A DNA stretch of 64,000 bases, taken from a virus. The stretch covers positions 21,610 to 85,609 of the IMG/VR virus record IMGVR_UViG_3300033153_006968; one strand, given 5' to 3'. Below, piece after piece: positions 1 through 64,000 of this stretch. A model generated the notes under the pieces. That model saw nothing but the letters and a program-made list of their open reading frames with translations, was not told the origin of the DNA and did no database searches. Made by a program: the position numbers and the translations under genes. Numbering within the stretch: position 1 is the first letter of the stretch; each line of letters starts with the position of its first letter.

Positions 1-1632
1 AATGCCTCCCGATGGAGCGTAACCTTCTACGCCATATGTCGTCTCGCTCGTACCATATACGCCAGCAACGTCTGTACTCGATCCCTTAAGTCCATAACCG
101 TTTGTACTATATCCCCACAGCCCTATCCCGGTAGGATTGTTTGCGATTAGGGCGTCAAAAGGAGATGCGAGATATAGTAATGCTCTTTGACTATCTGGAT
201 CTCCAAAAAGAATACTGCGACTATTCGCAGAATCGTTTAAATAATTTCCGTCTACAGCTACGGTAGATGCCATTACCAAGTTACCAAGCATAGCATTGTC
301 GTTTACATCTCTATTTCTTCCACCTGAAGTTCCTGGACTCCCTGCGCGAGAAAGAAGAGAAATATGATCGTCGTGAGCCCACCTACTTGGAGCCCAAGCG
401 GGAACATCTGTAGGATACTGGTTGTTATGGTTAGAACCAGTGTATGCACTTGGTGGTGGATTGAGATTAGTTAGTTTGCTGTGTTCCATTAGTGAAGAAA
501 AGTCACCTTCGTTCCCGTGCGTATGGTTCATGAATGCATTAGAAAGAGTCCAAAAAGAACGAGCCAACGGAGAACCTACAGCAATAACAACATAATCTGT
601 CTGATTATAACTGACCTCTGTTTCGTCGGTAGTTACATCAGATGCAAAACTCACAGCACTACTTGAAACTTCAAAAACCCATTCCTTCGTAGCGTCAGGA
701 CCTCTCTTGAACACGGCATCAGCTATGATAGTTCCAGAACCTCTATCCCAGAGATAAAGAAATCCTGCAGGAAGAGTATCTCCTTCTGTCATTGCGCTCA
801 ACTGAGCCTTTAACTCTTTAGGTAAACTATATCTATAAAATGCATCAACGAGAGCAGACGTAGTAGGATCTTGCCAAAGATGTTTGCTACCCTCTGTCGC
901 TACGGTAGCGTCATAGTTATCGCTTAAATCACCAACAGGAGGATATCTTTCAGGTAAGGACCATCCATCAAAAGGGCCATTGTCAAAGTCTGTAGCAGAG
1001 GCATGGGACAAAGGACATCTCGGAGGCAAATGGATATAATACTTCGCGCCGGACTGAGAAATCTTACAACTTGTATAGTCGGCTTGTCTTGGATCTGGAA
1101 TAACTCCAGGTAATGTTTCTGTTCTTGTATTCCATTCTGTAGTATCAACTGTATAACTAACTTCGTCAGCAGCGACTAATGCGTCAAAAGAGATGAGTCT
1201 ACCAGTATCTACATCTACCCAATAATCTCCAGTCGCATCTACGTCATACTTATTTGATTTGAGAGAAGTGAGTGTAGTCCCTGCCGTAATTGCAATTGTG
1301 GCAGATTTAGGTTTAAATTGAAGATAAATTTCATTCTGACCGGCGAATTTAGTCCCAATATTATCTACATAAATAAAATCTTCATCTACCGGATAGAAAC
1401 AAGGATTGAGATATTTGTTCTGACCAATCGTTCTAGCAAGATTAGGAAGTTGTAGAGGAAAGGTAAAGAGAAGACTGTCTCCAGACTGATTCCATAAGTC
1501 ACCGACTGCTTTCTCGATCGTATTCGTAGCAGCGCGTAACTGATGATTAATAGCAGTTACCTTGTGAGCAGTAGGCTGTTCTCCGTCTGCAAAAGTTATT
1601 GTTAGTGTTGCCGTCCGTCTCAGTTTGTCCAT
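1..1632 (-). CDS. Tail fibre-like protein, 3' end outside window
   Basis: The reading frame opens at ATG 1632 and runs without a stop to the window edge (544 codons seen), so the C-terminus is missing. A purine-rich stretch (GGAGG, then AGAGGG) lies upstream of the ATG. The N-terminal ~180 residues look like an attachment domain. A His-rich segment (NHTHGNEGDF) lies near residue 365. The visible end turns into short Gly-rich repeats of the type GVYGTSETTYGVEGY, as found in beta-helical or trimeric fibre shafts. It is the last structural gene visible and follows another large fibre gene, so a role in host contact is inferred. I do not recognise a named family. It could also be a short tail-tip spike or a fibre carrying a chaperone domain beyond the edge. 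Confidence 0.7.
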   Translation of the reverse strand, partial: MDKLRRTATLTITFADGEQPTAHKVTAINHQLRAATNTIEKAVGDLWNQSGDSLLFTFPLQLPNLARTIGQNKYLNPCFYPVDEDFIYVDNIGTKFAGQNEIYLQFKPKSATIAITAGTTLTSLKSNKYDVDATGDYWVDVDTGRLISFDALVAADEVSYTVDTTEWNTRTETLPGVIPDPRQADYTSCKISQSGAKYYIHLPPRCPLSHASATDFDNGPFDGWSLPERYPPVGDLSDNYDATVATEGSKHLWQDPTTSALVDAFYRYSLPKELKAQLSAMTEGDTLPAGFLYLWDRGSGTIIADAVFKRGPDATKEWVFEVSSSAVSFASDVTTDETEVSYNQTDYVVIAVGSPLARSFWTLSNAFMNHTHGNEGDFSSLMEHSKLTNLNPPPSAYTGSNHNNQYPTDVPAWAPSRWAHDDHISLLSRAGSPGTSGGRNRDVNDNAMLGNLVMASTVAVDGNYLNDSANSRSILFGDPDSQRALLYLASPFDALIANNPTGIGLWGYSTNGYGLKGSSTDVAGVYGTSETTYGVEGYAPSGGI

Positions 1633-1663
1633 TTAAATACCCTCTACCTCCAATTATACCTCA

Positions 1664-4600
1664 TTAACCCACTTCATACAGACCACTTGGTAATGGATCG
1701 TTCAAGTCTAGGAAAACGCGCTGATCTAGTACAGACGCTATTTCGCTATTATCATCTTTCAATCTATATCCAATAGGTGTCATATTAGGAGCAACTCCAG
1801 AGAACGTATATCCATCTAAATCAACAGACCTAGTATCTAATTTCCTCGTTCTTCTAAACCAAGTTACGTAATCTTCATAAGTTAAACCATAGTCTGGCTG
1901 GAATGTATAATCAGTTTGCTCTCCAGAACTAAGTCTAATCTCATCATAATAACCAAGAGCGCTAAAATTTCCACCAAGGTCCACAACTTCAGCTCCAATA
2001 CCAGAAGCGGCAAATCCAGCTACATATTCTAATCCAGAAGTTATAGTCTGAGGAATGTTGTTGAAAGGTATATTGTCGGAATTAATGATAGAAATATTAT
2101 CTACCCAAACATCTAAATCAAGCTGTCCGCTATTGAGAACTACGTCATCTGGACTAAAGTCCCAAGACATTTTGATCTGATGCCAATAACCGTCTGTTAA
2201 ATTAGTGCTGTCTAATCTATAGGCTCTTTGACTCGCTATTCCAGCAGTCTGTCCACTCGCCATCCAGTCAAAGAATACATATGGAGTAACGCCGATTTTT
2301 TCTGCGCGGATAATAATTCCATCATAACCTATCGGACTCGTACCATCCTCTAGAGTGGTAGAACTTTGTCCAACAAGATAATTAAGATATTCCGCATTAG
2401 AGCCTGAACCCAATTGATAATCTGCGTAAGGAGTCTTGTAATGTAACTCAAGAGTTCCTTTGTTCATATCTAGATATTCAGGCACTAGACCACTAGCCAT
2501 TACACAATCGCTAGATACGGCAACACTAAGAGACTGAGTATTAAAAGCATTTGTAGTAATAAAAGAAGTTCCATAATCAGTTCCGTCTACACCACTGGGG
2601 CTAGCATCTGTGTAATCTCCATCAAAACGATACAAAACTCTTGAAGGAGGATCTGTTATCGTTAATTCTTTATACTCTTTGATAGTAGTAGGTAGTCTTT
2701 CATTAAGATAGTAATCCCATAATTCACCTGACGTAGCTATGATAGTGGCATCTGGTAAAGCATTAACGTCATAAGGTCTATTAAATAGATTGGTAGGTAT
2801 ATCCGCCGAAGAAGTAAAGAAAAATACCCCATCAGATTTCTCAGGAACGTTAGTGTCAAGATTTATAGTATTCGAATAAGTCTTCTTTCTCGTTTTGTTA
2901 TTTGTTATGTACGCTCTAGCTCTATCTCCGCCTTCAACGGCAATAAAGAAAGATCTAACATCGCCGGCAAATGGATCTTCTCCATCACTAGCATAAATTA
3001 GCTGAAGAATAGGATTATCAGATGTTCCAATGTTCTGATGGTGGATAGGCCATATAGGAGAGTTAATAAAATCTATAGAGATAAAATAAATAGTTCCGCC
3101 AGTTCCAACAACTACATAATTCCCATCGTTATGTCCAACTCCATGAAGATTAACAGATCCATTTACACCTGTAAGAACAGTCCAATTACCAGTTCCGTCT
3201 GGAGAACTCATTATGACGTTGCTATTAGCTGAAGTAACGAAAAGTCCAGAACCGTAATCAATTCCCTTAAATCCGTAACCAGCAACCGTTGCAGAATCCC
3301 AGCTATCTCCGTCCGAAGAGGTGATTATGGACCCTATTCCAACAAGTAAAAAGAAACCATCTGCATAAATACCATCATAATAATCTTGTTCCACAGGAGC
3401 TGACTTTGGAGTCCAGCTACTCCCGCCATCTGAAGAAACTGATAAATTCCCTTCTTGACTCCCAACTACCCATACGCCATTGCCATATGTGATACAAAGG
3501 CAATCCTGTGCAATTCCTACATTGTCGCTAGACCAACTAATTCCGCTATCTGACGATTTGTATACCTCGCCCGAAAACGAAGATGCTATCCAAAGACCAC
3601 TGCCATAAGCAACGTCGAATATCCCACTTCTGTCACCAGCTCCGGCAGATTCGCTCCAATCAATTCCGTTCGACGAAGTTAGGATTATCCCACTATCTCC
3701 GCCTGCAACAAATATGCCGTTTGCGAAATGAATGCCATCAAAATCTTCACCCGATGTTCCGCTAGTTCTAGCTGTCCAGACTTTTCCATCTAAAGATGTT
3801 AATATGGTGTCATTATTTCCAACTGCCACCCAAAGACCTGCTCCATAAGTAACTTCATTCAAGTCTTCGCTCGTTCCGCTAGTCTGCGAAGAAGGTATTA
3901 AACCATTTTGCTCAATCCCAAAATGAGGACTTATAACTCCCGAATCAGAATCATATAGCAGAACTTTCCTTCCCGTTCCAGTATTAGACGAGAGGGTATC
4001 GTCAAAGGTTACAGGCTCTTCAAGGCCAAACATATCTCTGTAATCTTTCTCAAAATCTAACCCCGACTGAAGAGAAGTAGATACGCCCATAGGGGTAACT
4101 TCGAATTCTTCATCTGTAATATAATCTGTATAATAATCGTCTAAACCACTAGCTGGAATCCCGATAGAATCGTCGTTATCGTAAACGGCATAGATGAGAA
4201 CCCCACTAGGACTAGTCGGTTCAAACAGATTTGCTATCTCATATATATTGTAATCACCGCTTACAGTCACATCTTGAGTGAATCGACCTACACTCTCAAA
4301 ATTGGCAGGTGGACTATAGATGACCTTTGCTTGACCACTTGCGTCCGTCAAAGAATTGTCTAAGTTAGCAGAACCCACAGAAGGATCCAGTATCTCAAAG
4401 CCAACATTGACACCCTCGATAACTCGACCCTCAATATCTTTAACCGTCGCTACAAGGTTGCCTACAGATCCGCCAACCTCTGTCTGGTAGTCAGATCCAG
4501 TCTCGTAGCTTGCTTCAAGAATTATAGAGGCAGGCTCAGTATCGTTCATTGTGGCTAGAACGAATCCAGCGTCAAACGGATTGTGGATAGGATTAGTATC

Positions 4601-5659
4601 TGCATCATAAGCCGCTGTAAAATCTCTGCTCTTCTCAGGTTCATATTCAACTACCAATCCAGAAGTGTAACGCGAGATTACTTTCGATCCGGCTTCCGGC
4701 ATGCATCCAGACCAGAATGCAACAACGCCCAACATGTCGTCAACCTTACATTCGTAAGGCCATTCCGCTTCGCCTACAGGTTCGTTAAATACTTGATTAC
4801 TGTCTATTTTATTCCACCAGGTATAAGCGCCAGAAGAAACATAAGACATTATCTCTACCTGGCCAGAAGGATCTACTGGAGAATATCTGAAGTTATAAAC
4901 TTCTTGAGTTCCGTCAGAGACACCGACTAACTCATAGCTGTCAAATTCGCCGGAAGCGGCAATAATATCTTGATAGCCTTGATCTACAAAAATGCGAGGA
5001 GTGGCACTATAATCATAATCGACAACAAATTCTTCTTGCCCCGAAGCCATATTGTGAAACGCGATAGTTCCGTCGTCGTTTAATGTATCGGCATCATCTT
5101 CGCCCGTGAATTCAACTTTCTTACGCAAGTTGATATCAATCTCATATTCTCTTTTGGTCTTATCGAAAACATATCGCCTAACATTAACCGGAACACCGGG
5201 CTTAGGTTTGTAGTCAAGGTTGATATATTGAACGCCACTCTGTGTCTGATTGTGGTAGAAATGCTCCAGTCTAAGATCGTCGCTGAATAGATACCATTCC
5301 GTATTTCTGTCATAAAAATGTCCGTGGTGTATCTTAGGAATCCACAACTCGTCATTCTCAACTACTGAATCTTCGACAGAAAGAAGAAGAAGATCGTTAT
5401 TATCTCCAATGCCAGACTGCCAATAATCGTAGGTAAGCCAGGAAGAAACTGGATCCCAAACGACAGGAGCAGATTCAGTTGCATTCAGCTCTCTATCAGT
5501 AGGCCATACTTTTTTATCCCACTGCCAGCCCTGAACTAATTTGCCAGAACCAGGATGCTTTACGTCCGTATATCTTGATTGGAAACCTATAGATAAATCT
5601 TTAGATCCGCTGTAATAGATATGTAGGATAACGTCGTTGTCTACTGAATAATTACTCAT
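1664..5659 (-). CDS. Large tail fibre with Ig domain, seven-blade propeller and LamG-like domain
   Basis: This 1331-residue multidomain protein is probably a receptor-binding or tail-tip fibre. Residues ~376-473 resemble a bacterial Ig-like (Big_1/invasin type) domain (VGNLVATVKDIEGRVIEGV). Residues ~600-860 hold seven repeats of the pattern YGxGxWVAVGxxGxIxxSxDGxxW, typical of Ycf48/BNR-like beta-propeller blades. Residues ~1040-1240 resemble a LamG/concanavalin-type jelly roll (YWHQIKMSWDF, ALGYYDEIRLSSG). The mix of carbohydrate-binding and stalk domains fits an adhesin. The start ATG lies directly after the stop of the upstream connector gene. Domain boundaries are read by eye, and the exact target is unknown. 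Confidence 0.75.
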   Translation of the reverse strand: MSNYSVDNDVILHIYYSGSKDLSIGFQSRYTDVKHPGSGKLVQGWQWDKKVWPTDRELNATESAPVVWDPVSSWLTYDYWQSGIGDNNDLLLLSVEDSVVENDELWIPKIHHGHFYDRNTEWYLFSDDLRLEHFYHNQTQSGVQYINLDYKPKPGVPVNVRRYVFDKTKREYEIDINLRKKVEFTGEDDADTLNDDGTIAFHNMASGQEEFVVDYDYSATPRIFVDQGYQDIIAASGEFDSYELVGVSDGTQEVYNFRYSPVDPSGQVEIMSYVSSGAYTWWNKIDSNQVFNEPVGEAEWPYECKVDDMLGVVAFWSGCMPEAGSKVISRYTSGLVVEYEPEKSRDFTAAYDADTNPIHNPFDAGFVLATMNDTEPASIILEASYETGSDYQTEVGGSVGNLVATVKDIEGRVIEGVNVGFEILDPSVGSANLDNSLTDASGQAKVIYSPPANFESVGRFTQDVTVSGDYNIYEIANLFEPTSPSGVLIYAVYDNDDSIGIPASGLDDYYTDYITDEEFEVTPMGVSTSLQSGLDFEKDYRDMFGLEEPVTFDDTLSSNTGTGRKVLLYDSDSGVISPHFGIEQNGLIPSSQTSGTSEDLNEVTYGAGLWVAVGNNDTILTSLDGKVWTARTSGTSGEDFDGIHFANGIFVAGGDSGIILTSSNGIDWSESAGAGDRSGIFDVAYGSGLWIASSFSGEVYKSSDSGISWSSDNVGIAQDCLCITYGNGVWVVGSQEGNLSVSSDGGSSWTPKSAPVEQDYYDGIYADGFFLLVGIGSIITSSDGDSWDSATVAGYGFKGIDYGSGLFVTSANSNVIMSSPDGTGNWTVLTGVNGSVNLHGVGHNDGNYVVVGTGGTIYFISIDFINSPIWPIHHQNIGTSDNPILQLIYASDGEDPFAGDVRSFFIAVEGGDRARAYITNNKTRKKTYSNTINLDTNVPEKSDGVFFFTSSADIPTNLFNRPYDVNALPDATIIATSGELWDYYLNERLPTTIKEYKELTITDPPSRVLYRFDGDYTDASPSGVDGTDYGTSFITTNAFNTQSLSVAVSSDCVMASGLVPEYLDMNKGTLELHYKTPYADYQLGSGSNAEYLNYLVGQSSTTLEDGTSPIGYDGIIIRAEKIGVTPYVFFDWMASGQTAGIASQRAYRLDSTNLTDGYWHQIKMSWDFSPDDVVLNSGQLDLDVWVDNISIINSDNIPFNNIPQTITSGLEYVAGFAASGIGAEVVDLGGNFSALGYYDEIRLSSGEQTDYTFQPDYGLTYEDYVTWFRRTRKLDTRSVDLDGYTFSGVAPNMTPIGYRLKDDNSEIASVLDQRVFLDLNDPLPSGLYEVG

Positions 5660-6559
5660 CTATGGCCCAACTGAGATTCCCGTAATACTCAATAGTTCAT
5701 TCACAAAATCTGCACCAAGTTCCTTGGGCGCTCCATTGATTGTATCCCCATCACTATCTGTAATCTGCTCAAACATTTTAGTCTTGAAGTCGTCAGACTG
5801 TAGGTTGTGTACAATCACTGGGCTTGCCCATACTTTAAAATCGTCATTTCTATATTTATATCTTATTGCCGATCCTGGAGAAGGACTTTCTGTAGTATAG
5901 ATTATTCCATTTAAATAATCAATATAATATTGTCCAGCTCTTACAAGTTCTATTTGCGTATCAACTCTACTTACTAGATTAGAGCTAGAAACAGAAACAG
6001 AGTCAGAAAATAATTTATTATGATTTAAATTAATTACTGCGCCAGAGGTAGATAAATCCTCAGAGACAATAAGTTCAACAGAGCTTTGATCGTAAATCGT
6101 CATCGAACGTGTACTACTACTAACTCCGCTCTTAATACTTGCTGAAAAATAACCTGTTGCTTGAATAGAGGTAAGTAGTTCTGAATAATTATATGCTCCG
6201 TCATCATGGTCGTATCTGTCAATAGTTGCAGCTAACCCACTAGTGCTATCAGTATAGTCGCTATACACATAGCATTTCGTTTCCTCAAATATGATTGCCG
6301 GATTGCTCCCCAAAGAGTCTCCATCAGAGTCTAACACCGGAGTAATAGTCATAGCTTGAAACATATTTAGTCCAAGCTCTCTTGTGATAGCGTAAACCAA
6401 TCCAAGACGATCTGAACCAGCTCTATGAACAAAGACATCAAAGAGACGCTGCTTATATGCGTCATTTTTTTCACCAGAAAGACGAACCAGATCTAGTAAT
6501 AGACCCATGTTGTCCAACTCGTTATGGACTTGCCATTGCTCTGGAGTATAAGTTGCCAT
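5660..6559 (-). CDS. Baseplate/tail-tip connector protein
   Basis: A 299-residue protein. Its N-terminal ~80 residues (segments GEKNDAYKQRLFDVFVHR and LVYAITRELGLN) resemble tail-tip connector proteins that link the baseplate wedge to fibres in large myophages. The rest is beta-rich and contains the segment YYIDYLNGIIYTTESPSPG. The gene overlaps the end of the 532-residue wedge gene by one base and abuts the 1331-residue fibre gene, so it probably sits between them in the particle too. Function is inferred from position and N-terminal character; no catalytic motif is visible. Confidence 0.5.
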   Translation of the reverse strand: MATYTPEQWQVHNELDNMGLLLDLVRLSGEKNDAYKQRLFDVFVHRAGSDRLGLVYAITRELGLNMFQAMTITPVLDSDGDSLGSNPAIIFEETKCYVYSDYTDSTSGLAATIDRYDHDDGAYNYSELLTSIQATGYFSASIKSGVSSSTRSMTIYDQSSVELIVSEDLSTSGAVINLNHNKLFSDSVSVSSSNLVSRVDTQIELVRAGQYYIDYLNGIIYTTESPSPGSAIRYKYRNDDFKVWASPVIVHNLQSDDFKTKMFEQITDSDGDTINGAPKELGADFVNELLSITGISVGP

Positions 6560-8157
6560 TATGTAATATCTACGCTATCGTAATCCTCTCTAAAATAAAC
6601 TATCTTATCTTTATAATCTACTATCATCAAGTCTGTATGTAAATCGAATTTGTGGAATGAAGTACTTGTCTTTATCCATAACTGTTGATCTGAACTAAAG
6701 TCCAAACCGCTCATAGTCTCACCAGGCATATCAGAAGACAAGTCTATTGTAGTTAATGGAAGTTTATACTGAACGGGGACTATTACTTTATCGTACTGTA
6801 CCACTCCGTCACTATATACAGCCTCAAGAGTAAATTTATATTCTCCGCGCTCGGAAGCGACAATCAATCTTTCTTCTTCTAATTGCCTACTGTAACTAGT
6901 GGGATAATTCCAGAAGTCCGAAGTAACCGAAACTGCTACGCCGTTAGACAGTCCATATTTTACTCCGTCAGGAGTTTCGTATGACAGTCGATACTTGTCA
7001 ATTTTTTTCAGCAAACGAGTTTGAGTAGGGGTAATAGATATGTCTTCTCCGAACAATACATAGTCTTCACCAAGTTCTATTTTGACTTCAGGACCATTAG
7101 TTCTTTCTCTAACAAAGTCAACACCGCTCACCGTTGTTTCTTCCATGCTGTAACAGTATAATTTAGCGCTGTGGTCGATAACCCAACATCTATCTGTAAA
7201 TGGCTGCACAGCTATATCTGCCGCACTGACATTGCTCTCGCTAGAGTCAAGAAGTTCCCATCTATTCTCTGGAGCCTTGTCAGAAAATCCAAACAAGAGA
7301 TTCTGCCATTCGTCAGATATATAACCTATTCTATCTAGGGTGGAACCACGAGCAAATCCTCCAAGGTCCCAGAACTCATCAACTTTATTATCGTTTTCTG
7401 ACCATCTAAGATTGTAGAAAGACCAATATGGACCAGCGTTAGTATCTCCAGATAAAATATCTACCTGAACTCCGCTCTCCATATTATAAATGTCGACACG
7501 AGTTATCTCTTCCCACTCTTTGAGAGTCTGTCTTTTCTCGTCCCAAGCATATGTAAGAGTCTCTGTTTCTTCGGTTCCTTTTCTTGTGGTACCGGTGAGA
7601 ACAACTTGACCTCTATCAACTTCGCTATCGTCGTTAACTGAGACGTACTGAGTACCGCTACTTACTTCCACCCATAAATGTCCACCGCCCAAATGGTGAG
7701 CGAGTAAACCGCTGTATGGAAAATCATCTACAAATTGAGAAAGAAGCTTGTCAGTTTTATTTGACACAGTATCTGAAAGGGTTGTTCGAGTTGGTATGGC
7801 ATTATACCAAAGATCTTCTAAGTCGTTGTTGTCCGCTAATGAAACAGAATATTCTACGCTACTAGAAGTTCCCACAACAGTAGGAGCAATCTCTATTGGA
7901 TTTAAAGGATCTGAAGTATTAGTAGAAAAGGTAAACGAAGTAGGTAATTGAACCTTATAGACAAGGTCAATTTCATCAAGATTAACGGTAGAAAGATATT
8001 GGTTCCACTTCATTCTCTCTAAGTATTTGTCCATTTTATCAATGGGCAGGGATAGAGCATTAAAAAATTGAAAACCTATAGATTGATCGTTATTTCGGAT
8101 CCTAGAATAAGTCGGATAATAATTTACTAACTCTTGAACACTTCTTCTCTTTGTCAT
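6559..8157 (-). CDS. Putative baseplate wedge / tail-tip structural protein
   Basis: A 532-residue protein encoded directly after the baseplate J-like gene, with a one-base stop/start overlap on both sides. The N-terminus (SVQELVNYYPTYSRIRNND) has the character of tail-tip proteins that dock onto the J-like wedge. The remainder is predicted to be beta-rich with no recognisable enzyme motif. Position between gpJ-like and connector genes suggests a structural role in the baseplate periphery. It could alternatively be the attachment base for the side fibres. Confidence 0.45.
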   Translation of the reverse strand: MTKRRSVQELVNYYPTYSRIRNNDQSIGFQFFNALSLPIDKMDKYLERMKWNQYLSTVNLDEIDLVYKVQLPTSFTFSTNTSDPLNPIEIAPTVVGTSSSVEYSVSLADNNDLEDLWYNAIPTRTTLSDTVSNKTDKLLSQFVDDFPYSGLLAHHLGGGHLWVEVSSGTQYVSVNDDSEVDRGQVVLTGTTRKGTEETETLTYAWDEKRQTLKEWEEITRVDIYNMESGVQVDILSGDTNAGPYWSFYNLRWSENDNKVDEFWDLGGFARGSTLDRIGYISDEWQNLLFGFSDKAPENRWELLDSSESNVSAADIAVQPFTDRCWVIDHSAKLYCYSMEETTVSGVDFVRERTNGPEVKIELGEDYVLFGEDISITPTQTRLLKKIDKYRLSYETPDGVKYGLSNGVAVSVTSDFWNYPTSYSRQLEEERLIVASERGEYKFTLEAVYSDGVVQYDKVIVPVQYKLPLTTIDLSSDMPGETMSGLDFSSDQQLWIKTSTSFHKFDLHTDLMIVDYKDKIVYFREDYDSVDIT

Positions 8158-9380
8158 TAACTCGCAATTGTAAACAAGATCGGACTGGTTCCGGCGTATT
8201 GATTCTCGACAATGACTCGTTCATCCTCTTCTGCGCTATAGTCGTTAAGGAGGATTCCTCGAATTTTATTGTCTTCAAGCTTTGTAGGTTTGTAGGTATA
8301 AATGTTTTCAAAAGGTTTAGTGGCGCTTCCAACATTTTTGATTTCGGAAGATGTAGCCATTACACGTTCAATCAGTTCATTCACGATCATATCTTCATCT
8401 ATATCTAGACTGTTAATATAGTCTGTTACATTTGATGTCACAGCATTCAGTATATTAGTTTCTTCTGATGCTGTCATTCTTTTTTTGAGAGTTAGTTTAC
8501 CAACAAGAGAGATTCCTACTTCAATAGGGGCTCTTACACTCGGCACTACACCATGCGCTACAACTTTAAGCACTGCTTCGTTCACTGCGCTAATGAGGCC
8601 AGTCGGAACAGTAGGAGTCACAGCTTTGATTAAGACATCAAAAGTTCCTATACCTCTGAAATATGGAATAATTACTAAATCTGCTACACCTGGAGTGTTT
8701 AGAACGGCTAGTCTAACTGATGTAAGATTGGCCTTTTCGGCACTAGTTACTTGTTTAGATATACGAAAACGATAATTGGTATCTATCTCTCCGTCCTCTC
8801 CTTTGATAACTTCTGAATCGTTAACGACTTTGAGAGAATCATCTGCACTGCCTGTATAGTTAGTGAAGTTATGATATTTTAATTGCCGCGCGCCAACATT
8901 GCTTCTTGTTCCAGGCTGAACTGCCTGTGCAGCAACATACACTTCAGAGAGAGAAGAAGACAAAATAACATTATAGGGAATCCTATATGTTACTCCCGTA
9001 CCAGCAAGAGCTGTGCCTACACTTGTTCCAGAAGATAAAAGTATTGAATTGCCATTATTGACATCTCCAAATGTACCACTATCTACATAGAATCTTATTA
9101 CCCTTTCAGAAGAAGAAACAGAAGCGGTCTCTTGACCAAGCTTCTCTATTCCCATCATGTCGCCAATAAATTCTAGATATTTTCCATCTGCGCCGACAAG
9201 AAGAGCTTGAGCGATATTCACGTCGAACTTCTGATACATCTTGCCGAGCTTACCAGAAAGAGCATTTACTATAGCTCGCGTCTTGCTACCAACAGAGGTT
9301 TTTGTAATGGGAGTATTGTCTATGACTTCAATAAGTAAATCGCCAAATATTTTATCTTTGGACTCTGAGAATAACGGCAT
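8157..9380 (-). CDS. Baseplate J-like wedge protein
   Basis: A 407-residue baseplate wedge component of the gpJ/gp6 family, which forms the inner ring of contractile baseplates. The family signature is visible: an N-terminal helical part with DMMGIEKLGQETAS, a central beta domain (VAAQAVQPGTRSNVGA), and the segment GEDGEIDTNYRFRISKQVTS. Next comes NTPGVADLVIIPYFRGIGTFDVLIKA, in which the substrate-like loop precedes a conserved GIGTxDV strand. Length is typical for the family. It follows the gp25-like gene and shares a start/stop junction with the 532-residue protein. Confidence 0.85.
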   Translation of the reverse strand: MPLFSESKDKIFGDLLIEVIDNTPITKTSVGSKTRAIVNALSGKLGKMYQKFDVNIAQALLVGADGKYLEFIGDMMGIEKLGQETASVSSSERVIRFYVDSGTFGDVNNGNSILLSSGTSVGTALAGTGVTYRIPYNVILSSSLSEVYVAAQAVQPGTRSNVGARQLKYHNFTNYTGSADDSLKVVNDSEVIKGEDGEIDTNYRFRISKQVTSAEKANLTSVRLAVLNTPGVADLVIIPYFRGIGTFDVLIKAVTPTVPTGLISAVNEAVLKVVAHGVVPSVRAPIEVGISLVGKLTLKKRMTASEETNILNAVTSNVTDYINSLDIDEDMIVNELIERVMATSSEIKNVGSATKPFENIYTYKPTKLEDNKIRGILLNDYSAEEDERVIVENQYAGTSPILFTIAS

Positions 9381-9877
9381 TATGTTCTCCTAAAAATATG
9401 CTCTCTTTCTCTCTGGTCTTGAGGTTTAAACCAAACGCTATCTTCAACACTATCGTATATAACAGTTACAACGACTGGCTGTCCCAATTCAAGACTGTTC
9501 ATATTGGTAGCCATAGCATTGACCTTAATAAATATAGCAACTTCGTGTATTCCGATAGGGGTAACTCGAACATCCAAATCTTCTGGACGAACTACGTTGT
9601 TAGAAATGAGAGAACTCTTTACTCTTTGCTCTATAGCTTTTCCAATCTCTCTCGTATTCGGCTCTCCTCTATAATCGCTGAGGGTCGTCGCAAAAGCAGG
9701 ATTGGCTTTCCAGTCTCCTACTTCGCTCTTAATAATACTTTGAATTTCTTGAATTTTTGCCTGGATTAGATCCGCAGAGGTGTCTCCAAGGTCGCCGTCT
9801 TTACCTACTGTATAGTCTCCGTCATATGTGAATTCAAGATCTATAGAATCGTATAATGAAATTGCCGTTACCTCCAA
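9380..9877 (-). CDS. gp25-like baseplate wedge protein
   Basis: A 165-residue protein with the character of the gp25/gpW lysozyme-like wedge family: segments FTYDGDYTVGKDGDLGDT and GDWKANPAFATTLSDYRGEPN, then a C-terminal beta hairpin (VAIFIKVNA). It lies immediately before the J-like gene, the usual order. Start choice is uncertain. The frame opens at TTG 9877, but that codon lies inside a near-perfect ribosome site (GGAGGTAA). An ATT codon at 9860-9862 sits 8 bases downstream of that site and would give a product about five residues shorter. No in-frame ATG or GTG fits. Confidence 0.7.
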   Translation of the reverse strand: MEVTAISLYDSIDLEFTYDGDYTVGKDGDLGDTSADLIQAKIQEIQSIIKSEVGDWKANPAFATTLSDYRGEPNTREIGKAIEQRVKSSLISNNVVRPEDLDVRVTPIGIHEVAIFIKVNAMATNMNSLELGQPVVVTVIYDSVEDSVWFKPQDQREREHIFRRT

Positions 9878-9883
9878 ACAATA

Positions 9884-10222
9884 TTATACCACCAAAAAAG
9901 CCATTAAAAACGGAAGTGATAAAGCCACACTTGTAAACATTCCTATTGGAGGAATGGGCAGTTGAGAAGGGATAGGAGTAACAATAGTAGAAGGAACCAT
10001 CTTCACAAAATCATTCATTCCTACAAAAAGACCTGCAGTTCTGATATTCTCACCAGTCGTAATAAAAGATACTGGACCACTTATATGGGTTCCCTTCTTG
10101 TCTATGGCGATAAAAGCACTCTTGGAACCAGCCATTATAGCAGTCTCTGGAGTGATCATAAAGCCAGCATCACTTTCTCTGCTCGCCTTCCAAATTTTGT
10201 AGTCCTTCTTACTTGCTCCCAT
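9884..10222 (-). CDS. Small baseplate/spike-associated protein (hypothetical)
   Basis: A 112-residue protein between the OB-fold spike-like protein and the gp25-like protein. The middle contains ETAIMAGSKSAFIAIDKKGTHISGPVSF, a short beta-rich segment. The C-terminal third is Pro-rich, followed by a hydrophobic stretch (VALSLPFLMAFLVV) that could be membrane-active or buried in a trimer. Location at the spike position raises the possibility of a tip protein of PAAR-like function, but no PAAR motif or metal ligand set is visible. The stop overlaps a TATAAT sequence that precedes the next gene. Confidence 0.5.
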   Translation of the reverse strand: MGASKKDYKIWKASRESDAGFMITPETAIMAGSKSAFIAIDKKGTHISGPVSFITTGENIRTAGLFVGMNDFVKMVPSTIVTPIPSQLPIPPIGMFTSVALSLPFLMAFLVV

Positions 10223-10230
10223 TTATCCTC

Positions 10231-10650
10231 CTAAAGTAGGCCCGGGGAAAAAATCCTATAGGCACCTACAGCTACTTCATTCAGGTAAGGCGTCTTTCTA
10301 AGAAAGCTGTGATCTTCGTCCCCTATCACTTCAATTATAGCATTTCTTGGACTAAGTTTTCCTCTCCAATATATTCTAACAACTAAACCTTCTCTGAGTG
10401 CACCCCAAAGAAGATAAATCTCAGACAACGGAGTGGCCAGTGGCAAAAACGCATTAGAGATCTCGTTCCCTACCTTTCCGTCTGCCTCTAATTTTTTAAC
10501 CTTTACCTGACCACTGTCATAGTTAACGGCACTTATGATCCCATAGGTAACTCTGTCCTGCTTGTCGGAAGGCTGCTGCGCTTGACGATTTGTTTCGTGC
10601 AAGGCTTGCTGTAGTTCGTTTTTAGGTGCGGAAGAATTATATCCTGGCAT
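10231..10650 (-). CDS. Baseplate spike OB-fold protein (gp5/gpV-like)
   Basis: A 139-residue protein with a small beta-barrel signature, VTYGIISAVNYDSGQVKV followed by VVRIYWRGKLSPRNAIIEVIG. It resembles the OB-fold N-terminal domain of contractile-tail spikes (gpV/gp5/VgrG type). It starts one base into the end of the 1940-residue hub gene, as expected for a hub-spike pair. There is no beta-helix needle in the same chain, so the needle may be the adjacent 112-residue protein or another fibre. The family call is by eye. Confidence 0.55.
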   Translation of the reverse strand: MPGYNSSAPKNELQQALHETNRQAQQPSDKQDRVTYGIISAVNYDSGQVKVKKLEADGKVGNEISNAFLPLATPLSEIYLLWGALREGLVVRIYWRGKLSPRNAIIEVIGDEDHSFLRKTPYLNEVAVGAYRIFSPGLL

Positions 10651-13600
10651 TATTCTGGTGGACTAATTATATCTCCTAATAAATAATTACTAATATCTCC
10701 TTGGGTATGACCGGCCCAACTATTAGGATGAAGTTTATCATAAACGTCATTAAGATACAATGGAGCAGTCCTTTCAGCTTCTTTGATCCATTTGCCAATC
10801 CTCTGAATAAAGCTGCCTCCAGTATGTCTGTTGGGAAGCCCTCCTATCATAGGTTTGTTTCCAAGAACTAACGGAGAGAATCTAAAAGGATGAGCAAGCT
10901 GAGTTCTCGTTATTAACTTTCTGAATATGAATATCCCGAGCATTCCGGTAATAGAGGACGCCCCTTTAACGCCTATAGCATTCTCGGAAGAATTAAAAAA
11001 CATCCTGGCGATTGGGGCAAATGGAGCACTAAGCGGAGCTAACACACCCTGCGTTACTGCTGCGCCAACAGTGTCAATACTTCCCACTCCTACAGAAGCT
11101 TTAACTATAGAACCAAGACTCTGAAGACCTATTGATTTGAGACCCTGTTCTACTATCAATCCCATCGCATCTGCCGTAGCCATTGTAGAATGTTGATTAA
11201 CGTGAACCATAAGATCAGGAGTTATCTCTGTTATAAATCCGTTCTTCTGACTAAATCGATGTATAACTTGCTCTACTTCTATCGGTCCATACATGTCGTT
11301 ATATTCGTCAAAAATATAGACAACATCAAAAGGACGGATTTTAGGATTGCCAACAGAAACAATAGAGCCTGTATACGCTTCCTTTAAAGAGTTGAATAAA
11401 AGAGAAACGCAATAATTTTTTGCCATCTCATAACCTACACAATTAGGATACTGGGCAAATAGCTCTCTAACTTCTTCATCTGGAATAGCCGCATCTGCTT
11501 TCAGAGTGAAGGCCTTAGCATCATCAAAATTTAGTCGTGCTGTATCGTTGTCTACATAAGGAGAATCATCGCTATACTGTAGAGTTACGGTATTAAAAGT
11601 ATTATGTGCCGAAGAAGAAATAGAATTGTGGAGAATATGCATAGAGCTTGTCAGAACATGATATGAACGAAATGGTTTTATAAAGCCCTTATCTAAGGCA
11701 TAAATCTTTGCAATCTTCTTTACCCAAGCTTCCTGTTCTTTCTTGTCATTGGTCGTAACGGCATTCTCTAATTCTTCTGACGGGAGAGAGTCATTACCGA
11801 CCATTCTCTCCTGTGCTCTTTGTTGTTCCTCTCCTTCAACTCCGTCTTTAACAATTTTCCTCATCTGCTCCATTACGTCTTCTTCAGAATGATCTGGATC
11901 TCTAGCGAAATAAAGCTGATCTGGCAATCCAAAAAACATTGTCATCCTAGGGCCATGTTTGCCTTGATAAGGAACTGGGCAAGCGATATAACTTGGATGT
12001 CTAAGAGTCATCTCTTGAAATACGTCCCATACAGTTGTGTGATATAGAGAATAAGTAGGAGTCGTTGAAAAATTGCCAAGAAATCTATCCATTAGACCAA
12101 GAACATTGCTTCCCTGCGGCGCAAAAATATTATCGTCTTGCGGCGAAGGTTGGAATTTCCACCGATTCTTAAGCAGACTGTATCCGGCATTCTTTCCAAA
12201 TTCACCACCTTCCCATCTACCGAAATGTACAACCTCTGGTGAAGCAAGAAGCTGTTCAAGCATTGCAAAGGTTCTGCCATCTCCATCAAACCACCCACCG
12301 AACTCTTTTACTTCCCCATGGATCGACTGAATAAGTTCTATGGCAAAGCTCTGACAAACAATCTCTACCAAATCGGTACTCTCAGAAAATTGCACATCTG
12401 TTATTACGCCATTAAAAACAACGTCTAGCTCATCTGGATTATTGCTGTATCCCAAATTAAGTTGTACCTGTATGCCAGGCTGCAACATAAGAGAAGCGAT
12501 CGGATTTTCTTTAGCTGTGTTCGTTGCAGAGCCTCCTTTTTCTACTGCAATATTTCCCTCTTCGTCAAGATTTTTAGTTGGATCAGCGGCAAAAGAAAAC
12601 TTCCTATTACTAAGAACTCCAGATATATTTGTCATTCTAATTCTGCACAAATCTGCAGCAATCTTTCTACTTCTAATTACTTCTATCTCTTGAATCGCAC
12701 TATATGAAAAGAAATCATCAAAGGCAAATTTCTTTCTTTCGCCCAAATCGCTTTCAATAAAATAAAGCTTGAAGGTAGGATAGGCGCGTTTCATGCCATA
12801 CCCTTGTCCGCTCTTCAATTCTTTTTCGAATTGTTCAATACTCTTCGTAAATAGGCTTTCGTTATTTGGATCAAGGCCAGCTATAGGTCCTTGAGATTTA
12901 GTTGTTTCTCCTTTGAGAATCGGTAAAGGATCTGTATGTTGACCATCTTTTTCCATTTGAAAATGGAGATGAGGTCCTGTTGAATAACCAGTAGTGCCCA
13001 TATGTCCTATTAATTTGCCGACTTCTACCGTAAGAGCCCTATTAACGCCATCGTCAGAAATTCCTAAATCGGCAGAACGATATAAAATACTAGCCCAACC
13101 CTGAGTAATTTCGTCCCACATTAGATGAGAATATTTAGTAATCCATCCGTTAGCATGCTGTATTACTAAAGTCACTCCCTTTGCATCTGCTCTCGCTTGC
13201 TGCGCGATTTCTAAAGTTGGATGAAATATAACTTTGCCATAATCACTTATTTTTATAATCCGTCCAGAGGCAGATGCCAATATCTCACTACCTCTACTGT
13301 CTCTCCAATTATCTGCAGCAAGATCTAGTCCTTTATGAAAGGAAGGCTTCTTTTCGCCCTGTTTTTTTGCAACAGGATCGTCTCTCTTCCCATACCTAGA
13401 TGTAATCCTACGGACAGTAGAACGGGTGGGCCACTTAAAACTAGGATCCTTGCCAGAATCATGATCGGCAGGATTCTCATATTCACTAGGTGGCAAAAAA
13501 GACAATACTTCATTCGTTTCAAATCTATGCTGTACGGCAGCCGCATTAGAAGGAGGAGATACATTACTCTCTATTGAATTTCTATAATTGGTGTTAAGGT

Positions 13601-16472
13601 TGTTGTCTTGATTATCTCCATCGCCGGGCTGGATAGATACAAGCTCAATAGGCTTTTCAGCCTCATAAGAAGCACAGCCTAAAGAGCCAACCAGCTGATT
13701 AGGAGCCATAGCGTTATCTTTGAAAGAGCTATCTTTCTTTGAGATATAATCGTCTACCGCTCCGTTATCTGCTTCGCCATCTTTTTCGTCTGCTTTAGAT
13801 TGTCTTTCTATTAAATCTTTGTTCTCTCTCGAAAACATGCCCGTCAATAAACTAGATTTCTCTAGACCGAGTATATCCTTCTCGTACACATTCTTAAACC
13901 AGTCACCCTCTACTTGCTCTTGTGTCTCTTTTGCTTCAATAATGGCATCCTTTGCATCGTTCATAGCTTCGATAGGAATGAGATTATCTACAACATCATT
14001 TTGCGGCTCAAAGAAATAAAAATCAGGATCAATGAAAGCAGCTATTCCAACGTTCTTTAGAGCTAGTCCAGATTCCTCATACAAGCCATTCAATTTGTTA
14101 TATGCGTTCTTAGACAGATCGTCAGAGCTTGCCTGAAGCGTAGAAAGAACATCCCTAATGGGAAAGTCAGGATAATTATCTGCGCCGGCAGAAAGACCAG
14201 TCTTATTCATTGACTCTCTAACCTCTTTGAACTGGGGAAGATCTCGTAAACTCTTAGTATTTAAAATTTTATCAAGGAATTTCTGCGTAAAAACTGCCCA
14301 TTCCTGAAAGCTATTATTGATAAGAGCATTTAATCTAATGTTGTCTTCAGTTCCAATCCCTTCTACGATATCTTCAACGCTTGTATCTCGAAATTGTCCC
14401 ATCCCTATACTTCCAAGAAGAGCTTGTTCTTCTTGTCCTTGATTATATGCGTCTATAATTTTTTCGCTTTTAACCTGAGTATCTCCAAGGTTATGTTCTG
14501 ATACATAAGATTTTCCATAAAAATCACTTCTAAATGTATTAATATATCCTTGTCCTTTCGCTCTTCTAATAGAGTTGTATATTTCTGTTAAATCTTCGTT
14601 AACTCTCTCTATACTTATTAAATCTTTATTCTTTAAAAGTAAAAGATCTGCCACTATTTCTTTAGCTAAAACTGAATTATTCCAAGGTCCAATTAAATTT
14701 CCTAAATTGAGAACTAATTTTTTAACAAAATTCGCAAGATTTTCCGCATACTCGGAACAAAGTTTTGCAAACCGTGCATTTCTACCGTTGTTTTCAGGAC
14801 CAGAATATTCATAATATTTTAAGGGAGAAAGAGCAACTCCAAATGCTTGCTTCCCAGATTCCTGAATTTCGATCTTTTCATGAGTTGTTTTATAGTTTAG
14901 ACCTAAAAAGAAATGTTCTGTAGCTCCTTGTATTTCATATAGTTTATCTGGATAAAATTTAATATTTTTTTCTATAATCTCTGCAATCTTTGACCTTAAA
15001 TCCTGACCGCTTGTAAAAGATCCACTAGCTTGAAAATTCTCCCTAGTGTACTCTGTCAAAGGATTATCTACGAGAACAAGGGCACCCTGATAACTGCCAG
15101 GTTCTCCCTCTATGTTCTCAACAACGAAACTCTCTGCAAGGAACCCTTCGAGTCCACACATGTTAACTATGTCATTTTCAATCTTGATGTTTCTGTGTCC
15201 GGCGGGAATATTCCTATATTTTAAAGATTGATCTTCCACCGCAGAATAGAAAGAAGAAAGCTTCTCTATAGCGCTTTCCATAGTTGTAGCAAAAGAAATA
15301 ACTACTTCAGCGTCTATACTTCCTATATGTTGAAAAGATGGGAATGGATGTCCCATTAGAGGAAGCATTGCAAGGATATTCTCAAAAGAAATAGATATAC
15401 TTTGTATGACTAATCCTGTGTCGTTGAAGTCTAAACTTACCCCGCGAGAAAGAAGAATGGTATCTTCCTTATCATATTTGTCTTTACCGTCTGGATTCTT
15501 CTGAAGAGAAGGAGAACCTTTGAAAGAAACGGCACTACCATTTATTTGAACAACGGTCCACTCAGTCATATATTCGTATTTAGAACTAGATAGTTGATTA
15601 GTTAAAACGTTCCTAAATTTGCTCAATACTTGAGTCGCAGGCATATCGTCAAGCATAGAGGTCATATCACCGACTAATTCTCTAACGTTTGTCTCTGCCC
15701 ATCTCTTGTCGGCGACTTCTTTAGAGAGCATATCTCGAATGCCTTTTATATCCTGATTCTCTTTCCCTTCAGCGCCAGTCATTAAAGAGGCTAGATTAGA
15801 GCGAATACTCTTAATAATCTCAATTTCTTTTTCTAGTTGTTCGTATTTTCTTATTGTAATAGAACCAAATTGTTTGAAACGAGCGGTCAATCCAGTCTGC
15901 AAACTTCCGACATCTCTGTATCCGAAATCGCTAGTGCGAAACGCCCTTCTCTGCTCCGCATGATAAAGCATTTTCCAAGCCTTAGAATCTGCTGGATTGA
16001 AAACTGGCTTAGGTTCCCATATATGAGATTTGAATGCAAAGTCTCTTGTGAATGGGAAATAATTAAACCAACAAAAATGAAAATTAACAGTAATTACATT
16101 TGTGTCTTGATTGTCTTTAACGATCTCTATCTGTTTAACTGCTATAGCCATATTCTGAATATTGTTACTTCCAAGAATAGACTTTCTAAGGAATTGATTT
16201 TCGATAAAACAGAAAGGAGTTACGCGGATTTGAGAGATAATATTGCGCAACTTAGAAAGCCCATTTGTTAGATCTCCTATTTTATTCCCTGGAGATGGAT
16301 TGTCTGTGAATTCCGCAGTTACATAGATGTCAAGAGTGGAGTAGCCAGACTTAGATTTGACAGATGAACGAGTCCTAAGCGTCTGCCACTTGTGATTAAA
16401 TGAACGTCTATCTATTCTTATATTTTTGGGAGGAATATCAAGAATTATGTCATTGATCTGGAATGAACTCAT
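10650..16472 (-). CDS. Giant baseplate hub with internal M23 peptidase
   Basis: A 1940-residue tail hub. The N-terminal ~500 residues are beta-rich and baseplate-like; residues ~500-1000 are largely helical. Residues ~1030-1190 are an M23 (LytM-type) zinc endopeptidase: HKGLD gives ligands His1046 and Asp1050, and HLHF at 1168-1171 gives the catalytic and ligand histidines. Such domains cut peptidoglycan crosslinks during entry. Residues ~1225-1420 match late-control-gene-D/hub domains (LQPGIQVQLNLGYSNN, FNGVITDV), continuing to ~1750 (VDNDTARLNFDDAK). The C-terminal ~190 residues are low in motifs. It lies between the RNAP-like gene and the OB-fold spike gene. Fusion of hub and lysin in one chain of this size is unusual. 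Confidence 0.85.
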   Translation of the reverse strand: MSSFQINDIILDIPPKNIRIDRRSFNHKWQTLRTRSSVKSKSGYSTLDIYVTAEFTDNPSPGNKIGDLTNGLSKLRNIISQIRVTPFCFIENQFLRKSILGSNNIQNMAIAVKQIEIVKDNQDTNVITVNFHFCWFNYFPFTRDFAFKSHIWEPKPVFNPADSKAWKMLYHAEQRRAFRTSDFGYRDVGSLQTGLTARFKQFGSITIRKYEQLEKEIEIIKSIRSNLASLMTGAEGKENQDIKGIRDMLSKEVADKRWAETNVRELVGDMTSMLDDMPATQVLSKFRNVLTNQLSSSKYEYMTEWTVVQINGSAVSFKGSPSLQKNPDGKDKYDKEDTILLSRGVSLDFNDTGLVIQSISISFENILAMLPLMGHPFPSFQHIGSIDAEVVISFATTMESAIEKLSSFYSAVEDQSLKYRNIPAGHRNIKIENDIVNMCGLEGFLAESFVVENIEGEPGSYQGALVLVDNPLTEYTRENFQASGSFTSGQDLRSKIAEIIEKNIKFYPDKLYEIQGATEHFFLGLNYKTTHEKIEIQESGKQAFGVALSPLKYYEYSGPENNGRNARFAKLCSEYAENLANFVKKLVLNLGNLIGPWNNSVLAKEIVADLLLLKNKDLISIERVNEDLTEIYNSIRRAKGQGYINTFRSDFYGKSYVSEHNLGDTQVKSEKIIDAYNQGQEEQALLGSIGMGQFRDTSVEDIVEGIGTEDNIRLNALINNSFQEWAVFTQKFLDKILNTKSLRDLPQFKEVRESMNKTGLSAGADNYPDFPIRDVLSTLQASSDDLSKNAYNKLNGLYEESGLALKNVGIAAFIDPDFYFFEPQNDVVDNLIPIEAMNDAKDAIIEAKETQEQVEGDWFKNVYEKDILGLEKSSLLTGMFSRENKDLIERQSKADEKDGEADNGAVDDYISKKDSSFKDNAMAPNQLVGSLGCASYEAEKPIELVSIQPGDGDNQDNNLNTNYRNSIESNVSPPSNAAAVQHRFETNEVLSFLPPSEYENPADHDSGKDPSFKWPTRSTVRRITSRYGKRDDPVAKKQGEKKPSFHKGLDLAADNWRDSRGSEILASASGRIIKISDYGKVIFHPTLEIAQQARADAKGVTLVIQHANGWITKYSHLMWDEITQGWASILYRSADLGISDDGVNRALTVEVGKLIGHMGTTGYSTGPHLHFQMEKDGQHTDPLPILKGETTKSQGPIAGLDPNNESLFTKSIEQFEKELKSGQGYGMKRAYPTFKLYFIESDLGERKKFAFDDFFSYSAIQEIEVIRSRKIAADLCRIRMTNISGVLSNRKFSFAADPTKNLDEEGNIAVEKGGSATNTAKENPIASLMLQPGIQVQLNLGYSNNPDELDVVFNGVITDVQFSESTDLVEIVCQSFAIELIQSIHGEVKEFGGWFDGDGRTFAMLEQLLASPEVVHFGRWEGGEFGKNAGYSLLKNRWKFQPSPQDDNIFAPQGSNVLGLMDRFLGNFSTTPTYSLYHTTVWDVFQEMTLRHPSYIACPVPYQGKHGPRMTMFFGLPDQLYFARDPDHSEEDVMEQMRKIVKDGVEGEEQQRAQERMVGNDSLPSEELENAVTTNDKKEQEAWVKKIAKIYALDKGFIKPFRSYHVLTSSMHILHNSISSSAHNTFNTVTLQYSDDSPYVDNDTARLNFDDAKAFTLKADAAIPDEEVRELFAQYPNCVGYEMAKNYCVSLLFNSLKEAYTGSIVSVGNPKIRPFDVVYIFDEYNDMYGPIEVEQVIHRFSQKNGFITEITPDLMVHVNQHSTMATADAMGLIVEQGLKSIGLQSLGSIVKASVGVGSIDTVGAAVTQGVLAPLSAPFAPIARMFFNSSENAIGVKGASSITGMLGIFIFRKLITRTQLAHPFRFSPLVLGNKPMIGGLPNRHTGGSFIQRIGKWIKEAERTAPLYLNDVYDKLHPNSWAGHTQGDISNYLLGDIISPPE

Positions 16473-19400
16473 CTACCTCAAAACTCTATTTGCTATTGTT
16501 GACGGACTTAAGCTATTACTATTATCTCTTACATTTACGTTAATTCTATCAGCTCCTGTAGCAGCTCCTAACCTACTTGTAAAATCTCTACTCATTTGCT
16601 TAGTCGTTACGCGCGCAGAAACATTCGTTGCTTGGCCAGGGTTAACGCGAACTGTAGGAGTATACATTCTTGACGGAGGAGAAGGACTGCCTACTGCTTG
16701 GCCAGGAGGCATTACGTCTTCTGGTTTCATTTGAGAACCAGCCTTATTCACCCTCATCATAGGTCTAGAATCTGGTATCATCACTGAGCCAGGACCTACA
16801 AGGCTGTCTGGCTTACTTAATGCTGCGGCTATAGCAAGAGAACCAGCAAAGCCGAAACCAACAGCTTTCTTATGTTTCAGAACTCCCAATCCCGCCGAAG
16901 CAAGAAAATTCTTCGCAGTCATGGCAGCTTTAGAAACATTAGCTCCCAACCCAGTTGCTACACCTCCTGTATAGGCTAGATATTTTCCGAGTTGCTCAAC
17001 GGTAGGAGCCATTCTGCCCTGCGCCATACGGGCCATTTTGTCCATTCCTGTAGCTTCAGAGATTTCGAGAGCAGATATAATATCCTGTGATGCCTGCCTC
17101 ACATTAGGAGCAGGAAGAACGTTGCTCATTTTTATTCCATAATGTTTTTCAACATCTTTTATTATTGCAGATCCTGGATCTATTGTCACTCCTTCAGTTA
17201 GATATCTCCCCGCAAGAGATCCTTCGTCCATAGCTCCCATAATGGTGCTTTCAAGCCTAGCGGCATTTTTATCCCGTAAACTTGACTGAAGAGTTTTGAA
17301 ATAGTTTTCCATCTGATATTCAAGAACTTCTCTTTGGCCATGGTGTTTACCTGCAATAGCCATCTGTTCTCCGTGCTGAAGTACGAACAAAGCATCTGCC
17401 GTCCTTTGTTTAGATAGTCCCGATTCTACTATCGCCTTTCTTGCCATCGAGATGTCGGTAGATACCAAAGGAGTCCACTTCTGAGCAGTACCTAGTTTCA
17501 TAGCGTCGGCAACCATTCCTTGTCGAGTCGTCAACTCTCCTAAAGCGACCGTTCCAGATCTTGCTTTAATGATCTGAGTCCTAATAGAGTGTTGTACCTG
17601 CGCTTGAGTATATATGTTATCTTGATATAAAAGTTGCTCTCCAATTTTTTCGCCAATCTTAGGCTTCATGAAAGCTGCGGCGATAATATCTGCATCAAAG
17701 TCGGCCAACATACCTGCTGCAGGAGATAGAGTAAGGGCCGCTTCTTTCCCTCCAGATTTGAGAGAGGTGGCAAAAGAAGGTAAAGATATAATCGGTTCAG
17801 TAATTCCTTCTATCGCTCTGATATTTACCCCCTGAATAGATCCAGCGGCCGTAAAAGGGTGTCTCATAAGTATCCCGGGAGACCCAGATCCTAAAAATTG
17901 CTTCTCTATCTTTGTAACTTCAGCCCTAGAATAAACTCCGGTATCTACCAACTCTTCAAGCATTTGCCTTCCATGCCCTATCGGGATCCCGACCTCTGCA
18001 GCGTGTGCCGGAGTAAATCCCTTTACCTTTGTCAACCCGGTAAAAAATCTTGAACCAAGAATCTTTCTCTTCTTGCCGAATAAAGCTCCTGCGCCTTCGC
18101 CATATGGCGCCTGTTGTTTTTGAATTCCTCCTATGAAGTCTCTAATAGCTACATCTGCATCAAGTAAGTCAGCGCTCTTCTCGGCAGATAGTTGTCTTGC
18201 TAGAGTATGATAAATACCAGCTACATCTCCTTTTACAGTATCTCCTGCAGCGGTCATATAAGGCTTTAATATATCTCCGCCGGGAATAAAAACTTCTCTC
18301 TTCCCAGCCTTTAGCCATCCACCTTCTTTACCGCCTGCCTCTAACCAAGCTTGAAATCCTGCTGAGTCATATCCTTTAACTCCAATATCCCACATACGAG
18401 CACCCTTCCCAGGAGAAGCCATGCCTTCAACAGATTGTAACGTTTTGGTCAGGGCATCATATGTAGCGGTAGCTCTTGGGTCCGTCATGGCAGCTCTCCG
18501 AGCAAAGTCCTCTGCAATCTCTTCTCCAAGTGCTCCATGTTGTCCCGCGCGCAAAAGATCAAATGCTCTAGATTCTATAGATCCTAACTTTCCAGCACCA
18601 GTTCTTTCCATTGTCTCGCCAAACATAGACTGAGATATACCCAGAGATAATCCCTCAGTTCCAAGCAAAGCGTCAAATTGATGCACTGAAATACCTGCTT
18701 CTTTCATAGCAAATCGCTTCACGCCTTTGATAAAACCTTCACCTTCACCATATTTTCCAGCTATATAAGAGGCAAACACATTTGGATTTCGCATAAACGA
18801 AGCGAGTTTACCGTTGCGACGAATGGCATCTTCCGTTCTCGTCCCTTCGATCATATCCCAAAGACCAGTGATAATCTGGTTGTTTCTGTTGGCCATCTTT
18901 AATTTATTAGCAGAAGCTATCTGCAAAGGTTCTCCAGTCGCCATAGCGTCCAAAAATGGCCGACGTTGCTCCGGAGACATTCCTGCAGTTAAATCCCATA
19001 CCGACTGTCTAACATCTGCCGGATCTGCAAATTTCATCATCGCTTTGAGACCACCAAAAGCACCAAAGATCTTTTGAGCTATACCAGGTCTATGAGTCTG
19101 TAAATAATAAAGAGATTTTAAATCTCCCTTACCGACAGTAGAAAACCCTTCAACTCCCAACAACTTCATATTGCTTTCATAAGCAACGCCTTTGCCTTCC
19201 GGCGTCCAACCAAGCATCTCACCTGGTGTAAAAGTTGCGCCTTTAGCGATACGCTCTTCTACGCCTTCAACAAATGTCTTAAAATGTACTGGATCAGGCA
19301 TTCTAAATGCTTCAAGCATTCTTCTTGTCTGAGGAGTTCCTGTAATAATACTTTCGCCTTCTCCCAGCCCTAGCTTCTGAAGTTGGGTGGCGTATTTTTC

Positions 19401-20744
19401 TGGATCTACATAGAGAGTTCTTATATGTGGTGCAGCATAGGCTCCAAAATCTTTACGCCAACCTTGTGTTTCAAATATGGACCATTTAGATCCCTGATTC
19501 ATAAACTCTTCAACGGCAGCAGGAGTCATTCTCCATTCTCTAGCTGCTTGCATGGGCCTATTACCAAAAGAGGCGACTTCTGGAGTTGGAGACCAAGCTC
19601 TTGGATCAAGAGTGGATAGCCTCCATTTGGATAGATTCTTAGGACTCGTAGAAGGATATAGTCCACCTTGTTCCATAATACGAGCCCCTTCTCGACTCGT
19701 AGGTTCTCTAAATATATCTCCTTCAAGAATACGAACGTCTACAGCTTGTCCGCGAATATTTAATTCACTCTTTCTAGCAGCGTTTTTTATACTAGATGGA
19801 AGATTAGGGACATGCGGCATAGCAAATATATCTCTCTCATATACTGATTTCAATACTTTTTGAATATCAAAGGCGGATTTATATTCGCCCGCAGCAAGAC
19901 TTGGTAATATCGTCTGTTCTATATCTTTAAGATAATACTGAGTCCTCGTCATCTTCTCTAACAGATTGCCACGAGGATCAAAAATATGTGCTCCAACAGC
20001 TACCCTCTTCGAAGACTGGGTAAGGCCTTCTACTAATGCTCCTTTCTGAGACATCGGAATAGTCACGTCAAATTTATGTTTCCCATATCTGAAAGGCATC
20101 TTGTATGTCCCAAAACCTTCTTGTTGCCAACCTTTACGAGTATAATATTTGACCTCTCCAGCAGCAGTAACGCCTGTATCTTTAGTAAACTCTTTATGAA
20201 ATGCCTGTAATTCAGCAGGTAATTCATTGATGGCTTTATTCATTGCGCGCGGAAAAGAAAGATTTTCTACTCTCTCAACTGTAGGCATCTTGCCGATTAC
20301 CTCCATATGTTTACCAAGTAGTCCTACATTCTTTTTAAACTTTCGATAAGCAGACGCCATAAATAGAGAGTTATTACGCTGAAGTGTTTGCTTTATAGAT
20401 GTGTAGACTTTGTTGGCAGGCATAGTTTTTATATCGCCGGCGAATGAAAGAACTTCCCCTGCTAATGGATCTGTAGATTGTATAGCTTCTATCCATGCCC
20501 TTCTAGCTATCTCTGCACCTTCTTTAGTCCTGAAAACACCAGCCATCTCATTCATTAAGCTCATATCTATAGCCGAAACAGCTTCTCTTGGCGCGGCAGA
20601 TACAGCTTTATTCAGGAATGAAGAGCCCATACTTGGAGGAACAAAAGCACCAGCCTTAGCTGCTTGATGAATAGCGAAACCAGAACCAGCAACAAAAGGA
20701 GATGCTACTAATAAATCTTTCAAAAAGTTCCTATCGTCAGGCAC
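16473..20744 (-). CDS. Candidate virion RNA polymerase (beta-prime-like double-psi barrel, DFDAD)
   Basis: A 1423-residue protein starting at GTG 20744 (AAGG six bases upstream) and overlapping the 1251-residue gene. Residues ~890-1025 reproduce the order of blocks in the RNAP beta-prime catalytic barrel. GSRFF near 897 may stand for the GRSV region; AAEVGIPIGHGRQMLEEL (915-932) for CGLPKKMALEL; ILMRHPFTAAGSIQ (958-971) for LLNRAPTLHRLGIQ; LSPAAGMLADFDADII (1006-1021) for the LHP...NADFDGD block. D1015, D1017 and D1019 would bind the catalytic magnesium. A membrane-like helix lies near 1285-1305. Single-chain relatives known from the literature are YonO and the virion polymerases of crAss-like phages and Thermus phage P23-45. 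Position in the tape-measure slot suggests packaging and ejection. Polymerase activity is inferred; tape-measure function is the alternative or an additional role. Confidence 0.7.
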   Translation of the reverse strand: MPDDRNFLKDLLVASPFVAGSGFAIHQAAKAGAFVPPSMGSSFLNKAVSAAPREAVSAIDMSLMNEMAGVFRTKEGAEIARRAWIEAIQSTDPLAGEVLSFAGDIKTMPANKVYTSIKQTLQRNNSLFMASAYRKFKKNVGLLGKHMEVIGKMPTVERVENLSFPRAMNKAINELPAELQAFHKEFTKDTGVTAAGEVKYYTRKGWQQEGFGTYKMPFRYGKHKFDVTIPMSQKGALVEGLTQSSKRVAVGAHIFDPRGNLLEKMTRTQYYLKDIEQTILPSLAAGEYKSAFDIQKVLKSVYERDIFAMPHVPNLPSSIKNAARKSELNIRGQAVDVRILEGDIFREPTSREGARIMEQGGLYPSTSPKNLSKWRLSTLDPRAWSPTPEVASFGNRPMQAAREWRMTPAAVEEFMNQGSKWSIFETQGWRKDFGAYAAPHIRTLYVDPEKYATQLQKLGLGEGESIITGTPQTRRMLEAFRMPDPVHFKTFVEGVEERIAKGATFTPGEMLGWTPEGKGVAYESNMKLLGVEGFSTVGKGDLKSLYYLQTHRPGIAQKIFGAFGGLKAMMKFADPADVRQSVWDLTAGMSPEQRRPFLDAMATGEPLQIASANKLKMANRNNQIITGLWDMIEGTRTEDAIRRNGKLASFMRNPNVFASYIAGKYGEGEGFIKGVKRFAMKEAGISVHQFDALLGTEGLSLGISQSMFGETMERTGAGKLGSIESRAFDLLRAGQHGALGEEIAEDFARRAAMTDPRATATYDALTKTLQSVEGMASPGKGARMWDIGVKGYDSAGFQAWLEAGGKEGGWLKAGKREVFIPGGDILKPYMTAAGDTVKGDVAGIYHTLARQLSAEKSADLLDADVAIRDFIGGIQKQQAPYGEGAGALFGKKRKILGSRFFTGLTKVKGFTPAHAAEVGIPIGHGRQMLEELVDTGVYSRAEVTKIEKQFLGSGSPGILMRHPFTAAGSIQGVNIRAIEGITEPIISLPSFATSLKSGGKEAALTLSPAAGMLADFDADIIAAAFMKPKIGEKIGEQLLYQDNIYTQAQVQHSIRTQIIKARSGTVALGELTTRQGMVADAMKLGTAQKWTPLVSTDISMARKAIVESGLSKQRTADALFVLQHGEQMAIAGKHHGQREVLEYQMENYFKTLQSSLRDKNAARLESTIMGAMDEGSLAGRYLTEGVTIDPGSAIIKDVEKHYGIKMSNVLPAPNVRQASQDIISALEISEATGMDKMARMAQGRMAPTVEQLGKYLAYTGGVATGLGANVSKAAMTAKNFLASAGLGVLKHKKAVGFGFAGSLAIAAALSKPDSLVGPGSVMIPDSRPMMRVNKAGSQMKPEDVMPPGQAVGSPSPPSRMYTPTVRVNPGQATNVSARVTTKQMSRDFTSRLGAATGADRINVNVRDNSNSLSPSTIANRVLR

Positions 20745-23700
20745 TTAACACCTTCCTTATGGCTTCAACAGCCTCATCGGTCTTATCTTCTTCAACTTCT
20801 ATATCTACGGACGTTCCACTTCCAGATCGAGAAGTAATGAACGAACTACTATTCTCCATCTTATCAACAAAAAACAATTCGTTAAGTCTACCCTGTACAT
20901 CTTCTCTAGAGAGCTTTTCAGACTCAAGCAGAGGTTGGATAGCCTCTTCGTCTATAAACTCTTTGTAGGGCAATTCTGCGCCTCTGGAGGGCCATAAATT
21001 AAGCTCGATAGGATCTCCTCCAATCTCCTGGACAAGTTTGAGTTTAACATCTTCTAAATCAACTGAAGGATGAAAGCCCGCCCAATCCGCCCCGGGAATA
21101 GAAGGAACCTGAGAAAGTAACTTGGTTCTTCTATACCAATCAGGGTAACTCTCTCCTTTAAGCTTTGTAGCTACATATTCTGCAAATAGATCTTTGCTTG
21201 TAGGGAGTCCTTCTGTTCGAGCCTCGTCGTAAACTTGATCTATCTCTTCTTCTGCTTCTGCCTCTTGCTCTTCTGTGAGTACTCCTTCTTTGATTGCGGT
21301 TTTGAGATCTTGAGCATGAACCATCTTCCACCGCGCAAGATAAAGAGACTTTTCATTCTCTGGCACCATCTCTAAGATGCGCGCCCTCTCTTCATATGAC
21401 TCGGCACCTTCAAATGCTTGAAAGTAATCTCTTTCTCTTCTCGGGAGTGAGCGATAAATAGATGTATAATTTCTAGTATAAGGACTAACTCCGAATAACG
21501 TTTCGTTCTTCTTTGCTTCGAATTCTTTGACCGCAGCAGTATCATCAGCCATCTGTGCCATATTAGATAACCTTGCATATTTGGTATACTTGAGAATATC
21601 AAAATATTCCTCTATATTTCTGAGATGTTCGGAATGTTCAGGAACGCCTTCGGCACCAAGGGCTCGTCCCATTAATCTTCCGAATGGTTTAGCAAAGTGT
21701 TCAAGAGGGTGTGTCCAGAAAGCACTTGGAGTTCCGTAGAGAACATCCCTCTCATATGCTTCGATAGCAGTTCTAGTATGAACTAGTTTGCCGCCAGGAG
21801 ATACAGGAGTCAACTGATCAAAAGCAGTCTCTGCGTTGTGAGCAAGTAGCTCCCAATAGCCACCAAATAATCTATCGGATAAAGAAGTCTCCTTTGCTCC
21901 AGAAGCTTTCCATTCATTCATCGCAATCATCAAGTCAGAACTTTCCTGCCGCGCGGGAGAAAAAATATCGCCCATTGGTGACAGATGTTTATATTCTTGA
22001 AATTCTATTCTCTGTTTTTTGGATTTAACCTGCTCAAGAGTAGTCTGATATATATCTTCCTCTTGTTCGGACCAATCTCCCCTTGTTCTCTTCCCTCTTA
22101 TCTTAGAATAAGTTCTCTTATATTTGTCTGTATATGGAGCCACATCGGCTAATATTTTATATTGATGAATAAGGGGATAGTCCGCAGGGTCTACGCCTTC
22201 TAGCTCTGGATGGAGAGCAGCATATCCAACACCAGGAAGACGTATTTCTCCCATTTGTACTTTGGTAAATGGATCGCCATATTGAATATTAGGTCCTCTT
22301 TCTCCAGGCCCTGGCAACCATTCAGGCATTAAATTTCTAATAGGATTCTGAAGTTCAATCTGTCTTCTTCTATGAGGATACAAACGCCTCCAGGCTTCAC
22401 TTAGTCCTGCAAGGCCGCCTAACTCCCTATCCCAATATTCTCTTTCGTAACTAGCTATCCTGCTTGCGCTTTCCAATTGAGACATCTGGTCAAACCAATC
22501 CTGACTACCTGTGAGTTTTTCCTTTATTGCCGAAGAAATAAAACCAGTCAAACCAGGTAATTCAGTTCCTAGTCTATATATCTGCTCACCAGCCATTTCG
22601 GCTAATCCTGGAGCAATAGGAACTCCACCAGGCTCTTGTCCTATCTCTGTAGCTACCCTTCCTCCAAACCCAGGAGCAGGAAGTTTGACTCCTCTATCAG
22701 AGAAAAACTCATCAATGTGCATATATAATTGTGGCTTAATCCATCTGCCTACAGTCTGAGATAATAAAGGTCCAATAAACGGTACATCTTCAAAAGGTAA
22801 ACCAGTAGTCGGATAGGGTCTATCCTCATAATGTTCTCTTTCTAGTTCGTAAGTAAATTGACTCTTCCACCATTTAGATACTGGACTTAATTCTTCATCT
22901 TCTCCCCAGATAGATTTTTCTTTCCCGCGCAACCTAAGCATTGCATAAGTATGTGGACGATAATATCGAATACGGGTACCCTCGTACGGCTGACGGCCAA
23001 GTTCCCACCAACGACTTTTACGTATTGGAACTTCCTGTTCTCCTGAGTAGATACGTCTCAATTCTTCTGGAGATTGTTCCGGAATTAACGCACCAGGAAT
23101 AAAGGGGGCGATGAGAGCCAAGCCAGCAAGAGCACCTGCTCCAATTAGCGCTTTGCTAGGAGTCATTCTGCTCAGTAATTTATTGGTTCCAGCATTCTCA
23201 AAGAATTTCCCCATCTTGGCCCAAGACTCAAACTGCCCATCCAATCTTTGTCGCGCCAAGGAAGAAGATATTCCTTCAGATATTTGAAGGGCGGCCATCT
23301 TCCAAGTCTTATATCCGTAGATTCCAACGCCAATACCCATAGCTCCCATAGCTGGGAAGGCTGCAAGTTTCAGTAAGTCAGTGCTGCCTGGAGCCACTTC
23401 TTTTTGTTTCCGTACAAATTCTTGAAGTCCGGTCACTTCAGCAATCTCTGCCGCTTTGACATGCGCCGCTACAGGAATGGTTGCCAATCCATAGGTAAGG
23501 CCATGTTCGAACAGGGTTCCCTCAGTTGCTTCGCTGGTACGCGCTGCCCAATCAAGAGTTCCATACCCAAGAGCAAGAGCGCCTAATCCAAGTCCATACT
23601 TTCCAGATAGCCTAGCTAACATCTCAAGACCACCCGCCTCTTTAACTGCAAGATACTTGCCAACAGAGGGCATAAAACGACCAATACCGGGTATCTTACT

Positions 23701-24492
23701 AGGAGAGTCGGCAGTCATTCTGAGTAATCTATTAAACCTCTGTATTTGCTCAGTCCCAAGAGCGCCTAACTTTCTACCCCAGTGTTCTGTTAGAGTTTTT
23801 CCGCCTATTATCTGGGCAGCATATCCTTCACCAAGCTGAGGGTTAACTATAATTTGTTTGCCCCACTTGAATTCAGGAGAAGCAAAGAAACGATCAAAAG
23901 GAATGGATCCTTTTAATCCAAGTCTACGCGCATAAGCTCCGCCGATATGGGATCTTTCTCCAACTCCAGGAGACGTAATAGCTGAAGCATATTTAAGGGC
24001 TACATCCCCGCCGCCCCAATAAAGGCTACCTCCTTTGAGAGATACTCCTTCCTGAAGCAATCTCTGGTATGTAAAGGAACCAGGCTTCTCACCTATAATA
24101 CGGGCAAGATATTCGGCGTATTGCTTATTCTTACCTAATAATTCTGGACCAACAACTAATTCGGCTTTTCTTACAGCTGTTTCAAATGGGCTAAATATAT
24201 GACTTAATTGGAATGTTCTAAACGCTTTAACGGGAGAGTATTCTTCAAGTGCTCTCAAGCCAGCGACATAGTAATCCCATACATGCTTGCCCTTTCTTCC
24301 GGCAGGCATATACCCTAACGCCCCAATTGCTCCAAGAGTGGCAGCAAAACCAGCTACGCCACCAACTTGTGATCCGATTGGTCGGGTTAATTTTTGGGGT
24401 TCAGTTGTCCAGTAATCAGGTTGGCTGGTTGGATCTGTTAAAGATGGGCCGTAATAAGACCGTGCAGAATTGAATACAAATTGATTAGCCAC
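20737..24492 (-). CDS. Putative tape-measure / ejected virion protein with membrane segments
   Basis: A 1251-residue protein in the usual tape-measure position, after the chaperone pair. Hydrophobic Gly/Ala-rich segments lie near residues 41-62, ~300-345, ~375-400 and ~450-475, suitable for crossing a host membrane. A distinctive motif follows at ~474-520 (EELRRIYSGEQEVPIRK, RWWELGRQPYEGTRI). The C-terminal half is charged and helical, with an acidic stretch (EEQEAEAEEEIDQVYDE). It starts at GTG 24492 with only a weak ribosome site, so it may be translationally coupled to the upstream gene, two bases away. It overlaps the RNAP-like gene by 8 bases. No enzyme motif is seen. Function (tape measure, or cargo ejected with the polymerase) is inferred from place. 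Confidence 0.5.
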   Translation of the reverse strand: MANQFVFNSARSYYGPSLTDPTSQPDYWTTEPQKLTRPIGSQVGGVAGFAATLGAIGALGYMPAGRKGKHVWDYYVAGLRALEEYSPVKAFRTFQLSHIFSPFETAVRKAELVVGPELLGKNKQYAEYLARIIGEKPGSFTYQRLLQEGVSLKGGSLYWGGGDVALKYASAITSPGVGERSHIGGAYARRLGLKGSIPFDRFFASPEFKWGKQIIVNPQLGEGYAAQIIGGKTLTEHWGRKLGALGTEQIQRFNRLLRMTADSPSKIPGIGRFMPSVGKYLAVKEAGGLEMLARLSGKYGLGLGALALGYGTLDWAARTSEATEGTLFEHGLTYGLATIPVAAHVKAAEIAEVTGLQEFVRKQKEVAPGSTDLLKLAAFPAMGAMGIGVGIYGYKTWKMAALQISEGISSSLARQRLDGQFESWAKMGKFFENAGTNKLLSRMTPSKALIGAGALAGLALIAPFIPGALIPEQSPEELRRIYSGEQEVPIRKSRWWELGRQPYEGTRIRYYRPHTYAMLRLRGKEKSIWGEDEELSPVSKWWKSQFTYELEREHYEDRPYPTTGLPFEDVPFIGPLLSQTVGRWIKPQLYMHIDEFFSDRGVKLPAPGFGGRVATEIGQEPGGVPIAPGLAEMAGEQIYRLGTELPGLTGFISSAIKEKLTGSQDWFDQMSQLESASRIASYEREYWDRELGGLAGLSEAWRRLYPHRRRQIELQNPIRNLMPEWLPGPGERGPNIQYGDPFTKVQMGEIRLPGVGYAALHPELEGVDPADYPLIHQYKILADVAPYTDKYKRTYSKIRGKRTRGDWSEQEEDIYQTTLEQVKSKKQRIEFQEYKHLSPMGDIFSPARQESSDLMIAMNEWKASGAKETSLSDRLFGGYWELLAHNAETAFDQLTPVSPGGKLVHTRTAIEAYERDVLYGTPSAFWTHPLEHFAKPFGRLMGRALGAEGVPEHSEHLRNIEEYFDILKYTKYARLSNMAQMADDTAAVKEFEAKKNETLFGVSPYTRNYTSIYRSLPRRERDYFQAFEGAESYEERARILEMVPENEKSLYLARWKMVHAQDLKTAIKEGVLTEEQEAEAEEEIDQVYDEARTEGLPTSKDLFAEYVATKLKGESYPDWYRRTKLLSQVPSIPGADWAGFHPSVDLEDVKLKLVQEIGGDPIELNLWPSRGAELPYKEFIDEEAIQPLLESEKLSREDVQGRLNELFFVDKMENSSSFITSRSGSGTSVDIEVEEDKTDEAVEAIRKVLSA

Positions 24493-24493
24493 A

Positions 24494-25417
24494 CTATTTC
24501 TTCTTGAGTTGCTCCTTTAGTCTTTGCCTGTTCCTCTCAATCCTTTCTTCTGCTTCCTTCATTCTTTCATCGAAGGGTTTAATTTTAGCTTTCTCGCCTC
24601 TCTTTAGAGCTTCAAGTTGACTCTTGTACATTGTCTTTGCATCACTAATCATTTGCCTTTCTTCTAAGCTTTCAGCCATAGGATCGGTGTCTAGATTGTG
24701 TACCAGTTCATTTAATGATATCACAGTATTCCCGTCTTCGTCAGTCTCCTTCCCGAAATCAGGAATTGCTTCTTCTTCCATATATGGTTGATTAAGAGAC
24801 TTTTCTCCCGCCGTTTGTCTGCTTCTCGCATTCCAATCTCTTGGTTCTTCTTGTACTTCAAACTCTCTCCTTAATTTAGATAAGTCAACCTTGGGCTTTC
24901 TTCTCTGTTTCTGTTCCGCCCGCTCGTCAAAAAATCCAATAGGCTCTTTGAGGACTCCCAATTCTAGAAGTTTCCGCTCCGCTAGAGCAAGTCTATCCAT
25001 TAGGGTATATATATCCATTGAATATATATCATCAGGGGTGTAAGCTGAGAAAGCTTGAGTTATCAAAGAAATAGCTTGATGGACAATATTATCTACATTA
25101 TATCGCGCGAGGTTTAAAAAATATTCGAATTCTTCTGAGTTTTGAGGGGCGGAGCTTCTAAGGATTAGATCCGCGACGAATGATACAGTACCTGCTTTTT
25201 GCTTATCTATATTCTCTACAAATACTTCATCTTTAACACACTTACAAAAGATCTCATTTTCTAATACCGCCGGGGCAATAAGATTTCTTTGGATTGCTTG
25301 AGCATAATGAAAATACTCACCTACAGATAAAAGTACACAGGGAACAATAGTTCCGTCTGGTACTTCTAATATAAAAACTGGACCGTAGGCTTGACGGTAA
25401 TCAGAAAGAGATAGCAA
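24494..25417 (-). CDS. Tail assembly chaperone-like protein 2
   Basis: A 307-residue protein between a short chaperone-like gene and the giant tail proteins. The N-terminal ~170 residues are mixed alpha/beta (LSLSDYRQAYGPVFILEVPDG). The C-terminal part is highly charged and coiled-coil-like (DERMKEAEERIERNRQRLKEQLKKK). It opens with TTG at 25417, only six bases after the TAA of the 137-residue gene and in the same reading frame. Position matches the G/T tail chaperones that coat the tape measure. The usual frameshift fusion is not possible here because both genes share a frame. Separate initiation at TTG (AAGGA nearby) or stop read-through are the options. Confidence 0.5.
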   Translation of the reverse strand: MLSLSDYRQAYGPVFILEVPDGTIVPCVLLSVGEYFHYAQAIQRNLIAPAVLENEIFCKCVKDEVFVENIDKQKAGTVSFVADLILRSSAPQNSEEFEYFLNLARYNVDNIVHQAISLITQAFSAYTPDDIYSMDIYTLMDRLALAERKLLELGVLKEPIGFFDERAEQKQRRKPKVDLSKLRREFEVQEEPRDWNARSRQTAGEKSLNQPYMEEEAIPDFGKETDEDGNTVISLNELVHNLDTDPMAESLEERQMISDAKTMYKSQLEALKRGEKAKIKPFDERMKEAEERIERNRQRLKEQLKKK

Positions 25418-25423
25418 ATTTCC

Positions 25424-25837
25424 TTACAGTTTCATTACGAGCATAGAAGCCATAGCAGGGTTCATAAAGTTGGATTGCATTAGTATTTGCTCAGAAAGGG
25501 TAGGAATACTGCCTCCTTTTCTTTCAAAAATAGATTTGTCCGACGCCCAAAGTAGGCAAGCATCAACTACTCCTCCCTCGAAATCAAGCTCCTGCCCTTC
25601 TTGTTGCCCGGCGAGTTGGGCTTTCTTCTGAAGCTCTAGGTAGTCTGCACGAGAAATAGGGTGCCAGATAAATAGTTCTTCTTCGGAAAATCCAGAAGTA
25701 AAGATTTCTCCGAATTGCTCTTTCCATTTCTCGATATCTGTCTCAGAAGGAGAATCAGCATGTCCCTTTAGAAACCCTTTAAGATCGGGAGCCTCAGGAG
25801 CTTGTTGCTCAACGGTATTCGTCTCTGTATCTGTCAT
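25424..25837 (-). CDS. Tail assembly chaperone-like protein 1
   Basis: A 137-residue acidic protein located between the tube genes and the tape-measure region. The segment LFIWHPISRADYLELQKKAQ and the following helical part (VDACLLWASD) resemble small tail-assembly chaperones. A very good ribosome site (AGGAGG five bases before ATG 25837) and a sigma70-like promoter 30-55 bases upstream suggest strong expression, as expected for a chaperone needed in many copies. It ends in TAA in frame with the next gene. Family assignment rests on position and local similarity by eye. Confidence 0.55.
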   Translation of the reverse strand: MTDTETNTVEQQAPEAPDLKGFLKGHADSPSETDIEKWKEQFGEIFTSGFSEEELFIWHPISRADYLELQKKAQLAGQQEGQELDFEGGVVDACLLWASDKSIFERKGGSIPTLSEQILMQSNFMNPAMASMLVMKL

Positions 25838-25864
25838 AGATACCTCCTTGTTCGTCTGCTGTAT

Positions 25865-25893
25865 ATATTACTAGATTGTCACCGGATTGGCAA
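25865..25893 (-). promoter_or_regulatory. Sigma70-like promoter before tail chaperone genes
   Basis: On the minus strand TTGCCA (25888-25893) and TAATAT (25865-25870) are separated by exactly 17 bases. They lie in the 68-base gap after the third tube-like gene. Transcription would start near 25858, some 20 bases before ATG 25837, leaving AGGAGG in the leader. It would drive the chaperone, giant tail and baseplate genes. Confidence 0.55.
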
Positions 25894-25905
25894 CTATAAA
25901 TATCT

Positions 25906-26664
25906 TTAAACTCTTGTCTTCGCGAAAAAACTATAAGATTCTTGTACCGGATTTCCATCTATTTCTATTCGTTGCGCAGTTCCCACTATATACACATCTT
26001 CTAATTTTATTATTGTATGGTTAGCTCTATTATCTCCTGCAAAATCTCCATAAGAAATAAAAATATCAAAAGGATTAAGATCTACGTCATCTGCACGTCT
26101 ATTCTCGTTCAGTAATTGTTCTTCAGAAGGACCCCAAACTTTATCTTCAAAGTTTTCAAATAAACCCTCTGCTCTACCTACGCTATTTTCAGAAAGAGCC
26201 GCTCGTGCACGAGTACGAGAAGAAAAACCAGTTAAAGAAGCATAGCTATCTGCAAGAGCTTCTATATTCTTAGTCCTTTCATCAGGCTCTATTTCTGCGT
26301 TAATCATTCTCTCTATATTCCTGCTAACTTGATTTCCCGAACTTGTCCAGGGATTATCGTCTAAAGGACCTTCCAGTCCTTTAATAAGCTTTTTATATCT
26401 AGCAAGAATTAGCCAGAGATAACCTGCTTCTTTAAAGTTGATAGAGAACTGACCCTGAACTATTATCTGCCCTTTAGATACTTGGCGGAAGAATTGATCT
26501 GCGTATCCATAAAGAGGTCGTCTATTCTGTTGAACTGTGAAGTTGAGAGAGGTAACTTCATCTACAAGCACATCTCCTATAAATAAAGCTACCTGAGAAG
26601 AGGAGAAATATTCTACGTTATATACGCCTGGTTTAATGCCGTCAAAAGTAGTTTCGTCAGCCAT
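25906..26664 (-). CDS. Tail tube-like protein 3
   Basis: A 252-residue protein. It begins with VALFIGDVLVDEVTSLNFTV, then RRPLYGYADQFFRQVSKGQI and VQGQFSINFKEAGYLWLIL. These strands are typical of myophage tail-tube-fold proteins in which a YGY(A) turn precedes a Q/V-rich strand. It ends with a beta strand pair around VYIVGTAQRIEIDG. It overlaps the stop of the 376-residue tube-like gene by one base. Three consecutive tube-like genes suggest specialised roles, such as main tube, tube initiator or terminal ring. Confidence 0.6.
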   Translation of the reverse strand: MADETTFDGIKPGVYNVEYFSSSQVALFIGDVLVDEVTSLNFTVQQNRRPLYGYADQFFRQVSKGQIIVQGQFSINFKEAGYLWLILARYKKLIKGLEGPLDDNPWTSSGNQVSRNIERMINAEIEPDERTKNIEALADSYASLTGFSSRTRARAALSENSVGRAEGLFENFEDKVWGPSEEQLLNENRRADDVDLNPFDIFISYGDFAGDNRANHTIIKLEDVYIVGTAQRIEIDGNPVQESYSFFAKTRV

Positions 26665-27794
26665 TATCTATTAAGGAGAGATCTACGCACTCCTAACCTC
26701 TGAAGATAATCGTCATAATTTGCCTTATTTGTAAAGAGGAGTTTAGATCCGTCTGTAGGCAAACCTTCGTCATTAAAATGCATTCCTCTCTGATCTCGTT
26801 GTAATCCTATATTGCCCATGGACACCATAGGATCTACATCCCGCGCAACAAAATTAATTATTTCTTCTGTAAGAAGATCTTCAACAGAAAGAGTATATCC
26901 ATCGTTCATAAATTCTACACCATAAATAGCCGCTTTAGAAAGACTGCCATACTCATTTGCAAATATAATAGTTAAATCGATTGGAGGTAGTTGATCTGCA
27001 AGAAGAGAAGATACTTGAGAGTCTACAGAGTATTTTGGATCTCCATACTTGTTCGCAGTGCTCCCCATAGCTCTTATTAATTGAGCAAGAGCATGTTCGT
27101 TAAACATAGTAAAAATCATACTTCCCGCGATCGTACGATGCGTTCTTGTCCATCCTTTTACGTTAGCCATCCCAAAGGCCCTAACTGGATTCTTCTGCCT
27201 GTGAGACTGGATAGATATAGTCTGAAGTGTAGCAAGGACGAGAGTAGAAGACGCACTTTTTTGTAAGTCGTTTAGCTTCTTCAATTTAGAAGTTATACCA
27301 TCCCTGATACTCGTCAAATATAGGATATCGTCTTCCATCGCCTTGATGGTTTTTTCCCCCGTTGTATCATTTTGCCAGCTGTTAAAGTACGTACTGAACC
27401 CAGACGCTCCGGGGTCAGACATAGAGCTAAATCCTCCACCCTTTAAAAAGAAATCTAAACCAAGAACTCCATTCTCAGCAATCTCGGCCAATAACCCAGG
27501 AAATCCTCCGCCACTACTTTTTCCAGTGAAAGAAATTAGTCCATCTATTAATCCATTTAAATCTCTTTCTTGATTATTTAGATAGTCAAACTCTATATTA
27601 GATGTTACTTCTCCATACATATGGGCAACAACTTTTATATCCGCGCCGGAATAGGAACTTCCTAACCAATTAATCTTAAGAGACTGATCCTCTCTGCCAG
27701 GGAGAGTACTCTCAAGATCTGCCACCTCTACAGTATTAGCCTCAACCTGATTGATGTCCGACTCTTGTTCGTTAGGATAATTCTCGTTAGCCAC
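26664..27794 (-). CDS. Tail tube-like protein 2 with large insertion
   Basis: A 376-residue paralogue of the 217-residue tube protein. Shared landmarks include SxSGxDIK near the N-terminus, the R..IAGxxIF.MF..HAL strand, the DQxPPxDxTxxxANEYGSL block, and a closing NxGYxxSxxDxxxE...xVAR segment. Compared with its neighbour it carries an insertion of ~130 residues (about 75-200), Gly/Ser-rich then helical. It starts at GTG 27794 with GGAGAG six bases upstream, right behind the U-tract of the upstream terminator. It may form a special ring at the tube end or a decorated tube; this is inferred. Confidence 0.65.
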   Translation of the reverse strand: MANENYPNEQESDINQVEANTVEVADLESTLPGREDQSLKINWLGSSYSGADIKVVAHMYGEVTSNIEFDYLNNQERDLNGLIDGLISFTGKSSGGGFPGLLAEIAENGVLGLDFFLKGGGFSSMSDPGASGFSTYFNSWQNDTTGEKTIKAMEDDILYLTSIRDGITSKLKKLNDLQKSASSTLVLATLQTISIQSHRQKNPVRAFGMANVKGWTRTHRTIAGSMIFTMFNEHALAQLIRAMGSTANKYGDPKYSVDSQVSSLLADQLPPIDLTIIFANEYGSLSKAAIYGVEFMNDGYTLSVEDLLTEEIINFVARDVDPMVSMGNIGLQRDQRGMHFNDEGLPTDGSKLLFTNKANYDDYLQRLGVRRSLLNR

Positions 27795-27806
27795 TCACAT
27801 CTCTCC

Positions 27807-27845
27807 AAAAAAAATAGGCAGGGCCAGTAAGTACCAACCCTGCCT
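27807..27845 (-). terminator. Intrinsic terminator after main tail tube gene
   Basis: Read on the minus strand, AGGCAGGG (27845-27838) pairs with CCCTGCCT (27823-27816) around a 14-base loop. It is followed by A and then eight Ts (27814-27807). It sits 23 bases after the stop of the 217-residue tube gene and ahead of the second tube gene, so it should separate sheath/tube output from what follows. Confidence 0.85.
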
Positions 27846-27867
27846 TATATTCTATCACAAAGCTCTA

Positions 27868-28521
27868 TTAACTTTCAGCTGAAAGGTTAACTTTACCAAC
27901 TGGTCTCCAAGGAACTAGAGTTCTTGCTACATAAGTATTCTGCATTTCTGAAACAATATCGTCAATAGAAACGCCGTAACCTTCATTGAGTAATTCTATA
28001 CCGAATATACGCATGACGGCAAGTGAACCGTATTCATTTGCCGCAGCGAGAGTAACGTCGAATGGAGGGATTTGATCAGAGAACCAAGGAGCAGCAGGAA
28101 CTTGATCACTATCAACGGCAGTAATATTAGTCTCTGCTACCTGCACAGAAGCCGCAGCTGCTGCAGGGTTAGCAAGCGTAACTGAAGATAAGTCTTTGGT
28201 TACGTCAGCAGAAGGTCTAACATCGTCAATATCTGACAAGAAGAGCAGACGCTGATTAGCTTCAGGTTGCTGATCTCCAAAAGTAGAAAGAAGAGCATGT
28301 CTATCGAACATGATAAAGATAAGAGTTCCAGCAATTCCTCTCTTACCGCGTGAGAATGCCCGAGGATCAGCAGAGCCCATTGTATAAATAGGTGCTTTCT
28401 CTCGACTAACACTATACGAAATAGCTTGGAGTTCTGCAATTACCTGGTTGCCAAAGACACCCTTGATATCAACTCCAGAAAAACTGTTATAACCTTTTGC
28501 AAATAGAGAAGTCTGAGCCAT
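27868..28521 (-). CDS. Main tail tube protein
   Basis: A 217-residue protein directly downstream of the sheath gene, the standard place for the tube. It contains SFSGVDIKGVFGNQVIAELQ, a strand IAGTLIFIMFDRHALL, and a closing block QIPPFDVTLAAANEYGSL with YGVSIDDIVSEMQNTYVART. It is clearly related to the 376-residue protein downstream. An excellent ribosome site (AGGAGG nine bases before ATG) and a terminator right after it fit a very abundant product that lines the tail channel. Length is normal for a tube monomer. Confidence 0.8.
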   Translation of the reverse strand: MAQTSLFAKGYNSFSGVDIKGVFGNQVIAELQAISYSVSREKAPIYTMGSADPRAFSRGKRGIAGTLIFIMFDRHALLSTFGDQQPEANQRLLFLSDIDDVRPSADVTKDLSSVTLANPAAAAASVQVAETNITAVDSDQVPAAPWFSDQIPPFDVTLAAANEYGSLAVMRIFGIELLNEGYGVSIDDIVSEMQNTYVARTLVPWRPVGKVNLSAES

Positions 28522-28535
28522 TTATCTATTCCTCC

Positions 28536-30449
28536 TTATACCGCAGCCAGTCCGACTGTAACGACGATTTCTCTCAACTCGAATGCGGGAACAAGCTTAA
28601 GCTGAACAAACGCCTGACCTAGAACACGTTGAGCTGGAGTAGCGGTAACTCTCACCTCATATCTCTGCAAGTCTTGATTCGTAACACGTTGTTTGCATTT
28701 GTTGTCACAAGCAGTTTCAAGAGCTGCAAGTTTAATGCCTGTGATGCCTTCTCCTAAGAAAGGTTCGCCTACTTCGCGAATGTCGTCAATAACTGCCTTT
28801 ACAATGCGAACAGTAGAGAGTCTACGATAGTCGCTGTCCGGACGTGCGGCAGTAGGAGCGTCACTTACAACGATACCTTTAATTTTCTTATGGAAGGTAA
28901 CATAACGAAGACCGGCAAGAAGATCAAGCTTCGCAGTACCAATACGGAACGGAAGAGAAATACTCTTGAGAATCTTGTTAGTAGGAGCACTCGACGGAGG
29001 TAGACCTGAATAAAATCCACCGTAAGTAGCAGCGCCAGTTGCCATATAAGAAGTAGCGCGACTTTGGTTAGCAAGAATCGGATAGGTAGCAACTACATTA
29101 ATATACTTACCAATATCGATAAGATGGTCATTATCGTCAGTTTGCTGGGTTCCATCCATAAATCCGTCGTCAGTTGCGGCAAATCCGCCGGCATAAAGAC
29201 CATCTACACCATTTATAATATGGCCAGCAAGACCACCTGAGCTAACTCGACCAGCCATGAACTTGTTACCAAGCAGACCAGTTCCGTTAGTTGTAATAAT
29301 AGTATTACCGTTTGCGTCTGTACTAGTAACTGGAACAGTGCCAATCCAAGCTTTTACTTGAGCAGGAGAACGACCATCTGCAGGTTTAACTCCAATGGCG
29401 CTAGTCATCTCGGCACTCTGTTCGCTCTGGCGATAGCAGAAGTCAGCAAGCTGATAAGCAAAGTTAACTTCATGGAAATCGTCAGCGTCTAAAGCTGTCC
29501 CGTCAGTCTTAGTTGTCGAAGAAGCAGAGCCAGCACTCGGAGAAATATTTGCCGCAGCGAAAGTAGGATTGGTAGGATCGTTCGGGAACCACCACCAGAA
29601 ATATTGAGTTCCTAGATACTCTTCGGTATAGAACTTGCCAAGGACATCGTCGTCAGCACCAGCGCTTGCAGGATAGTCAGAGAGGGCAGTAAGGCCGCGA
29701 TCGTTAATCTGGCCAGTAGTTAAGTCCATGACATTCAGATCATCAAGATATATATTCATAGGAAGAACTACATCAAGATCTTCGTCTGACATAAAGTCAT
29801 ATGCTCGCCAAAGACCTTCGTAAATCTTCGTTCGACATAGAGCACCAGCTCCAGTAGAGCTATTTGGTACACCGTCAGTACCTGCTGTATATACGGCAGG
29901 ACCATCGCCGTCTGCGTCGGCCGCAGCGAGAGTGATAGGAGTTGAAGAAGTTCCTATATCTGAAACTGAACCAGTAGTGCTACCGCTTACAGCTACTTCG
30001 CCATCGTCGATAGCGCTCAGCGGATAAGCAGGATTGTTGTCGTAAATTACTTCGTCATCACTTGCTCTATAGACTCGAAGTCGTCCAGTGGAAGCTTCGA
30101 AAAAGATTAAATAATCAGTACCAGCAGTTGTATCCTTAGAGATAGTTTCTACTGTAAATCCAGTACCATCGCCGACACCAGAAAGAGTTGCAGAAGTAGC
30201 TCCAATACGGAAAAGTTTCAGATTAAGCGCACCGCCGATAATAGCTTCATACATACCTCTGATAAGAGTTCCTGTAGAGCCAAAAGCAGCTGCAGCGTCT
30301 GATGCTTTATCTACGCTGTATAACGTCTCTGAGTCACCACTTGCAGCTGTTCCAACAACACAAACTACAGGATTATCATTCCGCTGTACGATAGTTAAAA
30401 GACCATCAATTTTATTAGTTCTGACTTCTGCAAGATTTTCAAAAGACAT
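28536..30449 (-). CDS. Contractile tail sheath protein
   Basis: A 637-residue sheath monomer. The N-terminus (KIDGLLTIVQRNDNPVVCVVGTA, read as two short strands, and DAAAAFGSTGTLIRGMYEAI) is typical of the sheath family. The C-terminal domain shows the conserved handshake region: YRRLSTVRIVKAVIDDIREV, then LGEGITGIKLAALETACD, and a final strand set RYEVRVTATPAQRVLGQ. The central part is Gly/Ser/Thr-rich and probably the surface domain. It is followed by the tube gene 14 bases later. This gene defines the particle as contractile (myovirus morphology). Confidence 0.9.
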   Translation of the reverse strand: MSFENLAEVRTNKIDGLLTIVQRNDNPVVCVVGTAASGDSETLYSVDKASDAAAAFGSTGTLIRGMYEAIIGGALNLKLFRIGATSATLSGVGDGTGFTVETISKDTTAGTDYLIFFEASTGRLRVYRASDDEVIYDNNPAYPLSAIDDGEVAVSGSTTGSVSDIGTSSTPITLAAADADGDGPAVYTAGTDGVPNSSTGAGALCRTKIYEGLWRAYDFMSDEDLDVVLPMNIYLDDLNVMDLTTGQINDRGLTALSDYPASAGADDDVLGKFYTEEYLGTQYFWWWFPNDPTNPTFAAANISPSAGSASSTTKTDGTALDADDFHEVNFAYQLADFCYRQSEQSAEMTSAIGVKPADGRSPAQVKAWIGTVPVTSTDANGNTIITTNGTGLLGNKFMAGRVSSGGLAGHIINGVDGLYAGGFAATDDGFMDGTQQTDDNDHLIDIGKYINVVATYPILANQSRATSYMATGAATYGGFYSGLPPSSAPTNKILKSISLPFRIGTAKLDLLAGLRYVTFHKKIKGIVVSDAPTAARPDSDYRRLSTVRIVKAVIDDIREVGEPFLGEGITGIKLAALETACDNKCKQRVTNQDLQRYEVRVTATPAQRVLGQAFVQLKLVPAFELREIVVTVGLAAV

Positions 30450-30473
30450 TCTATTCCTCTCCTTCTTAACTCT

Positions 30474-31184
30474 TTATCGAGCAGACATGGTTAAATTAAT
30501 ATAGATTTCCTCAAGCGCTCTTTCGCTTAACATCTTTATTTTCTCATTTCTCACAAAATAATCAAGGGGCCTTCCATACCATTTTTGACTATCTTTTTCA
30601 AGAACTTTATCTGCCCCGCGCTCATAAAAAATTGTTCTATCTACTCCTTCAGCTTTGAACCACCAATCATACTCAAACATAAGATTCATAAGCCAATCAA
30701 CTCGTGAATTAGCCGCCTTATTAGTTTGTGCCCAGCACGTTAATCTAACAATACTGTCAGTCCAATATCCAAGAGTGGCGACTTTATAACCTGGAGTATC
30801 AGGATCGTCAACCTCTTCTCTAAACATAAACCTAAGATTCTTAACTCCTCCTTCCATAGGAGAGCCTTGAGAGAATGAGCCAGGGACAGACTTGACGCAA
30901 GACACAGATATAACTTCTGTACTGAGTTTCTTGTCAGGCATTTCTTCCGTAAAGATAACCTTTTCTGCATCGGGAGTATTAGCTCTAGTCTGATAATCGT
31001 CTACTGCTCGTTTGAATAAGGCATACACGTCTCTAAGTGAATGGAGAGCAATTTTAGGAGTTCTTAGTCGCGGCTGCTGGTGAGAAGTGTCTCTATCGAA
31101 ATAACTCTGATAAAGCTGAGTAACGTGTACTCTCCGATTATCCTCTTTTAAGTCTTCATCAAGAATATCTTCTAATAATGTCAT
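30474..31184 (-). CDS. Putative tail terminator / neck protein
   Basis: A 236-residue protein between the neck genes and the sheath gene. It contains mixed alpha/beta segments (RVHVTQLYQSYFDRDTSHQQ, LGYWTDSIVRLTCWAQTNKAA, RVDWLMNLMFEYDWWFK) that fit the tail-terminator/tail-completion fold used at the top of contractile tails. It starts at ATG 31184, sharing bases with the stop of the 187-residue gene. The assignment is mainly by position, immediately upstream of the sheath. Confidence 0.5.
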   Translation of the reverse strand: MTLLEDILDEDLKEDNRRVHVTQLYQSYFDRDTSHQQPRLRTPKIALHSLRDVYALFKRAVDDYQTRANTPDAEKVIFTEEMPDKKLSTEVISVSCVKSVPGSFSQGSPMEGGVKNLRFMFREEVDDPDTPGYKVATLGYWTDSIVRLTCWAQTNKAANSRVDWLMNLMFEYDWWFKAEGVDRTIFYERGADKVLEKDSQKWYGRPLDYFVRNEKIKMLSERALEEIYINLTMSAR

Positions 31185-31747
31185 TATCCACCTGGCCCAT
31201 TAAGAAATTTTACATCTTCTTTATATGTAGCTATCTTGTAATATTCAAGTCTTCCATTGTCGGCACGAAAATCAAAAAGAGTATTAATTCTATACACCGC
31301 TGTTCTACGCAAAGGCTTTACTTTTTCACCAGCAGTATTTAAATTTAACTCAACTATCTTATCCGCCTCTGTAATAACTTCGGAATAATCAGCATAGAAT
31401 AAGACAACAGGAATATTCCATAGAGAAGGAGAGGCTAGTTGTTCCTTGAGGGCATTTCCTACATCGCTCTTGATAATAACTTTATATACGTCTAGAAATA
31501 TTTCGTCCCAATAATAGCCATCCCCAAAACAAAATCCACAAAAATGATCCTTATCTGGTTCTCCAGTCACATCATCTACGCAAGCACAAGCTGTGAGTCC
31601 ACCACTATCTGTCCTGCGCATTCTACGAAGAACAGCGGGTATCTTTTTAGATATCTCCGGATATGAACCTTGAAGGAAATTAGTCATCTCATCTCTGAGG
31701 CTAATCTCAGTACGGGTTATTCCTTTATAAAAATTATTATTGGGCAT
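31184..31747 (-). CDS. Putative head-closure (neck) protein with Cys cluster
   Basis: A 187-residue protein with an unusual Cys-rich loop: CACVDD near residue 53 and HFCGFCFGDG near residue 68, giving four Cys plus a nearby His able to bind zinc. The flanking parts (VYKVIIKSD, VVLFYADYSEVI, YRINTLFDFRADNGRLEYY) are beta-rich, as in head-closure or stopper proteins. It is placed between the 327-residue neck protein and the tail terminator candidate. The zinc-site idea is inferred from residue pattern only. Confidence 0.45.
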   Translation of the reverse strand: MPNNNFYKGITRTEISLRDEMTNFLQGSYPEISKKIPAVLRRMRRTDSGGLTACACVDDVTGEPDKDHFCGFCFGDGYYWDEIFLDVYKVIIKSDVGNALKEQLASPSLWNIPVVLFYADYSEVITEADKIVELNLNTAGEKVKPLRRTAVYRINTLFDFRADNGRLEYYKIATYKEDVKFLNGPGG

Positions 31748-31750
31748 TTA

Positions 31751-32734
31751 TTACCAAAAACGTTTCTTTGATTTGAAAACTCTTTCAAACCGCCGCGAAG
31801 GGGAAAGTTTATCTACATAGTTAGCGGCTGGTCTCTTATCTGAAATGCCAGATGAATCATTTGTAGGAGCCCACATTCTGTCTACAATAGGTCTATCGTA
31901 ATCATACTCTCCTTTCACAACCCCTGTAGGCTGTTGAGAATCAAGAGCATATCCACCAGAGATAATTTGAGGTTCCCACTTTTGAATACAGTCTAAGATG
32001 CGGAGAAGAGTTCTTTCTATTGCATTTGTATCATACTCAACACGGAGATTATCTAGAGTTTTAGATTTTAATCCATGGCTAGTTATATTATCAAGGAGAG
32101 TAAATGCTACTTTACAAGTTGTCCATTCCCGCCGCGCATGAGAGAAAAATGAGTCATTGCGAGTAAGCTGGAAGCTAAGTTGATCTACTTCTAGACTTGC
32201 TTCAAGAATTGCCAACTGGAGAGTAAAGTCAGATAAATCCTCAAGATAACTCCCTATTTCTAACCTTACCTTCCTTGAAGTTGTGTAGGAAGGAGAGGTT
32301 GTAGTAAGAAATTCAAAAGAATATCCATCAGTTAAATAGGTTCCATCAGTTGCCATGATTCCAGAAGAAAGAGTTACCTCTATTAAGTTGTTAACATAGA
32401 GCTGATCTCCAACTTCTTCTATATCGCCGGCGGAATAAACAGCAAAATTAAACTCTTCAGAAAGAACTTGTCCATTCAATATCCCAGACCACGAATCTGT
32501 CCACGTACCTTCGGTAGCTGTACCAGGAACTTCATAAGAGTGTTCCCAGATACCCTGCCCTACATATACCACTTCGCTAGAAGTGCTGAAAATAGCATTG
32601 GCTTCTTCAGAGGTATCGGCTCCAGGTTCGTAGATATGAAGCCAGACACCGCTAGCTATAGCAGGATCACCTAAATCGTCTTTAAATCTCGCGCGAAGAT
32701 CAATTTCTTGACCGGCGATTACGTCTCTGGACAT
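31751..32734 (-). CDS. Putative neck / head-tail joining protein
   Basis: A 327-residue protein. The N-terminal ~110 residues look like an Ig-like beta sandwich (IDLRARFKDDLGDPAIASG, WEHSYEVPGTATEGTWTDSW), similar in style to Ig-like modules on phage structural proteins. The C-terminal half is helical, with a basic tail (LSPSRRFERVFKSKKRFW). It precedes two small neck-type genes and the sheath, so a joining role at the head-tail interface is inferred. A TATAAT box lies 17 bases before its ATG. Confidence 0.4.
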   Translation of the reverse strand: MSRDVIAGQEIDLRARFKDDLGDPAIASGVWLHIYEPGADTSEEANAIFSTSSEVVYVGQGIWEHSYEVPGTATEGTWTDSWSGILNGQVLSEEFNFAVYSAGDIEEVGDQLYVNNLIEVTLSSGIMATDGTYLTDGYSFEFLTTTSPSYTTSRKVRLEIGSYLEDLSDFTLQLAILEASLEVDQLSFQLTRNDSFFSHARREWTTCKVAFTLLDNITSHGLKSKTLDNLRVEYDTNAIERTLLRILDCIQKWEPQIISGGYALDSQQPTGVVKGEYDYDRPIVDRMWAPTNDSSGISDKRPAANYVDKLSPSRRFERVFKSKKRFW

Positions 32735-32792
32735 GGATAGACCTCTATAAAATTATAACCCGGATATTAAGAATTGCTATTATCGATTTTCG

Positions 32793-35700
32793 TTAACCGC
32801 CAACCATAGAACAGGTTAAACGAACATTGTCAACGGTGAAATCTGGGGTACCTACATCTATTGTTCTCATTGCAACCTGGATTGTTTGTCCTGCCGCTAA
32901 TGCCATAATGCCCGTTCCTGTACTTGCCTGTTCTTGATTTACAAACTTAGAAGTAGTATGGCAGTGAGGAGAATCGGCCGCAGGTGCTGCTCCGTCAATT
33001 TCTATTCCGAATTCAATATGGTCATTCGCTGCATCAACTTCGTACGAGATATCAAATGTTACCAAATATTTCCCGGCATAAGTTACAGTTAATAAACCAT
33101 TACCATCATGCGTTACAAGGTTTAGGGAACCACTTATCATATCGGCGTCAACAACGTTATACCAAGTGTTTTGAACTGCAGACGCTTGTGTCCAACCAAT
33201 ATGATCTCCGTAACAGTAACCATATGGAACGCCTGCGCCTGCACCAGTATAAAGTACATCGCCAGCGTGTGTGGCACCAGCTGAATACATATCTCCAGAA
33301 GCAACAATGTCTTCCGCGTGAAAATCAGTTAGAGCACTATCGTCAGCAAGTTTGCAATAAAGATCTTCGTTGCCTCCAGCAAGTGCAGAATAATAAGCAG
33401 TATCTCCTCCAAATCGGAGCAAACTTTCATCATATACTACAACGTTCCCACCACTATCGACGTTGAAAATATCTTCGCCATCGCTCTTTTCAATGGCGAA
33501 CAAATCTGCATTTTGAGAGCTGTTGCCGGTAATAGTTAGCTGAACTTCGTCTGCCGAACCAGTAATGGCAACTTTTCTATCGGCATAAAGCATGCCGTCA
33601 ACTTCAAGAGCATTTCCGCAAATAACATTGCCTGCAGCTAAGCTATGAGAAGTTGTGGCGGCATCCCCGAGATTCAACGCAAAGGAAAAATTCGTTAAAC
33701 GGATTCCGCCAAGACTCATATATCCGAAACCCCAATAATCGCTCACAAAAGCAACTCGTGCCCCACCAAAAGCAAGCTCAAGTTTATATTGGCCCTGAGA
33801 ACGGATAAAGGAACCCGTATATAGATCTCCTCTAAACTGTGCATAACCGCCATCTTGAACGGCTAATCCATCATGTGCAAGTAGCTTCCCAGTCATTGCT
33901 CTAGTACCGTCTATTAGTAGATACTGAGAATGATCATCGTCTGCTAAACCGTCAAGCTCGCCATGGTCAGAGGATCCTTCTCCAGCACTATCTAAATCTA
34001 CCCAATCGGCTCCAGTGTAACCTTGAAAATTAGAACCGTCCCACTGAATAGTCCCGGCAGTTTCATTCCCTGTTCCGACCTGTATGCCGCCAGTAGAATA
34101 CATATCTCCAGAAGCAACAAGATCTTCTGCGTGGAAATCAGTTAGAGCACCACTATCAGCAAGTTTGCAATATAAATCCTCGTTGCCTCCAGTAAGTGCA
34201 GGATAATAAGCAGTATCTCCTCCAAATCGAAGCAAGCTTTCATCATTTAATAAGAGATTTCCTCCAAAATAAGCATCTCCGCCCGCAAGATAAAAAGCCC
34301 AAGAATCGTCTATAGTCATCTTAACCCCTGAAGCAGGGGCTGCATCTACATAAAAAGAAGAAGCGGTAGTAACGGTTGTAGGACTTGTTCCATCTAGAGT
34401 AAGGGTTCCAACTCTAAATCCTGACTCAATAGGCCTGACAGGTCCTCCAATTGATAAGCTTTGATCGGGAATTGTAAATACATATCCAACACTAGAGTTT
34501 AAATGGGGTCTCCAAGCTTCCAAACCTCCATAATGCGGAAGTCTCAAATTTAAATAATTATGGTTGTAGAAGTCTATGTCGTTTACATTTTGGACAAAAC
34601 CATTAGATTTAAACTTAATAGCTCCAGTAGCACTATTGTCTTGGAATAATAGATTAACTCCCTTTCCTGAATTAGTGCCCGTATTTCTAAAAAATTTCAC
34701 ATCAAAATCTTCACCACTTTTCTTCTTCGTAAATGTAGTATCACCATCACTATCAATATTGAGAACATCCTCGCTGTCACTCTTCTCGATTACAAATAGA
34801 TCTGCGCTCTGAGAACTATTCCCGGTTATGGTTAGCTGAACCTCGTCAGCAGAACCAACAACGCCGACTCCACCAGTAAATGCGCGAGTACCATCCACTA
34901 GAGAATATTGGAGATGATCGTCTCCTCCTAAACCAGTTAGATCTCCATGATCTGCAGTACTTAAAGCTACTCTCGAAACAGCTTCATTACGCCAATCTAC
35001 ATAATCGTCGCCTTCTTCCGTGGATACTATCCTTGCATTTACTGCCGAATCATAAGATACGTTAGTCTGGAATATGACAGTTGCTATTGGTCTAATTTCT
35101 GGAAAAAGCAAATCACCAAGAACAAGGGACTGTATCTCTGTTTTTGCGCCTGTCCTAGCCGCTAATTTAGTCAGATAGTCAACTTGTCCCATGATAGCAA
35201 TCATAGGTTTATCTTTTTCTGTAGTTGCGAATACATGATAAAGAACATACCGAGTACTGGCAACTTCTGTCAATTGCCATGCTCCACCAGTATATTCGTT
35301 CCAAGCTAATCTTGTTGCTGAAGTTCCATCGTATGTTCTAACGCTAAACCCTGTTTCTGTATGTCTCTGCCATTCAGCGCTTGCGCCCAGCATATAATAT
35401 ATGGGCAACCCAGTTGTCGAACTTACAGCGGCGATAGATGAGTATATATCTTCATCCGAAACAGAACCAGTATCAACTCCGAATTGAGCATCTGCTGTAA
35501 CTCCTGTACCATCTACGTTAACGGTATTTAATCCGAGACCAAATAAATATGCTAACCCTTGAACGAAATGAAGATAATTGTGAGTATTAGGAGACATACT
35601 ATTCCCATGCCTCTCTTCGCCAACATAAATAGCTGTAGATGTAGATGTATCCCAATATAAGATACAGACAAGACATTTAGTTCTAATTACGGTGCTATAA

Positions 35701-36677
35701 TCACTTGTTGTGGGATTAGCTAACGCAGTTAGAGTACTCCCGTCATAGTAAATTACATGAATGCCTTCTACGTCTGTTATCTGTACTGTATCTCCAGTTG
35801 TTGTATATTTAACGCCCGACATAAAATATTCGAATGAAGTAGATGTTGGCTGTATAGACAAAGTCCTGTCTGGGCTGCTGTCTGTCCAGGTAAGTGTACT
35901 AGTTGTTCTAGTCACAAATCCATTCTGACCCCAGTCATCACGGAGAGTATACTGTGTATGATCGTCGTCTGATAGACCGGTCAAACAACCATGATCGGGA
36001 GCAATCAATATCCTGCATAGAATAACGCCATTCTCTTGATGAGAATATAAAACAATACCTAGAAAGATATGAGCATTAGGAAGACCCGGAGCAACATTTG
36101 TAAGCCCTCCATCAACGGTCGACAAATAAAGACAATCTCCTTCAGAATAAGAGTCGGTGTCCAAATCTCTAATTAATCCAAAAGTTGTAACATATCCAGT
36201 TGCATTATCTGCAATATCTGAAGTTACAATGCCGATTGTAGATTCGCAAACTCCGACATTAGACGCATTAGCTTTAGCTATAGTAGGCCTATTCCCTTGA
36301 GCGCCATCAACATACACTACACTCCCATTTGGAATAGTGCCTCCAGTTTTGTTCGTGGCTCTTAAAACCTGTTCTTGTCCAACCTGGATTACAGTTTCGG
36401 ATACTTCGGTACCTATATTTAATGTCTTGTCGTCGTCATTCCAACACAGAGAGCCTTCTGAATGGGTATGGGAAAAAGATGTATTGAATTGGATAGAGCC
36501 TACATTACTGAAGCTTCCATTGTCGTCAACAAGGATAGGAGAACTTTGGATTATGTCTCCATTAGTTCCGTTGAAGCGGACTAATGCATTATCGGCTGAA
36601 CTAGATGGACCAAAAACAACTTGAAAGGCCCCTAATTTTATATGTTCTATTTTGTGTTGTTCGAGTTTGGAAGGCAT
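32793..36677 (-). CDS. Long fibre with shaft repeats and C1q/TNF-like head
   Basis: A 1294-residue fibre. Three copies of the turn DHGxLxGLxxDDHxQYxLxDGTR (positions vary, the first degenerate) and two copies of the blocks GSADEVQLTITGNSSQ and ESLLRFGGDTAYY mark a trimeric, repeat-built shaft. Some repeat units are almost identical at DNA level. The last ~150 residues (from YCYGDHIGWTQASAVQN to the end, with AGKYLVTFDISYEVDAAND) look like a C1q/TNF-like jelly roll, a common trimerising receptor-binding head. It overlaps the stop of the Ig-domain gene. Its place between head decoration genes and neck genes leaves open whether it is a head, neck or tail fibre. Confidence 0.75.
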   Translation of the reverse strand: MPSKLEQHKIEHIKLGAFQVVFGPSSSADNALVRFNGTNGDIIQSSPILVDDNGSFSNVGSIQFNTSFSHTHSEGSLCWNDDDKTLNIGTEVSETVIQVGQEQVLRATNKTGGTIPNGSVVYVDGAQGNRPTIAKANASNVGVCESTIGIVTSDIADNATGYVTTFGLIRDLDTDSYSEGDCLYLSTVDGGLTNVAPGLPNAHIFLGIVLYSHQENGVILCRILIAPDHGCLTGLSDDDHTQYTLRDDWGQNGFVTRTTSTLTWTDSSPDRTLSIQPTSTSFEYFMSGVKYTTTGDTVQITDVEGIHVIYYDGSTLTALANPTTSDYSTVIRTKCLVCILYWDTSTSTAIYVGEERHGNSMSPNTHNYLHFVQGLAYLFGLGLNTVNVDGTGVTADAQFGVDTGSVSDEDIYSSIAAVSSTTGLPIYYMLGASAEWQRHTETGFSVRTYDGTSATRLAWNEYTGGAWQLTEVASTRYVLYHVFATTEKDKPMIAIMGQVDYLTKLAARTGAKTEIQSLVLGDLLFPEIRPIATVIFQTNVSYDSAVNARIVSTEEGDDYVDWRNEAVSRVALSTADHGDLTGLGGDDHLQYSLVDGTRAFTGGVGVVGSADEVQLTITGNSSQSADLFVIEKSDSEDVLNIDSDGDTTFTKKKSGEDFDVKFFRNTGTNSGKGVNLLFQDNSATGAIKFKSNGFVQNVNDIDFYNHNYLNLRLPHYGGLEAWRPHLNSSVGYVFTIPDQSLSIGGPVRPIESGFRVGTLTLDGTSPTTVTTASSFYVDAAPASGVKMTIDDSWAFYLAGGDAYFGGNLLLNDESLLRFGGDTAYYPALTGGNEDLYCKLADSGALTDFHAEDLVASGDMYSTGGIQVGTGNETAGTIQWDGSNFQGYTGADWVDLDSAGEGSSDHGELDGLADDDHSQYLLIDGTRAMTGKLLAHDGLAVQDGGYAQFRGDLYTGSFIRSQGQYKLELAFGGARVAFVSDYWGFGYMSLGGIRLTNFSFALNLGDAATTSHSLAAGNVICGNALEVDGMLYADRKVAITGSADEVQLTITGNSSQNADLFAIEKSDGEDIFNVDSGGNVVVYDESLLRFGGDTAYYSALAGGNEDLYCKLADDSALTDFHAEDIVASGDMYSAGATHAGDVLYTGAGAGVPYGYCYGDHIGWTQASAVQNTWYNVVDADMISGSLNLVTHDGNGLLTVTYAGKYLVTFDISYEVDAANDHIEFGIEIDGAAPAADSPHCHTTSKFVNQEQASTGTGIMALAAGQTIQVAMRTIDVGTPDFTVDNVRLTCSMVGG
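33283..33432 (-). repeat. Direct repeat copy A in long fibre gene
   Basis: This 150-base stretch encodes the block from ESLLRFGGDTAYY to VASGDMYS and recurs at 34096-34245 with scattered silent and missense differences. It records a duplication of one shaft module. Confidence 0.85.
34096..34245 (-). repeat. Direct repeat copy B in long fibre gene
   Basis: Second copy of the 150-base module at 33283-33432, in the same orientation and frame, 813 bases apart. A further pair of similar stretches (about 33477-33564 and 34770-34857) encodes the QLTITGNSSQ block, so at least two module types are duplicated. Confidence 0.85.
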
Positions 36678-37420
36678 TAGATAGAGAGAATAATCTTTTT
36701 ACCTTGAACTTCTATCACCTTAGCAATGTCTTCATTTACGGTTATACCAGCAGAAGGATGATCTGTAGCGACATATCCTTTGATGTTGATAGAATCGTTC
36801 GTTGCGGTAATTGAAGAGATCTCTTTGTTGAATTCAATCTCGATAGTAGATAAATCTAATTCCTGTTCTACTGCGTCATTCACAGGAGACGTACTCTCTA
36901 CTTCAAGTGGAGTTTGAACAGAAAGAACAGAGGTCTGATAAGTCAGAGGAACGAGAACAGAAGTAGAAGCTGTAGCTGGTAGAGCTTCAATAGAGCCAGA
37001 ACCAGAAGTCCAGCTAAAGGTAATATGTCCTGTATAACTATTGGCAGCAGGATCTTGTGCTTCAGGTAAATGAGCTGTATACTCCGTAAGCGCAGCCATT
37101 GGGTGAGTCGGAGTAAATGTCATTTTTGTTCGACTGCCAGAAAGAGTTTCATACGAAAATAAGCCAGAAACTATGCCCTGATAACCAGGGGATGCAAGGA
37201 GATCGTCACCTTGAGATACGTTGTCTGGATAGAGGTTCCATTCTGCTACGCCTGGACCTATAAATTGATCTGTGTCTGGACCAGAAATAAAGAATTCCCT
37301 AGAAAGAGAATCTTCGTCCATTAACCTGTCAAAAGTTATTGTGACCGTTGATGAAAGCGGAATGCTCGCAGAGCCTGCTGCTGGACTATAGTCTTGAATT
37401 ATCGATTTTAAGTCTGCCAT
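36677..37420 (-). CDS. Ig-like (SbsA/Big_5 type) domain protein
   Basis: A 247-residue protein made of two bacterial Ig-like units of the SbsA type. The first runs from SPAAGSASIPLSSTVTITFD to about residue 130 with all expected strands (FTPTHPMAALTEYTAHLPEA). The second starts at STSPVNDAVEQELDLSTIEI near residue 170 but stops after IILSI, so its last strands are missing. Such domains decorate phage surface proteins and bind surface polysaccharide weakly. It lies between a helical protein and the long fibre, with stop/start overlaps on both sides, so it may be an adaptor or decoration for that fibre. Confidence 0.7.
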   Translation of the reverse strand: MADLKSIIQDYSPAAGSASIPLSSTVTITFDRLMDEDSLSREFFISGPDTDQFIGPGVAEWNLYPDNVSQGDDLLASPGYQGIVSGLFSYETLSGSRTKMTFTPTHPMAALTEYTAHLPEAQDPAANSYTGHITFSWTSGSGSIEALPATASTSVLVPLTYQTSVLSVQTPLEVESTSPVNDAVEQELDLSTIEIEFNKEISSITATNDSINIKGYVATDHPSAGITVNEDIAKVIEVQGKKIILSI

Positions 37421-38067
37421 TAGCTGCTATCGGGTTCTTCTCCCATATGGATAATTATCTCATGTTCTTCACTTTCTTCTATGTCTGTAATATTGTCTAA
37501 ATACGCCTTCTCTACGCCTTTATAGAGCTGATGTTTCAGATAATTACCGTTAGGATTCCCGACCACTGTATTTATATTCTTCGCAACGCTTTCTTCTTGT
37601 CTTTTTATGAGTTTGTTTTTAAATTCTTTTACCAAATTAAGAATAGTCTTCCTATTTTTTTCGTTCTGTTCAAGATTGTATACCATGTTAAGACTTTCTA
37701 GATTAAGCTGAGGTAAACTCTTTTTCACTGTTGCAACATTATTAGAAAGTAATCCCTTTATTTTCTTAGCCTTCTCAACTAATTCGACTGCTTGTTTGTC
37801 TCCTTTCAAAACTGAAGGAATATCAACTGAAGAATCCTTTTCAAGAACAATTGTCTTTTTAGGGAAAAGGACATTTTCTAATTCTTCGATATTCTCTACA
37901 TTTAGAATACCGTTAGCTATATTAAGCCAAAGAGTTTCTAGATGTGTTCTCGTAAGATTAGAAAGGTCAACATTGAGCCACTCGTTATTCTCAAACGAAA
38001 GATGGAGACTCGTCTCCTGAAGAGCCCACATAGGGTTACGATTAGTGTCCTTAATTTTAATCTGCAT
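37420..38067 (-). CDS. Hypothetical helical protein
   Basis: A 215-residue charged, Leu-rich protein. An N-terminal beta hairpin (LHLSFENNEWLNVDLSNL) is followed by long helical stretches (VELVEKAKKIKGLLSNNVATV, LNMVYNLEQNEKNRKTILN) and an acidic C-terminus (DITDIEESEEHEIIIHMGEEP). I do not recognise it. Among fibre genes it could be a fibre assembly chaperone or a coiled-coil connector. It overlaps the next gene's start. Confidence 0.55.
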   Translation of the reverse strand: MQIKIKDTNRNPMWALQETSLHLSFENNEWLNVDLSNLTRTHLETLWLNIANGILNVENIEELENVLFPKKTIVLEKDSSVDIPSVLKGDKQAVELVEKAKKIKGLLSNNVATVKKSLPQLNLESLNMVYNLEQNEKNRKTILNLVKEFKNKLIKRQEESVAKNINTVVGNPNGNYLKHQLYKGVEKAYLDNITDIEESEEHEIIIHMGEEPDSS

Positions 38068-38098
38068 TTATTCTCCTCTTACAAAGAGTATATAAGAA

Positions 38099-39559
38099 TT
38101 AACTCTTCAATCCAAGGAATTTCCCAACTGTTAGCAATTTTTTCTTCATAAATGCGCCGAAAGATCCAGGCGACAAGTGAGCGTCAATTTGTTCATCCCA
38201 TACTGCGTCTGCAATCTGAGATACTCCCTGTATTAGATTGTCAGAGTTTACTGTTGCTCCAGGGCCACTATTGTCTGTAAGCTTTGCTATTCCTCTAACT
38301 ATGATAGTTCCAGAAGTAACAGTAGAATCTATTATAAGATGTCCAGAAGACATATCGATCGAGATAAAGTCACCAGGACCAGAATAGTTAATAATTTTCA
38401 AAGATCCACTAAAATCTCTGACAACCAAGTCTTGGCCAGATCCGCCAAGATCTATTATCGGAGCTAGTAATTCATTCTGAGCCAGACTAGAAAAGCATTG
38501 CATCAACATTGCTTGTACGCCGCCACCAAGAACTATAGTGCCGTGTATCGCTGTTTGCCACACATAGCCACTATAATATGACAAACTCATAATTTGACTC
38601 TGTCTAATTACGGCATTAGAGTCAAGAGTTCCAGTTAGGGTACAGTTCCTGAATTCGCAACGATCTACGATAGCAGAATTCGCCACAGTTATAGTGACAG
38701 AGGCAGGAGAGGTAGCGTCAAAAACAAACCCGTCGCTAAAATCGCCTACATCTACTGTCATAGACTCCATAATACAAAACATACCGAGTCCACGTTCTTC
38801 TGCTATAGATTTAGCGTCAATCATATTATCGCAAGGCGATACTTTTGTGCCAATTGGGAAAGCTGTTCCAGAAGAACCTGTAGAAGGTTTAATGGATACA
38901 CAGCCATCAAAAGACGAATGTTCCAACTGTGTAACGTTTTGCAGAGTAGCTGAAGACGAAGAGGTTCTAACTATCTGAGTAAAAACAGTAGGAAAAATAG
39001 CGTCGGCTGAACCCCCTTGAGTGTCAACTCCAGTCAAGTTACCTCCAGCAATCTCACATTGAACTGTAGCGAATATGGAATAATCGTCCCCTATTCCCCA
39101 ATCATTATTTACTCCATTCTCTAGATCGGTATGAGTAACATAGTTTTCTCCCGAAGGGGCAGACACTACAGTAGCGAACGAATGATCGTCCCAATTAATT
39201 ACAGAGTCTCCTCTGTTAACTCCACTGGCTGTAAAATCTACTCCCGCCGCGCCAGTAAGGGTTGTTCCGTAGATATCATCTGCGTCTGCTAAACCGTCAG
39301 CTATATGAGTAGTACGAGCTTCAAAAGAAACCTGAGCATCTTGAAGAGAGGCAGTGATTCCAACTGTGACTCCTCCGCCTAAGTCTTCTTTTCCTGCAGC
39401 GTTAACTAAATGAGGGTTGTCGATGTTGATGAGTTCGTCTTCGTTGTCTCGGCAAGTGTCAACTAGATCTTGTATAGAAAATTCAGTAGATGGAGCATCT
39501 ACCTCGATGATTCGTGGACTTGTTGTCCAGTCTATTGTAACATCATTACGAATAGCCAT
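38099..39559 (-). CDS. Beta-helix-like structural protein (fibre/decoration)
   Basis: A 486-residue protein with an N-terminal attachment-like segment (IDWTTSPRIIEVDAPSTEF, QDLVDTCRDNEDELINIDNP). A central run of short strands such as VDRCEFRNCTLTGTLDSNAV resembles right-handed beta-helix rungs. The C-terminus (SQIADAVWDEQIDAHLSPG followed by a short helix) is of a kind repeatedly seen at the end of phage fibre proteins. No enzymatic residues are evident. Likely a virion surface protein. Confidence 0.5.
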   Translation of the reverse strand: MAIRNDVTIDWTTSPRIIEVDAPSTEFSIQDLVDTCRDNEDELINIDNPHLVNAAGKEDLGGGVTVGITASLQDAQVSFEARTTHIADGLADADDIYGTTLTGAAGVDFTASGVNRGDSVINWDDHSFATVVSAPSGENYVTHTDLENGVNNDWGIGDDYSIFATVQCEIAGGNLTGVDTQGGSADAIFPTVFTQIVRTSSSSATLQNVTQLEHSSFDGCVSIKPSTGSSGTAFPIGTKVSPCDNMIDAKSIAEERGLGMFCIMESMTVDVGDFSDGFVFDATSPASVTITVANSAIVDRCEFRNCTLTGTLDSNAVIRQSQIMSLSYYSGYVWQTAIHGTIVLGGGVQAMLMQCFSSLAQNELLAPIIDLGGSGQDLVVRDFSGSLKIINYSGPGDFISIDMSSGHLIIDSTVTSGTIIVRGIAKLTDNSGPGATVNSDNLIQGVSQIADAVWDEQIDAHLSPGSFGAFMKKKLLTVGKFLGLKS

Positions 39560-39603
39560 ATATAATGATTTTACAACATTAATCTAAATAGTACAAATAC
39601 TAA

Positions 39604-39765
39604 CTATTCTTTTTGTTGAAGTTCGGCTTCTGCTAGAAACATCTGAAGCTGAGCTTTCTCCTTTATTTTCTTCTCGATTTCAGTCTGGAAAAGAATAATC
39701 TCCTTATCACACCTCTCTATATCTGCTCTCAGAGCACTTGGATCATATTGTATTTTTCTCACCAT
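39604..39765 (-). CDS. Small coiled-coil protein (about 52 residues)
   Basis: A short frame in the 213-base gap between the 486- and 812-residue genes. It encodes a Lys/Glu-rich single helix (sample: IERCDKEIILFQTEIEKK) with heptad-like spacing. ATG 39765 is only two bases from GGAG. The next codon, GTG at 39760-39762, has five-base spacing and is the likelier start. Similar tiny helical proteins accompany fibre genes in other phages. Function is unknown. Confidence 0.5.
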   Translation of the reverse strand: MVRKIQYDPSALRADIERCDKEIILFQTEIEKKIKEKAQLQMFLAEAELQQKE

Positions 39766-39772
39766 GTCTCCA

Positions 39773-42211
39773 TTAAGTCACAATACCATCGGTAGTTCGA
39801 ATAGCGGCAACACTCAAGCCAGTATTGTTCACGGTACCAGAAGTTTCAAATGGTAAGATACCTTTCTTTCTCACTCGGATTAAGACAGTTCTGTTACTTA
39901 GGTAAAGGATACTTTGTTCAACGGATGTACCTCCAGCTTCTTCGTCAATGAATGGGACATATGCATCATCGGCATCGTCATAATTCGCAACAAGAACTGG
40001 ACTTATTCCGCTGAAGATCTTCCCAGACCATGAGGTAAATATATATCTTTGTTCAGATCCATCATCGTTGTTAATAACTCTTAGAATTCCAGCAGCAGGA
40101 GTATCTTGAGCAATATTCTCTACAACTTCAAAAGTACTGAGACCTGATGTGTTGTTAGTATTATGGCTCTGGTATTGGGCCTTATTAATTGCACCCGCAG
40201 CTGTTAAGAAAACACCAACTCTATCACCAGTTATCAAAGAAGAAACCGTAACAGTAACAGAGATCGGCGGAGTCTGTGTAGCTCCAGCCGCATCAATTAA
40301 TTGATAACTTTGACCAGAAGCCATGCCGGAAACCCAAACACTTTGAGCACCGAAGAATTTACCACCAGCGAATGTCCCAAATGGAGCTGATTTAACAGGA
40401 GTATATCCTGTAAACGCCTGAATATATTCTTCGCCATCCAGTTCTGTAATCACTCCGTCAATAACTGTATACATAGCAAAATCAGAATCTTCTCTACAGA
40501 CGAACTTCAGGTATTGATATACTTGCGCTAGGGTTCTTCCAGCCTCATAGATATCGCCACCCTGTATAATCACGTCATAGGATTTATCAGATTGCTGTTC
40601 AAATGCTTTTAACATAGTATGAGAAGACTGAAGAGCCTGATCGGGAGTTGCGGTTGCACTAGACAGCTGTCCAGAAACCTCATTCCCACTCAAGTCAGTG
40701 CTAGTACAATTGCCCAATGTTAGAACACTAGATGAGTCTTTTAGAACAATTGCAGTTTGAGCCTGTCCATCATCCCATGTAACCTGTTCTCCTACGGTAA
40801 ATGTACCGCTAGTACCACCTGTAGTTACTGTCCCATTTACGAATGCAACAGTTATGTCGCTAAACCCCGATACAGCAGTAATACTATCGGCATCAAGAGT
40901 AACGTCTCCATCAGTAGCCCCTGTCGCATTTTCGTCATCGTCAAAAGTTGTGTAATAAGCTTCTCTAGCAGTCCCAGTAACAGTTTCGTCCACTTGACAA
41001 ACTGCCTTATCGTTAGCTCCATCAACTCCTCTAAGTAATCTCTTAGCGCCAGAAGTAAGGCCAGTAATAATTTGCCCTAATGTGCTAAAGTCGGATGCCT
41101 CAGCGTCCCAAGAAAGAAGAGTATCTCCAAGAGTCCCGTTCGTAATTCCGGTTGCACCAGAAGTTCCACCAGAAAAACTCTCGTCATCCGAAAGAGTTCC
41201 TTTCACTCCGCTAATTCCAAGTAGTCCAACACCAGAAGAATATTCTACAAAAGATATAACTTCAGCACTCCAAGTACCATTGGTCTCAGAAATAATTTCT
41301 CCTGTTGAGAAATCAGTACCGACCCCGCCGTCATACAAAAGATAATAGTCGGCCGTAGTATGATCTAAGTCTGTAGCTGTACCTAACGGTACGGCGTTAC
41401 GCCCACCTTCGCCAAGATCGATTTCGAAATGGTCAAAGCTATCACTTTCTTGTCTTGCGAAAACAGTCACATATCCCTTTGGTTCACCAAGTTCGTAACC
41501 AGCTTCTTTAATCTTAAGTAAAACGTCAATATGACCACGATTCCAATTGTCTAAATTACTCCATTCGTCAAGGACTATACCTCCTTGGAAAATATAAGCT
41601 TGGGGAGACGGATCGGACGAAATTGTACCAAGAGTATATACGTTAGTATAAAGTTCCTCTCCGCTCAAAGAACCGCCAGCATCTATTAAGTTTCCAGCTC
41701 CACTACCTGCACCATCGGTAACATCAAGAGCAGTTCCGACATCTGTAAATTCGTCAGACGCATCACCGTTATCAACCCGGATCCACCAGTATCTCTTTGT
41801 ATTGTCGTAAGATAGTAACGTTCCGGTATCTGTAGGAGAACCACCAGAGTACCCAATTTCCTCTCCTAAGTCTCCAGAGCCAGCCCAAACATAACCGCCA
41901 GCTTCAAGTTTCAGGAGTCGAACACCATCGTCGTAACCACTAACACTATATCCATCAGTTTTAATAGCTCCGCCACTAAGGTATTTATGAGCATAAGATA
42001 ATTCGCCAGGATCTAGGAACCATCCATTAATCATGGTGTAAGCAGTAGGAGTTTGAGCGCTCATAGGCTCAGGATTGTCCATCTGAGCTAATTCGTCAAA
42101 AACGTCCTGTAACCAGGAATATAATTCGTTGACATCGTAAACGGTTGTGCCGTATTGATGATAAACTCGTCTATTTACTGTATCGATACCAAAATCTGCT
42201 CCAATAGGCAT
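39773..42211 (-). CDS. Large virion structural protein (fibre/decoration), paralogue of next gene
   Basis: An 812-residue beta-rich protein. The N-terminal part (TTVYDVNELYSWLQDVFDEL, TPTAYTMINGWFLD) is an attachment domain type seen in large phage structural proteins. The middle has repeated Gly/Thr-rich strand units such as GGTSGTFTVGEQVTWDDGQA. The C-terminal ~45 residues (VLIRVRKKGILPFETSG) match the end of the 743-residue neighbour, so the two share a terminal domain. It has its own promoter and GGAGG site. Surface fibre or decoration is inferred. Confidence 0.55.
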   Translation of the reverse strand: MPIGADFGIDTVNRRVYHQYGTTVYDVNELYSWLQDVFDELAQMDNPEPMSAQTPTAYTMINGWFLDPGELSYAHKYLSGGAIKTDGYSVSGYDDGVRLLKLEAGGYVWAGSGDLGEEIGYSGGSPTDTGTLLSYDNTKRYWWIRVDNGDASDEFTDVGTALDVTDGAGSGAGNLIDAGGSLSGEELYTNVYTLGTISSDPSPQAYIFQGGIVLDEWSNLDNWNRGHIDVLLKIKEAGYELGEPKGYVTVFARQESDSFDHFEIDLGEGGRNAVPLGTATDLDHTTADYYLLYDGGVGTDFSTGEIISETNGTWSAEVISFVEYSSGVGLLGISGVKGTLSDDESFSGGTSGATGITNGTLGDTLLSWDAEASDFSTLGQIITGLTSGAKRLLRGVDGANDKAVCQVDETVTGTAREAYYTTFDDDENATGATDGDVTLDADSITAVSGFSDITVAFVNGTVTTGGTSGTFTVGEQVTWDDGQAQTAIVLKDSSSVLTLGNCTSTDLSGNEVSGQLSSATATPDQALQSSHTMLKAFEQQSDKSYDVIIQGGDIYEAGRTLAQVYQYLKFVCREDSDFAMYTVIDGVITELDGEEYIQAFTGYTPVKSAPFGTFAGGKFFGAQSVWVSGMASGQSYQLIDAAGATQTPPISVTVTVSSLITGDRVGVFLTAAGAINKAQYQSHNTNNTSGLSTFEVVENIAQDTPAAGILRVINNDDGSEQRYIFTSWSGKIFSGISPVLVANYDDADDAYVPFIDEEAGGTSVEQSILYLSNRTVLIRVRKKGILPFETSGTVNNTGLSVAAIRTTDGIVT

Positions 42212-42240
42212 TCAATTTCCTCCAGATATACTGATAATCT

Positions 42241-42267
42241 ATTATACCTTGTCACGCTATGGTGTAA
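42241..42267 (-). promoter_or_regulatory. Sigma70-like promoter before 812-residue structural gene
   Basis: On the minus strand TTTACA (42262-42267, inside the last codons of the upstream gene) and TATAAT (42241-42246) are 16 bases apart. Start near 42234 would give a ~23-base leader holding GGAGG before ATG 42211. Confidence 0.55.
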
Positions 42268-44488
42268 AGTTTGGATCTGCAATCCATACAGCTGTAACTG
42301 TAAGACCATTTGAGTCAACTATACCGGTAGTCGAAAAAGGTAAATAGCCCTTATATCTAGCTCTTACAATTGCAGGTTGAGGGGTTCCAGTATAACTGTA
42401 AGCTTCTGTCGCTTTATAGAATCCTGCAGCACCATAAGAAGTTGTAGCCTTTTCATTCATTAGAATTGTGCCAACAACTTCATCTCCACCAGTGTCAGCC
42501 TCAATATGACATCGAACATAATTAGTAGGTTCTACACCTGTCTTAACTCCGTTCACTTCCAAAGTCACAGTAGCTGCAGGAGACCAAGTTACCCCCGCAT
42601 CGTCGGTAAAGTATTCAATCGTTCCAACTCCATAGTTGGTGACAAAAATCCCTTTAGAATATGATCTTTCTGTTGAGAATCCGCTAACTCCGACAATAAG
42701 GGCTCGACCCTGAGAATCTCGTCCCCATTCGTGGATCAATTCTCCATTCGCCGATAAGGTGGTTTCAGAAGTAAGGGCGGCAAAATAATCATAAATTATT
42801 TGCATTGATTTCGTTACACCGTCAACCCAAATCGAAAAATCCTGCTGAGACGCAGACACCAACGTTGCGCTCCAACCAGCTCCATTCCCTAAATCCTCTG
42901 TTCCAGAAAAGTCATTAGCGTCCCGCGACTTAAGGTGAACAATTCCGGCAACACTATTTCCTTCGATAATCTTAGTTACAATACCGTCAGCACTAGAGGT
43001 CCCTCCTGTCACGGTGTTGCCAACTGAAAGTGTACCGGTTCCACCTTCAAACTCAATGATACTTGATGGATTAGCGTCCTCGTTCCACGTAATTCCGCTA
43101 CCGTTGGAAAGAGCTGTCGCCTGTGTAGTTTCGTCAATTGCAGTGTCGGTAGAAAGTACTACTACACTATCGAATGATTCAGTCGAAATTTGTGTCGCAA
43201 TAAACGGACTATATAACCAACAGTCAACTCGTAATGCATGTCCACCATAGGTTGTAGTTGCACTTCCGGTGTGATAATAGAGAGTGAATACGCCAGCCGC
43301 AACACCGTTAGCGTCAGTATATGTTTCTAATACGAGATCTCCGAGAGTCGTATTTTCGTAAATGAGTACATTCGCATTTTGGATTTTTGTACCATCTGCT
43401 TCTTGTACTACGGCGTCAATACTACGCTGATCGTAAACGTAATTACTCGTCGTTGTCAACCAGTTGAATAAAGCATCGTTGTAACTTGTGATAGTCCATA
43501 CCGGATTAATTAGATACCAAGTCTTATTGCTGTTGATAATAATATTGTCAACGTTGTTAACAAAAGCGACATCTCGCGCAGTAATATTTTCGGTTGTAGT
43601 AGAACCATCTGCTGTAGTAAGGCCTGCAGTATTCAGTAGCGTTAATCCATTAATTGTTGTGCCTGCATCAAATCGCACCAACTCTGACACTCCACCACGT
43701 CCACTAATTGAACATCGGATTAATGTTGAGTCAAAAAATTCAGAACCATAAGCTATACTCAGCAGTTTGCTGTCTGTGTATTGAGCGTCATTGCCATTGA
43801 CACCTTCCCAATAAAGAGCGTTGAGCTGCGCCCAAATCAGCGAATCAAAGATACGAGTCTTGCCTCCCGACTGTATTTGCCACGTTGGTTCTCCATCGGT
43901 ATTGTTGACAAACGTCAAAATACCTCCATCAAGCGAGACTCCACCCTGTTCATAGCCCATAAATAAATAGCCATTATTAGCTACAAAATTCTGAAGTGTT
44001 GAACCAGTATCGTCAGCTTCTAAGCCTTCACCAGCATTAATCTGCAAACCAGTCGCATTGGTGCCACCACCAATCGTTAGATCGTTTGTTAACTCATATA
44101 AACCTGATTTCGAGTTAAGTCCTATACCAGAACCTGCACCACCGCTTTCGATATCGTCAAGACAATAACAGACATGAATCGTATCACTTTGTACAGGGTT
44201 AGTACCCCAATCCTCACCGACCGTTAAAATAATTGTATTTCCGTCCCCTGCTGCTTCTCCCGTACACATACGTACTTGCGGAGTCGATGCCAAATTGACA
44301 ATTACTAATCGGCCAGTATAGCCAGCTTTCTCACTCCCTATATTTCCATTGCCTGGAGGCGCGGTTGAAATATCGTCTGACATCACAACAGTATCGTCGT
44401 TAGTCTGTTGAGACTGATCCCCCAATGTCTCATCAGCGGCAAATTCGTCAATTAATGTACCAGCTCCAGGTGAATAACTAATCGCCAT
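42257..44488 (-). CDS. Large virion structural protein (fibre/decoration)
   Basis: A 743-residue protein with beta-helix-like central repeats (NGLTLLNTAGLTTADGST) and Gly-rich strand units (GGTGTLSVGNTVTGGTSSAD) like those of its 812-residue neighbour. Its C-terminal segment IVRARYKGYLPFSTTGIVDS aligns with the end of that neighbour. A middle part, QNANVLIYENTTLGDLVLET, resembles a transthyretin/carboxypeptidase-regulatory-like sandwich. It lies after small head-decoration-like genes. Probably surface exposed; its exact location in the virion is unknown. Confidence 0.55.
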   Translation of the reverse strand: MAISYSPGAGTLIDEFAADETLGDQSQQTNDDTVVMSDDISTAPPGNGNIGSEKAGYTGRLVIVNLASTPQVRMCTGEAAGDGNTIILTVGEDWGTNPVQSDTIHVCYCLDDIESGGAGSGIGLNSKSGLYELTNDLTIGGGTNATGLQINAGEGLEADDTGSTLQNFVANNGYLFMGYEQGGVSLDGGILTFVNNTDGEPTWQIQSGGKTRIFDSLIWAQLNALYWEGVNGNDAQYTDSKLLSIAYGSEFFDSTLIRCSISGRGGVSELVRFDAGTTINGLTLLNTAGLTTADGSTTTENITARDVAFVNNVDNIIINSNKTWYLINPVWTITSYNDALFNWLTTTSNYVYDQRSIDAVVQEADGTKIQNANVLIYENTTLGDLVLETYTDANGVAAGVFTLYYHTGSATTTYGGHALRVDCWLYSPFIATQISTESFDSVVVLSTDTAIDETTQATALSNGSGITWNEDANPSSIIEFEGGTGTLSVGNTVTGGTSSADGIVTKIIEGNSVAGIVHLKSRDANDFSGTEDLGNGAGWSATLVSASQQDFSIWVDGVTKSMQIIYDYFAALTSETTLSANGELIHEWGRDSQGRALIVGVSGFSTERSYSKGIFVTNYGVGTIEYFTDDAGVTWSPAATVTLEVNGVKTGVEPTNYVRCHIEADTGGDEVVGTILMNEKATTSYGAAGFYKATEAYSYTGTPQPAIVRARYKGYLPFSTTGIVDSNGLTVTAVWIADPNFTP

Positions 44489-44502
44489 CTTAATTCTCTA
44501 TT

Positions 44503-45183
44503 TTAACCATAGATATATATTTCTCTGTCATCCCAGATTTTGTTGAAATCTGAAGTCCCATTAGCGTATCTCTTAACAAGTTCGACATTGAGTTCTCCAG
44601 AAGCAGTTTCGTCAAGACGATAAATTGACCAATCCGCCGCCGAGAGAAGAGAGCCCGGAAGAGCTTCTCCTACATAAGTATAATCGTTAACTTCGTCATA
44701 TAAAATATCTAATCTACTTGGCATTGATCCATACTCCAAATTTCCATGCTGAGCCCAACCAGAGCTGGTATATACATACATTATATCGTCACTTGGGTCC
44801 CAAGCCAACTCTCCAAGTCTAGAAGAAGTAGAAGATGGTACGCCATATGTATAGGGAGTAGTAAATCTCCCGGCCGCCAAATTAAAATCATCGTCAGAAA
44901 AGTCTTGCATCATCATATAGTCGGCTACATAATCAGCAGGGACTTCTTGAGTTATACCATCTCTAGACCATTCTAGACCACTAGTAGTAATCTCGTAATA
45001 AAGATTATACGAATCTCTAAGTTCAACAGATGTAAATTGGCCGGAAGCAGTCCAAGGGGAAGGAGGATTAGCGGAATTTATTACAGTCCAATTTAAACCA
45101 CTTTCTACGGTATAGCCAAGATCGCTAATATCGACGCCAGATGCAAGCCCACCGTCAGAAGTACGGATATGTAAATCACCCAT
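44503..45183 (-). CDS. Hypothetical structural protein
   Basis: A 226-residue protein rich in Ser, Gly and aromatic residues. Units such as YGVPSSTSSRLGELAWDPSD and DDIMYVYTSSGWAQ resemble small blades or hairpins used in phage fibre bases. No family is recognised. It lies two bases from the jelly-roll gene upstream and 14 bases before the 743-residue gene, so it belongs to the head-surface or fibre cluster. Confidence 0.5.
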   Translation of the reverse strand: MGDLHIRTSDGGLASGVDISDLGYTVESGLNWTVINSANPPSPWTASGQFTSVELRDSYNLYYEITTSGLEWSRDGITQEVPADYVADYMMMQDFSDDDFNLAAGRFTTPYTYGVPSSTSSRLGELAWDPSDDIMYVYTSSGWAQHGNLEYGSMPSRLDILYDEVNDYTYVGEALPGSLLSAADWSIYRLDETASGELNVELVKRYANGTSDFNKIWDDREIYIYG

Positions 45184-45185
45184 AT

Positions 45186-45686
45186 CTATAGATTGTTATT
45201 TCTCCATGCTATTTCGGCCCAAACCAATACGTTCTTTACTCCATCAAAGGCGCTTGTATTGGCGTAAAATTGAACAATGTCACCTTCGTCTAGATTAACG
45301 TCCGTAGATGTATTATGATTGCCGACAGAATCAACCATAGATAAAGAAACTATCTCTATGGTTGTGTTATTTCTTCTCATTCTCAAGGTCCACGTTTGGG
45401 CTATCTTTGTATGAGCTGCTACAGCAACAATAGTGGCAGGTCTTATGATTCTATAGCTAGAGACACCGCTAGAAAGACCGTCTATTAAAGGAAGATACCC
45501 ATTAATGGTCTTTCCCTTGCGCGCGGCAAATATATTAAACCTATTAGAGCTAAGCCATTTATCCCGAGTGCTATCTCTAACCCATAATATATCGTCACTA
45601 ACTTTTAAATTAGATAAGCTACTGTCAAGACCTAATATCTCATGTTCTATAATATGATCTACAAGAGAGGAGCCAGTAACTGCCAT
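45186..45686 (-). CDS. Jelly-roll (C1q/TNF-like) surface protein
   Basis: A 166-residue protein. After an N-terminal helical tether (DHIIEHEILGLDSSLSNLK), the last ~95 residues have the order of strands of a C1q/TNF-like jelly roll: YRIIRPATIVAVAAHTK, WTLRMRRNNTTIEIVSL, LDEGDIVQFYANTS, VLVWAEIAWR. Such domains trimerise and often form the tip of head fibres or decoration proteins. It follows the capsid gene by two genes, which fits a head decoration. No ligand can be named. Confidence 0.55.
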   Translation of the reverse strand: MAVTGSSLVDHIIEHEILGLDSSLSNLKVSDDILWVRDSTRDKWLSSNRFNIFAARKGKTINGYLPLIDGLSSGVSSYRIIRPATIVAVAAHTKIAQTWTLRMRRNNTTIEIVSLSMVDSVGNHNTSTDVNLDEGDIVQFYANTSAFDGVKNVLVWAEIAWRNNNL

Positions 45687-46061
45687 TTAGATAGAGTCTC
45701 CAACACCCGGTAAGTCCGCAAAACTAATTGTTGGATTCTCGGAGTCGCCTCCAGCTTTAGCCCATTTAGCCCATAGATAATCGCCACTAACATTTTCTAT
45801 TTCGATATAGTCTCCAAATACTTGAATCGAACTAATTACTCGATCCCCTTCTCCAAGATGTACAAATAATCTGTCTTGACCCATATAAGACTTGTGAACC
45901 CATTCGGTATAAATTAATGGCTGATTATAGTCGAAAGGTGACTTAGGAATAACATCGGTATAAATTTTAAGCGTATCAAGAGCTAAAACTTTGCCAAGAG
46001 AATTTTTATACAATCTATATGCTGAACCTAGATATACGGTTTGCGTACTCGGTGTCGACAT
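45687..46061 (-). CDS. Hypothetical protein downstream of capsid gene
   Basis: A 124-residue, beta-rich protein (VYLGSAYRLYKNSLGKVLAL, YLWAKWAKAGG) starting 45 bases after the capsid terminator. It may be a head decoration or connector subunit; position is the only clue. Its stop abuts the next ATG. Expression past the terminator would need read-through or a weak TATACT-like box just upstream (about 46095-46105). Confidence 0.5.
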   Translation of the reverse strand: MSTPSTQTVYLGSAYRLYKNSLGKVLALDTLKIYTDVIPKSPFDYNQPLIYTEWVHKSYMGQDRLFVHLGEGDRVISSIQVFGDYIEIENVSGDYLWAKWAKAGGDSENPTISFADLPGVGDSI

Positions 46062-46106
46062 TTGTCAAGTCCTCTTCTTAGGTTGTTAATAGAATTAGTA
46101 TATCAC

Positions 46107-46143
46107 AAAAAAAGGGCTGATACCGCGTTAACAGTATCAGCCC
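46107..46143 (-). terminator. Intrinsic terminator after major capsid gene
   Basis: On the minus strand GGGCTGATAC (46143-46134) pairs perfectly with GTATCAGCCC (46123-46114) around a 10-base loop, followed by seven or more Ts (46113-46107). It lies 23 bases after the capsid stop codon. Confidence 0.9.
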
Positions 46144-46166
46144 AGGGATTATCTTATATTAGAGGC

Positions 46167-47408
46167 TTACAGACCAGGAATAGTATCAGTAGCACCGAGC
46201 GGACCCATCGAGCCAGAAACACCGGCGTCGATAGTGGTCTGAGCGGGAAGTACAATCTCATTCGGAGTAACTTTGATATTCTTGATAACGCCAACAGCTT
46301 GACCTTCGTTCAGGATGCCAAGACCATAGCGTTCCTTCAGTTTAATCTTAGTAATGTCATTGCGGGGATCTTTAAACTCGTCAGTAGAAATATCTTCATC
46401 TACAATTAGAACGCCTAGTTCGTTGCGATCAAAGATATAAATATCAGTAAGCTTTCTACGTGCATCAAACGGAACAAACGGACTAACAAGAATAGTCAGA
46501 GGATAAGGGAAGTACGAAGGAACTTCTGGAGCACTATCGATAGTTTGGGGATAATCAAGAAGATCAGTAGCGGTTAGACTTGCAGCATTTGATCCAGGAG
46601 CAATGTTCTGACCCACGCCAGGTCCGAGACCACCTTGTGAGCTATTGCCCCAAGGAGCCTGGCCAGCAGGGTTACCACGATGAGTAGCAAAGAATGTTCC
46701 GCCGCCACTTGCAAGAGCAAACGAACGAAGAACAGGATCTTTAATCCAAATTACCCATGCAAGAGGATGCATTAAGATAGTATTGGGAACAAAGCCTTGA
46801 TGAAGAATATGGGCATACGCATCAAAAACATCGTCCATGATAACAGAACCGTTGGCATTGCCATTGAGTCCACGACCATGGGTGATACCGAGTAACGAAT
46901 TAGTAGGAGTAACGTTATCAAAGATCTTGACGCCGAGTTGGCCAATAAGGTTGAAAATCTTCTCTTCCTTATGTCGAGCAAGTGCACGACCAGCCATTCG
47001 GAGCATCATTCCAATGATATCGTACTGAGAAAATTTAATCATTTCTTCAGTGATTTTCAGGGCAAGACCGGATTTACCGATGCTAGCCGTCACCGAAGAA
47101 CCACCCCATGAAGGATAAGCTTCTGGGAATTCCATCCCTTCTGCGATATCCGAAGCGGTCAGAGCACCAGTAGCTCCGATAGTGATAGTCTGGCCATAGT
47201 GATAGTTAATGCGATTAAGCAAACTTGTTCCAATGAGCAGAGGTTCAGCAGCTTCCTTTACTATATTTTGAATAACCTTGGGAAGGAACACAGGTGCATT
47301 CATAGTAGAAATAGCATCTGTAATAGACATGCGCTCACCATCAGGAAGCGAGCCGTTGTTCCGCCACATCCATTCGTATTTTTTTACGTCCTCAACTTTG
47401 AATTCCAT
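46167..47408 (-). CDS. Major capsid protein (HK97 fold)
   Basis: A 413-residue protein right after the protease/scaffold and one further structural gene, followed by a strong terminator, the usual setting of a major capsid gene. The N-terminus (YEWMWRNNGSLPDGERMSIT, DAISTMNAPVFLPKVIQNIV) and the E-loop-like stretch ALTASDIAEGMEFPEAYPSW are typical. So are the spine-helix region EKIFNLIGQLGVKIFD and the P-domain strands FVPNTILMHPLAWVIWIKDP and LTILVSPFVPFD of HK97-type capsids of large myophages. No accessory insertion domain is obvious. Confidence 0.85.
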   Translation of the reverse strand: MEFKVEDVKKYEWMWRNNGSLPDGERMSITDAISTMNAPVFLPKVIQNIVKEAAEPLLIGTSLLNRINYHYGQTITIGATGALTASDIAEGMEFPEAYPSWGGSSVTASIGKSGLALKITEEMIKFSQYDIIGMMLRMAGRALARHKEEKIFNLIGQLGVKIFDNVTPTNSLLGITHGRGLNGNANGSVIMDDVFDAYAHILHQGFVPNTILMHPLAWVIWIKDPVLRSFALASGGGTFFATHRGNPAGQAPWGNSSQGGLGPGVGQNIAPGSNAASLTATDLLDYPQTIDSAPEVPSYFPYPLTILVSPFVPFDARRKLTDIYIFDRNELGVLIVDEDISTDEFKDPRNDITKIKLKERYGLGILNEGQAVGVIKNIKVTPNEIVLPAQTTIDAGVSGSMGPLGATDTIPGL

Positions 47409-47426
47409 TTTATCGGAAGCCTCCTT

Positions 47427-48662
47427 TTATCGGGATACCAGATTTACAAGCGCAACAAGATTAGCAGCTCCGGCATAATGAACCGCAGCGCTAGCACCAC
47501 CAGTCGCAGAACCAGGCATCTGATCCATTTGACCAGTAGCAGCTCCACCAGGGAGTGAACCAGATGCATCAGTGCTTAGGTTTGACCAAGCAGTTCTTAC
47601 TCTATCAAGATAGTCCTTAGGTTCTGATTGAATCTCTAAGATTTGACCCATGATAGCAGAGAAAGTATCAAAATTATCAGTTACTCCATCTCCAAATACC
47701 TTGGGGACAGCAAGTGCCCAGTTAGAGTCACTATTGCATTTTAAGAAATCGCCAGCTTCAAGATTTCCAACTGCACAGGCAAATACCGAAACGGTACCAG
47801 GAGCAGAAGCATAATTGTAATAACTAACAGAATAAGTACCGCTTAGAGTAGTTGGAGTATACACAGTAACAATACCAGAGATTAAGTCAACATGCCAATC
47901 GCCATCAGAAACACATTGCGCAGCAGTGCTTTTTTCGGTTACGAACCGAGTCGAAGCATCAGCCAAACTGTTGTTAGCAAATGTGATCGGAGTACGAGTG
48001 ACAGTATTCTTTGCAACAGGTAGGTTGTTAAAAGCGTCAAAAACTTGAAGATTTGCAGTTCGCGCACCAGCAGTAATCGTTTCCGAAGAAGTCGAAGCTG
48101 GTACAATTGCTAATTCAAGAACATAATCACATACAAGAGCAACACGATGTTGCATATTGTAATTATGATGTCTGTAAAATGCTGGGTTACTACCATCGTC
48201 GCCAGGGCTACCATCTCCACACCACTGAAGGAATGGATACGAAGCAACACCGACAGGAGATTTAGCAGACCAAGTTACCCCTGCAACTCCCATCCAAGCA
48301 GCTACGCCAGAAAGATCTATTGGACTTGCCGATACACTTGCGGAAGTACAAACATTGCCAGTTCTTACATCGATAGTTCCTACATTAACATCGTTTGTAG
48401 TATACGTAACAGTAGAGCTACCCAACATGTATTGTCCAGGAACAATGCGCCCTTGAGGGTCTGTCGATATAACCTTACCCGGCATGGTAACAATCCAGTT
48501 TTCGAAATGCCTATCGAAAAAAGAAACCGGCAACCAAGCCGCAGGTTTTGCTTCAAGATAAGGACGAATACCTTCAGATTTCTCTGCAACAGGTACAATA
48601 TTCCCTACATGATCCCAAGATTTATGGTTGGCTGTTAGTTGGCCTACAGTGTTAAAAGTCAT
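47427..48662 (-). CDS. Putative capsid-associated structural protein
   Basis: A 411-residue protein between protease/scaffold and capsid genes. The N-terminal segment (KPAAWLPVSFFDRHFENWIV, MPGKVISTDPQGRIVPGQ) looks like a compact beta barrel. The centre carries an unusual strand-rich part (TFANNSLADASTRFVTEKST, VDLISGIVTVYTPTTLSGTY). The C-terminus is Gly/Ala-rich with a hydrophobic end (LVALVNLVSR). Position suggests a head decoration, minor capsid or vertex protein. No named family is recognised. Confidence 0.55.
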   Translation of the reverse strand: MTFNTVGQLTANHKSWDHVGNIVPVAEKSEGIRPYLEAKPAAWLPVSFFDRHFENWIVTMPGKVISTDPQGRIVPGQYMLGSSTVTYTTNDVNVGTIDVRTGNVCTSASVSASPIDLSGVAAWMGVAGVTWSAKSPVGVASYPFLQWCGDGSPGDDGSNPAFYRHHNYNMQHRVALVCDYVLELAIVPASTSSETITAGARTANLQVFDAFNNLPVAKNTVTRTPITFANNSLADASTRFVTEKSTAAQCVSDGDWHVDLISGIVTVYTPTTLSGTYSVSYYNYASAPGTVSVFACAVGNLEAGDFLKCNSDSNWALAVPKVFGDGVTDNFDTFSAIMGQILEIQSEPKDYLDRVRTAWSNLSTDASGSLPGGAATGQMDQMPGSATGGASAAVHYAGAANLVALVNLVSR

Positions 48663-48680
48663 TTTCTTCTATGGTCCTCC

Positions 48681-50921
48681 TTAGACGTTCGCTTTCAGGA
48701 TATTTTCTTTAATTTCTTTTATGATTTCTTCAGGAAGTTCTCCCTTGTTGAGCATGTCAACAAGTTGAGAATTCAGCCAATGTTCTGCATCGACCTTGCT
48801 TTTAAATGCCATACTGAGATACGTTGATTGCATTTTCTCAAATTTGCTTTGTAAAGCTTCTCCGTCTAAAACCTTCTTACGAGTACCGCCTGCCGTTGGA
48901 TCTCCAACGCTTCCTTCAGGTGTTCTACTCGTTCCATCACTAAGCTTATCAGCGATTTTATTAATGTCAACTTCCTTAGTTAATTCTTCCAACTTAGCAT
49001 CAACAGCTTCATCAGTTAACTCTTGAAACTTAACCATTCTATCTTCGTCTTCCTTCGCAACTCCGTCTTTGAGAGCGACAAAGAAATCAAGCTTATCAAT
49101 TTTAGAATCTCTCAACCTTTTCTTCTCGTCGATTAATTCATCTCTCAGGCTATCTACTTCGCCTTGAAGCAAGTCATATTCTTCTCGTAATGCGTCACGA
49201 GTATCTTTTGCTTCTTCAAATTCTTCACGGATATCTCCGAGACTATCCTCAAGAGAAATAATTTCCTCCAAAAGATCAGCGTCTTGGAAAACTTTTACAA
49301 CATCTTTAAGTTCTTGGCTTTCATCGACAGAAATAGATTTGGCAAAATTATCTTTACCTACCATTCCCGCGAGACGTTTGAGAATACTGCCAAGAGATTT
49401 AACCTCTTCTTCTGCCAACATGGGTTCCTTGCCATCCTTCTCAAGGTAAGTCTTAGCCCACATATGCTCTTCCATAACATTGGTTACCATATGAAGCATA
49501 CGGGCATGTTCAAGGCCATCTTTGGCTTTCTTATTTTTCTTCACGCATCCCATTGCACGACCTTTGCGCATGATACTAGCCTTAATAGCTTTCTTATCGC
49601 CCGGCCCATTGTAACGATCCAATAGTCTAAGCGCAGCAGTATAGTGAGCAGAATCATTCACCGGGAATGATCGATCTGGTCCACAGAAGGTCGATTTAGA
49701 AAGTTTCTTTCTTTTAGCGGTACTTAACTTAGCGTCCTTAACAAGTTCCTCGTCGGCACCTTCCCAAGAGAGATCGTACAACTTCTCGACATCCTCTTCT
49801 GTAAGGCTTTCAACAGTCTCTAAACGCTTGAAAAAATCTTCAACACTTTCAGGTTTTTCTTCTTCGCTTTCAGAATCTTGCACATTCTTGTCGTCAGAAG
49901 TAGAAGTATCACCTTTAGCTTTTGCAGCCTCTTCAACTTCTAATTGTTCCTTTTTCTTAGTGCTATCTTGAACCTTTTCAACTTCCTTCTTCTTGCTCAT
50001 GGAATGACTTTCCTCCTCGGACATTGAATCATATTGCGGGAATTCTAAGCAAATCTCATGCGTATCTCCCACATACTCGTTTTTAATTTCTATATTCTTA
50101 ACGTTTCCGTTATAGTATAACTCTAAAACTTTAGAATGTCTATCAGCCGGAGTATTGGCCACAGAATATTCGTCGTAAGAAAAATTGCCAGCAATAAGAA
50201 CCATTTTCATATCGTCATAGATATTGCCAGGCTCGTGCTCACAAGGTCCGTCTTCTATCCAGTCCTGTTTACAAACAGAACAAATAGCCTTATCTGTGGT
50301 AGCTCCAACAGAACCAGTTAAATATCTACCGTCTAAAAACTTCTGTATCGCGTCTTCATCTGTAATATTAGCTATAATTTGTACATGGCCGAGACCTTCG
50401 TAAGATTTATTATCAAGAGGAGAACTACCATCTTTTACCGACCGTGAAAAAAGATTCCGAATTAATTCAACCTGCATACCAAAAGGCATAGTTCCATCAC
50501 AAAAACTCTGTATAACTTCGTCTGTTACATTAAGTTCATGGCCAGAACCATCTTTGATAGTCACGTTAGAATAATTGTCTCTAATAAATCTTGAAGTGTC
50601 TACATAGAACGAGTCGATAACTCGACCAATTGGATCACGATGTTCATCGTGATGTAGAAGAACTGGCTTATTATAATCTCTAGTAAAGGTAGAAGCTCCT
50701 TTCTTAAGTTTATCTGGCAAATAAAACATGTTATTTCTAGTAACAATACCAGCATGAGTAGCGGCTATACGGACCTTTAGACCTTTAACATCTTGATCGG
50801 TAATCGAATCTAGAAATACGCCTTTCTTGTTATCGAAATCGTCCTTCACTCGAACCAATTCTGGATTCATAAAACTGAATGTTACGAGATCGTTAATTCT
50901 TAGATAATTGTCTTTTTTCAT
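48681..50921 (-). CDS. Prohead protease fused to scaffold-like domain
   Basis: A 746-residue maturation protease with built-in scaffold. Residues ~48-270 form the protease: the His region VLLHHDEHRDPIGRV (His90/91) and LTGSVGATT with Ser204 as candidate nucleophile. A CxxC (CSVC, 214-217) is followed by CEHEPG, a pattern seen in prohead proteases of large phages. Residues ~290-380 are acidic and low complexity. Residues ~400-460 hold a small separate domain (STFCGPDRSFPVNDSAHY, RKGRAMGC). Residues ~555-650 are a long coiled coil, typical of scaffold, and the remainder is helical. It precedes the capsid genes. The catalytic assignment is by motif, not proven. Confidence 0.75.
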   Translation of the reverse strand: MKKDNYLRINDLVTFSFMNPELVRVKDDFDNKKGVFLDSITDQDVKGLKVRIAATHAGIVTRNNMFYLPDKLKKGASTFTRDYNKPVLLHHDEHRDPIGRVIDSFYVDTSRFIRDNYSNVTIKDGSGHELNVTDEVIQSFCDGTMPFGMQVELIRNLFSRSVKDGSSPLDNKSYEGLGHVQIIANITDEDAIQKFLDGRYLTGSVGATTDKAICSVCKQDWIEDGPCEHEPGNIYDDMKMVLIAGNFSYDEYSVANTPADRHSKVLELYYNGNVKNIEIKNEYVGDTHEICLEFPQYDSMSEEESHSMSKKKEVEKVQDSTKKKEQLEVEEAAKAKGDTSTSDDKNVQDSESEEEKPESVEDFFKRLETVESLTEEDVEKLYDLSWEGADEELVKDAKLSTAKRKKLSKSTFCGPDRSFPVNDSAHYTAALRLLDRYNGPGDKKAIKASIMRKGRAMGCVKKNKKAKDGLEHARMLHMVTNVMEEHMWAKTYLEKDGKEPMLAEEEVKSLGSILKRLAGMVGKDNFAKSISVDESQELKDVVKVFQDADLLEEIISLEDSLGDIREEFEEAKDTRDALREEYDLLQGEVDSLRDELIDEKKRLRDSKIDKLDFFVALKDGVAKEDEDRMVKFQELTDEAVDAKLEELTKEVDINKIADKLSDGTSRTPEGSVGDPTAGGTRKKVLDGEALQSKFEKMQSTYLSMAFKSKVDAEHWLNSQLVDMLNKGELPEEIIKEIKENILKANV

Positions 50922-50929
50922 TTCAACTC

Positions 50930-53368
50930 TTATTTTAACTTACTATTGCAAATTTTAAATGCTGAAGCTTTAATTTTATCCTCTGACCAATCAGCATGCT
51001 TCGCCCGAAGATCTTTTTTAACCTTTAAAACACATCTCTCAAGCTTATTAGAATCAACTTTATCCTTCGTAGCTATACTCTCGCATACGGAATGAGCCAT
51101 AGCGTTCGCTTCTACTTCGGCTAAACCCAAATCACTCTTTTTTATTTTTCTCGTCATCCTACGTATACAATCGGCCATCGTAGCAGGATTCCTTTTTTTC
51201 TTTTGCTTATCTTGAACACTATCAACTATGTTCTCTTTAGCTATCTCGTTCTTAACAACAGCAATAGTACAATCGCAATTTGCGTGGAACGGAGGAACAT
51301 CATCAAGAGAAGCTAGAGATGTATCGTAAAGAATTTCTTCCAAACGTGCATGACATTTCTCGCAAGCGTCTTCTGTTAATTTTATCCCAAATTTCCCCAA
51401 TCCAAGATGTCTCAACCCTATCACTTGCCCAAAGCTATTCGCCCGCCCTATCTCAACATCTTCTATAAACTTTGTTCTATACGAAAAACTATCAAAAGTA
51501 TTTCTAATAAAACTTAAAGCCTCTTGAATATTTGTTTCTTTGTTGATATTGCGCTGTAAAGTTCCGATAGTATCGTTAACGAGTTTATCTACATACTTCT
51601 CCATTCGGTTCTTTAAAGAAGATCTATATATAGACAAAGCAGAAATAAATGCATCACTCCGAGTAGAACTAAAGCTAGAATAGCCTTTTCTGAAAGCGGT
51701 AATTTGATTATCGTGTAATTTGTCGATAGCGGACGAGATAGAAGTTCTGATAAGTTGGCCGATCCAAAGCTCGTCTATTTCGCCTTTATCAGAAACGTAA
51801 GAAACTATCTCTAATTTAGTTTTATTATATACGGTTGTTAAAGCAGCATCGTTGATACTGTTCTTAACGGTCTTCTTAGCTGGAGAGGGCTTCTTTGCTA
51901 TAGCGGCCTTCTTAACGTCAAGCTCTTCTTTGCGCGCTGATTCAGCCGCCGCCCTTGCTTTGGCAGGGTTAGAATATGGCTCATCTACTGCATTAATAAG
52001 AGCCTTAGGTCTTTCCATCAGCGGCCATCTCAACGCATACCATTCTGGATATTTATCTCTATCATCCTGACCGTTATCGATTTCGTCATAAGAGGGAAGC
52101 TCTATAGGTTCTCGACCTACACCAAGTCTAGCTTCATGAAGGGTAACTACATCTTTATTATACTGATCCGCATAATGAGCTTCTTTTTTAATTTGCGAAA
52201 AAACATCTATTTCTTTGAATTTCAAAGCAACTATATTTTCATCGTCTAGGGCGTCAAAAGGAAAGTTAGACTCAAGTAATAATTCTTTAATGATATATTC
52301 ATTAATAAATATTTCTGTTATTTGTTGATAATCCTTAACTCCATCTATAAGATTTTGAGATAATTGTTCGGCCGTACTTCTGTTGCTACTTTCGGTCTCT
52401 CCAAGATCTACTGGAGACATTCCAAGACCGGCAAACACTCTACGTTTAAAGTGGGTAAGATAGCTCTCTGCCCTTAAAGCTCTACCCTCCGCGCCGATAG
52501 CAGAAATCTCATGTCGTTCGGTGGTAACAATACCGCCTTCTGTAGGCATATACTGAATTTCAGCCTTAACAATGTCAACTTCCTTAACGCCTTTCTCTGT
52601 AGTTCCGGCTGGCATTTCTTTTGTGCCTACCTTCCACTGGAAAAGAGGGAAAAGGTGCTGATAGATAAGTAGTTCAATATTTTCTTCTATCTTTCTTAAC
52701 GCTCGAATATCGTCAATAACTGGAGTAATTGTAGGAGTTCCAAATATAAAACCGTCCTTTCTTTCATAGAACATATGGACAATATCTTCAGGAACGAACT
52801 CTTTTGTATAACCGTCTGGTAAGCTCTGTCTCCATCGAACGATTTTATTTTCAGTCATCTTAAATTCCATAGTCTCCGCCGGAGCTATAAAATAACCAGC
52901 AACTGGCTTCAAAAGCTTTCTCGTTCCAGAAGGAACTCTTACCTTCCCTCCAGAAGATTTAATATCTCGAACCTTAACAACAAACGCATTAGACTTCTGA
53001 ACAATACTTGTTCCCATATCTCTAAACAGTTTAAGGGTCGGGACACCAGTTGCGTTAGAAATCTGAGAAAATCGTGCTTTGATATACTTTATAGTTTTAG
53101 GATTCTTTCCAATAAGAGTCCAGCCCTCTTTATACATAAGGGCAATCTTTTTACTGAATGATTGTCTGGCATAACTTTCTACATCGATTATGCGTCCAAT
53201 TTCTGCAAGATTATATTCAGGAGGATCCCAAGGACCTGCCTTCTTGGATGGATAATAGCTATAGCCTAAAACGGGATCTACTACGCGAGTAGTCGTAACA
53301 GGCTTCTTTATCTGATCGGCAAATACAACCTGAACAGGATGAATCTCTTTGATAGATCGATCACTCAC
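50930..53368 (-). CDS. Portal protein fused to MuF-type domain
   Basis: An 812-residue fusion. Residues ~30-430 have portal character: YARQSFSKKIALMYKEGWTL, KYIKARFSQIS, the clip region FVPEDIVHMFYERKDGFIFG, and LGMSPVDLGETESSNRSTAE near 330. Residues ~500-720 match the MuF/gp7 head-morphogenesis module with the terminal hallmark ACEKCHARL and PPFHANCDC. The last ~85 residues contain two Cys-bounded helical units (CIRRMTRKIKK...C and CVLKVKKDLRA...C). GTG 53368 has GAGGAG seven bases upstream. It lies next to the protease gene, as in SPP1-like head modules. One chain probably makes the dodecameric DNA gate plus internal proteins. Confidence 0.8.
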   Translation of the reverse strand: MSDRSIKEIHPVQVVFADQIKKPVTTTRVVDPVLGYSYYPSKKAGPWDPPEYNLAEIGRIIDVESYARQSFSKKIALMYKEGWTLIGKNPKTIKYIKARFSQISNATGVPTLKLFRDMGTSIVQKSNAFVVKVRDIKSSGGKVRVPSGTRKLLKPVAGYFIAPAETMEFKMTENKIVRWRQSLPDGYTKEFVPEDIVHMFYERKDGFIFGTPTITPVIDDIRALRKIEENIELLIYQHLFPLFQWKVGTKEMPAGTTEKGVKEVDIVKAEIQYMPTEGGIVTTERHEISAIGAEGRALRAESYLTHFKRRVFAGLGMSPVDLGETESSNRSTAEQLSQNLIDGVKDYQQITEIFINEYIIKELLLESNFPFDALDDENIVALKFKEIDVFSQIKKEAHYADQYNKDVVTLHEARLGVGREPIELPSYDEIDNGQDDRDKYPEWYALRWPLMERPKALINAVDEPYSNPAKARAAAESARKEELDVKKAAIAKKPSPAKKTVKNSINDAALTTVYNKTKLEIVSYVSDKGEIDELWIGQLIRTSISSAIDKLHDNQITAFRKGYSSFSSTRSDAFISALSIYRSSLKNRMEKYVDKLVNDTIGTLQRNINKETNIQEALSFIRNTFDSFSYRTKFIEDVEIGRANSFGQVIGLRHLGLGKFGIKLTEDACEKCHARLEEILYDTSLASLDDVPPFHANCDCTIAVVKNEIAKENIVDSVQDKQKKKRNPATMADCIRRMTRKIKKSDLGLAEVEANAMAHSVCESIATKDKVDSNKLERCVLKVKKDLRAKHADWSEDKIKASAFKICNSKLK

Positions 53369-55157
53369 TATCTAACTCCTCTACCCACTGATTCACCTTT
53401 TCAGCATCGGCGACAGTGGTAAGCATTTGACAACCAATAGTTGACTTACTTGCCACAGCAAGCAACTCAGCAGTTTTAGAAATATTTGAATCTAAAATGT
53501 CGTCTCCAGTATAGTTTATCAAAGAAGATAGATTTTCCAATGGAGTAGCATTTGGATCATAATCTTTGTTCTGCACTATTGCTATTTCGTTAATAGCGTC
53601 ACTTATACCTCCGATATCTTCCTCTATGTTTATATTCTCTCCATCACTCCAAATACTATAGTTTTTATCTTGCGGAATCCTGCTAGCAAATGCATCAATC
53701 TCGTCATCTTCGCAATCTACGCCTGAATCTAAAGCGTCTATAATTGCCTTGATAAAACCTACTAGCTGAAGGATAGCTAATTTTTTAACAGAGAAATCTA
53801 TATAAAGACTCGAACCACCAGCAAATTCTCCTAATAGTTTTTTGAATTCGTCAAATAGGGAAGTAAATATTGCGTCAATTTTCAAGCATGCCTCTCTCAT
53901 AAAGGTTACTAATTGAAGAAAGATACCTTTAAGGGTTTTTTGAAATTTTTCAATATTCTGATTCGCCTTACCGATCGCAGACATATTCTTGTCCCGAACA
54001 GAATTGTTATATTCGTCTATAGCAGCTTTTTCTTGCTCTTTGTATTTTTCTATCGCAGCGGGATCGGCGCCATCTACGGAGGCGGAAGCTTTACGAATTT
54101 TCAGCAATTCAGCCTCTGCCTTTCTTATCCTCTCTTCTTCTTTAAGGCTAGATTCTACCACTTCTTTAAGATTAAATTCTACAGCTCGCGGCCTATAATC
54201 TTCTCCGCTAAAAGCAGGATCTTGAACGCTGAGAGCACCAAAATATGGAAGCTTTACGCTTCCACCAAAGTGTCCTGCTGCGTCTTGGACTGCGCCAGCT
54301 ACTTGCTCTCCAAATATCTGAGGCCTTGAAGGATCTCCTTGTTTAGGTCCAAAACCGACATTTATTCTCTCTAGATCTTGGAAAAGAACATTATAGTCTA
54401 ATTTGCTAAGCATGTTTTGAATGCTATCAATAATACATTCTATAGGTTTAATAATGAGCATTATGTACTTCATAAGGACATCAAGGAGATTGGTAAGAAA
54501 TGGCATAAATAATGGAAGTATAAGACCAAGAGCAAAATCAATTACGCCGTTTAATTCAAAAGAAAGATCCATCATTAACGCCATAAGAACGGCCAATATT
54601 TTAAACAAGTCTGGAATGCACATAAAGTTTTTAAAAAAATTAAAGAATTCACATAGATCAACATACTGATCTAAATTCTTAAACATGTCTATAATGTTGC
54701 GAATTTGACTAAAAGCTCTAGTAATCCAAGCCGACATAGTAGCAAGCATTTCTTTTCCTATATCGGAAATACCAGCCTTAATATTTAGCTCATCCATCAT
54801 ATTAATTCTTACGCCACAAGGAATACAGTCGCTATCTAATATCTTCCCAAAATCACCACCAGGGACAAATCCATTGCCGATCTTAGAAATCATACTCTCA
54901 ACAGTATCTTTAGCAGCTTCACCTAAAGACACGTTCTCATTTTCATTCTCGTCTTCTTGATTAGAAAGTGCTGCCCATGCGTTCTCGTTATAGCTATCCA
55001 TCTGTTTGCTAATGGTGCTAGACATGCTACGCATAAAATTTAAATCGGCTGTAAGCGGAGCAACAGTGGCTCCTTTAGTCAGAGAAGCATGACAACCTTT
55101 CTTATATACCTTTGTAATGGCCTGACAATCTTGAAATTGAACAATATTAAGAGTCAT
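53361..55157 (-). CDS. Membrane-like protein of unknown function between terminase and portal
   Basis: A 598-residue protein. Residues ~200-290 form several very hydrophobic helices (IPDLFKILAVLMALMMDLSF, IDFALGLILPLFMPFLTNLL, DVLMKYIMLIIKPIECIID). A Cys pair CIPCGVR lies near residue 113. The C-terminal half is helical (VVESSLKEEERIRKAEAELL) with an acidic end. It overlaps the portal start by 8 bases and shares the stop/start with the 229-residue gene. I do not recognise the family. A membrane protein here is unexpected; it may be an ejected head protein or an assembly factor. Confidence 0.5.
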   Translation of the reverse strand: MTLNIVQFQDCQAITKVYKKGCHASLTKGATVAPLTADLNFMRSMSSTISKQMDSYNENAWAALSNQEDENENENVSLGEAAKDTVESMISKIGNGFVPGGDFGKILDSDCIPCGVRINMMDELNIKAGISDIGKEMLATMSAWITRAFSQIRNIIDMFKNLDQYVDLCEFFNFFKNFMCIPDLFKILAVLMALMMDLSFELNGVIDFALGLILPLFMPFLTNLLDVLMKYIMLIIKPIECIIDSIQNMLSKLDYNVLFQDLERINVGFGPKQGDPSRPQIFGEQVAGAVQDAAGHFGGSVKLPYFGALSVQDPAFSGEDYRPRAVEFNLKEVVESSLKEEERIRKAEAELLKIRKASASVDGADPAAIEKYKEQEKAAIDEYNNSVRDKNMSAIGKANQNIEKFQKTLKGIFLQLVTFMREACLKIDAIFTSLFDEFKKLLGEFAGGSSLYIDFSVKKLAILQLVGFIKAIIDALDSGVDCEDDEIDAFASRIPQDKNYSIWSDGENINIEEDIGGISDAINEIAIVQNKDYDPNATPLENLSSLINYTGDDILDSNISKTAELLAVASKSTIGCQMLTTVADAEKVNQWVEELDSE

Positions 55158-55846
55158 TAGGGAGTTGCTCCAGATTGTTCGTCTACATTACTTAGCATAT
55201 TCTTAGTAGATTTTGAAACAGGCACTAACTCGTCTGGTAGGAAAGGAAGAGGTATAACAGGTTTAATAAAACTTTTCCATAATGTATTAATCAATACCTT
55301 TATAAGTTCGTCTCGGAACTTATCTAGGTCTATAGGTTTTACAATTTGGTTCTTCTTATCAAGCTCTGGTCTAAGGCCGCCATTTTTAGAAGCTTCTGTC
55401 CCGAGGCCTCCAATAGGCACATTGCCGCTCAATAGACTTTCGCGAGCCTTAGCTACGTCATCTGGAGTAATAACAGCATTCTGTCCTATTTTTTCTCCAT
55501 GATCTCTGATGCTATCTTCGCATAACTTATACTGCTCATATGTAATTCTATTTGGATCTGCGTCTGGATAAGATCTTCTCATCGCTTGGATAGCAAGAGC
55601 GTCTACACTGGGATCTAATTCTATAATTTGACCTTCTGCTTCATCATCTATAAGGCCTTGAGTTAATTCAGCAAGCAATTTTAATGCATCTGCATATGCT
55701 TTTATCTTTTTTCTTTCGTTGCTTACCTCTTCAGGATCAGAAGGATCTGGTAGAGCAGTTATTTCTCCTTCTTCTTGATCGGGTTCGACAAAATTAATAT
55801 TCGGCCGAAATTTTAGAATATCTCTACTATTAGAATCTAACTTCAA
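55157..55846 (-). CDS. Hypothetical head-module protein
   Basis: A 229-residue protein beginning at TTG 55846, whose TTGA overlaps the stop of the previous gene. GAGGAG eight bases upstream supports this start. The protein is acidic in the N-terminal half (NFVEPDQEEGEITALPDPSD) and has a short hydrophobic Pro-rich stretch near the end (IKPVIPLPFLPDELVP). Nothing identifies an enzyme. Its tight coupling with the 598-residue gene suggests the two products act together. Confidence 0.5.
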   Translation of the reverse strand: MKLDSNSRDILKFRPNINFVEPDQEEGEITALPDPSDPEEVSNERKKIKAYADALKLLAELTQGLIDDEAEGQIIELDPSVDALAIQAMRRSYPDADPNRITYEQYKLCEDSIRDHGEKIGQNAVITPDDVAKARESLLSGNVPIGGLGTEASKNGGLRPELDKKNQIVKPIDLDKFRDELIKVLINTLWKSFIKPVIPLPFLPDELVPVSKSTKNMLSNVDEQSGATP

Positions 55847-56268
55847 ACAGCAATCTCCTCTGCCGTAACTCGAAGAATAACGTCGTTATACGAAGCAACG
55901 CTCGCACCACGAGGAACCTCTATTCGGAACCAAAAAGGAAGATAGGTCGATATATCAGAAATGGCGGACATTGAAATGGCAACACCAGCAGTAATAGCAT
56001 CCCATTCAGCGCTTGTAGGTTGAGTATCCCCAGCGCTCAATTTCCAGCTAAAGCCATTGCTGTCTGTGATATCCATGCCACTCTCATCTACAGGATCTAT
56101 TTGAATGCTAGAATATGAATATGAAGCACTATCGTTTCTAAGGTAATACTTTGTTTCCGCAGTACGTCCAACTCGTCCATCAAAGCCATGTCTCATAGGG
56201 TTTGTCATAGTTTTTGACTGGCTATAAGGATTATCTGGAGCAGCCGCTGGGTATATTTTTAAAGCCAT
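55843..56268 (-). CDS. Hypothetical small structural protein
   Basis: A 141-residue beta-rich protein (TKYYLRNDSASYSYSSIQ, PFWFRIEVPRGASVASYNDV) with the look of a single Ig- or jelly-roll-type sandwich. It lies directly after the large terminase gene and before the head module. It may be a surface decoration or a virion-associated domain protein; no family is recognised. Confidence 0.5.
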   Translation of the reverse strand: MALKIYPAAAPDNPYSQSKTMTNPMRHGFDGRVGRTAETKYYLRNDSASYSYSSIQIDPVDESGMDITDSNGFSWKLSAGDTQPTSAEWDAITAGVAISMSAISDISTYLPFWFRIEVPRGASVASYNDVILRVTAEEIAV

Positions 56269-56277
56269 GAATGTCTC

Positions 56278-58302
56278 CTATATATTTTTCCTTGAAGGCT
56301 TAGAGGTCCTAACAGATCTATTCGGCCCTGTTCTCTCGCCAGAGCGTATCTTAGGCCTAGGAGAATCACTTCCAAAGCCAGGCCAAGCCCAAAGTTTAAC
56401 CTCTCCACCCCTATTTAAATTCGCGCCAGGTAAAGGATTGTTATTTAAGATAAGATTTTCACTTGGTGTCATTTCTTCTGCTCTATTTAGATCTGGCCGA
56501 CTCTTTGCTCTTTCGTCGACCTTCTTTTTATTCTCGATGATTATACCAGCTCCTTCAAGGTCTGGCATTATTTTTTCTCCAAATCTACCAGCAAATTGAA
56601 AATCTACGCTATAACTGGGTTTACCGAATAATGTTTTTTCTAGAGTATAGCCAACAAGGGCCAACATAAGGGCATCTAGTGCATGATCTCCTATTTTTGG
56701 ATCAGATGTTTTATATACTGGAGAACCTGTAGAAGTAACATGATCTACTATGTAACTGAGCAATTGTTTTTCTAACTTGTCGTCATTTTCCGAATAATGG
56801 AGAGTTCCTGTTTCAAACCAGCGAACAGTATTTTCAACAAGGAAAGGCTTAGACGGTTTAGAAATAGGTTGCTTAGTGATAAGATCGTGAATTTCTACTC
56901 GCCCGCCGAAATTATAACCTTTAACAATATCCTTCAGCTTTGCATCTGGATGATTAGATCCCTTGTTAGGATTATTGATAGCGTCATATCCATACTTCTT
57001 CAATATCTCTAAATTAGTAGCTCCATATCCGGTATCGACATATATAAATGCCGGTCGCCAAAATTTATTCATTTCTGCTATTTTTTCCATCGCGGCGAGT
57101 TGAGTCCATCCGTCTCTACTAACTATCTTTCTGTCAAGGATGTAAGCATGCTTACTCATAGGCTCAAAGCCAACAACAACTATATTAGTTCCAATTTTTA
57201 CATCGTTCCAATCTACTCCAATAATATGTATCCATTTAGAATCATATTTGTGCTCTCCGTAATCGTAAGGAGATTTAGCAGCTTGAACATATAAGTTCTG
57301 AAACACACCTTCTTCTTGTTCTCCGAATATTGCAAGCGCTTCATGCTTGTAGGCAATCTCTGTAAGTTGTCCTTTTAGAGTTGCTTCCAGTTCCTCATTC
57401 CAAAGAGGGTTGACTTGCGATGGATAATGAAATTCTCTATACATTCTGTTATGACACGTATTATAGAATGTATCTCTTGTCCCTTTAGGGGTTGAACTCA
57501 TCCATACAATAGCGTCTGGATAATTGGTGATAATAGATAAAGAACTGTCTAAGTCTCCCGCATTAAGATAATCTGCTTCGTCAAAAACCAACATATTGGC
57601 TTTCTGACCACGAACACTGTCTGCATTACCTCCAGACTTAGTTCCTGCGGTAAAACCAGTGCAAATACTCTTGTTATGAAGTTCAAGCTTACAAGGAGGA
57701 GATCTAGTACGGCTTTTAATAGAGTTCATGGCCATAGAACTAACTGACAGTAATTCGTCCATCCGATTAAAAAGAAGATCGATTTGTGCCTGATAGGGGG
57801 TAAGAATTATTACTCTGAACCCTTCATTCTCTGATACTCCGGGCTTGGTAAAAAGATGGAAAAGTATAGCAATTACAAGAGCTTCCGATTTGCCAGCCTG
57901 ACGACCAATCCGAAAAACTTTTCTCTTCGCCGCGCAACGAAGCATCATTGCTTGATAAGGGCGATGATATCTAGATTTCCCTAAAATATCTTCGTCTGGA
58001 TGCTGATCTATCCATTTATGATATTCTTCTGGATTCTTTCTTTTCCAAATTTCTCCGTCAGGATCGAAACAATGCCAGTCTAATACTTCTGCTGCCCAGG
58101 TTACCGGATCGAGCATAGATAAAGCTGTTCTTATTTCTTCTTCGGGAAGAATATGGCAAAGTTTTTTATCTATATATTCTTCAGGAATACCGCTACAATT
58201 AATGCGAAAAGGATTCTCTTCGCCCGGCTTTAAGCGATGTTTCTTTTTGTAATTAAGAATGCAGTCTGTACATTCTTTTTTACACTTGTTGAGATCTAGC
58301 AG
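56278..58302 (-). CDS. terL: Terminase large subunit, probable CTG start
   Basis: The DNA-packaging motor. Counted from ATG 58116 (612 residues), Walker A GRQAGKS lies at 71-77, Walker B LVFDE at 176-180 and the coupling motif SSTP at 207-210. The RNaseH-like nuclease has Asp302 (GVDWND), Asp361 (YVDTGYG) and Asp477/481 (KIGDHALDAL). The open frame continues 62 codons upstream to the stop of the preceding gene without any ATG, GTG or TTG. That stretch reads as protein, with a Cys cluster (CKKECTDC) and ending in IRTALSMLDP. A CTG at 58302 has GGAG seven bases upstream, making a 674-residue protein likely. Conventional gene callers would start at 58116. The C-terminal ~120 residues are basic and disordered-looking. 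Confidence 0.9.
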   Translation of the reverse strand: MLDLNKCKKECTDCILNYKKKHRLKPGEENPFRINCSGIPEEYIDKKLCHILPEEEIRTALSMLDPVTWAAEVLDWHCFDPDGEIWKRKNPEEYHKWIDQHPDEDILGKSRYHRPYQAMMLRCAAKRKVFRIGRQAGKSEALVIAILFHLFTKPGVSENEGFRVIILTPYQAQIDLLFNRMDELLSVSSMAMNSIKSRTRSPPCKLELHNKSICTGFTAGTKSGGNADSVRGQKANMLVFDEADYLNAGDLDSSLSIITNYPDAIVWMSSTPKGTRDTFYNTCHNRMYREFHYPSQVNPLWNEELEATLKGQLTEIAYKHEALAIFGEQEEGVFQNLYVQAAKSPYDYGEHKYDSKWIHIIGVDWNDVKIGTNIVVVGFEPMSKHAYILDRKIVSRDGWTQLAAMEKIAEMNKFWRPAFIYVDTGYGATNLEILKKYGYDAINNPNKGSNHPDAKLKDIVKGYNFGGRVEIHDLITKQPISKPSKPFLVENTVRWFETGTLHYSENDDKLEKQLLSYIVDHVTSTGSPVYKTSDPKIGDHALDALMLALVGYTLEKTLFGKPSYSVDFQFAGRFGEKIMPDLEGAGIIIENKKKVDERAKSRPDLNRAEEMTPSENLILNNNPLPGANLNRGGEVKLWAWPGFGSDSPRPKIRSGERTGPNRSVRTSKPSRKNI

Positions 58303-58313
58303 ATGTTATCTCC
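58300..58313 (-). promoter_or_regulatory. Ribosome site deciding a CTG start for terL
   Basis: GGAG (58313-58310) lies seven bases before CTG (58302-58300). It overlaps the final codons and TAA stop of the 130-residue gene, so terL may be translationally coupled to it. Confidence 0.55.
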
Positions 58314-58698
58314 AGCCTTTGAGGGTACTTTGGACTTTATTAATACTTTTATTCGCCATAACTCGTGTTCCTCGAAAATCTAAACGGGCACGATTAACAA
58401 CCCCTCTACCAAAAGCACTTCCGTATGCTCTAAGACTTCCTCCAAATCCCATTCCTCTGCCAGACAAAGCTGCTCTTTTAAATCCAGCTCCTAAATAACG
58501 AGCACCACCAGCTCCCATTAAAGCTCCACCAATTACGCTCGTATCTCCAGATGCCATTCCCCAGCCAGCACCTACTCCAGCCCCAATAGCCGTCCTACGA
58601 CCAGCAGCTCCCATACCTCTCCATGCAGCACCAGCCATTCCTGCAGCGGCACCTCCAGCTAGTAAAGATTTTGTAGCCCAATTCATTCCTGCTATCAC
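58306..58698 (-). CDS. Small Ala/Gly-rich membrane-type protein
   Basis: A 130-residue protein, probably starting at GTG 58698 with GGAGG nine bases upstream. It is very rich in Gly, Ala and Arg (SLLAGGAAAGMAGAAWRGMG, AAGRRTAIGAGVGAGWGMAS) with Gly-zipper-like helices that could insert in membranes. It resembles the two preceding genes in composition and may be part of the same set. Its TAA stop is in the same frame as terL. Function unknown; an internal ejected protein or a small pore is possible. Confidence 0.5.
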   Translation of the reverse strand: MIAGMNWATKSLLAGGAAAGMAGAAWRGMGAAGRRTAIGAGVGAGWGMASGDTSVIGGALMGAGGARYLGAGFKRAALSGRGMGFGGSLRAYGSAFGRGVVNRARLDFRGTRVMANKSINKVQSTLKGWR

Positions 58699-58711
58699 TT
58701 TTTAATCCCTC

Positions 58712-59287
58712 CTATCTCAAATACGGAGACGACATAATCAAAGCTTCATTACCCAACGCTCCCCTTCCATTGAGATGACTATTTTGTATTGCTTGTAGAC
58801 TTCTCTGTCTCATTGTAGATATAGTTCCAAATCTATCAACTACGTCAGCGCCTAATTCTAATCCTTTAATTCTCTTTTCATGAGCTATAGCGGCCTCACC
58901 AAGTTTATAGCCTCCATAACCAAGACCAGCTACTGCGGCGGCTCCAAGAGTAACGGGATTAGCAAACATAGACCAGGCAGCTCTCATAGCTCCCCACGTC
59001 GCCGCATCAGCAGCTACATTCTTGGTAGCTCCCATTATTCCGCCTTCCTTGTATCCAGAATAGGCAGAATAGGCAGTAAATACAGGAAATAACCCACGAC
59101 CAAGAGCGGCCATTTTTCCAGCGGCAAATACTCCACCAGCAGCCTTTCTTCCCATGAAACCCTTGGACACTCCGCCTTCATAATGCATACCAAAGGTCTC
59201 TCCAACGCCTTGCGCAAAAGCTCTACCAGGACGAGATGCCATCATAGTGCCTCTTGCTCTTTGAACAAAACTCTGATCAGACGCCAT
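58712..59287 (-). CDS. Small Ala/Gly-rich membrane-type protein
   Basis: A 191-residue protein with Arg/Gly-rich N-terminus (RARGTMMASRPGRAFAQGVG) and hydrophobic Ala/Gly segments (VTLGAAAVAGLGYGGYKLGE, YSAYSGYKEGGIMGATKNVA). The C-terminus is more polar (LQAIQNSHLNGRG). Like its neighbours it resembles the hydrophobic parts of the giant 1251- and 1423-residue tail proteins in style. No family is recognised. A virion or membrane role is inferred. Confidence 0.5.
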   Translation of the reverse strand: MASDQSFVQRARGTMMASRPGRAFAQGVGETFGMHYEGGVSKGFMGRKAAGGVFAAGKMAALGRGLFPVFTAYSAYSGYKEGGIMGATKNVAADAATWGAMRAAWSMFANPVTLGAAAVAGLGYGGYKLGEAAIAHEKRIKGLELGADVVDRFGTISTMRQRSLQAIQNSHLNGRGALGNEALIMSSPYLR

Positions 59288-59295
59288 TATTTACC

Positions 59296-59781
59296 TCAGT
59301 GCCTAGACGAATGCATTCCCTGCACAAGTCCATACGTACTTTCCATTAACCTTTGATTTCTTACCACAGAACCAGGAGTTAAACTTCCAGTTGGCATTAC
59401 TCCTGTATCCATTGCTTCTACGGCCGCTGCCTCTCTATTAATATTCATGGACATTTGTTCTCCCCGCGCGCCAAGAGAAGGAGACACGTTCGGAGTGCTA
59501 CCAACTCCAGAAGAAAGAAACATGCCAGCTCCAATAGTTCCAGCAGTTGCATAGGGATGTCGAATGGCGAATGCTCCTGCCTGCATTCCAAACCTAGCTA
59601 AACTAGGAGAGGCATGCGCTGCCATTTTTGTTGCCTTCCAAGCTCCTTTAGCTCCATATTTAAGAGCAGTTCCTACTGTCGATATAGCGGCAGTAAAAAG
59701 CTTGTCTCTAAGAGCCATAGATAAACTGCCTCTATATGCCGCAGAGGCTCCTAACATACCAGCAATAAACGGAGCAGCCAT
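59296..59781 (-). CDS. Small Ala/Gly-rich membrane-type protein
   Basis: A 161-residue protein. Hydrophobic N-terminus (MAAPFIAGMLGASAAYRGSL), a basic amphipathic middle (KYGAKGAWKATKMAAHASPS), then a membrane-like helix (ATAGTIGAGMFLSSGV) and a polar C-terminal tail ending in SSRH. AGGAG six bases before ATG 59781. It lies between the 724-residue protein and other small membrane-type proteins. Function unknown. Confidence 0.5.
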   Translation of the reverse strand: MAAPFIAGMLGASAAYRGSLSMALRDKLFTAAISTVGTALKYGAKGAWKATKMAAHASPSLARFGMQAGAFAIRHPYATAGTIGAGMFLSSGVGSTPNVSPSLGARGEQMSMNINREAAAVEAMDTGVMPTGSLTPGSVVRNQRLMESTYGLVQGMHSSRH

Positions 59782-59809
59782 AATTATCTCCTATTATACA
59801 ATATATTTA

Positions 59810-61984
59810 TTATCCCGCAGTCTTATTCGGATCATAAAGAATCTTCTTCATTTTTGCATGACCCTTGCCTGGATTCAGAGAATAGGAATGAGCTTGTGCA
59901 ACACCGGACTTATGAAGTTCTTGTTGAGCTGCTTTTCTTCTAGCTGCAGCTTCTCTCAATATTCTTGTATGATTGTCAGATTCTTTGTATATTGCGCGTT
60001 CCATTCTGTCCATTACTCTTTTTTCGGCAGCATGACTTTCTAATATTTCGATTAGAGAACTAGATTCACCCCTTTGTCTGGCTACTGTCTCCCATAGACC
60101 TTCAGCTTCAACTGTAGACGCTCCAGGAGAAATTCTTGCTAATTTATCTTTGGCCCACCGATCTGCTAAACCACCTCTGATTTGTTCTCCGCTAAATTCT
60201 TTAGGTCCTTTACCAAACATCTGAGCTTGTTTATGAGGAGCTGCTGGAAGAAGCATCCGTTCAAGCCGAGTATTGTCTGCAATCCTTTGCAATCGCTGTT
60301 CAACAAATCTAGTCCCTGGACCGCTCACTTGCGCAGCGCTAAATTCTGTTGCTCCAGTTCCAAACGAAGCTTTTATTTCTGCAGGAGTAAATTTGAGAAA
60401 CCTCTTTTCAAGAGCAAGTGTCTCCCTCACTTTGAAAAAGCTCTTAACTCTGCCGAATATCCCTCTCCAACCAGATCCAAAGTCAGTATTCTCTCTTCTG
60501 GTTCTTCCGGCCATACCTTTATGAGATAACCCTTCAATCGTATTATAAGCATCATCTTTGCCAGAAAACGAGTTGTCTAGAAGTTCGTTAACCGAAGACA
60601 GGCCTTTATCAAAAAATCTACCAACCTCTCCAAAGAATCTACTTCCGACAGATTCTGTTTCTCCCTTTAGATCCCTCATTTTTTCTAACAGTTCATAATA
60701 TTGTTCAGGTACTTCCTCGCGAATTCTTTCGATCATCGGATCTACATTCGTTATTTTTCCTTTGAGGTAATAATACGCTCCAGGTACACCTTCTGTAACA
60801 ATATGGGGCACACCAGATGCAAGTTGGCCTACATACTCAGCAACACTAACTTCCTCCCCCTGCTTCCTCTTTTCTATTCTAAGTTTCTCCAGAGACATAG
60901 TTGCTGCCGCATGAACATCCTCATGCATAGTCCACATCTTGTCATGCTCGTGTAAGTGATAAAGATTACTAGTATGCCTATAGCTGACAAAAGAGGATTG
61001 TCCTGATTCTGGGATAGCAATTGTGACTGGGACAAATCCCAGCTCTCCTGTAAGTTCCTCTTCGCTAATTAAATTTTTAGGAATGAAGATTCTCTTATGC
61101 CCTGTCCCAGCTTCAACGCCATACTTTTCTAGACCGACTTTTAGCTGATTAAATATCTTAGCGGTTTCACTCGTATCACTTCCCTGATACCCAGATCCAA
61201 AATCGGTATGTATTCTCCTCAATCTCTCTGCTTGTCCACCATGAGGTAATCCTTCAATAGTATTGTATTCATCGTCCTTACCAGAGAATAGAGACAAGGG
61301 CTTCGTTAGATACAACCCCATCGCTGTTACGGCGAAGCCTCCAGCCATTTTTGTCCCCAGTGGAACGGTCGATAGACCTCGGAGACCCGCCTTACTGAGG
61401 ATACTTTCTTCAAACCCCAGAGCTGCCTTCTGAGCAGCCTTTATGCCTCTGGATACTTGCTGACCCAAGGTGGGTGGGAAAAGACGCTCAGTGAGCATTT
61501 CTGGGGCACTGGGGCCAAGTTTAGAGGCTAGTTCGCCCGTTATTCCGAAGTGACGAGCACGAGCAGCGATACTTCCATAAAAGGACGAAAGAGGTTGTCG
61601 AGGATCGAATGGACCTTTCCCTACTGCTTTAGTTAGTCGTTCTGTGAGAGCTAGTCTGTTCCATCGAGTAATGAACTGCTCTCCCGATTTTTCTGGAAAC
61701 AGGGATAGGTTTCTCCTAATATTGCGAGACCAACCAGCGAACTGGATCCCTTCTTCTTTGAGCTGTAGAGCTGCGCCAGCTTCGCCGAGCGTTTTTTCTA
61801 ATCTCAGACCCTGTTTAGTGTAGCCAACAGCTTGTCTGTAGAGTTCTGGATCTACTATTCCTGGATGTCGTGTTACTTCTTTGGCTGTCTGATATGCCCA
61901 GAGAAGATTAGACTTGGGTGTTGGAATTGGTTTGATTGGTCTGGGGAGAAATCTTTTCTGAAACTCTTCTGGAGTGAAAGGCAT
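59810..61984 (-). CDS. Virion-type protein with HEDVH metallopeptidase motif and duplicated cassette
   Basis: A 724-residue protein upstream of the packaging genes. It has one membrane-like helix near residues 210-228 (AGGFAVTAMGLYL). Directly after it comes a cassette at 232-268 (SGKDDEYNTIEGL ... TDFGSG) that recurs at 472-508 (SGKDDAYNTIEGL ... TDFGSG). Between the copies HEDVH at 354-358 fits the HExxH zinc-protease motif. A glutamate ~40 residues later (HIVTEGVPGAY) could be the third ligand. The C-terminal ~200 residues are basic and helical. A cell-wall or protein-cutting role during entry is inferred, not shown. A TATAAT box lies six bases before ATG 61984, and the ribosome site is weak. 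Confidence 0.55.
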   Translation of the reverse strand: MPFTPEEFQKRFLPRPIKPIPTPKSNLLWAYQTAKEVTRHPGIVDPELYRQAVGYTKQGLRLEKTLGEAGAALQLKEEGIQFAGWSRNIRRNLSLFPEKSGEQFITRWNRLALTERLTKAVGKGPFDPRQPLSSFYGSIAARARHFGITGELASKLGPSAPEMLTERLFPPTLGQQVSRGIKAAQKAALGFEESILSKAGLRGLSTVPLGTKMAGGFAVTAMGLYLTKPLSLFSGKDDEYNTIEGLPHGGQAERLRRIHTDFGSGYQGSDTSETAKIFNQLKVGLEKYGVEAGTGHKRIFIPKNLISEEELTGELGFVPVTIAIPESGQSSFVSYRHTSNLYHLHEHDKMWTMHEDVHAAATMSLEKLRIEKRKQGEEVSVAEYVGQLASGVPHIVTEGVPGAYYYLKGKITNVDPMIERIREEVPEQYYELLEKMRDLKGETESVGSRFFGEVGRFFDKGLSSVNELLDNSFSGKDDAYNTIEGLSHKGMAGRTRRENTDFGSGWRGIFGRVKSFFKVRETLALEKRFLKFTPAEIKASFGTGATEFSAAQVSGPGTRFVEQRLQRIADNTRLERMLLPAAPHKQAQMFGKGPKEFSGEQIRGGLADRWAKDKLARISPGASTVEAEGLWETVARQRGESSSLIEILESHAAEKRVMDRMERAIYKESDNHTRILREAAARRKAAQQELHKSGVAQAHSYSLNPGKGHAKMKKILYDPNKTAG
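60461..60571 (-). repeat. Cassette copy 2 in 724-residue gene
   Basis: It encodes the second copy of the ~37-residue cassette that begins FSGKDDAYNTIEGL and ends TDFGSG. It is recognisably related to 61182-61291 at both protein and DNA level. Confidence 0.85.
61182..61291 (-). repeat. Cassette copy 1 in 724-residue gene
   Basis: It encodes the first copy of the cassette (FSGKDDEYNTIEGL to TDFGSG), placed directly after the membrane-like helix. The two copies are about 720 bases apart and flank the HEDVH region. Confidence 0.85.
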
Positions 61985-61990
61985 TACCTA

Positions 61991-61996
61991 ATTATA
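61991..61996 (-). promoter_or_regulatory. TATAAT box close to ATG of 724-residue gene
   Basis: On the minus strand TATAAT lies six bases before ATG 61984, in a 29-base gap. No good -35 element is seen. If used, transcription would begin at or next to the start codon. Confidence 0.3.
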
Positions 61997-62013
61997 ATAC
62001 AATACTTATTCTT

Positions 62014-62799
62014 TTAATCGTCCTCAGAATTGATTAATTCATCGGGAGAGAGGACTGTAGATTTTTCTGCCGGGGAGGGAAGAAGCTTTTCTTCCAGTTG
62101 ATTGTCAAATCTTCTCTTAAGCGCTTCTATCTTTCTTCTCATTTCTGCCTGATGAGACGAGGGATCACTTTCGTCCTTCTGTTTGAGTGCTGCCTCTCTC
62201 TTATATCTTTCCTGTCTGTCTCCCACCATTAGCTTAACTATTCGACTTCGCCTATTCTGTAACTTCTCCTTTAATTCCATTAGGGGAGATAACTGTTGTT
62301 GTGTGATGGCGTTACCTTCTGGATCTACTCCTACCGGTTGATCTACTATTAATTCTGCGTTTTCTGGCTTAGAGAGATTATTATTAATCCTCCAAAGATA
62401 AATTTCTATTTCGGATAGTTCATTACAATATCCTACTTCTGTGAAGTTTTCTGGATCTACGTTGTATTCTTCCATGTATTGATATATCCAGTGTTTTAAC
62501 ATTTGGACTTCTAGGGGACATTGACGATTCAATGGACTCTTTCCCATTTGATGGAAGGGACATCTATCTGAAAAAGGACATTTATCCCCGCCGCAGTAGA
62601 GAGGAACCATTGCAGTTGAGCCGGTCTGGAGTTTGTTTATGTGATTTACTATACGTAGAGCTTCTTGAGGTGTGTAGGTTATATCTGAATAATCATCAAA
62701 ATCATAATCTAAGTATTTAAAGAACTTAGTTTTTTTACTTTCGCCCGACTCGGTAATGCCCATACCGTTGGGTTTAATTGCTACTAGTTTATCAGTCAT
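62014..62799 (-). CDS. Candidate terminase small subunit with Cys cluster
   Basis: A 261-residue protein. Residues ~65-93 hold four Cys in the pattern CGGDKCPFSDRCPFHQ then QCPLE, a probable metal site. Helical segments follow (VQMLKHWIYQYMEEYNVD, LSEIEIYLWRINNNLSK). A basic helical stretch (NRRSRIVKLMVGDRQERYKR) is consistent with DNA binding. It is positioned upstream of the large terminase with only virion-type genes between. Recognition is by general similarity of layout to small terminases of some large phages. It could instead be another regulator. It overlaps the 78-residue gene by 8 bases. Confidence 0.45.
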   Translation of the reverse strand: MTDKLVAIKPNGMGITESGESKKTKFFKYLDYDFDDYSDITYTPQEALRIVNHINKLQTGSTAMVPLYCGGDKCPFSDRCPFHQMGKSPLNRQCPLEVQMLKHWIYQYMEEYNVDPENFTEVGYCNELSEIEIYLWRINNNLSKPENAELIVDQPVGVDPEGNAITQQQLSPLMELKEKLQNRRSRIVKLMVGDRQERYKREAALKQKDESDPSSHQAEMRRKIEALKRRFDNQLEEKLLPSPAEKSTVLSPDELINSEDD

Positions 62800-63028
62800 C
62801 TACTAACTCCTCATAACGAAGAATTCCAGCACCATCACAATTACAACAAATTTTGTCTACTGGAACAAGATCTTTCGCTAGAACAAGTTTTCCTGTTTTT
62901 TTGCTTCTGTATTCAAAACCATAATATCCAGATATGCGATCGTATTCAGGTTTCCATTCCTCGTCATCATAAAGAGCTTGCATAATGCCACTGCCTTCAC
63001 AGACCCAACAAGAGAATATATCACTCAT
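62792..63028 (-). CDS. Small zinc-finger-like protein
   Basis: A 78-residue protein with two CxxCxGxG motifs (CWVCEGSG near the N-terminus, CCNCDGAG near residue 61), as in one DnaJ-type zinc-binding pair. It overlaps the following and preceding genes by 8 and 4 bases, so the three small genes are co-translated. It may help assembly or bind nucleic acid; no precise role is evident. Confidence 0.6.
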   Translation of the reverse strand: MSDIFSCWVCEGSGIMQALYDDEEWKPEYDRISGYYGFEYRSKKTGKLVLAKDLVPVDKICCNCDGAGILRYEELVDD

Positions 63029-63267
63029 CCTTCACTTCCTAACTTATCCATGACTTCTTTTAATTCAACAAGGAGAGAATAGATTTGATCATAGTCTTTC
63101 CTTAGGAATATATCTAGGCTTTTACGATAATAAGAACAATCATTCCCGCCGGCCTTATCAGAAAGTACCCTCATCATACCAGCAGTTCTCTCCACTCCAG
63201 ACCTATTAAGTCTGTTACGTAACTCTTCTAATCTGATTATCAAATCTTGACCAGGGAACTCAGTCAT
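63025..63267 (-). CDS. Small hypothetical protein, first gene of the leftward block
   Basis: An 80-residue helical protein (LIIRLEELRNRLNRSGVERT, YDQIYSLLVELKEVMDKLG). It opens the leftward gene run. There is no ribosome site before ATG 63267, but a TATAAT box ends seven bases upstream, so the message may be leaderless. Its last bases overlap the 78-residue gene (ATGA). No family is recognised. Confidence 0.5.
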   Translation of the reverse strand: MTEFPGQDLIIRLEELRNRLNRSGVERTAGMMRVLSDKAGGNDCSYYRKSLDIFLRKDYDQIYSLLVELKEVMDKLGSEG

Positions 63268-63274
63268 TAGATTG

Positions 63275-63303
63275 ATTATACTACATAAATAATAAAATAT
63301 GAA
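63275..63303 (-). promoter_or_regulatory. Promoter of the leftward block, possibly giving leaderless mRNA
   Basis: On the minus strand TTCATA (63303-63298) and TATAAT (63280-63275) are 17 bases apart. TATAAT ends seven bases before ATG 63267, so transcription would start at about the A of the ATG. The surrounding ~60 bases are very A+T-rich. The rest of the 106-base divergent gap shows nothing else clear. Confidence 0.5.
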
Positions 63304-63373
63304 TAATAAAAAAATACATTAGGGGCGTATTTGAAAATAAAATTCTGAAGGACATTACGAAAACAATATAGAT

Positions 63374-63619
63374 ATGAAATTGAAATATTATTGTGAGGGA
63401 GGTAGGTGTTATATACCCTCCAGTAAGTACCTACTGGTTGGTTTCATCCCCGGGTCGTTCTCCATGGTGGAGAGTGATAACGGTGATGAGTTCTGCTGTT
63501 TTATCTACCTTAGTGTAGATATCAGCAAAGGAGAAGAAGATGACGAATTCTTTTATTCCCGCCGCGACCAAAGAAGAAAACCTTTCTTTCTTCAACAACG
63601 CCTGCAAGTGGTATCTTGA
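63374..63619 (+). CDS. Doubtful small plus-strand reading frame
   Basis: An 81-residue open frame on the plus strand with no ribosome site before ATG 63374. Its last third overlaps the better-supported 95-residue gene by 80 bases and is basic there (SRRDQRRKPFFLQQR), as expected for an out-of-frame read. Two small inverted repeats (GAGGG/CCCTC at 63395-63420 and CCAGTA/TACTGG at 63420-63437) lie inside it, so this stretch may instead be a structured leader of the 95-residue gene. Confidence 0.2.
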   Translation: MKLKYYCEGGRCYIPSSKYLLVGFIPGSFSMVESDNGDEFCCFIYLSVDISKGEEDDEFFYSRRDQRRKPFFLQQRLQVVS

Positions 63620-63827
63620 GGCGTTGGCTGCTGACATCCAGACTCTTGAGTCTGGTAATGTGGTAGCTGGTGATGAAGTGGTTAGGTTCTACTGGCCTGT
63701 GTGTGAGCACATCGCCTGTCTGCGTGACTCGATTGATCGTGGTCGAGTGGATGAGATGGCTGCTTTGTTAGCCATGCGTACATTGGTTGATGTACGTGAT
63801 GTGATTAGCTCACGTATGAGTGGGTAG
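63540..63827 (+). CDS. Small plus-strand protein of unknown function
   Basis: A 95-residue helical protein (FFNNACKWYLEALAADIQTL, VCEHIACLRDSIDRGRVDEM, LAMRTLVDVRDVISS) with AAAGGAG six bases before ATG 63540. It is the only convincing plus-strand gene and its codon use is richer in G+C than the leftward genes. It is probably the edge of a different (early or regulatory) module. No family recognised. Confidence 0.65.
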   Translation: MTNSFIPAATKEENLSFFNNACKWYLEALAADIQTLESGNVVAGDEVVRFYWPVCEHIACLRDSIDRGRVDEMAALLAMRTLVDVRDVISSRMSG

Positions 63828-63838
63828 TAGGTAGTGGT

Positions 63839-63864
63839 AGTAGGGAGAGCAGGTCTCCCCTACT
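63839..63864 (+). other. Hairpin after the plus-strand gene
   Basis: AGTAGGGAGA (63839-63848) pairs with TCTCCCCTACT (63854-63864), leaving one bulged C and a 5-base loop. There is no T-run after it, so it is not a standard terminator; it may be a 3'-end stabiliser or protein-dependent stop. The rest of 63865-64000 shows short GTAGTG-type direct repeats and no gene. Confidence 0.45.
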
Positions 63865-63934
63865 GCTAGCTCTATGTACACATGTGGTATGTAGTGCTAG
63901 TAGTGGAGTATATAGCATATAGACATGATATAGC

Positions 63935-63965
63935 TTGACATGCCTTATTTGTGGGAGGGTATCTA
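63935..63965 (+). promoter_or_regulatory. Possible rightward promoter at window edge
   Basis: TTGACA (63935-63940) is followed after 19 bases by TATCTA (63960-63965). The spacing is long and the -10 imperfect, so this is a weak candidate for transcription into sequence beyond the window. Confidence 0.25.
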
Positions 63966-64000
63966 TATTGGTACTTGTTGGTGTTTGTTGGTGTGTATTG

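Follow-up and report, generated by a model that had tools for sequence, protein, structure and literature searches.

A predicted single-chain, two-barrel RNA polymerase with a C-terminal tail module in the tail gene set of a contractile-tailed phage

The window, a 64,000-nucleotide stretch of viral DNA, carries on its minus strand a gene at 16473..20744 that encodes a protein of 1,423 amino acids. Its GTG start codon follows an AGGAAGG ribosome-binding site (read off the sequence), and the start of the gene overlaps the stop of the upstream gene by 8 nt. This upstream gene (20737..24492, minus strand) encodes a large tail protein of 1,251 amino acids with two hydrophobic segments, homologous to ME3_35 (25.8% identity over 1,217 columns, E=4e-84); this 1,251-residue protein is the likelier tape measure. 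Downstream lies the gene of a 1,940-amino-acid baseplate hub (10650..16472, minus strand) with a peptidase M23 domain (Pfam PF01551, E=5e-15); ME3, KLEB27-3 and MTATph1 have homologous hubs. A baseplate wedge subunit (8157..9380; phrog_6, E=5e-26), a contractile tail sheath of 637 amino acids (28536..30449; phrog_16991, E=4.5e-74) and the major head protein (46167..47408; phrog_3922, E=1e-20) are encoded on the same strand. The first-pass annotation had placed the gene within a myovirus tail gene set, and both the sheath match and synteny bear this out: in 0305phi8-36-like jumbo myoviruses this gene slot is flanked by the probable tape measure and by the baseplate hub, and in many diverged loci the fit is tight.

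Motifs, family conservation, and structure prediction with fold search led us to describe the slot protein of the window as a predicted single-chain, two-barrel RNA polymerase (RNAP) followed by a C-terminal tail module. Three motifs that had been reported in this order at residues ~915-1021 were located at residues 915-932 (AAEVGIPIGHGRQMLEEL), 958-971 (ILMRHPFTAAGSIQ) and 1006-1021 (LSPAAGMLADFDADII). The last contains the putative metal-binding triad D1015, D1017 and D1019 in the sequence DFDAD, whose codons do lie at 17688..17702 (minus strand), as claimed, and which is the single occurrence of D[FYW]D[AG]D in the six frames of the window. The second contains R961-H962-P963 (17856..17864, minus strand), the apparent counterpart of the beta-prime RxP motif. 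Further toward the N-terminus, and within the same open frame as the triad, is a conserved lysine pair, K558/K567 (K-x(5-8)-K; 19044..19073, minus strand), whose members are candidate catalytic lysines of a second barrel, and C-terminal to the triad is a candidate trigger-loop motif, E1126-Q-x-x-I-x-x-K-H1134 (17343..17369, minus strand). The RNAP core that we modelled spans residues 440-1290 (16875..19427, minus strand), and the C-terminal tail module (residues 1264-1423; 16476..16955, minus strand) consists of a hydrophobic segment, a proline-rich linker and a small conserved domain.

Direct searches with this protein were uninformative. Comparison with Pfam, PHROGs and PDB sequences gave no significant match for the 1,423-amino-acid protein; PF05183 (YonO/QDE-1) matched neither the window protein in the Pfam scan nor the record of one relative (L011). 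A match to the N4 plug family PF21624 is at chance level (E=0.15) and was disregarded. Neither tblastn against phages nor a pattern search of viral contigs returned anything usable, a scan of genome contigs found no relative, the divergence within our 8-row core alignment made it unsuitable for pattern searching, and a profile of 34 relatives found nothing of weight among PDB sequences. Relatives were instead reached through the conserved upstream gene, with the slot gene picked by position alone as the next large ORF after the upstream homologue. Two distant homologues, gp034 of KLEB27-3 and L149, match Pfam RNA_pol_Rpb1_2; the matches are weak (E=0.015 and E=0.0043, respectively) but fall precisely on the triad, and the group of these homologues aligns with that of the window by profile (99.3%, E=5e-20).

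The pattern [RK]xP-x(25-110)-DxDxD was present in 28/28 slot genes belonging to the similarity cluster of the window and reaching this region, as compared with 1/28 of the upstream genes and 3/25 of the downstream hubs of the same loci, and 49/1400 (3.5%) of shuffled slot sequences. The 34 aligned relatives share 13-39% identity, and over the full length of the alignment conservation reaches 90% in only 14 columns; six of these are K567, R961, P963, D1015, D1017 and D1019. Five core columns are invariant, three of them the aspartates of the triad. Each aspartate, for which invariance had been suggested as a check, is kept in 34/34 relatives and in 55-56/56 members of a wider set, which, unlike the 28 cluster members, was chosen for having the triad; the lone deviation reflects a mispicked triad in L138. 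The corresponding check on R961 held among the close relatives (R in 32 and K in 2 of 34, with P963 in 34/34) but less completely in the wider set, where R (48) or K (2) occupies the position in 50 of 56 members; roughly five remote members have A or S there. K558 and K567 are both invariant in the 8-row alignment A3; K567 is a lysine in 31/34 relatives, and inspection of the printed alignment by eye places a second lysine 6-9 residues upstream of it in most of the 34 rows. In the EQxxIxxKH motif, position 1130 is I or L in 34/34 relatives, position 1133 K or R in 32/34 and position 1134 H or K in 34/34. The flanking GHGR motif is weaker: H924 and G925 vary among the wider-set homologues, which rules them out as family signatures.

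An AlphaFold2 model of residues 440-1290, built from the 34 relatives, reached a mean pLDDT of 84.2 and a pTM of 0.84; an earlier, low-quality model (pLDDT 57), built with 8 sequences, already matched RNAP as well. In each of two fold searches against the PDB, all 50 of the 50 matches listed were RNAP complexes, chiefly through beta-prime, and they included chain 7s01_d of the AR9 non-virion RNAP. TM-scores to solved RNAPs were low (0.12-0.18), the better local alignments covering ~240-340 columns. In the model the triad loop is flanked by strands, in agreement with the beta-prime-like barrel fold around the triad that the first-pass annotation had anticipated. Because no beta-subunit chain was recognisable among the PDB matches listed, the putative second barrel rests on the lysine pair, which fits it, together with strands of the model. 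A long helix at residues 1073-1107 and the EQxxIxxKH motif may correspond to the bridge helix and trigger loop. The best viral fold matches were an entry that carries no name, a siphovirus minor tail protein and proteins of MaMV-DC and ME3, followed by annotated RNAP subunits. Lack of a barrel fold and lack of conservation of the residues had both been named beforehand as grounds for rejecting a polymerase; both were examined, and the RNAP reading survived.

The slot-gene arrangement recurs in dozens of jumbo-phage contigs, and triad-bearing counterparts occur in two isolates, Bacillus phage KLEB27-3 (gp034, annotated 'structural protein') and Acinetobacter phage ME3 (ME3_36), with both annotated only as structural or hypothetical proteins. 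In bases 10000-205000 of the 216,671 of KLEB27-3, the annotation lists two sigma factors but no RNAP core. Not every member of this tail lineage has the enzyme: the triad is absent from a 59-member cluster, from the 0305phi8-36 group and from the related records L088 and L089. In the latter two the RNAP core is missing and the slot gene is the C-terminal module alone (193 amino acids), whereas the gene upstream is not shortened (a protein of 1,292 amino acids). The last 80 amino acids of the module match the 0305phi8-36 gp146 group at 92%; the record that we took to be 0305phi8-36 has no DxDxD in the slot and a PF05183 gene elsewhere. Moorella phage MTATph1 has an exonuclease domain in the slot and a separate copy of the module.

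These loci also bear on which protein is the tape measure. The suggestion that the slot protein itself has this role, in line with the assignment of 0305phi8-36 gp146 as tape measure by length (PMC2147016), is weakened by L088 and L089 and is disfavoured: because the slot gene shrinks there and its upstream neighbour does not, the 20737..24492 gene is the better candidate. Somewhat short of an even chance, in our estimate, is the broader idea that the slot between tape measure and hub in long-tailed jumbo myoviruses is a delivery slot, in which a conserved C-terminal tail module is fused to differing cargo, RNAP being the cargo in most relatives of the window and exchangeable rather than part of the tape measure.

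Homologues, AlphaFold2 and synteny converge on the 16473-20744 product being almost certainly a single-chain RNAP distantly related to the cellular enzyme. Its homology to RNAP, the conservation of its catalytic residues, the position of its gene and the modularity of core and C-terminal module are all strongly supported. One barrel would carry the lysine pair and the other R961 with the DxDxD metal triad, the core being fused to a module of ~160 amino acids that appears to belong to the tail, and the protein is presumably catalytically active. By analogy with Thermus phage P23-45, it would be expressed late, built into the tail at a place between tape measure and hub, and thereby packaged in the particle; at infection it would exit the tail, perhaps anchored at the cell envelope by its hydrophobic segment, and would transcribe the first phage genes during DNA entry, before or without the host polymerase, so that early promoters may be served by this tail RNAP. 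A tail-assembled polymerase acting in this manner is the best explanation as a whole, and we consider it probable.

An unlikely alternative is a genuine RNAP that is encoded in the tail operon but left unpackaged, being synthesised late to act within the infected cell; other phage two-barrel RNAPs, YonO and P23-45 gp64, are non-virion enzymes (PMC5467207, PMC10770324), but the tight placement of the slot gene in many diverged loci, the existence of the C-terminal module at the same position without a polymerase, and the separate YonO/QDE-like genes elsewhere in some of the same genomes argue against it. Less likely again is a two-barrel nucleotidyl transferase that enters with the genome but serves a different function, for instance priming or RNA-templated synthesis. 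QDE-1, the RNA-interference polymerase, and the archaeal PolD do belong to the superfamily (PMC10770324), but the fold matches are DNA-dependent RNAP complexes, and the tail-carried member already known transcribes pre-early genes (PMC10770324). We consider it improbable to a still greater degree that the protein is a tail or tape-measure protein with an RNAP-derived fold and lost catalysis: gp146, the slot member of 0305phi8-36 assigned as tape measure by length (PMC2147016), does lack DxDxD, but conservation in this family of ~13-39% identity is highest at the catalytic residues, retention of three aspartates by every member is not what one would expect of a structural relic, and the slot protein of L088 and L089 has only 193 amino acids. 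A coincidental motif in an unrelated tape measure, which the lack of a significant family match might have suggested, is contradicted by the conservation statistics, the predicted structure and the link by profile to proteins that match RNA_pol_Rpb1_2 at their triad, and has next to no likelihood.

If the predicted polymerase is carried through the contractile tail, it would let the phage start transcription without the host enzyme, and the lineages with and without the RNAP core offer natural controls for what a tail-borne polymerase does. The closest known system is P23-45 gp96, a tape-measure-fused virion RNAP; its description in 2024 called the association previously unsuspected (PMC10770324). 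Gp96 is a single-chain two-barrel RNAP, as the window protein is predicted to be, and both have a DxDxD triad, are encoded in a tail-module gene and show next to no recognisable sequence similarity to RNAPs already known. As in P23-45, a second, separate RNAP gene, here YonO/QDE-like, accompanies the slot enzyme in some genomes. Such a YonO-like enzyme is not supported as a general partner: PF05183 was present in 4/15 records, two of these four falling below the family cut-off. The two systems differ in that gp96 has its polymerase at the N-terminus of a 5,002-amino-acid tape measure, whereas here the RNAP has its own 1,423-codon gene upstream of the hub, with no fusion to the tape measure; moreover, the present phages are contractile-tailed, the tail module is small and C-terminal, and the sequence family is different. 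A comparable arrangement recurs, in another family, across dozens of jumbo-phage contigs and two isolates; a survey of 224 jumbo phages that discusses ME3 names two-barrel RNAPs only for group 1 and two group 3 phages (PMC7824862). The YonO, 0305phi8-36 gp99 and QDE-1 group (PF05183) likewise has a single chain, DxDxD and, by inference, both barrels, but its profile does not match the window protein. The virion RNAP of crAss-like phage phi14:2, gp66 (structure 6VR4, cited in PMC10770324), is also single-chain and two-barrel, and the virion RNAPs of crAss-like phages, too, are fusions with large proteins whose function is unknown, although they belong to a different phage group and gave only weak fold matches among those listed. 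The virion and non-virion multisubunit RNAPs of phiKZ and AR9 share the beta-prime-like catalytic core, which they divide among several polypeptides and which is here a single unsplit chain, whereas the N4 virion RNAP, although large and virion-carried, has an unrelated T7-like palm fold.

The first-pass annotation had proposed that a gene lying where a tape measure might be expected encodes a virion RNA polymerase (RNAP), and the three motifs behind this proposal were present at the residues and coordinates claimed, in a 1,423-aa open reading frame (16473-20744, minus strand; the slot gene) that has a GTG start, shares 8 nt with the 3' end of the upstream gene (20737-24492, minus strand) and borders directly on the start of the baseplate hub gene (10650-16472, minus strand). 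Sheath, baseplate and head proteins were recognised among the window's genes, so the tail is contractile, as had also been claimed; the source virus record is 85.6 kb long. In Pfam the slot protein matched the N4 plug domain alone, at chance level (E=0.15), and searches against PHROGs and PDB sequences gave no match and none of weight, respectively. Because direct identification was unsuccessful, relatives were sought through the neighbouring genes.

The hub and upstream genes matched those of Bacillus phage KLEB27-3, Moorella phage MTATph1 and Acinetobacter phage ME3. In all three, the sheath and tube genes are followed by the gene for the upstream large protein, then by the slot gene and the hub gene. 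The ME3 record cites homologues from Bacillus phage 0305phi8-36 for several of these tail genes; as the hub of that phage is gp147, and gp146 was assigned as tape measure mainly from its length (PMC2147016), the slot gene corresponds to gp146 by position.

We gathered 145 viral loci with the upstream gene as bait and picked slot genes by position alone. In the window's similarity cluster of 30 loci, DxDxD (D1015, D1017 and D1019) was found in 29/29 members whose reading frame reaches this region, the single member without it (L124) having a frame that ends short. Within a non-redundant subset, [RK]xP...DxDxD occurred in 28/28 slot proteins; the corresponding figures were 1/28 for the upstream gene, 3/25 for the hub and 49/1400 for shuffled sequences. 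Alignment of 34 relatives gave 14 columns with at least 90% identity, including K567, R961, P963 and the three aspartates, which also make up three of the five invariant columns of core alignment A6. Many further clusters, unjoined by blastp, carry the triad as well; among 56 triad-bearing proteins position 961 was R in 48 cases and K in two. Because these proteins were selected by their triad, the number that carry it says nothing independent; the 28/28 count is independent evidence. DxDxD was absent at the slot position from the 0305phi8-36 group (L140, L146, L148) and from a 59-member cluster (part of L021-L086), whose slot proteins are about 600-2,070 aa long and of which two members gave no match in a Pfam scan. 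The 2,700-aa slot protein L148:13897-21999, also without DxDxD, matched RNase_T and SIS domains weakly. Separately, the record of Cytobacillus oceanisediminis plasmid pN497-ZHONG (NZ_CP065512), circular and 240 kb long, is probably a phage-plasmid: it encodes tail chaperonins, and its slot RNAP shares 64% identity with the one at locus L133. Beside the tail cluster of another locus (L005:598-6850) lie genes resembling glycosyltransferases and, judged by eye, an actin-like (MreB/ParM-type) protein.

Pfam RNA_pol_Rpb1_2 matched at the triad in the KLEB27-3 slot protein gp034 (E=0.015) and in locus L149 (E=0.0043), both below the curated cut-off, and profile comparison (99.3%, E=5e-20) joined their group to the window's in an alignment that spans most of the window protein. 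An AlphaFold2 model of residues 440-1290, built with 34 relatives, had a mean pLDDT of 84.2 and a pTM of 0.84. All 50 PDB matches listed by Foldseek for each of two models were RNAP complexes, chiefly beta-prime chains, and included the AR9 non-virion RNAP; TM-scores were low (0.12-0.18) because each chain aligns only in part. Against viral models, the four top places went to an entry with no name, a minor tail protein of a siphovirus, and one protein each from Microcystis phage MaMV-DC and ME3; viral RNAP subunits ranked after them. MaMV-DC has large reading frames at 225-5258 and 17653-28335 (about 1,680 and 3,560 aa) with the RNAP-like DxDGD contexts GDADGDQ and LGDFDGD.

K558 and K567 resemble the lysine pair of the beta-subunit barrel and may mark a second barrel. 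Both were invariant in an 8-row alignment; K567 was K in 31/34 aligned relatives, and a second lysine 6-9 residues upstream was read by eye in most rows of that alignment. A 35-residue helix in the model (1073-1107) could be a bridge helix, and EQxxIxxKH (1126-1134), conserved in the family, shares its spacing with the beta-prime trigger loop, for which it is a candidate.

In profile alignments, the final 80 residues of the proteins in the window's group matched the corresponding residues of the 0305phi8-36 group (92%), despite the lack of a triad there, of the KLEB group (81%) and of MTATph1 CDS0031 (70%). The slot gene of MTATph1 (L003:22513-36558) encodes an RNase_T exonuclease domain and is followed by a transposase gene, beyond which lies CDS0031, bearing the C-terminal module. 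Loci L088 and L089 have upstream and hub proteins close to those of the window, and an RNAP profile found no match in their records (67- and 94.5-kb fragments). Their slot protein (L088:13803-14384) matches solely the C-terminal 160 residues of the RNAP family, so the RNAP core is separable from a small tail module. As that protein has only 193 aa, the suggestion that the slot protein may serve as tape measure is hardly tenable in these loci; a better candidate is the upstream protein, which has 1,251 aa and two hydrophobic segments.

Late tail operon position, the tail module and catalytic conservation make a virion RNAP the best-supported reading of the slot protein, which would be assembled in the tail, ejected via the hub and act on incoming DNA. 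It is possible instead that the RNAP is encoded in the same operon and not packaged. Three slot-triad genomes have PF05183 matches elsewhere, with E=1.8e-34 in one and values of 1.3e-4 and 1.6e-4, short of the cut-off, in the others, and the L140 record, taken as 0305phi8-36, has one without a slot triad. In KLEB27-3 (L152, L154) two genes, gp089 and gp210, are annotated as sigma factors and none as an RNAP core within the stretches examined; this would fit a virion RNAP acting first, followed by a redirected host polymerase.

We found no published description of this slot RNAP family among the main texts searched in PMC; some of its members may be listed in Supplementary Data 4 of PMC10770324. 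A mechanism comparable to that outlined here was proposed for the tail RNAP of Thermus phage P23-45 (PMC10770324). Two-barrel single-chain RNAPs are known, as is one fused to a tape measure; the present family is distinct in sequence, has a gene of its own, occurs in contractile-tailed phages and carries a tail module that can be detached.

Follow-up and report, generated by a model that had tools for sequence, protein, structure and literature searches.

A predicted phage large terminase with a conserved N-terminal cysteine domain and a probable CTG start codon

Among described large terminases (TerLs), T4 gp17 shares its ATPase-plus-nuclease fold with the TerL reported here, and the sequence match between the two begins downstream of an N-terminal Cys domain (profile position 47). 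The TerL of Acinetobacter phage vB_AbaM_ME3 (AND75174.1) carries an N-terminal CxxC...C motif, as ours does, but differs in having an ATG start, a longer N-terminus before the motif and an intein-like insert in Walker A. Unusual start codons have been described elsewhere. Streptomyces sigR begins at GTC, which gene callers ignore; that start has been tested and is regulatory (PMC5472188), whereas ours is proposed from sequence. ORF10 of phage phiB124-14 was called with a CTG start (PMC3338817) and thus provides a phage precedent, although the gene considered here encodes a packaging motor.

The window analysed is a 64,000-nt part of an 85,609-base virus record. On its minus strand lies a gene that, in our judgement, is quite likely a TerL of the T4 gp17 kind with a branch-specific Cys domain, whose start was turned into CTG by one base change and whose translation begins there. 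The protein is of a known kind; it stands out by its unusual start codon and by an as yet undescribed Cys domain at its N-terminus. In this phage branch such a domain is commonplace, and the rarity lies in the start. The features, all on the minus strand, are as follows.

56278-58302, minus: TerL gene read from CTG, 674 residues (relatives' starts; PHROG, PDB sequence and fold matches)
58117-58302, minus: 62-codon N-terminal extension with C7, C11, C14, H22 and C36 (profile, invariant Cys, pLDDT)
58300-58302, minus: CTG, proposed start codon (ATG, GTG and ATG in that column in relatives L012, L013 and L014)
58310-58313, minus: GGAG, Shine-Dalgarno (SD)-like, 7 nt before CTG (sequence; a strong SD by the rule applied to all genes)
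58306-58308, minus: TAA, stop of the upstream gene, in the TerL frame (sequence)
58270-58272, minus: Cys11 codon, first Cys of CxxC (invariant)
58261-58263, minus: Cys14 codon, second Cys of CxxC (invariant)
58195-58197, minus: Cys36 codon, in C-x-G-I-P (invariant)
58114-58116, minus: ATG, internal Met63, which a standard caller would take as the start (without a strong SD)
57886-57906, minus: Walker A, GRQAGKS (G, R, G and K columns invariant)
58306-58698, minus: upstream gene, 130 aa, Gly/Ala-rich, ending QSTLKGWR (ending and junction conserved in L131, L018 and L020)

The gene product is predicted to be a phage large terminase of the T4 gp17 kind. It matches phrog_2 (9e-33), its sequence matches in the PDB are T4 gp17 and the TerL of Thermus phage P74-26, and its predicted fold matches T4 gp17 (3.5e-19). 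An ATPase is recognizable from Walker A (residues 133-139) and VFDEAD, both invariant or nearly so in the alignment. An RNase H-like nuclease follows, with invariant acidic residues in GVDW (D364) and at D423 and D543, and Foldseek matches it to the nuclease domains of the G20c and SPP1 TerLs.

A sequence-only reading of this DNA had reported that the frame upstream of ATG 58116 is open and free of ATG, GTG and TTG, and that GGAG stands 7 nt before a CTG; both observations stand. The TerL frame is open for 189 nt, from TAA 58308-58306 to ATG 58116-58114, the minus-strand codons at the junction read TAA CAT CTG CTA GAT CTC AAC AAG TGT, and no near-cognate codon other than CTG occurs between the TAA and CxxC. 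From CTG to ATG 58116 there are 186 nt, or 62 codons; residues 7, 11, 14, 36 and 49 (CTG = 1) are Cys. In this tightly packed genome, no other gene of the 64-kb window has a long open in-frame upstream gap, and habitual use of rare starts by the phage was rejected, since TerL stands alone in this among the genes of the window. An SD core motif at exactly the GGAG-CTG spacing was found at 1.4% of random positions. A hairpin is predicted over the SD and CTG; the folded stretch is no more stable than its shuffled versions (z -0.81).

A stop-free stretch of 63 codons arose in ~1.2% of simulated stretches, which is weak on its own; that the extension is more than chance rests on homology, which is decisive. 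A profile built from the N-termini of relatives, with the window left out and each sequence cut before Met63, found the extension alone at E=7e-18, the next best of 1739 six-frame window fragments scoring 0.48. Codon differences from six relatives are concentrated at third positions in the extension, as they are in the TerL body. AlphaFold2 predicts residues 1-60 to be folded, with block means of pLDDT between 82 and 92. Codon usage in the extension lies at the low edge of the phage's genes, yet is better than that of out-of-frame sequence. Scans with the single protein gave no full-length relative, and alignment-based scans then gave many; with tblastn, a Moorella phage match begins at residue 53 of the open frame and a Cetobacterium plasmid match at residue 12. 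Judged by sequence, the 62-residue extension is real, coding and conserved protein. The earlier proposal of a 62-residue Cys-rich N-terminus for this TerL is thus borne out by the profile match, by the third-position bias and by conservation in all close relatives.

The closest relatives are TerLs of IMG/VR phages (L012-L016 and L097-L126) together with L131, from contig QNDS01000244.1 of a Candidatus Fermentibacteria MAG. They are 44-62% identical to the window TerL over the full length and carry the same Cys domain; unlike it, they start with ATG, GTG or TTG, and several have intein-like inserts. After duplicates were removed by hand, 25 distinct close relatives remained. The first canonical codon stands 9-13 codons ahead of CxxC in every one, mostly at -11, with CTG at -10 in the window; the codon is ATG in 19, GTG in five and TTG in one. 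L012, L013 and L014 have ATG, GTG and ATG, respectively, precisely where the window has CTG, each directly preceded by a stop codon. No CTG start was seen among the relatives, and no standard start codon in the window gene could yield the conserved N-terminus. Because relatives have their canonical start in the CTG column or next to it, a caller restricted to ATG, GTG and TTG loses the true N-terminus here, just as the sequence-only reading had argued for conventional annotation.

Had the gene instead begun at ATG 58116, the upstream stretch would be untranslated or decayed. This ATG is the first standard start in the TerL frame, and some distant relatives (from Moorella, Bacillus and Paenibacillus), which have no Cys domain, begin close to its position. 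However, none of the 25 close relatives starts there, and the sequence upstream of it is conserved in all of them, the opposite of what had been named as grounds for giving up the extension, namely homologues that begin at ATG 58116 and are dissimilar upstream. The corresponding column is itself variable, with M in 15 of 39 rows, L in 12 and V or I in others. The Cys motif and third-position bias are kept in the extension, ATG 58116 has no strong SD by the rule common to all genes, and a 189-nt gap would be out of line with the packed genome. We therefore rejected this start, which we regard as very improbable, on the starts of close relatives, the missing SD and the open gap. By position, then, CTG is the start, given where relatives start, the junction described below, its standing as the sole near-cognate codon, the absence of an SD at ATG 58116 and the open gap. 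The gene thus very probably starts with CTG, a start that none of the relatives seen shares.

The junction with the upstream gene carries further information. That gene ends at the in-frame TAA, which leaves one stop and one sense codon between it and TerL. In the closest relative, L131, and in L018, both of which share this junction with the window, the upstream protein ends in STLKGW or SSLKGW, followed by a stop, TTT and GTG; the window has STLKGWR, a stop, CAT and CTG. The position of the TAA, in the TerL frame and one codon before CTG, could also suggest that it is read through and that the upstream protein is fused to TerL. We find this scarcely credible. The record contains no tRNA gene, and therefore no phage suppressor tRNA, and TAA is an ordinary stop, used by 29 of 41 genes, which together make readthrough unlikely. 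Moreover, a canonical start follows the stop in relatives with a matching junction, and other relatives have the upstream gene in a frame different from that of TerL. Readthrough was rejected on these grounds.

Initiation at CTG fits the same junction. The geometry is that of a coupled pair, with the stop 3 nt before CTG and a strong SD, and re-initiation works better when the cistrons are close together and an SD is present (PMC2268962). Geometry and SD together suggest that translation of TerL may be coupled to that of the upstream gene. By the same rule, the junctions of L131 and L018 have no strong SD, whereas the window has GGAG; GGAG could compensate for the weak CTG codon, which one case cannot show. 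As separate observations, the upstream genes at 58306-58698, 58712-59287 and 59810-61984 have no PHROG match and the first two are Gly/Ala-rich, and the STLKGW ending of the gene just before TerL is conserved in relatives.

A different kind of doubt concerns the base itself. The extension may be real, yet with ATG, GTG or TTG as the actual start at 58302, so that the CTG reflects either a wrong base in the contig or a variant carried by a minority. We think this unlikely, but it has points in its favour: the canonical start found at this site in 25/25 close relatives, the single base that separates CTG from each of ATG, GTG and TTG, and the great rarity of CUG starts. CUG makes up 0.024% of bacterial starts and gives 0.86% of the output of AUG in E. 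coli (PMC11497404). Such an output is poor for an essential gene and counts against a CTG start. Pattern searches did not turn up the CTG site a second time; in the near-identical contig L002 (IMGVR_UViG_3300033143_004807), TerL is present only from residue 454 onwards and the site is missing. On the other side, there are rare records of AUG or GUG starts changing to CUG (PMC5622118), and a true CTG comes out 7 to 70 times likelier than a contig error at an error rate of 1e-5 to 1e-4, a rate that is assumed, not measured. We infer that CTG is the base of the living phage.

Under CTG initiation, a single base change in the window phage would have turned the ATG, GTG or TTG start of its relatives into CTG. 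Translation would then start at CTG 58302 with initiator tRNA, either by a ribosome that has just terminated the upstream gene at TAA 58308-58306 or by a 30S subunit docked on GGAG, and yield the 674-residue TerL. Output would probably be low, and may be enough for a motor of which few copies are required. A bolder version, distinctly unlikely in our view, makes CTG a selected throttle, with TerL produced at low yield by re-initiation only, so that the amount of motor protein follows the stage of infection, GGAG compensating for the codon, and the Cys domain serving as an undescribed zinc module of the packaging motor.

The domain follows the pattern CxxC-x(about 20)-C-x-G-I-P over about 62 residues. 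Across 34 aligned TerLs that have it, C11, C14 and C36 are the only invariant columns in the first 80 residues, and G27 and G38 are nearly invariant. These Cys residues plausibly form a metal (zinc) site. The fourth ligand would vary: C7 and H22 are present in most close relatives, and outside this close group the candidates are other residues. The domain occurs in TerLs of very different phages, such as Acinetobacter ME3, and on the Cetobacterium plasmid, and is absent from the Moorella and Bacillus/Paenibacillus relatives. Neither sequence nor fold gave it a match in Pfam, PHROG or the PDB, and Foldseek with the domain alone returned none. A weak resemblance of CxxC...CxGI to the ArfGAP zinc finger (E 0.29) was set aside as chance. 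The literature searched contained no description of a zinc domain in a phage TerL; the zinc-finger terminase found there is herpesvirus pUL56, another subunit.

This locus is a clean, homology-backed case of a conserved domain that would be lost to a standard ATG/GTG/TTG caller, and the affected protein, TerL, is a hallmark phage protein used for classification. Many TerLs carry an N-terminal Cys domain that is absent from Pfam, PHROGs and the PDB, and its role in the packaging motor can be tested.

Some further observations concern other loci. Another stretch that is open ahead of the first ATG and has no canonical start (SIGPVEDTVSIVSPLLGSAGLKDSQYTFPSNDSSRFQLDFDV) lies on the minus strand of L133 at 3879-4010 (record G000 14778-14909, outside the window); it belongs to a 545-aa gene with no assigned function, for which no relatives were found. 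Several TerL relatives are much longer because of intein-like inserts, whose two insertion sites lie behind RC near residue 123 and within Walker A; those bearing them are L018 (2540-5707), L020 (2525-5707), L120, L129, L004 (ME3), L005 (KLEB27-3), L069 and L090. Finally, one ORF at 50930-53368 of the window combines a portal protein (phrog_9232, 1e-46) with a subsequent match to a head-morphogenesis family (phrog_4728).
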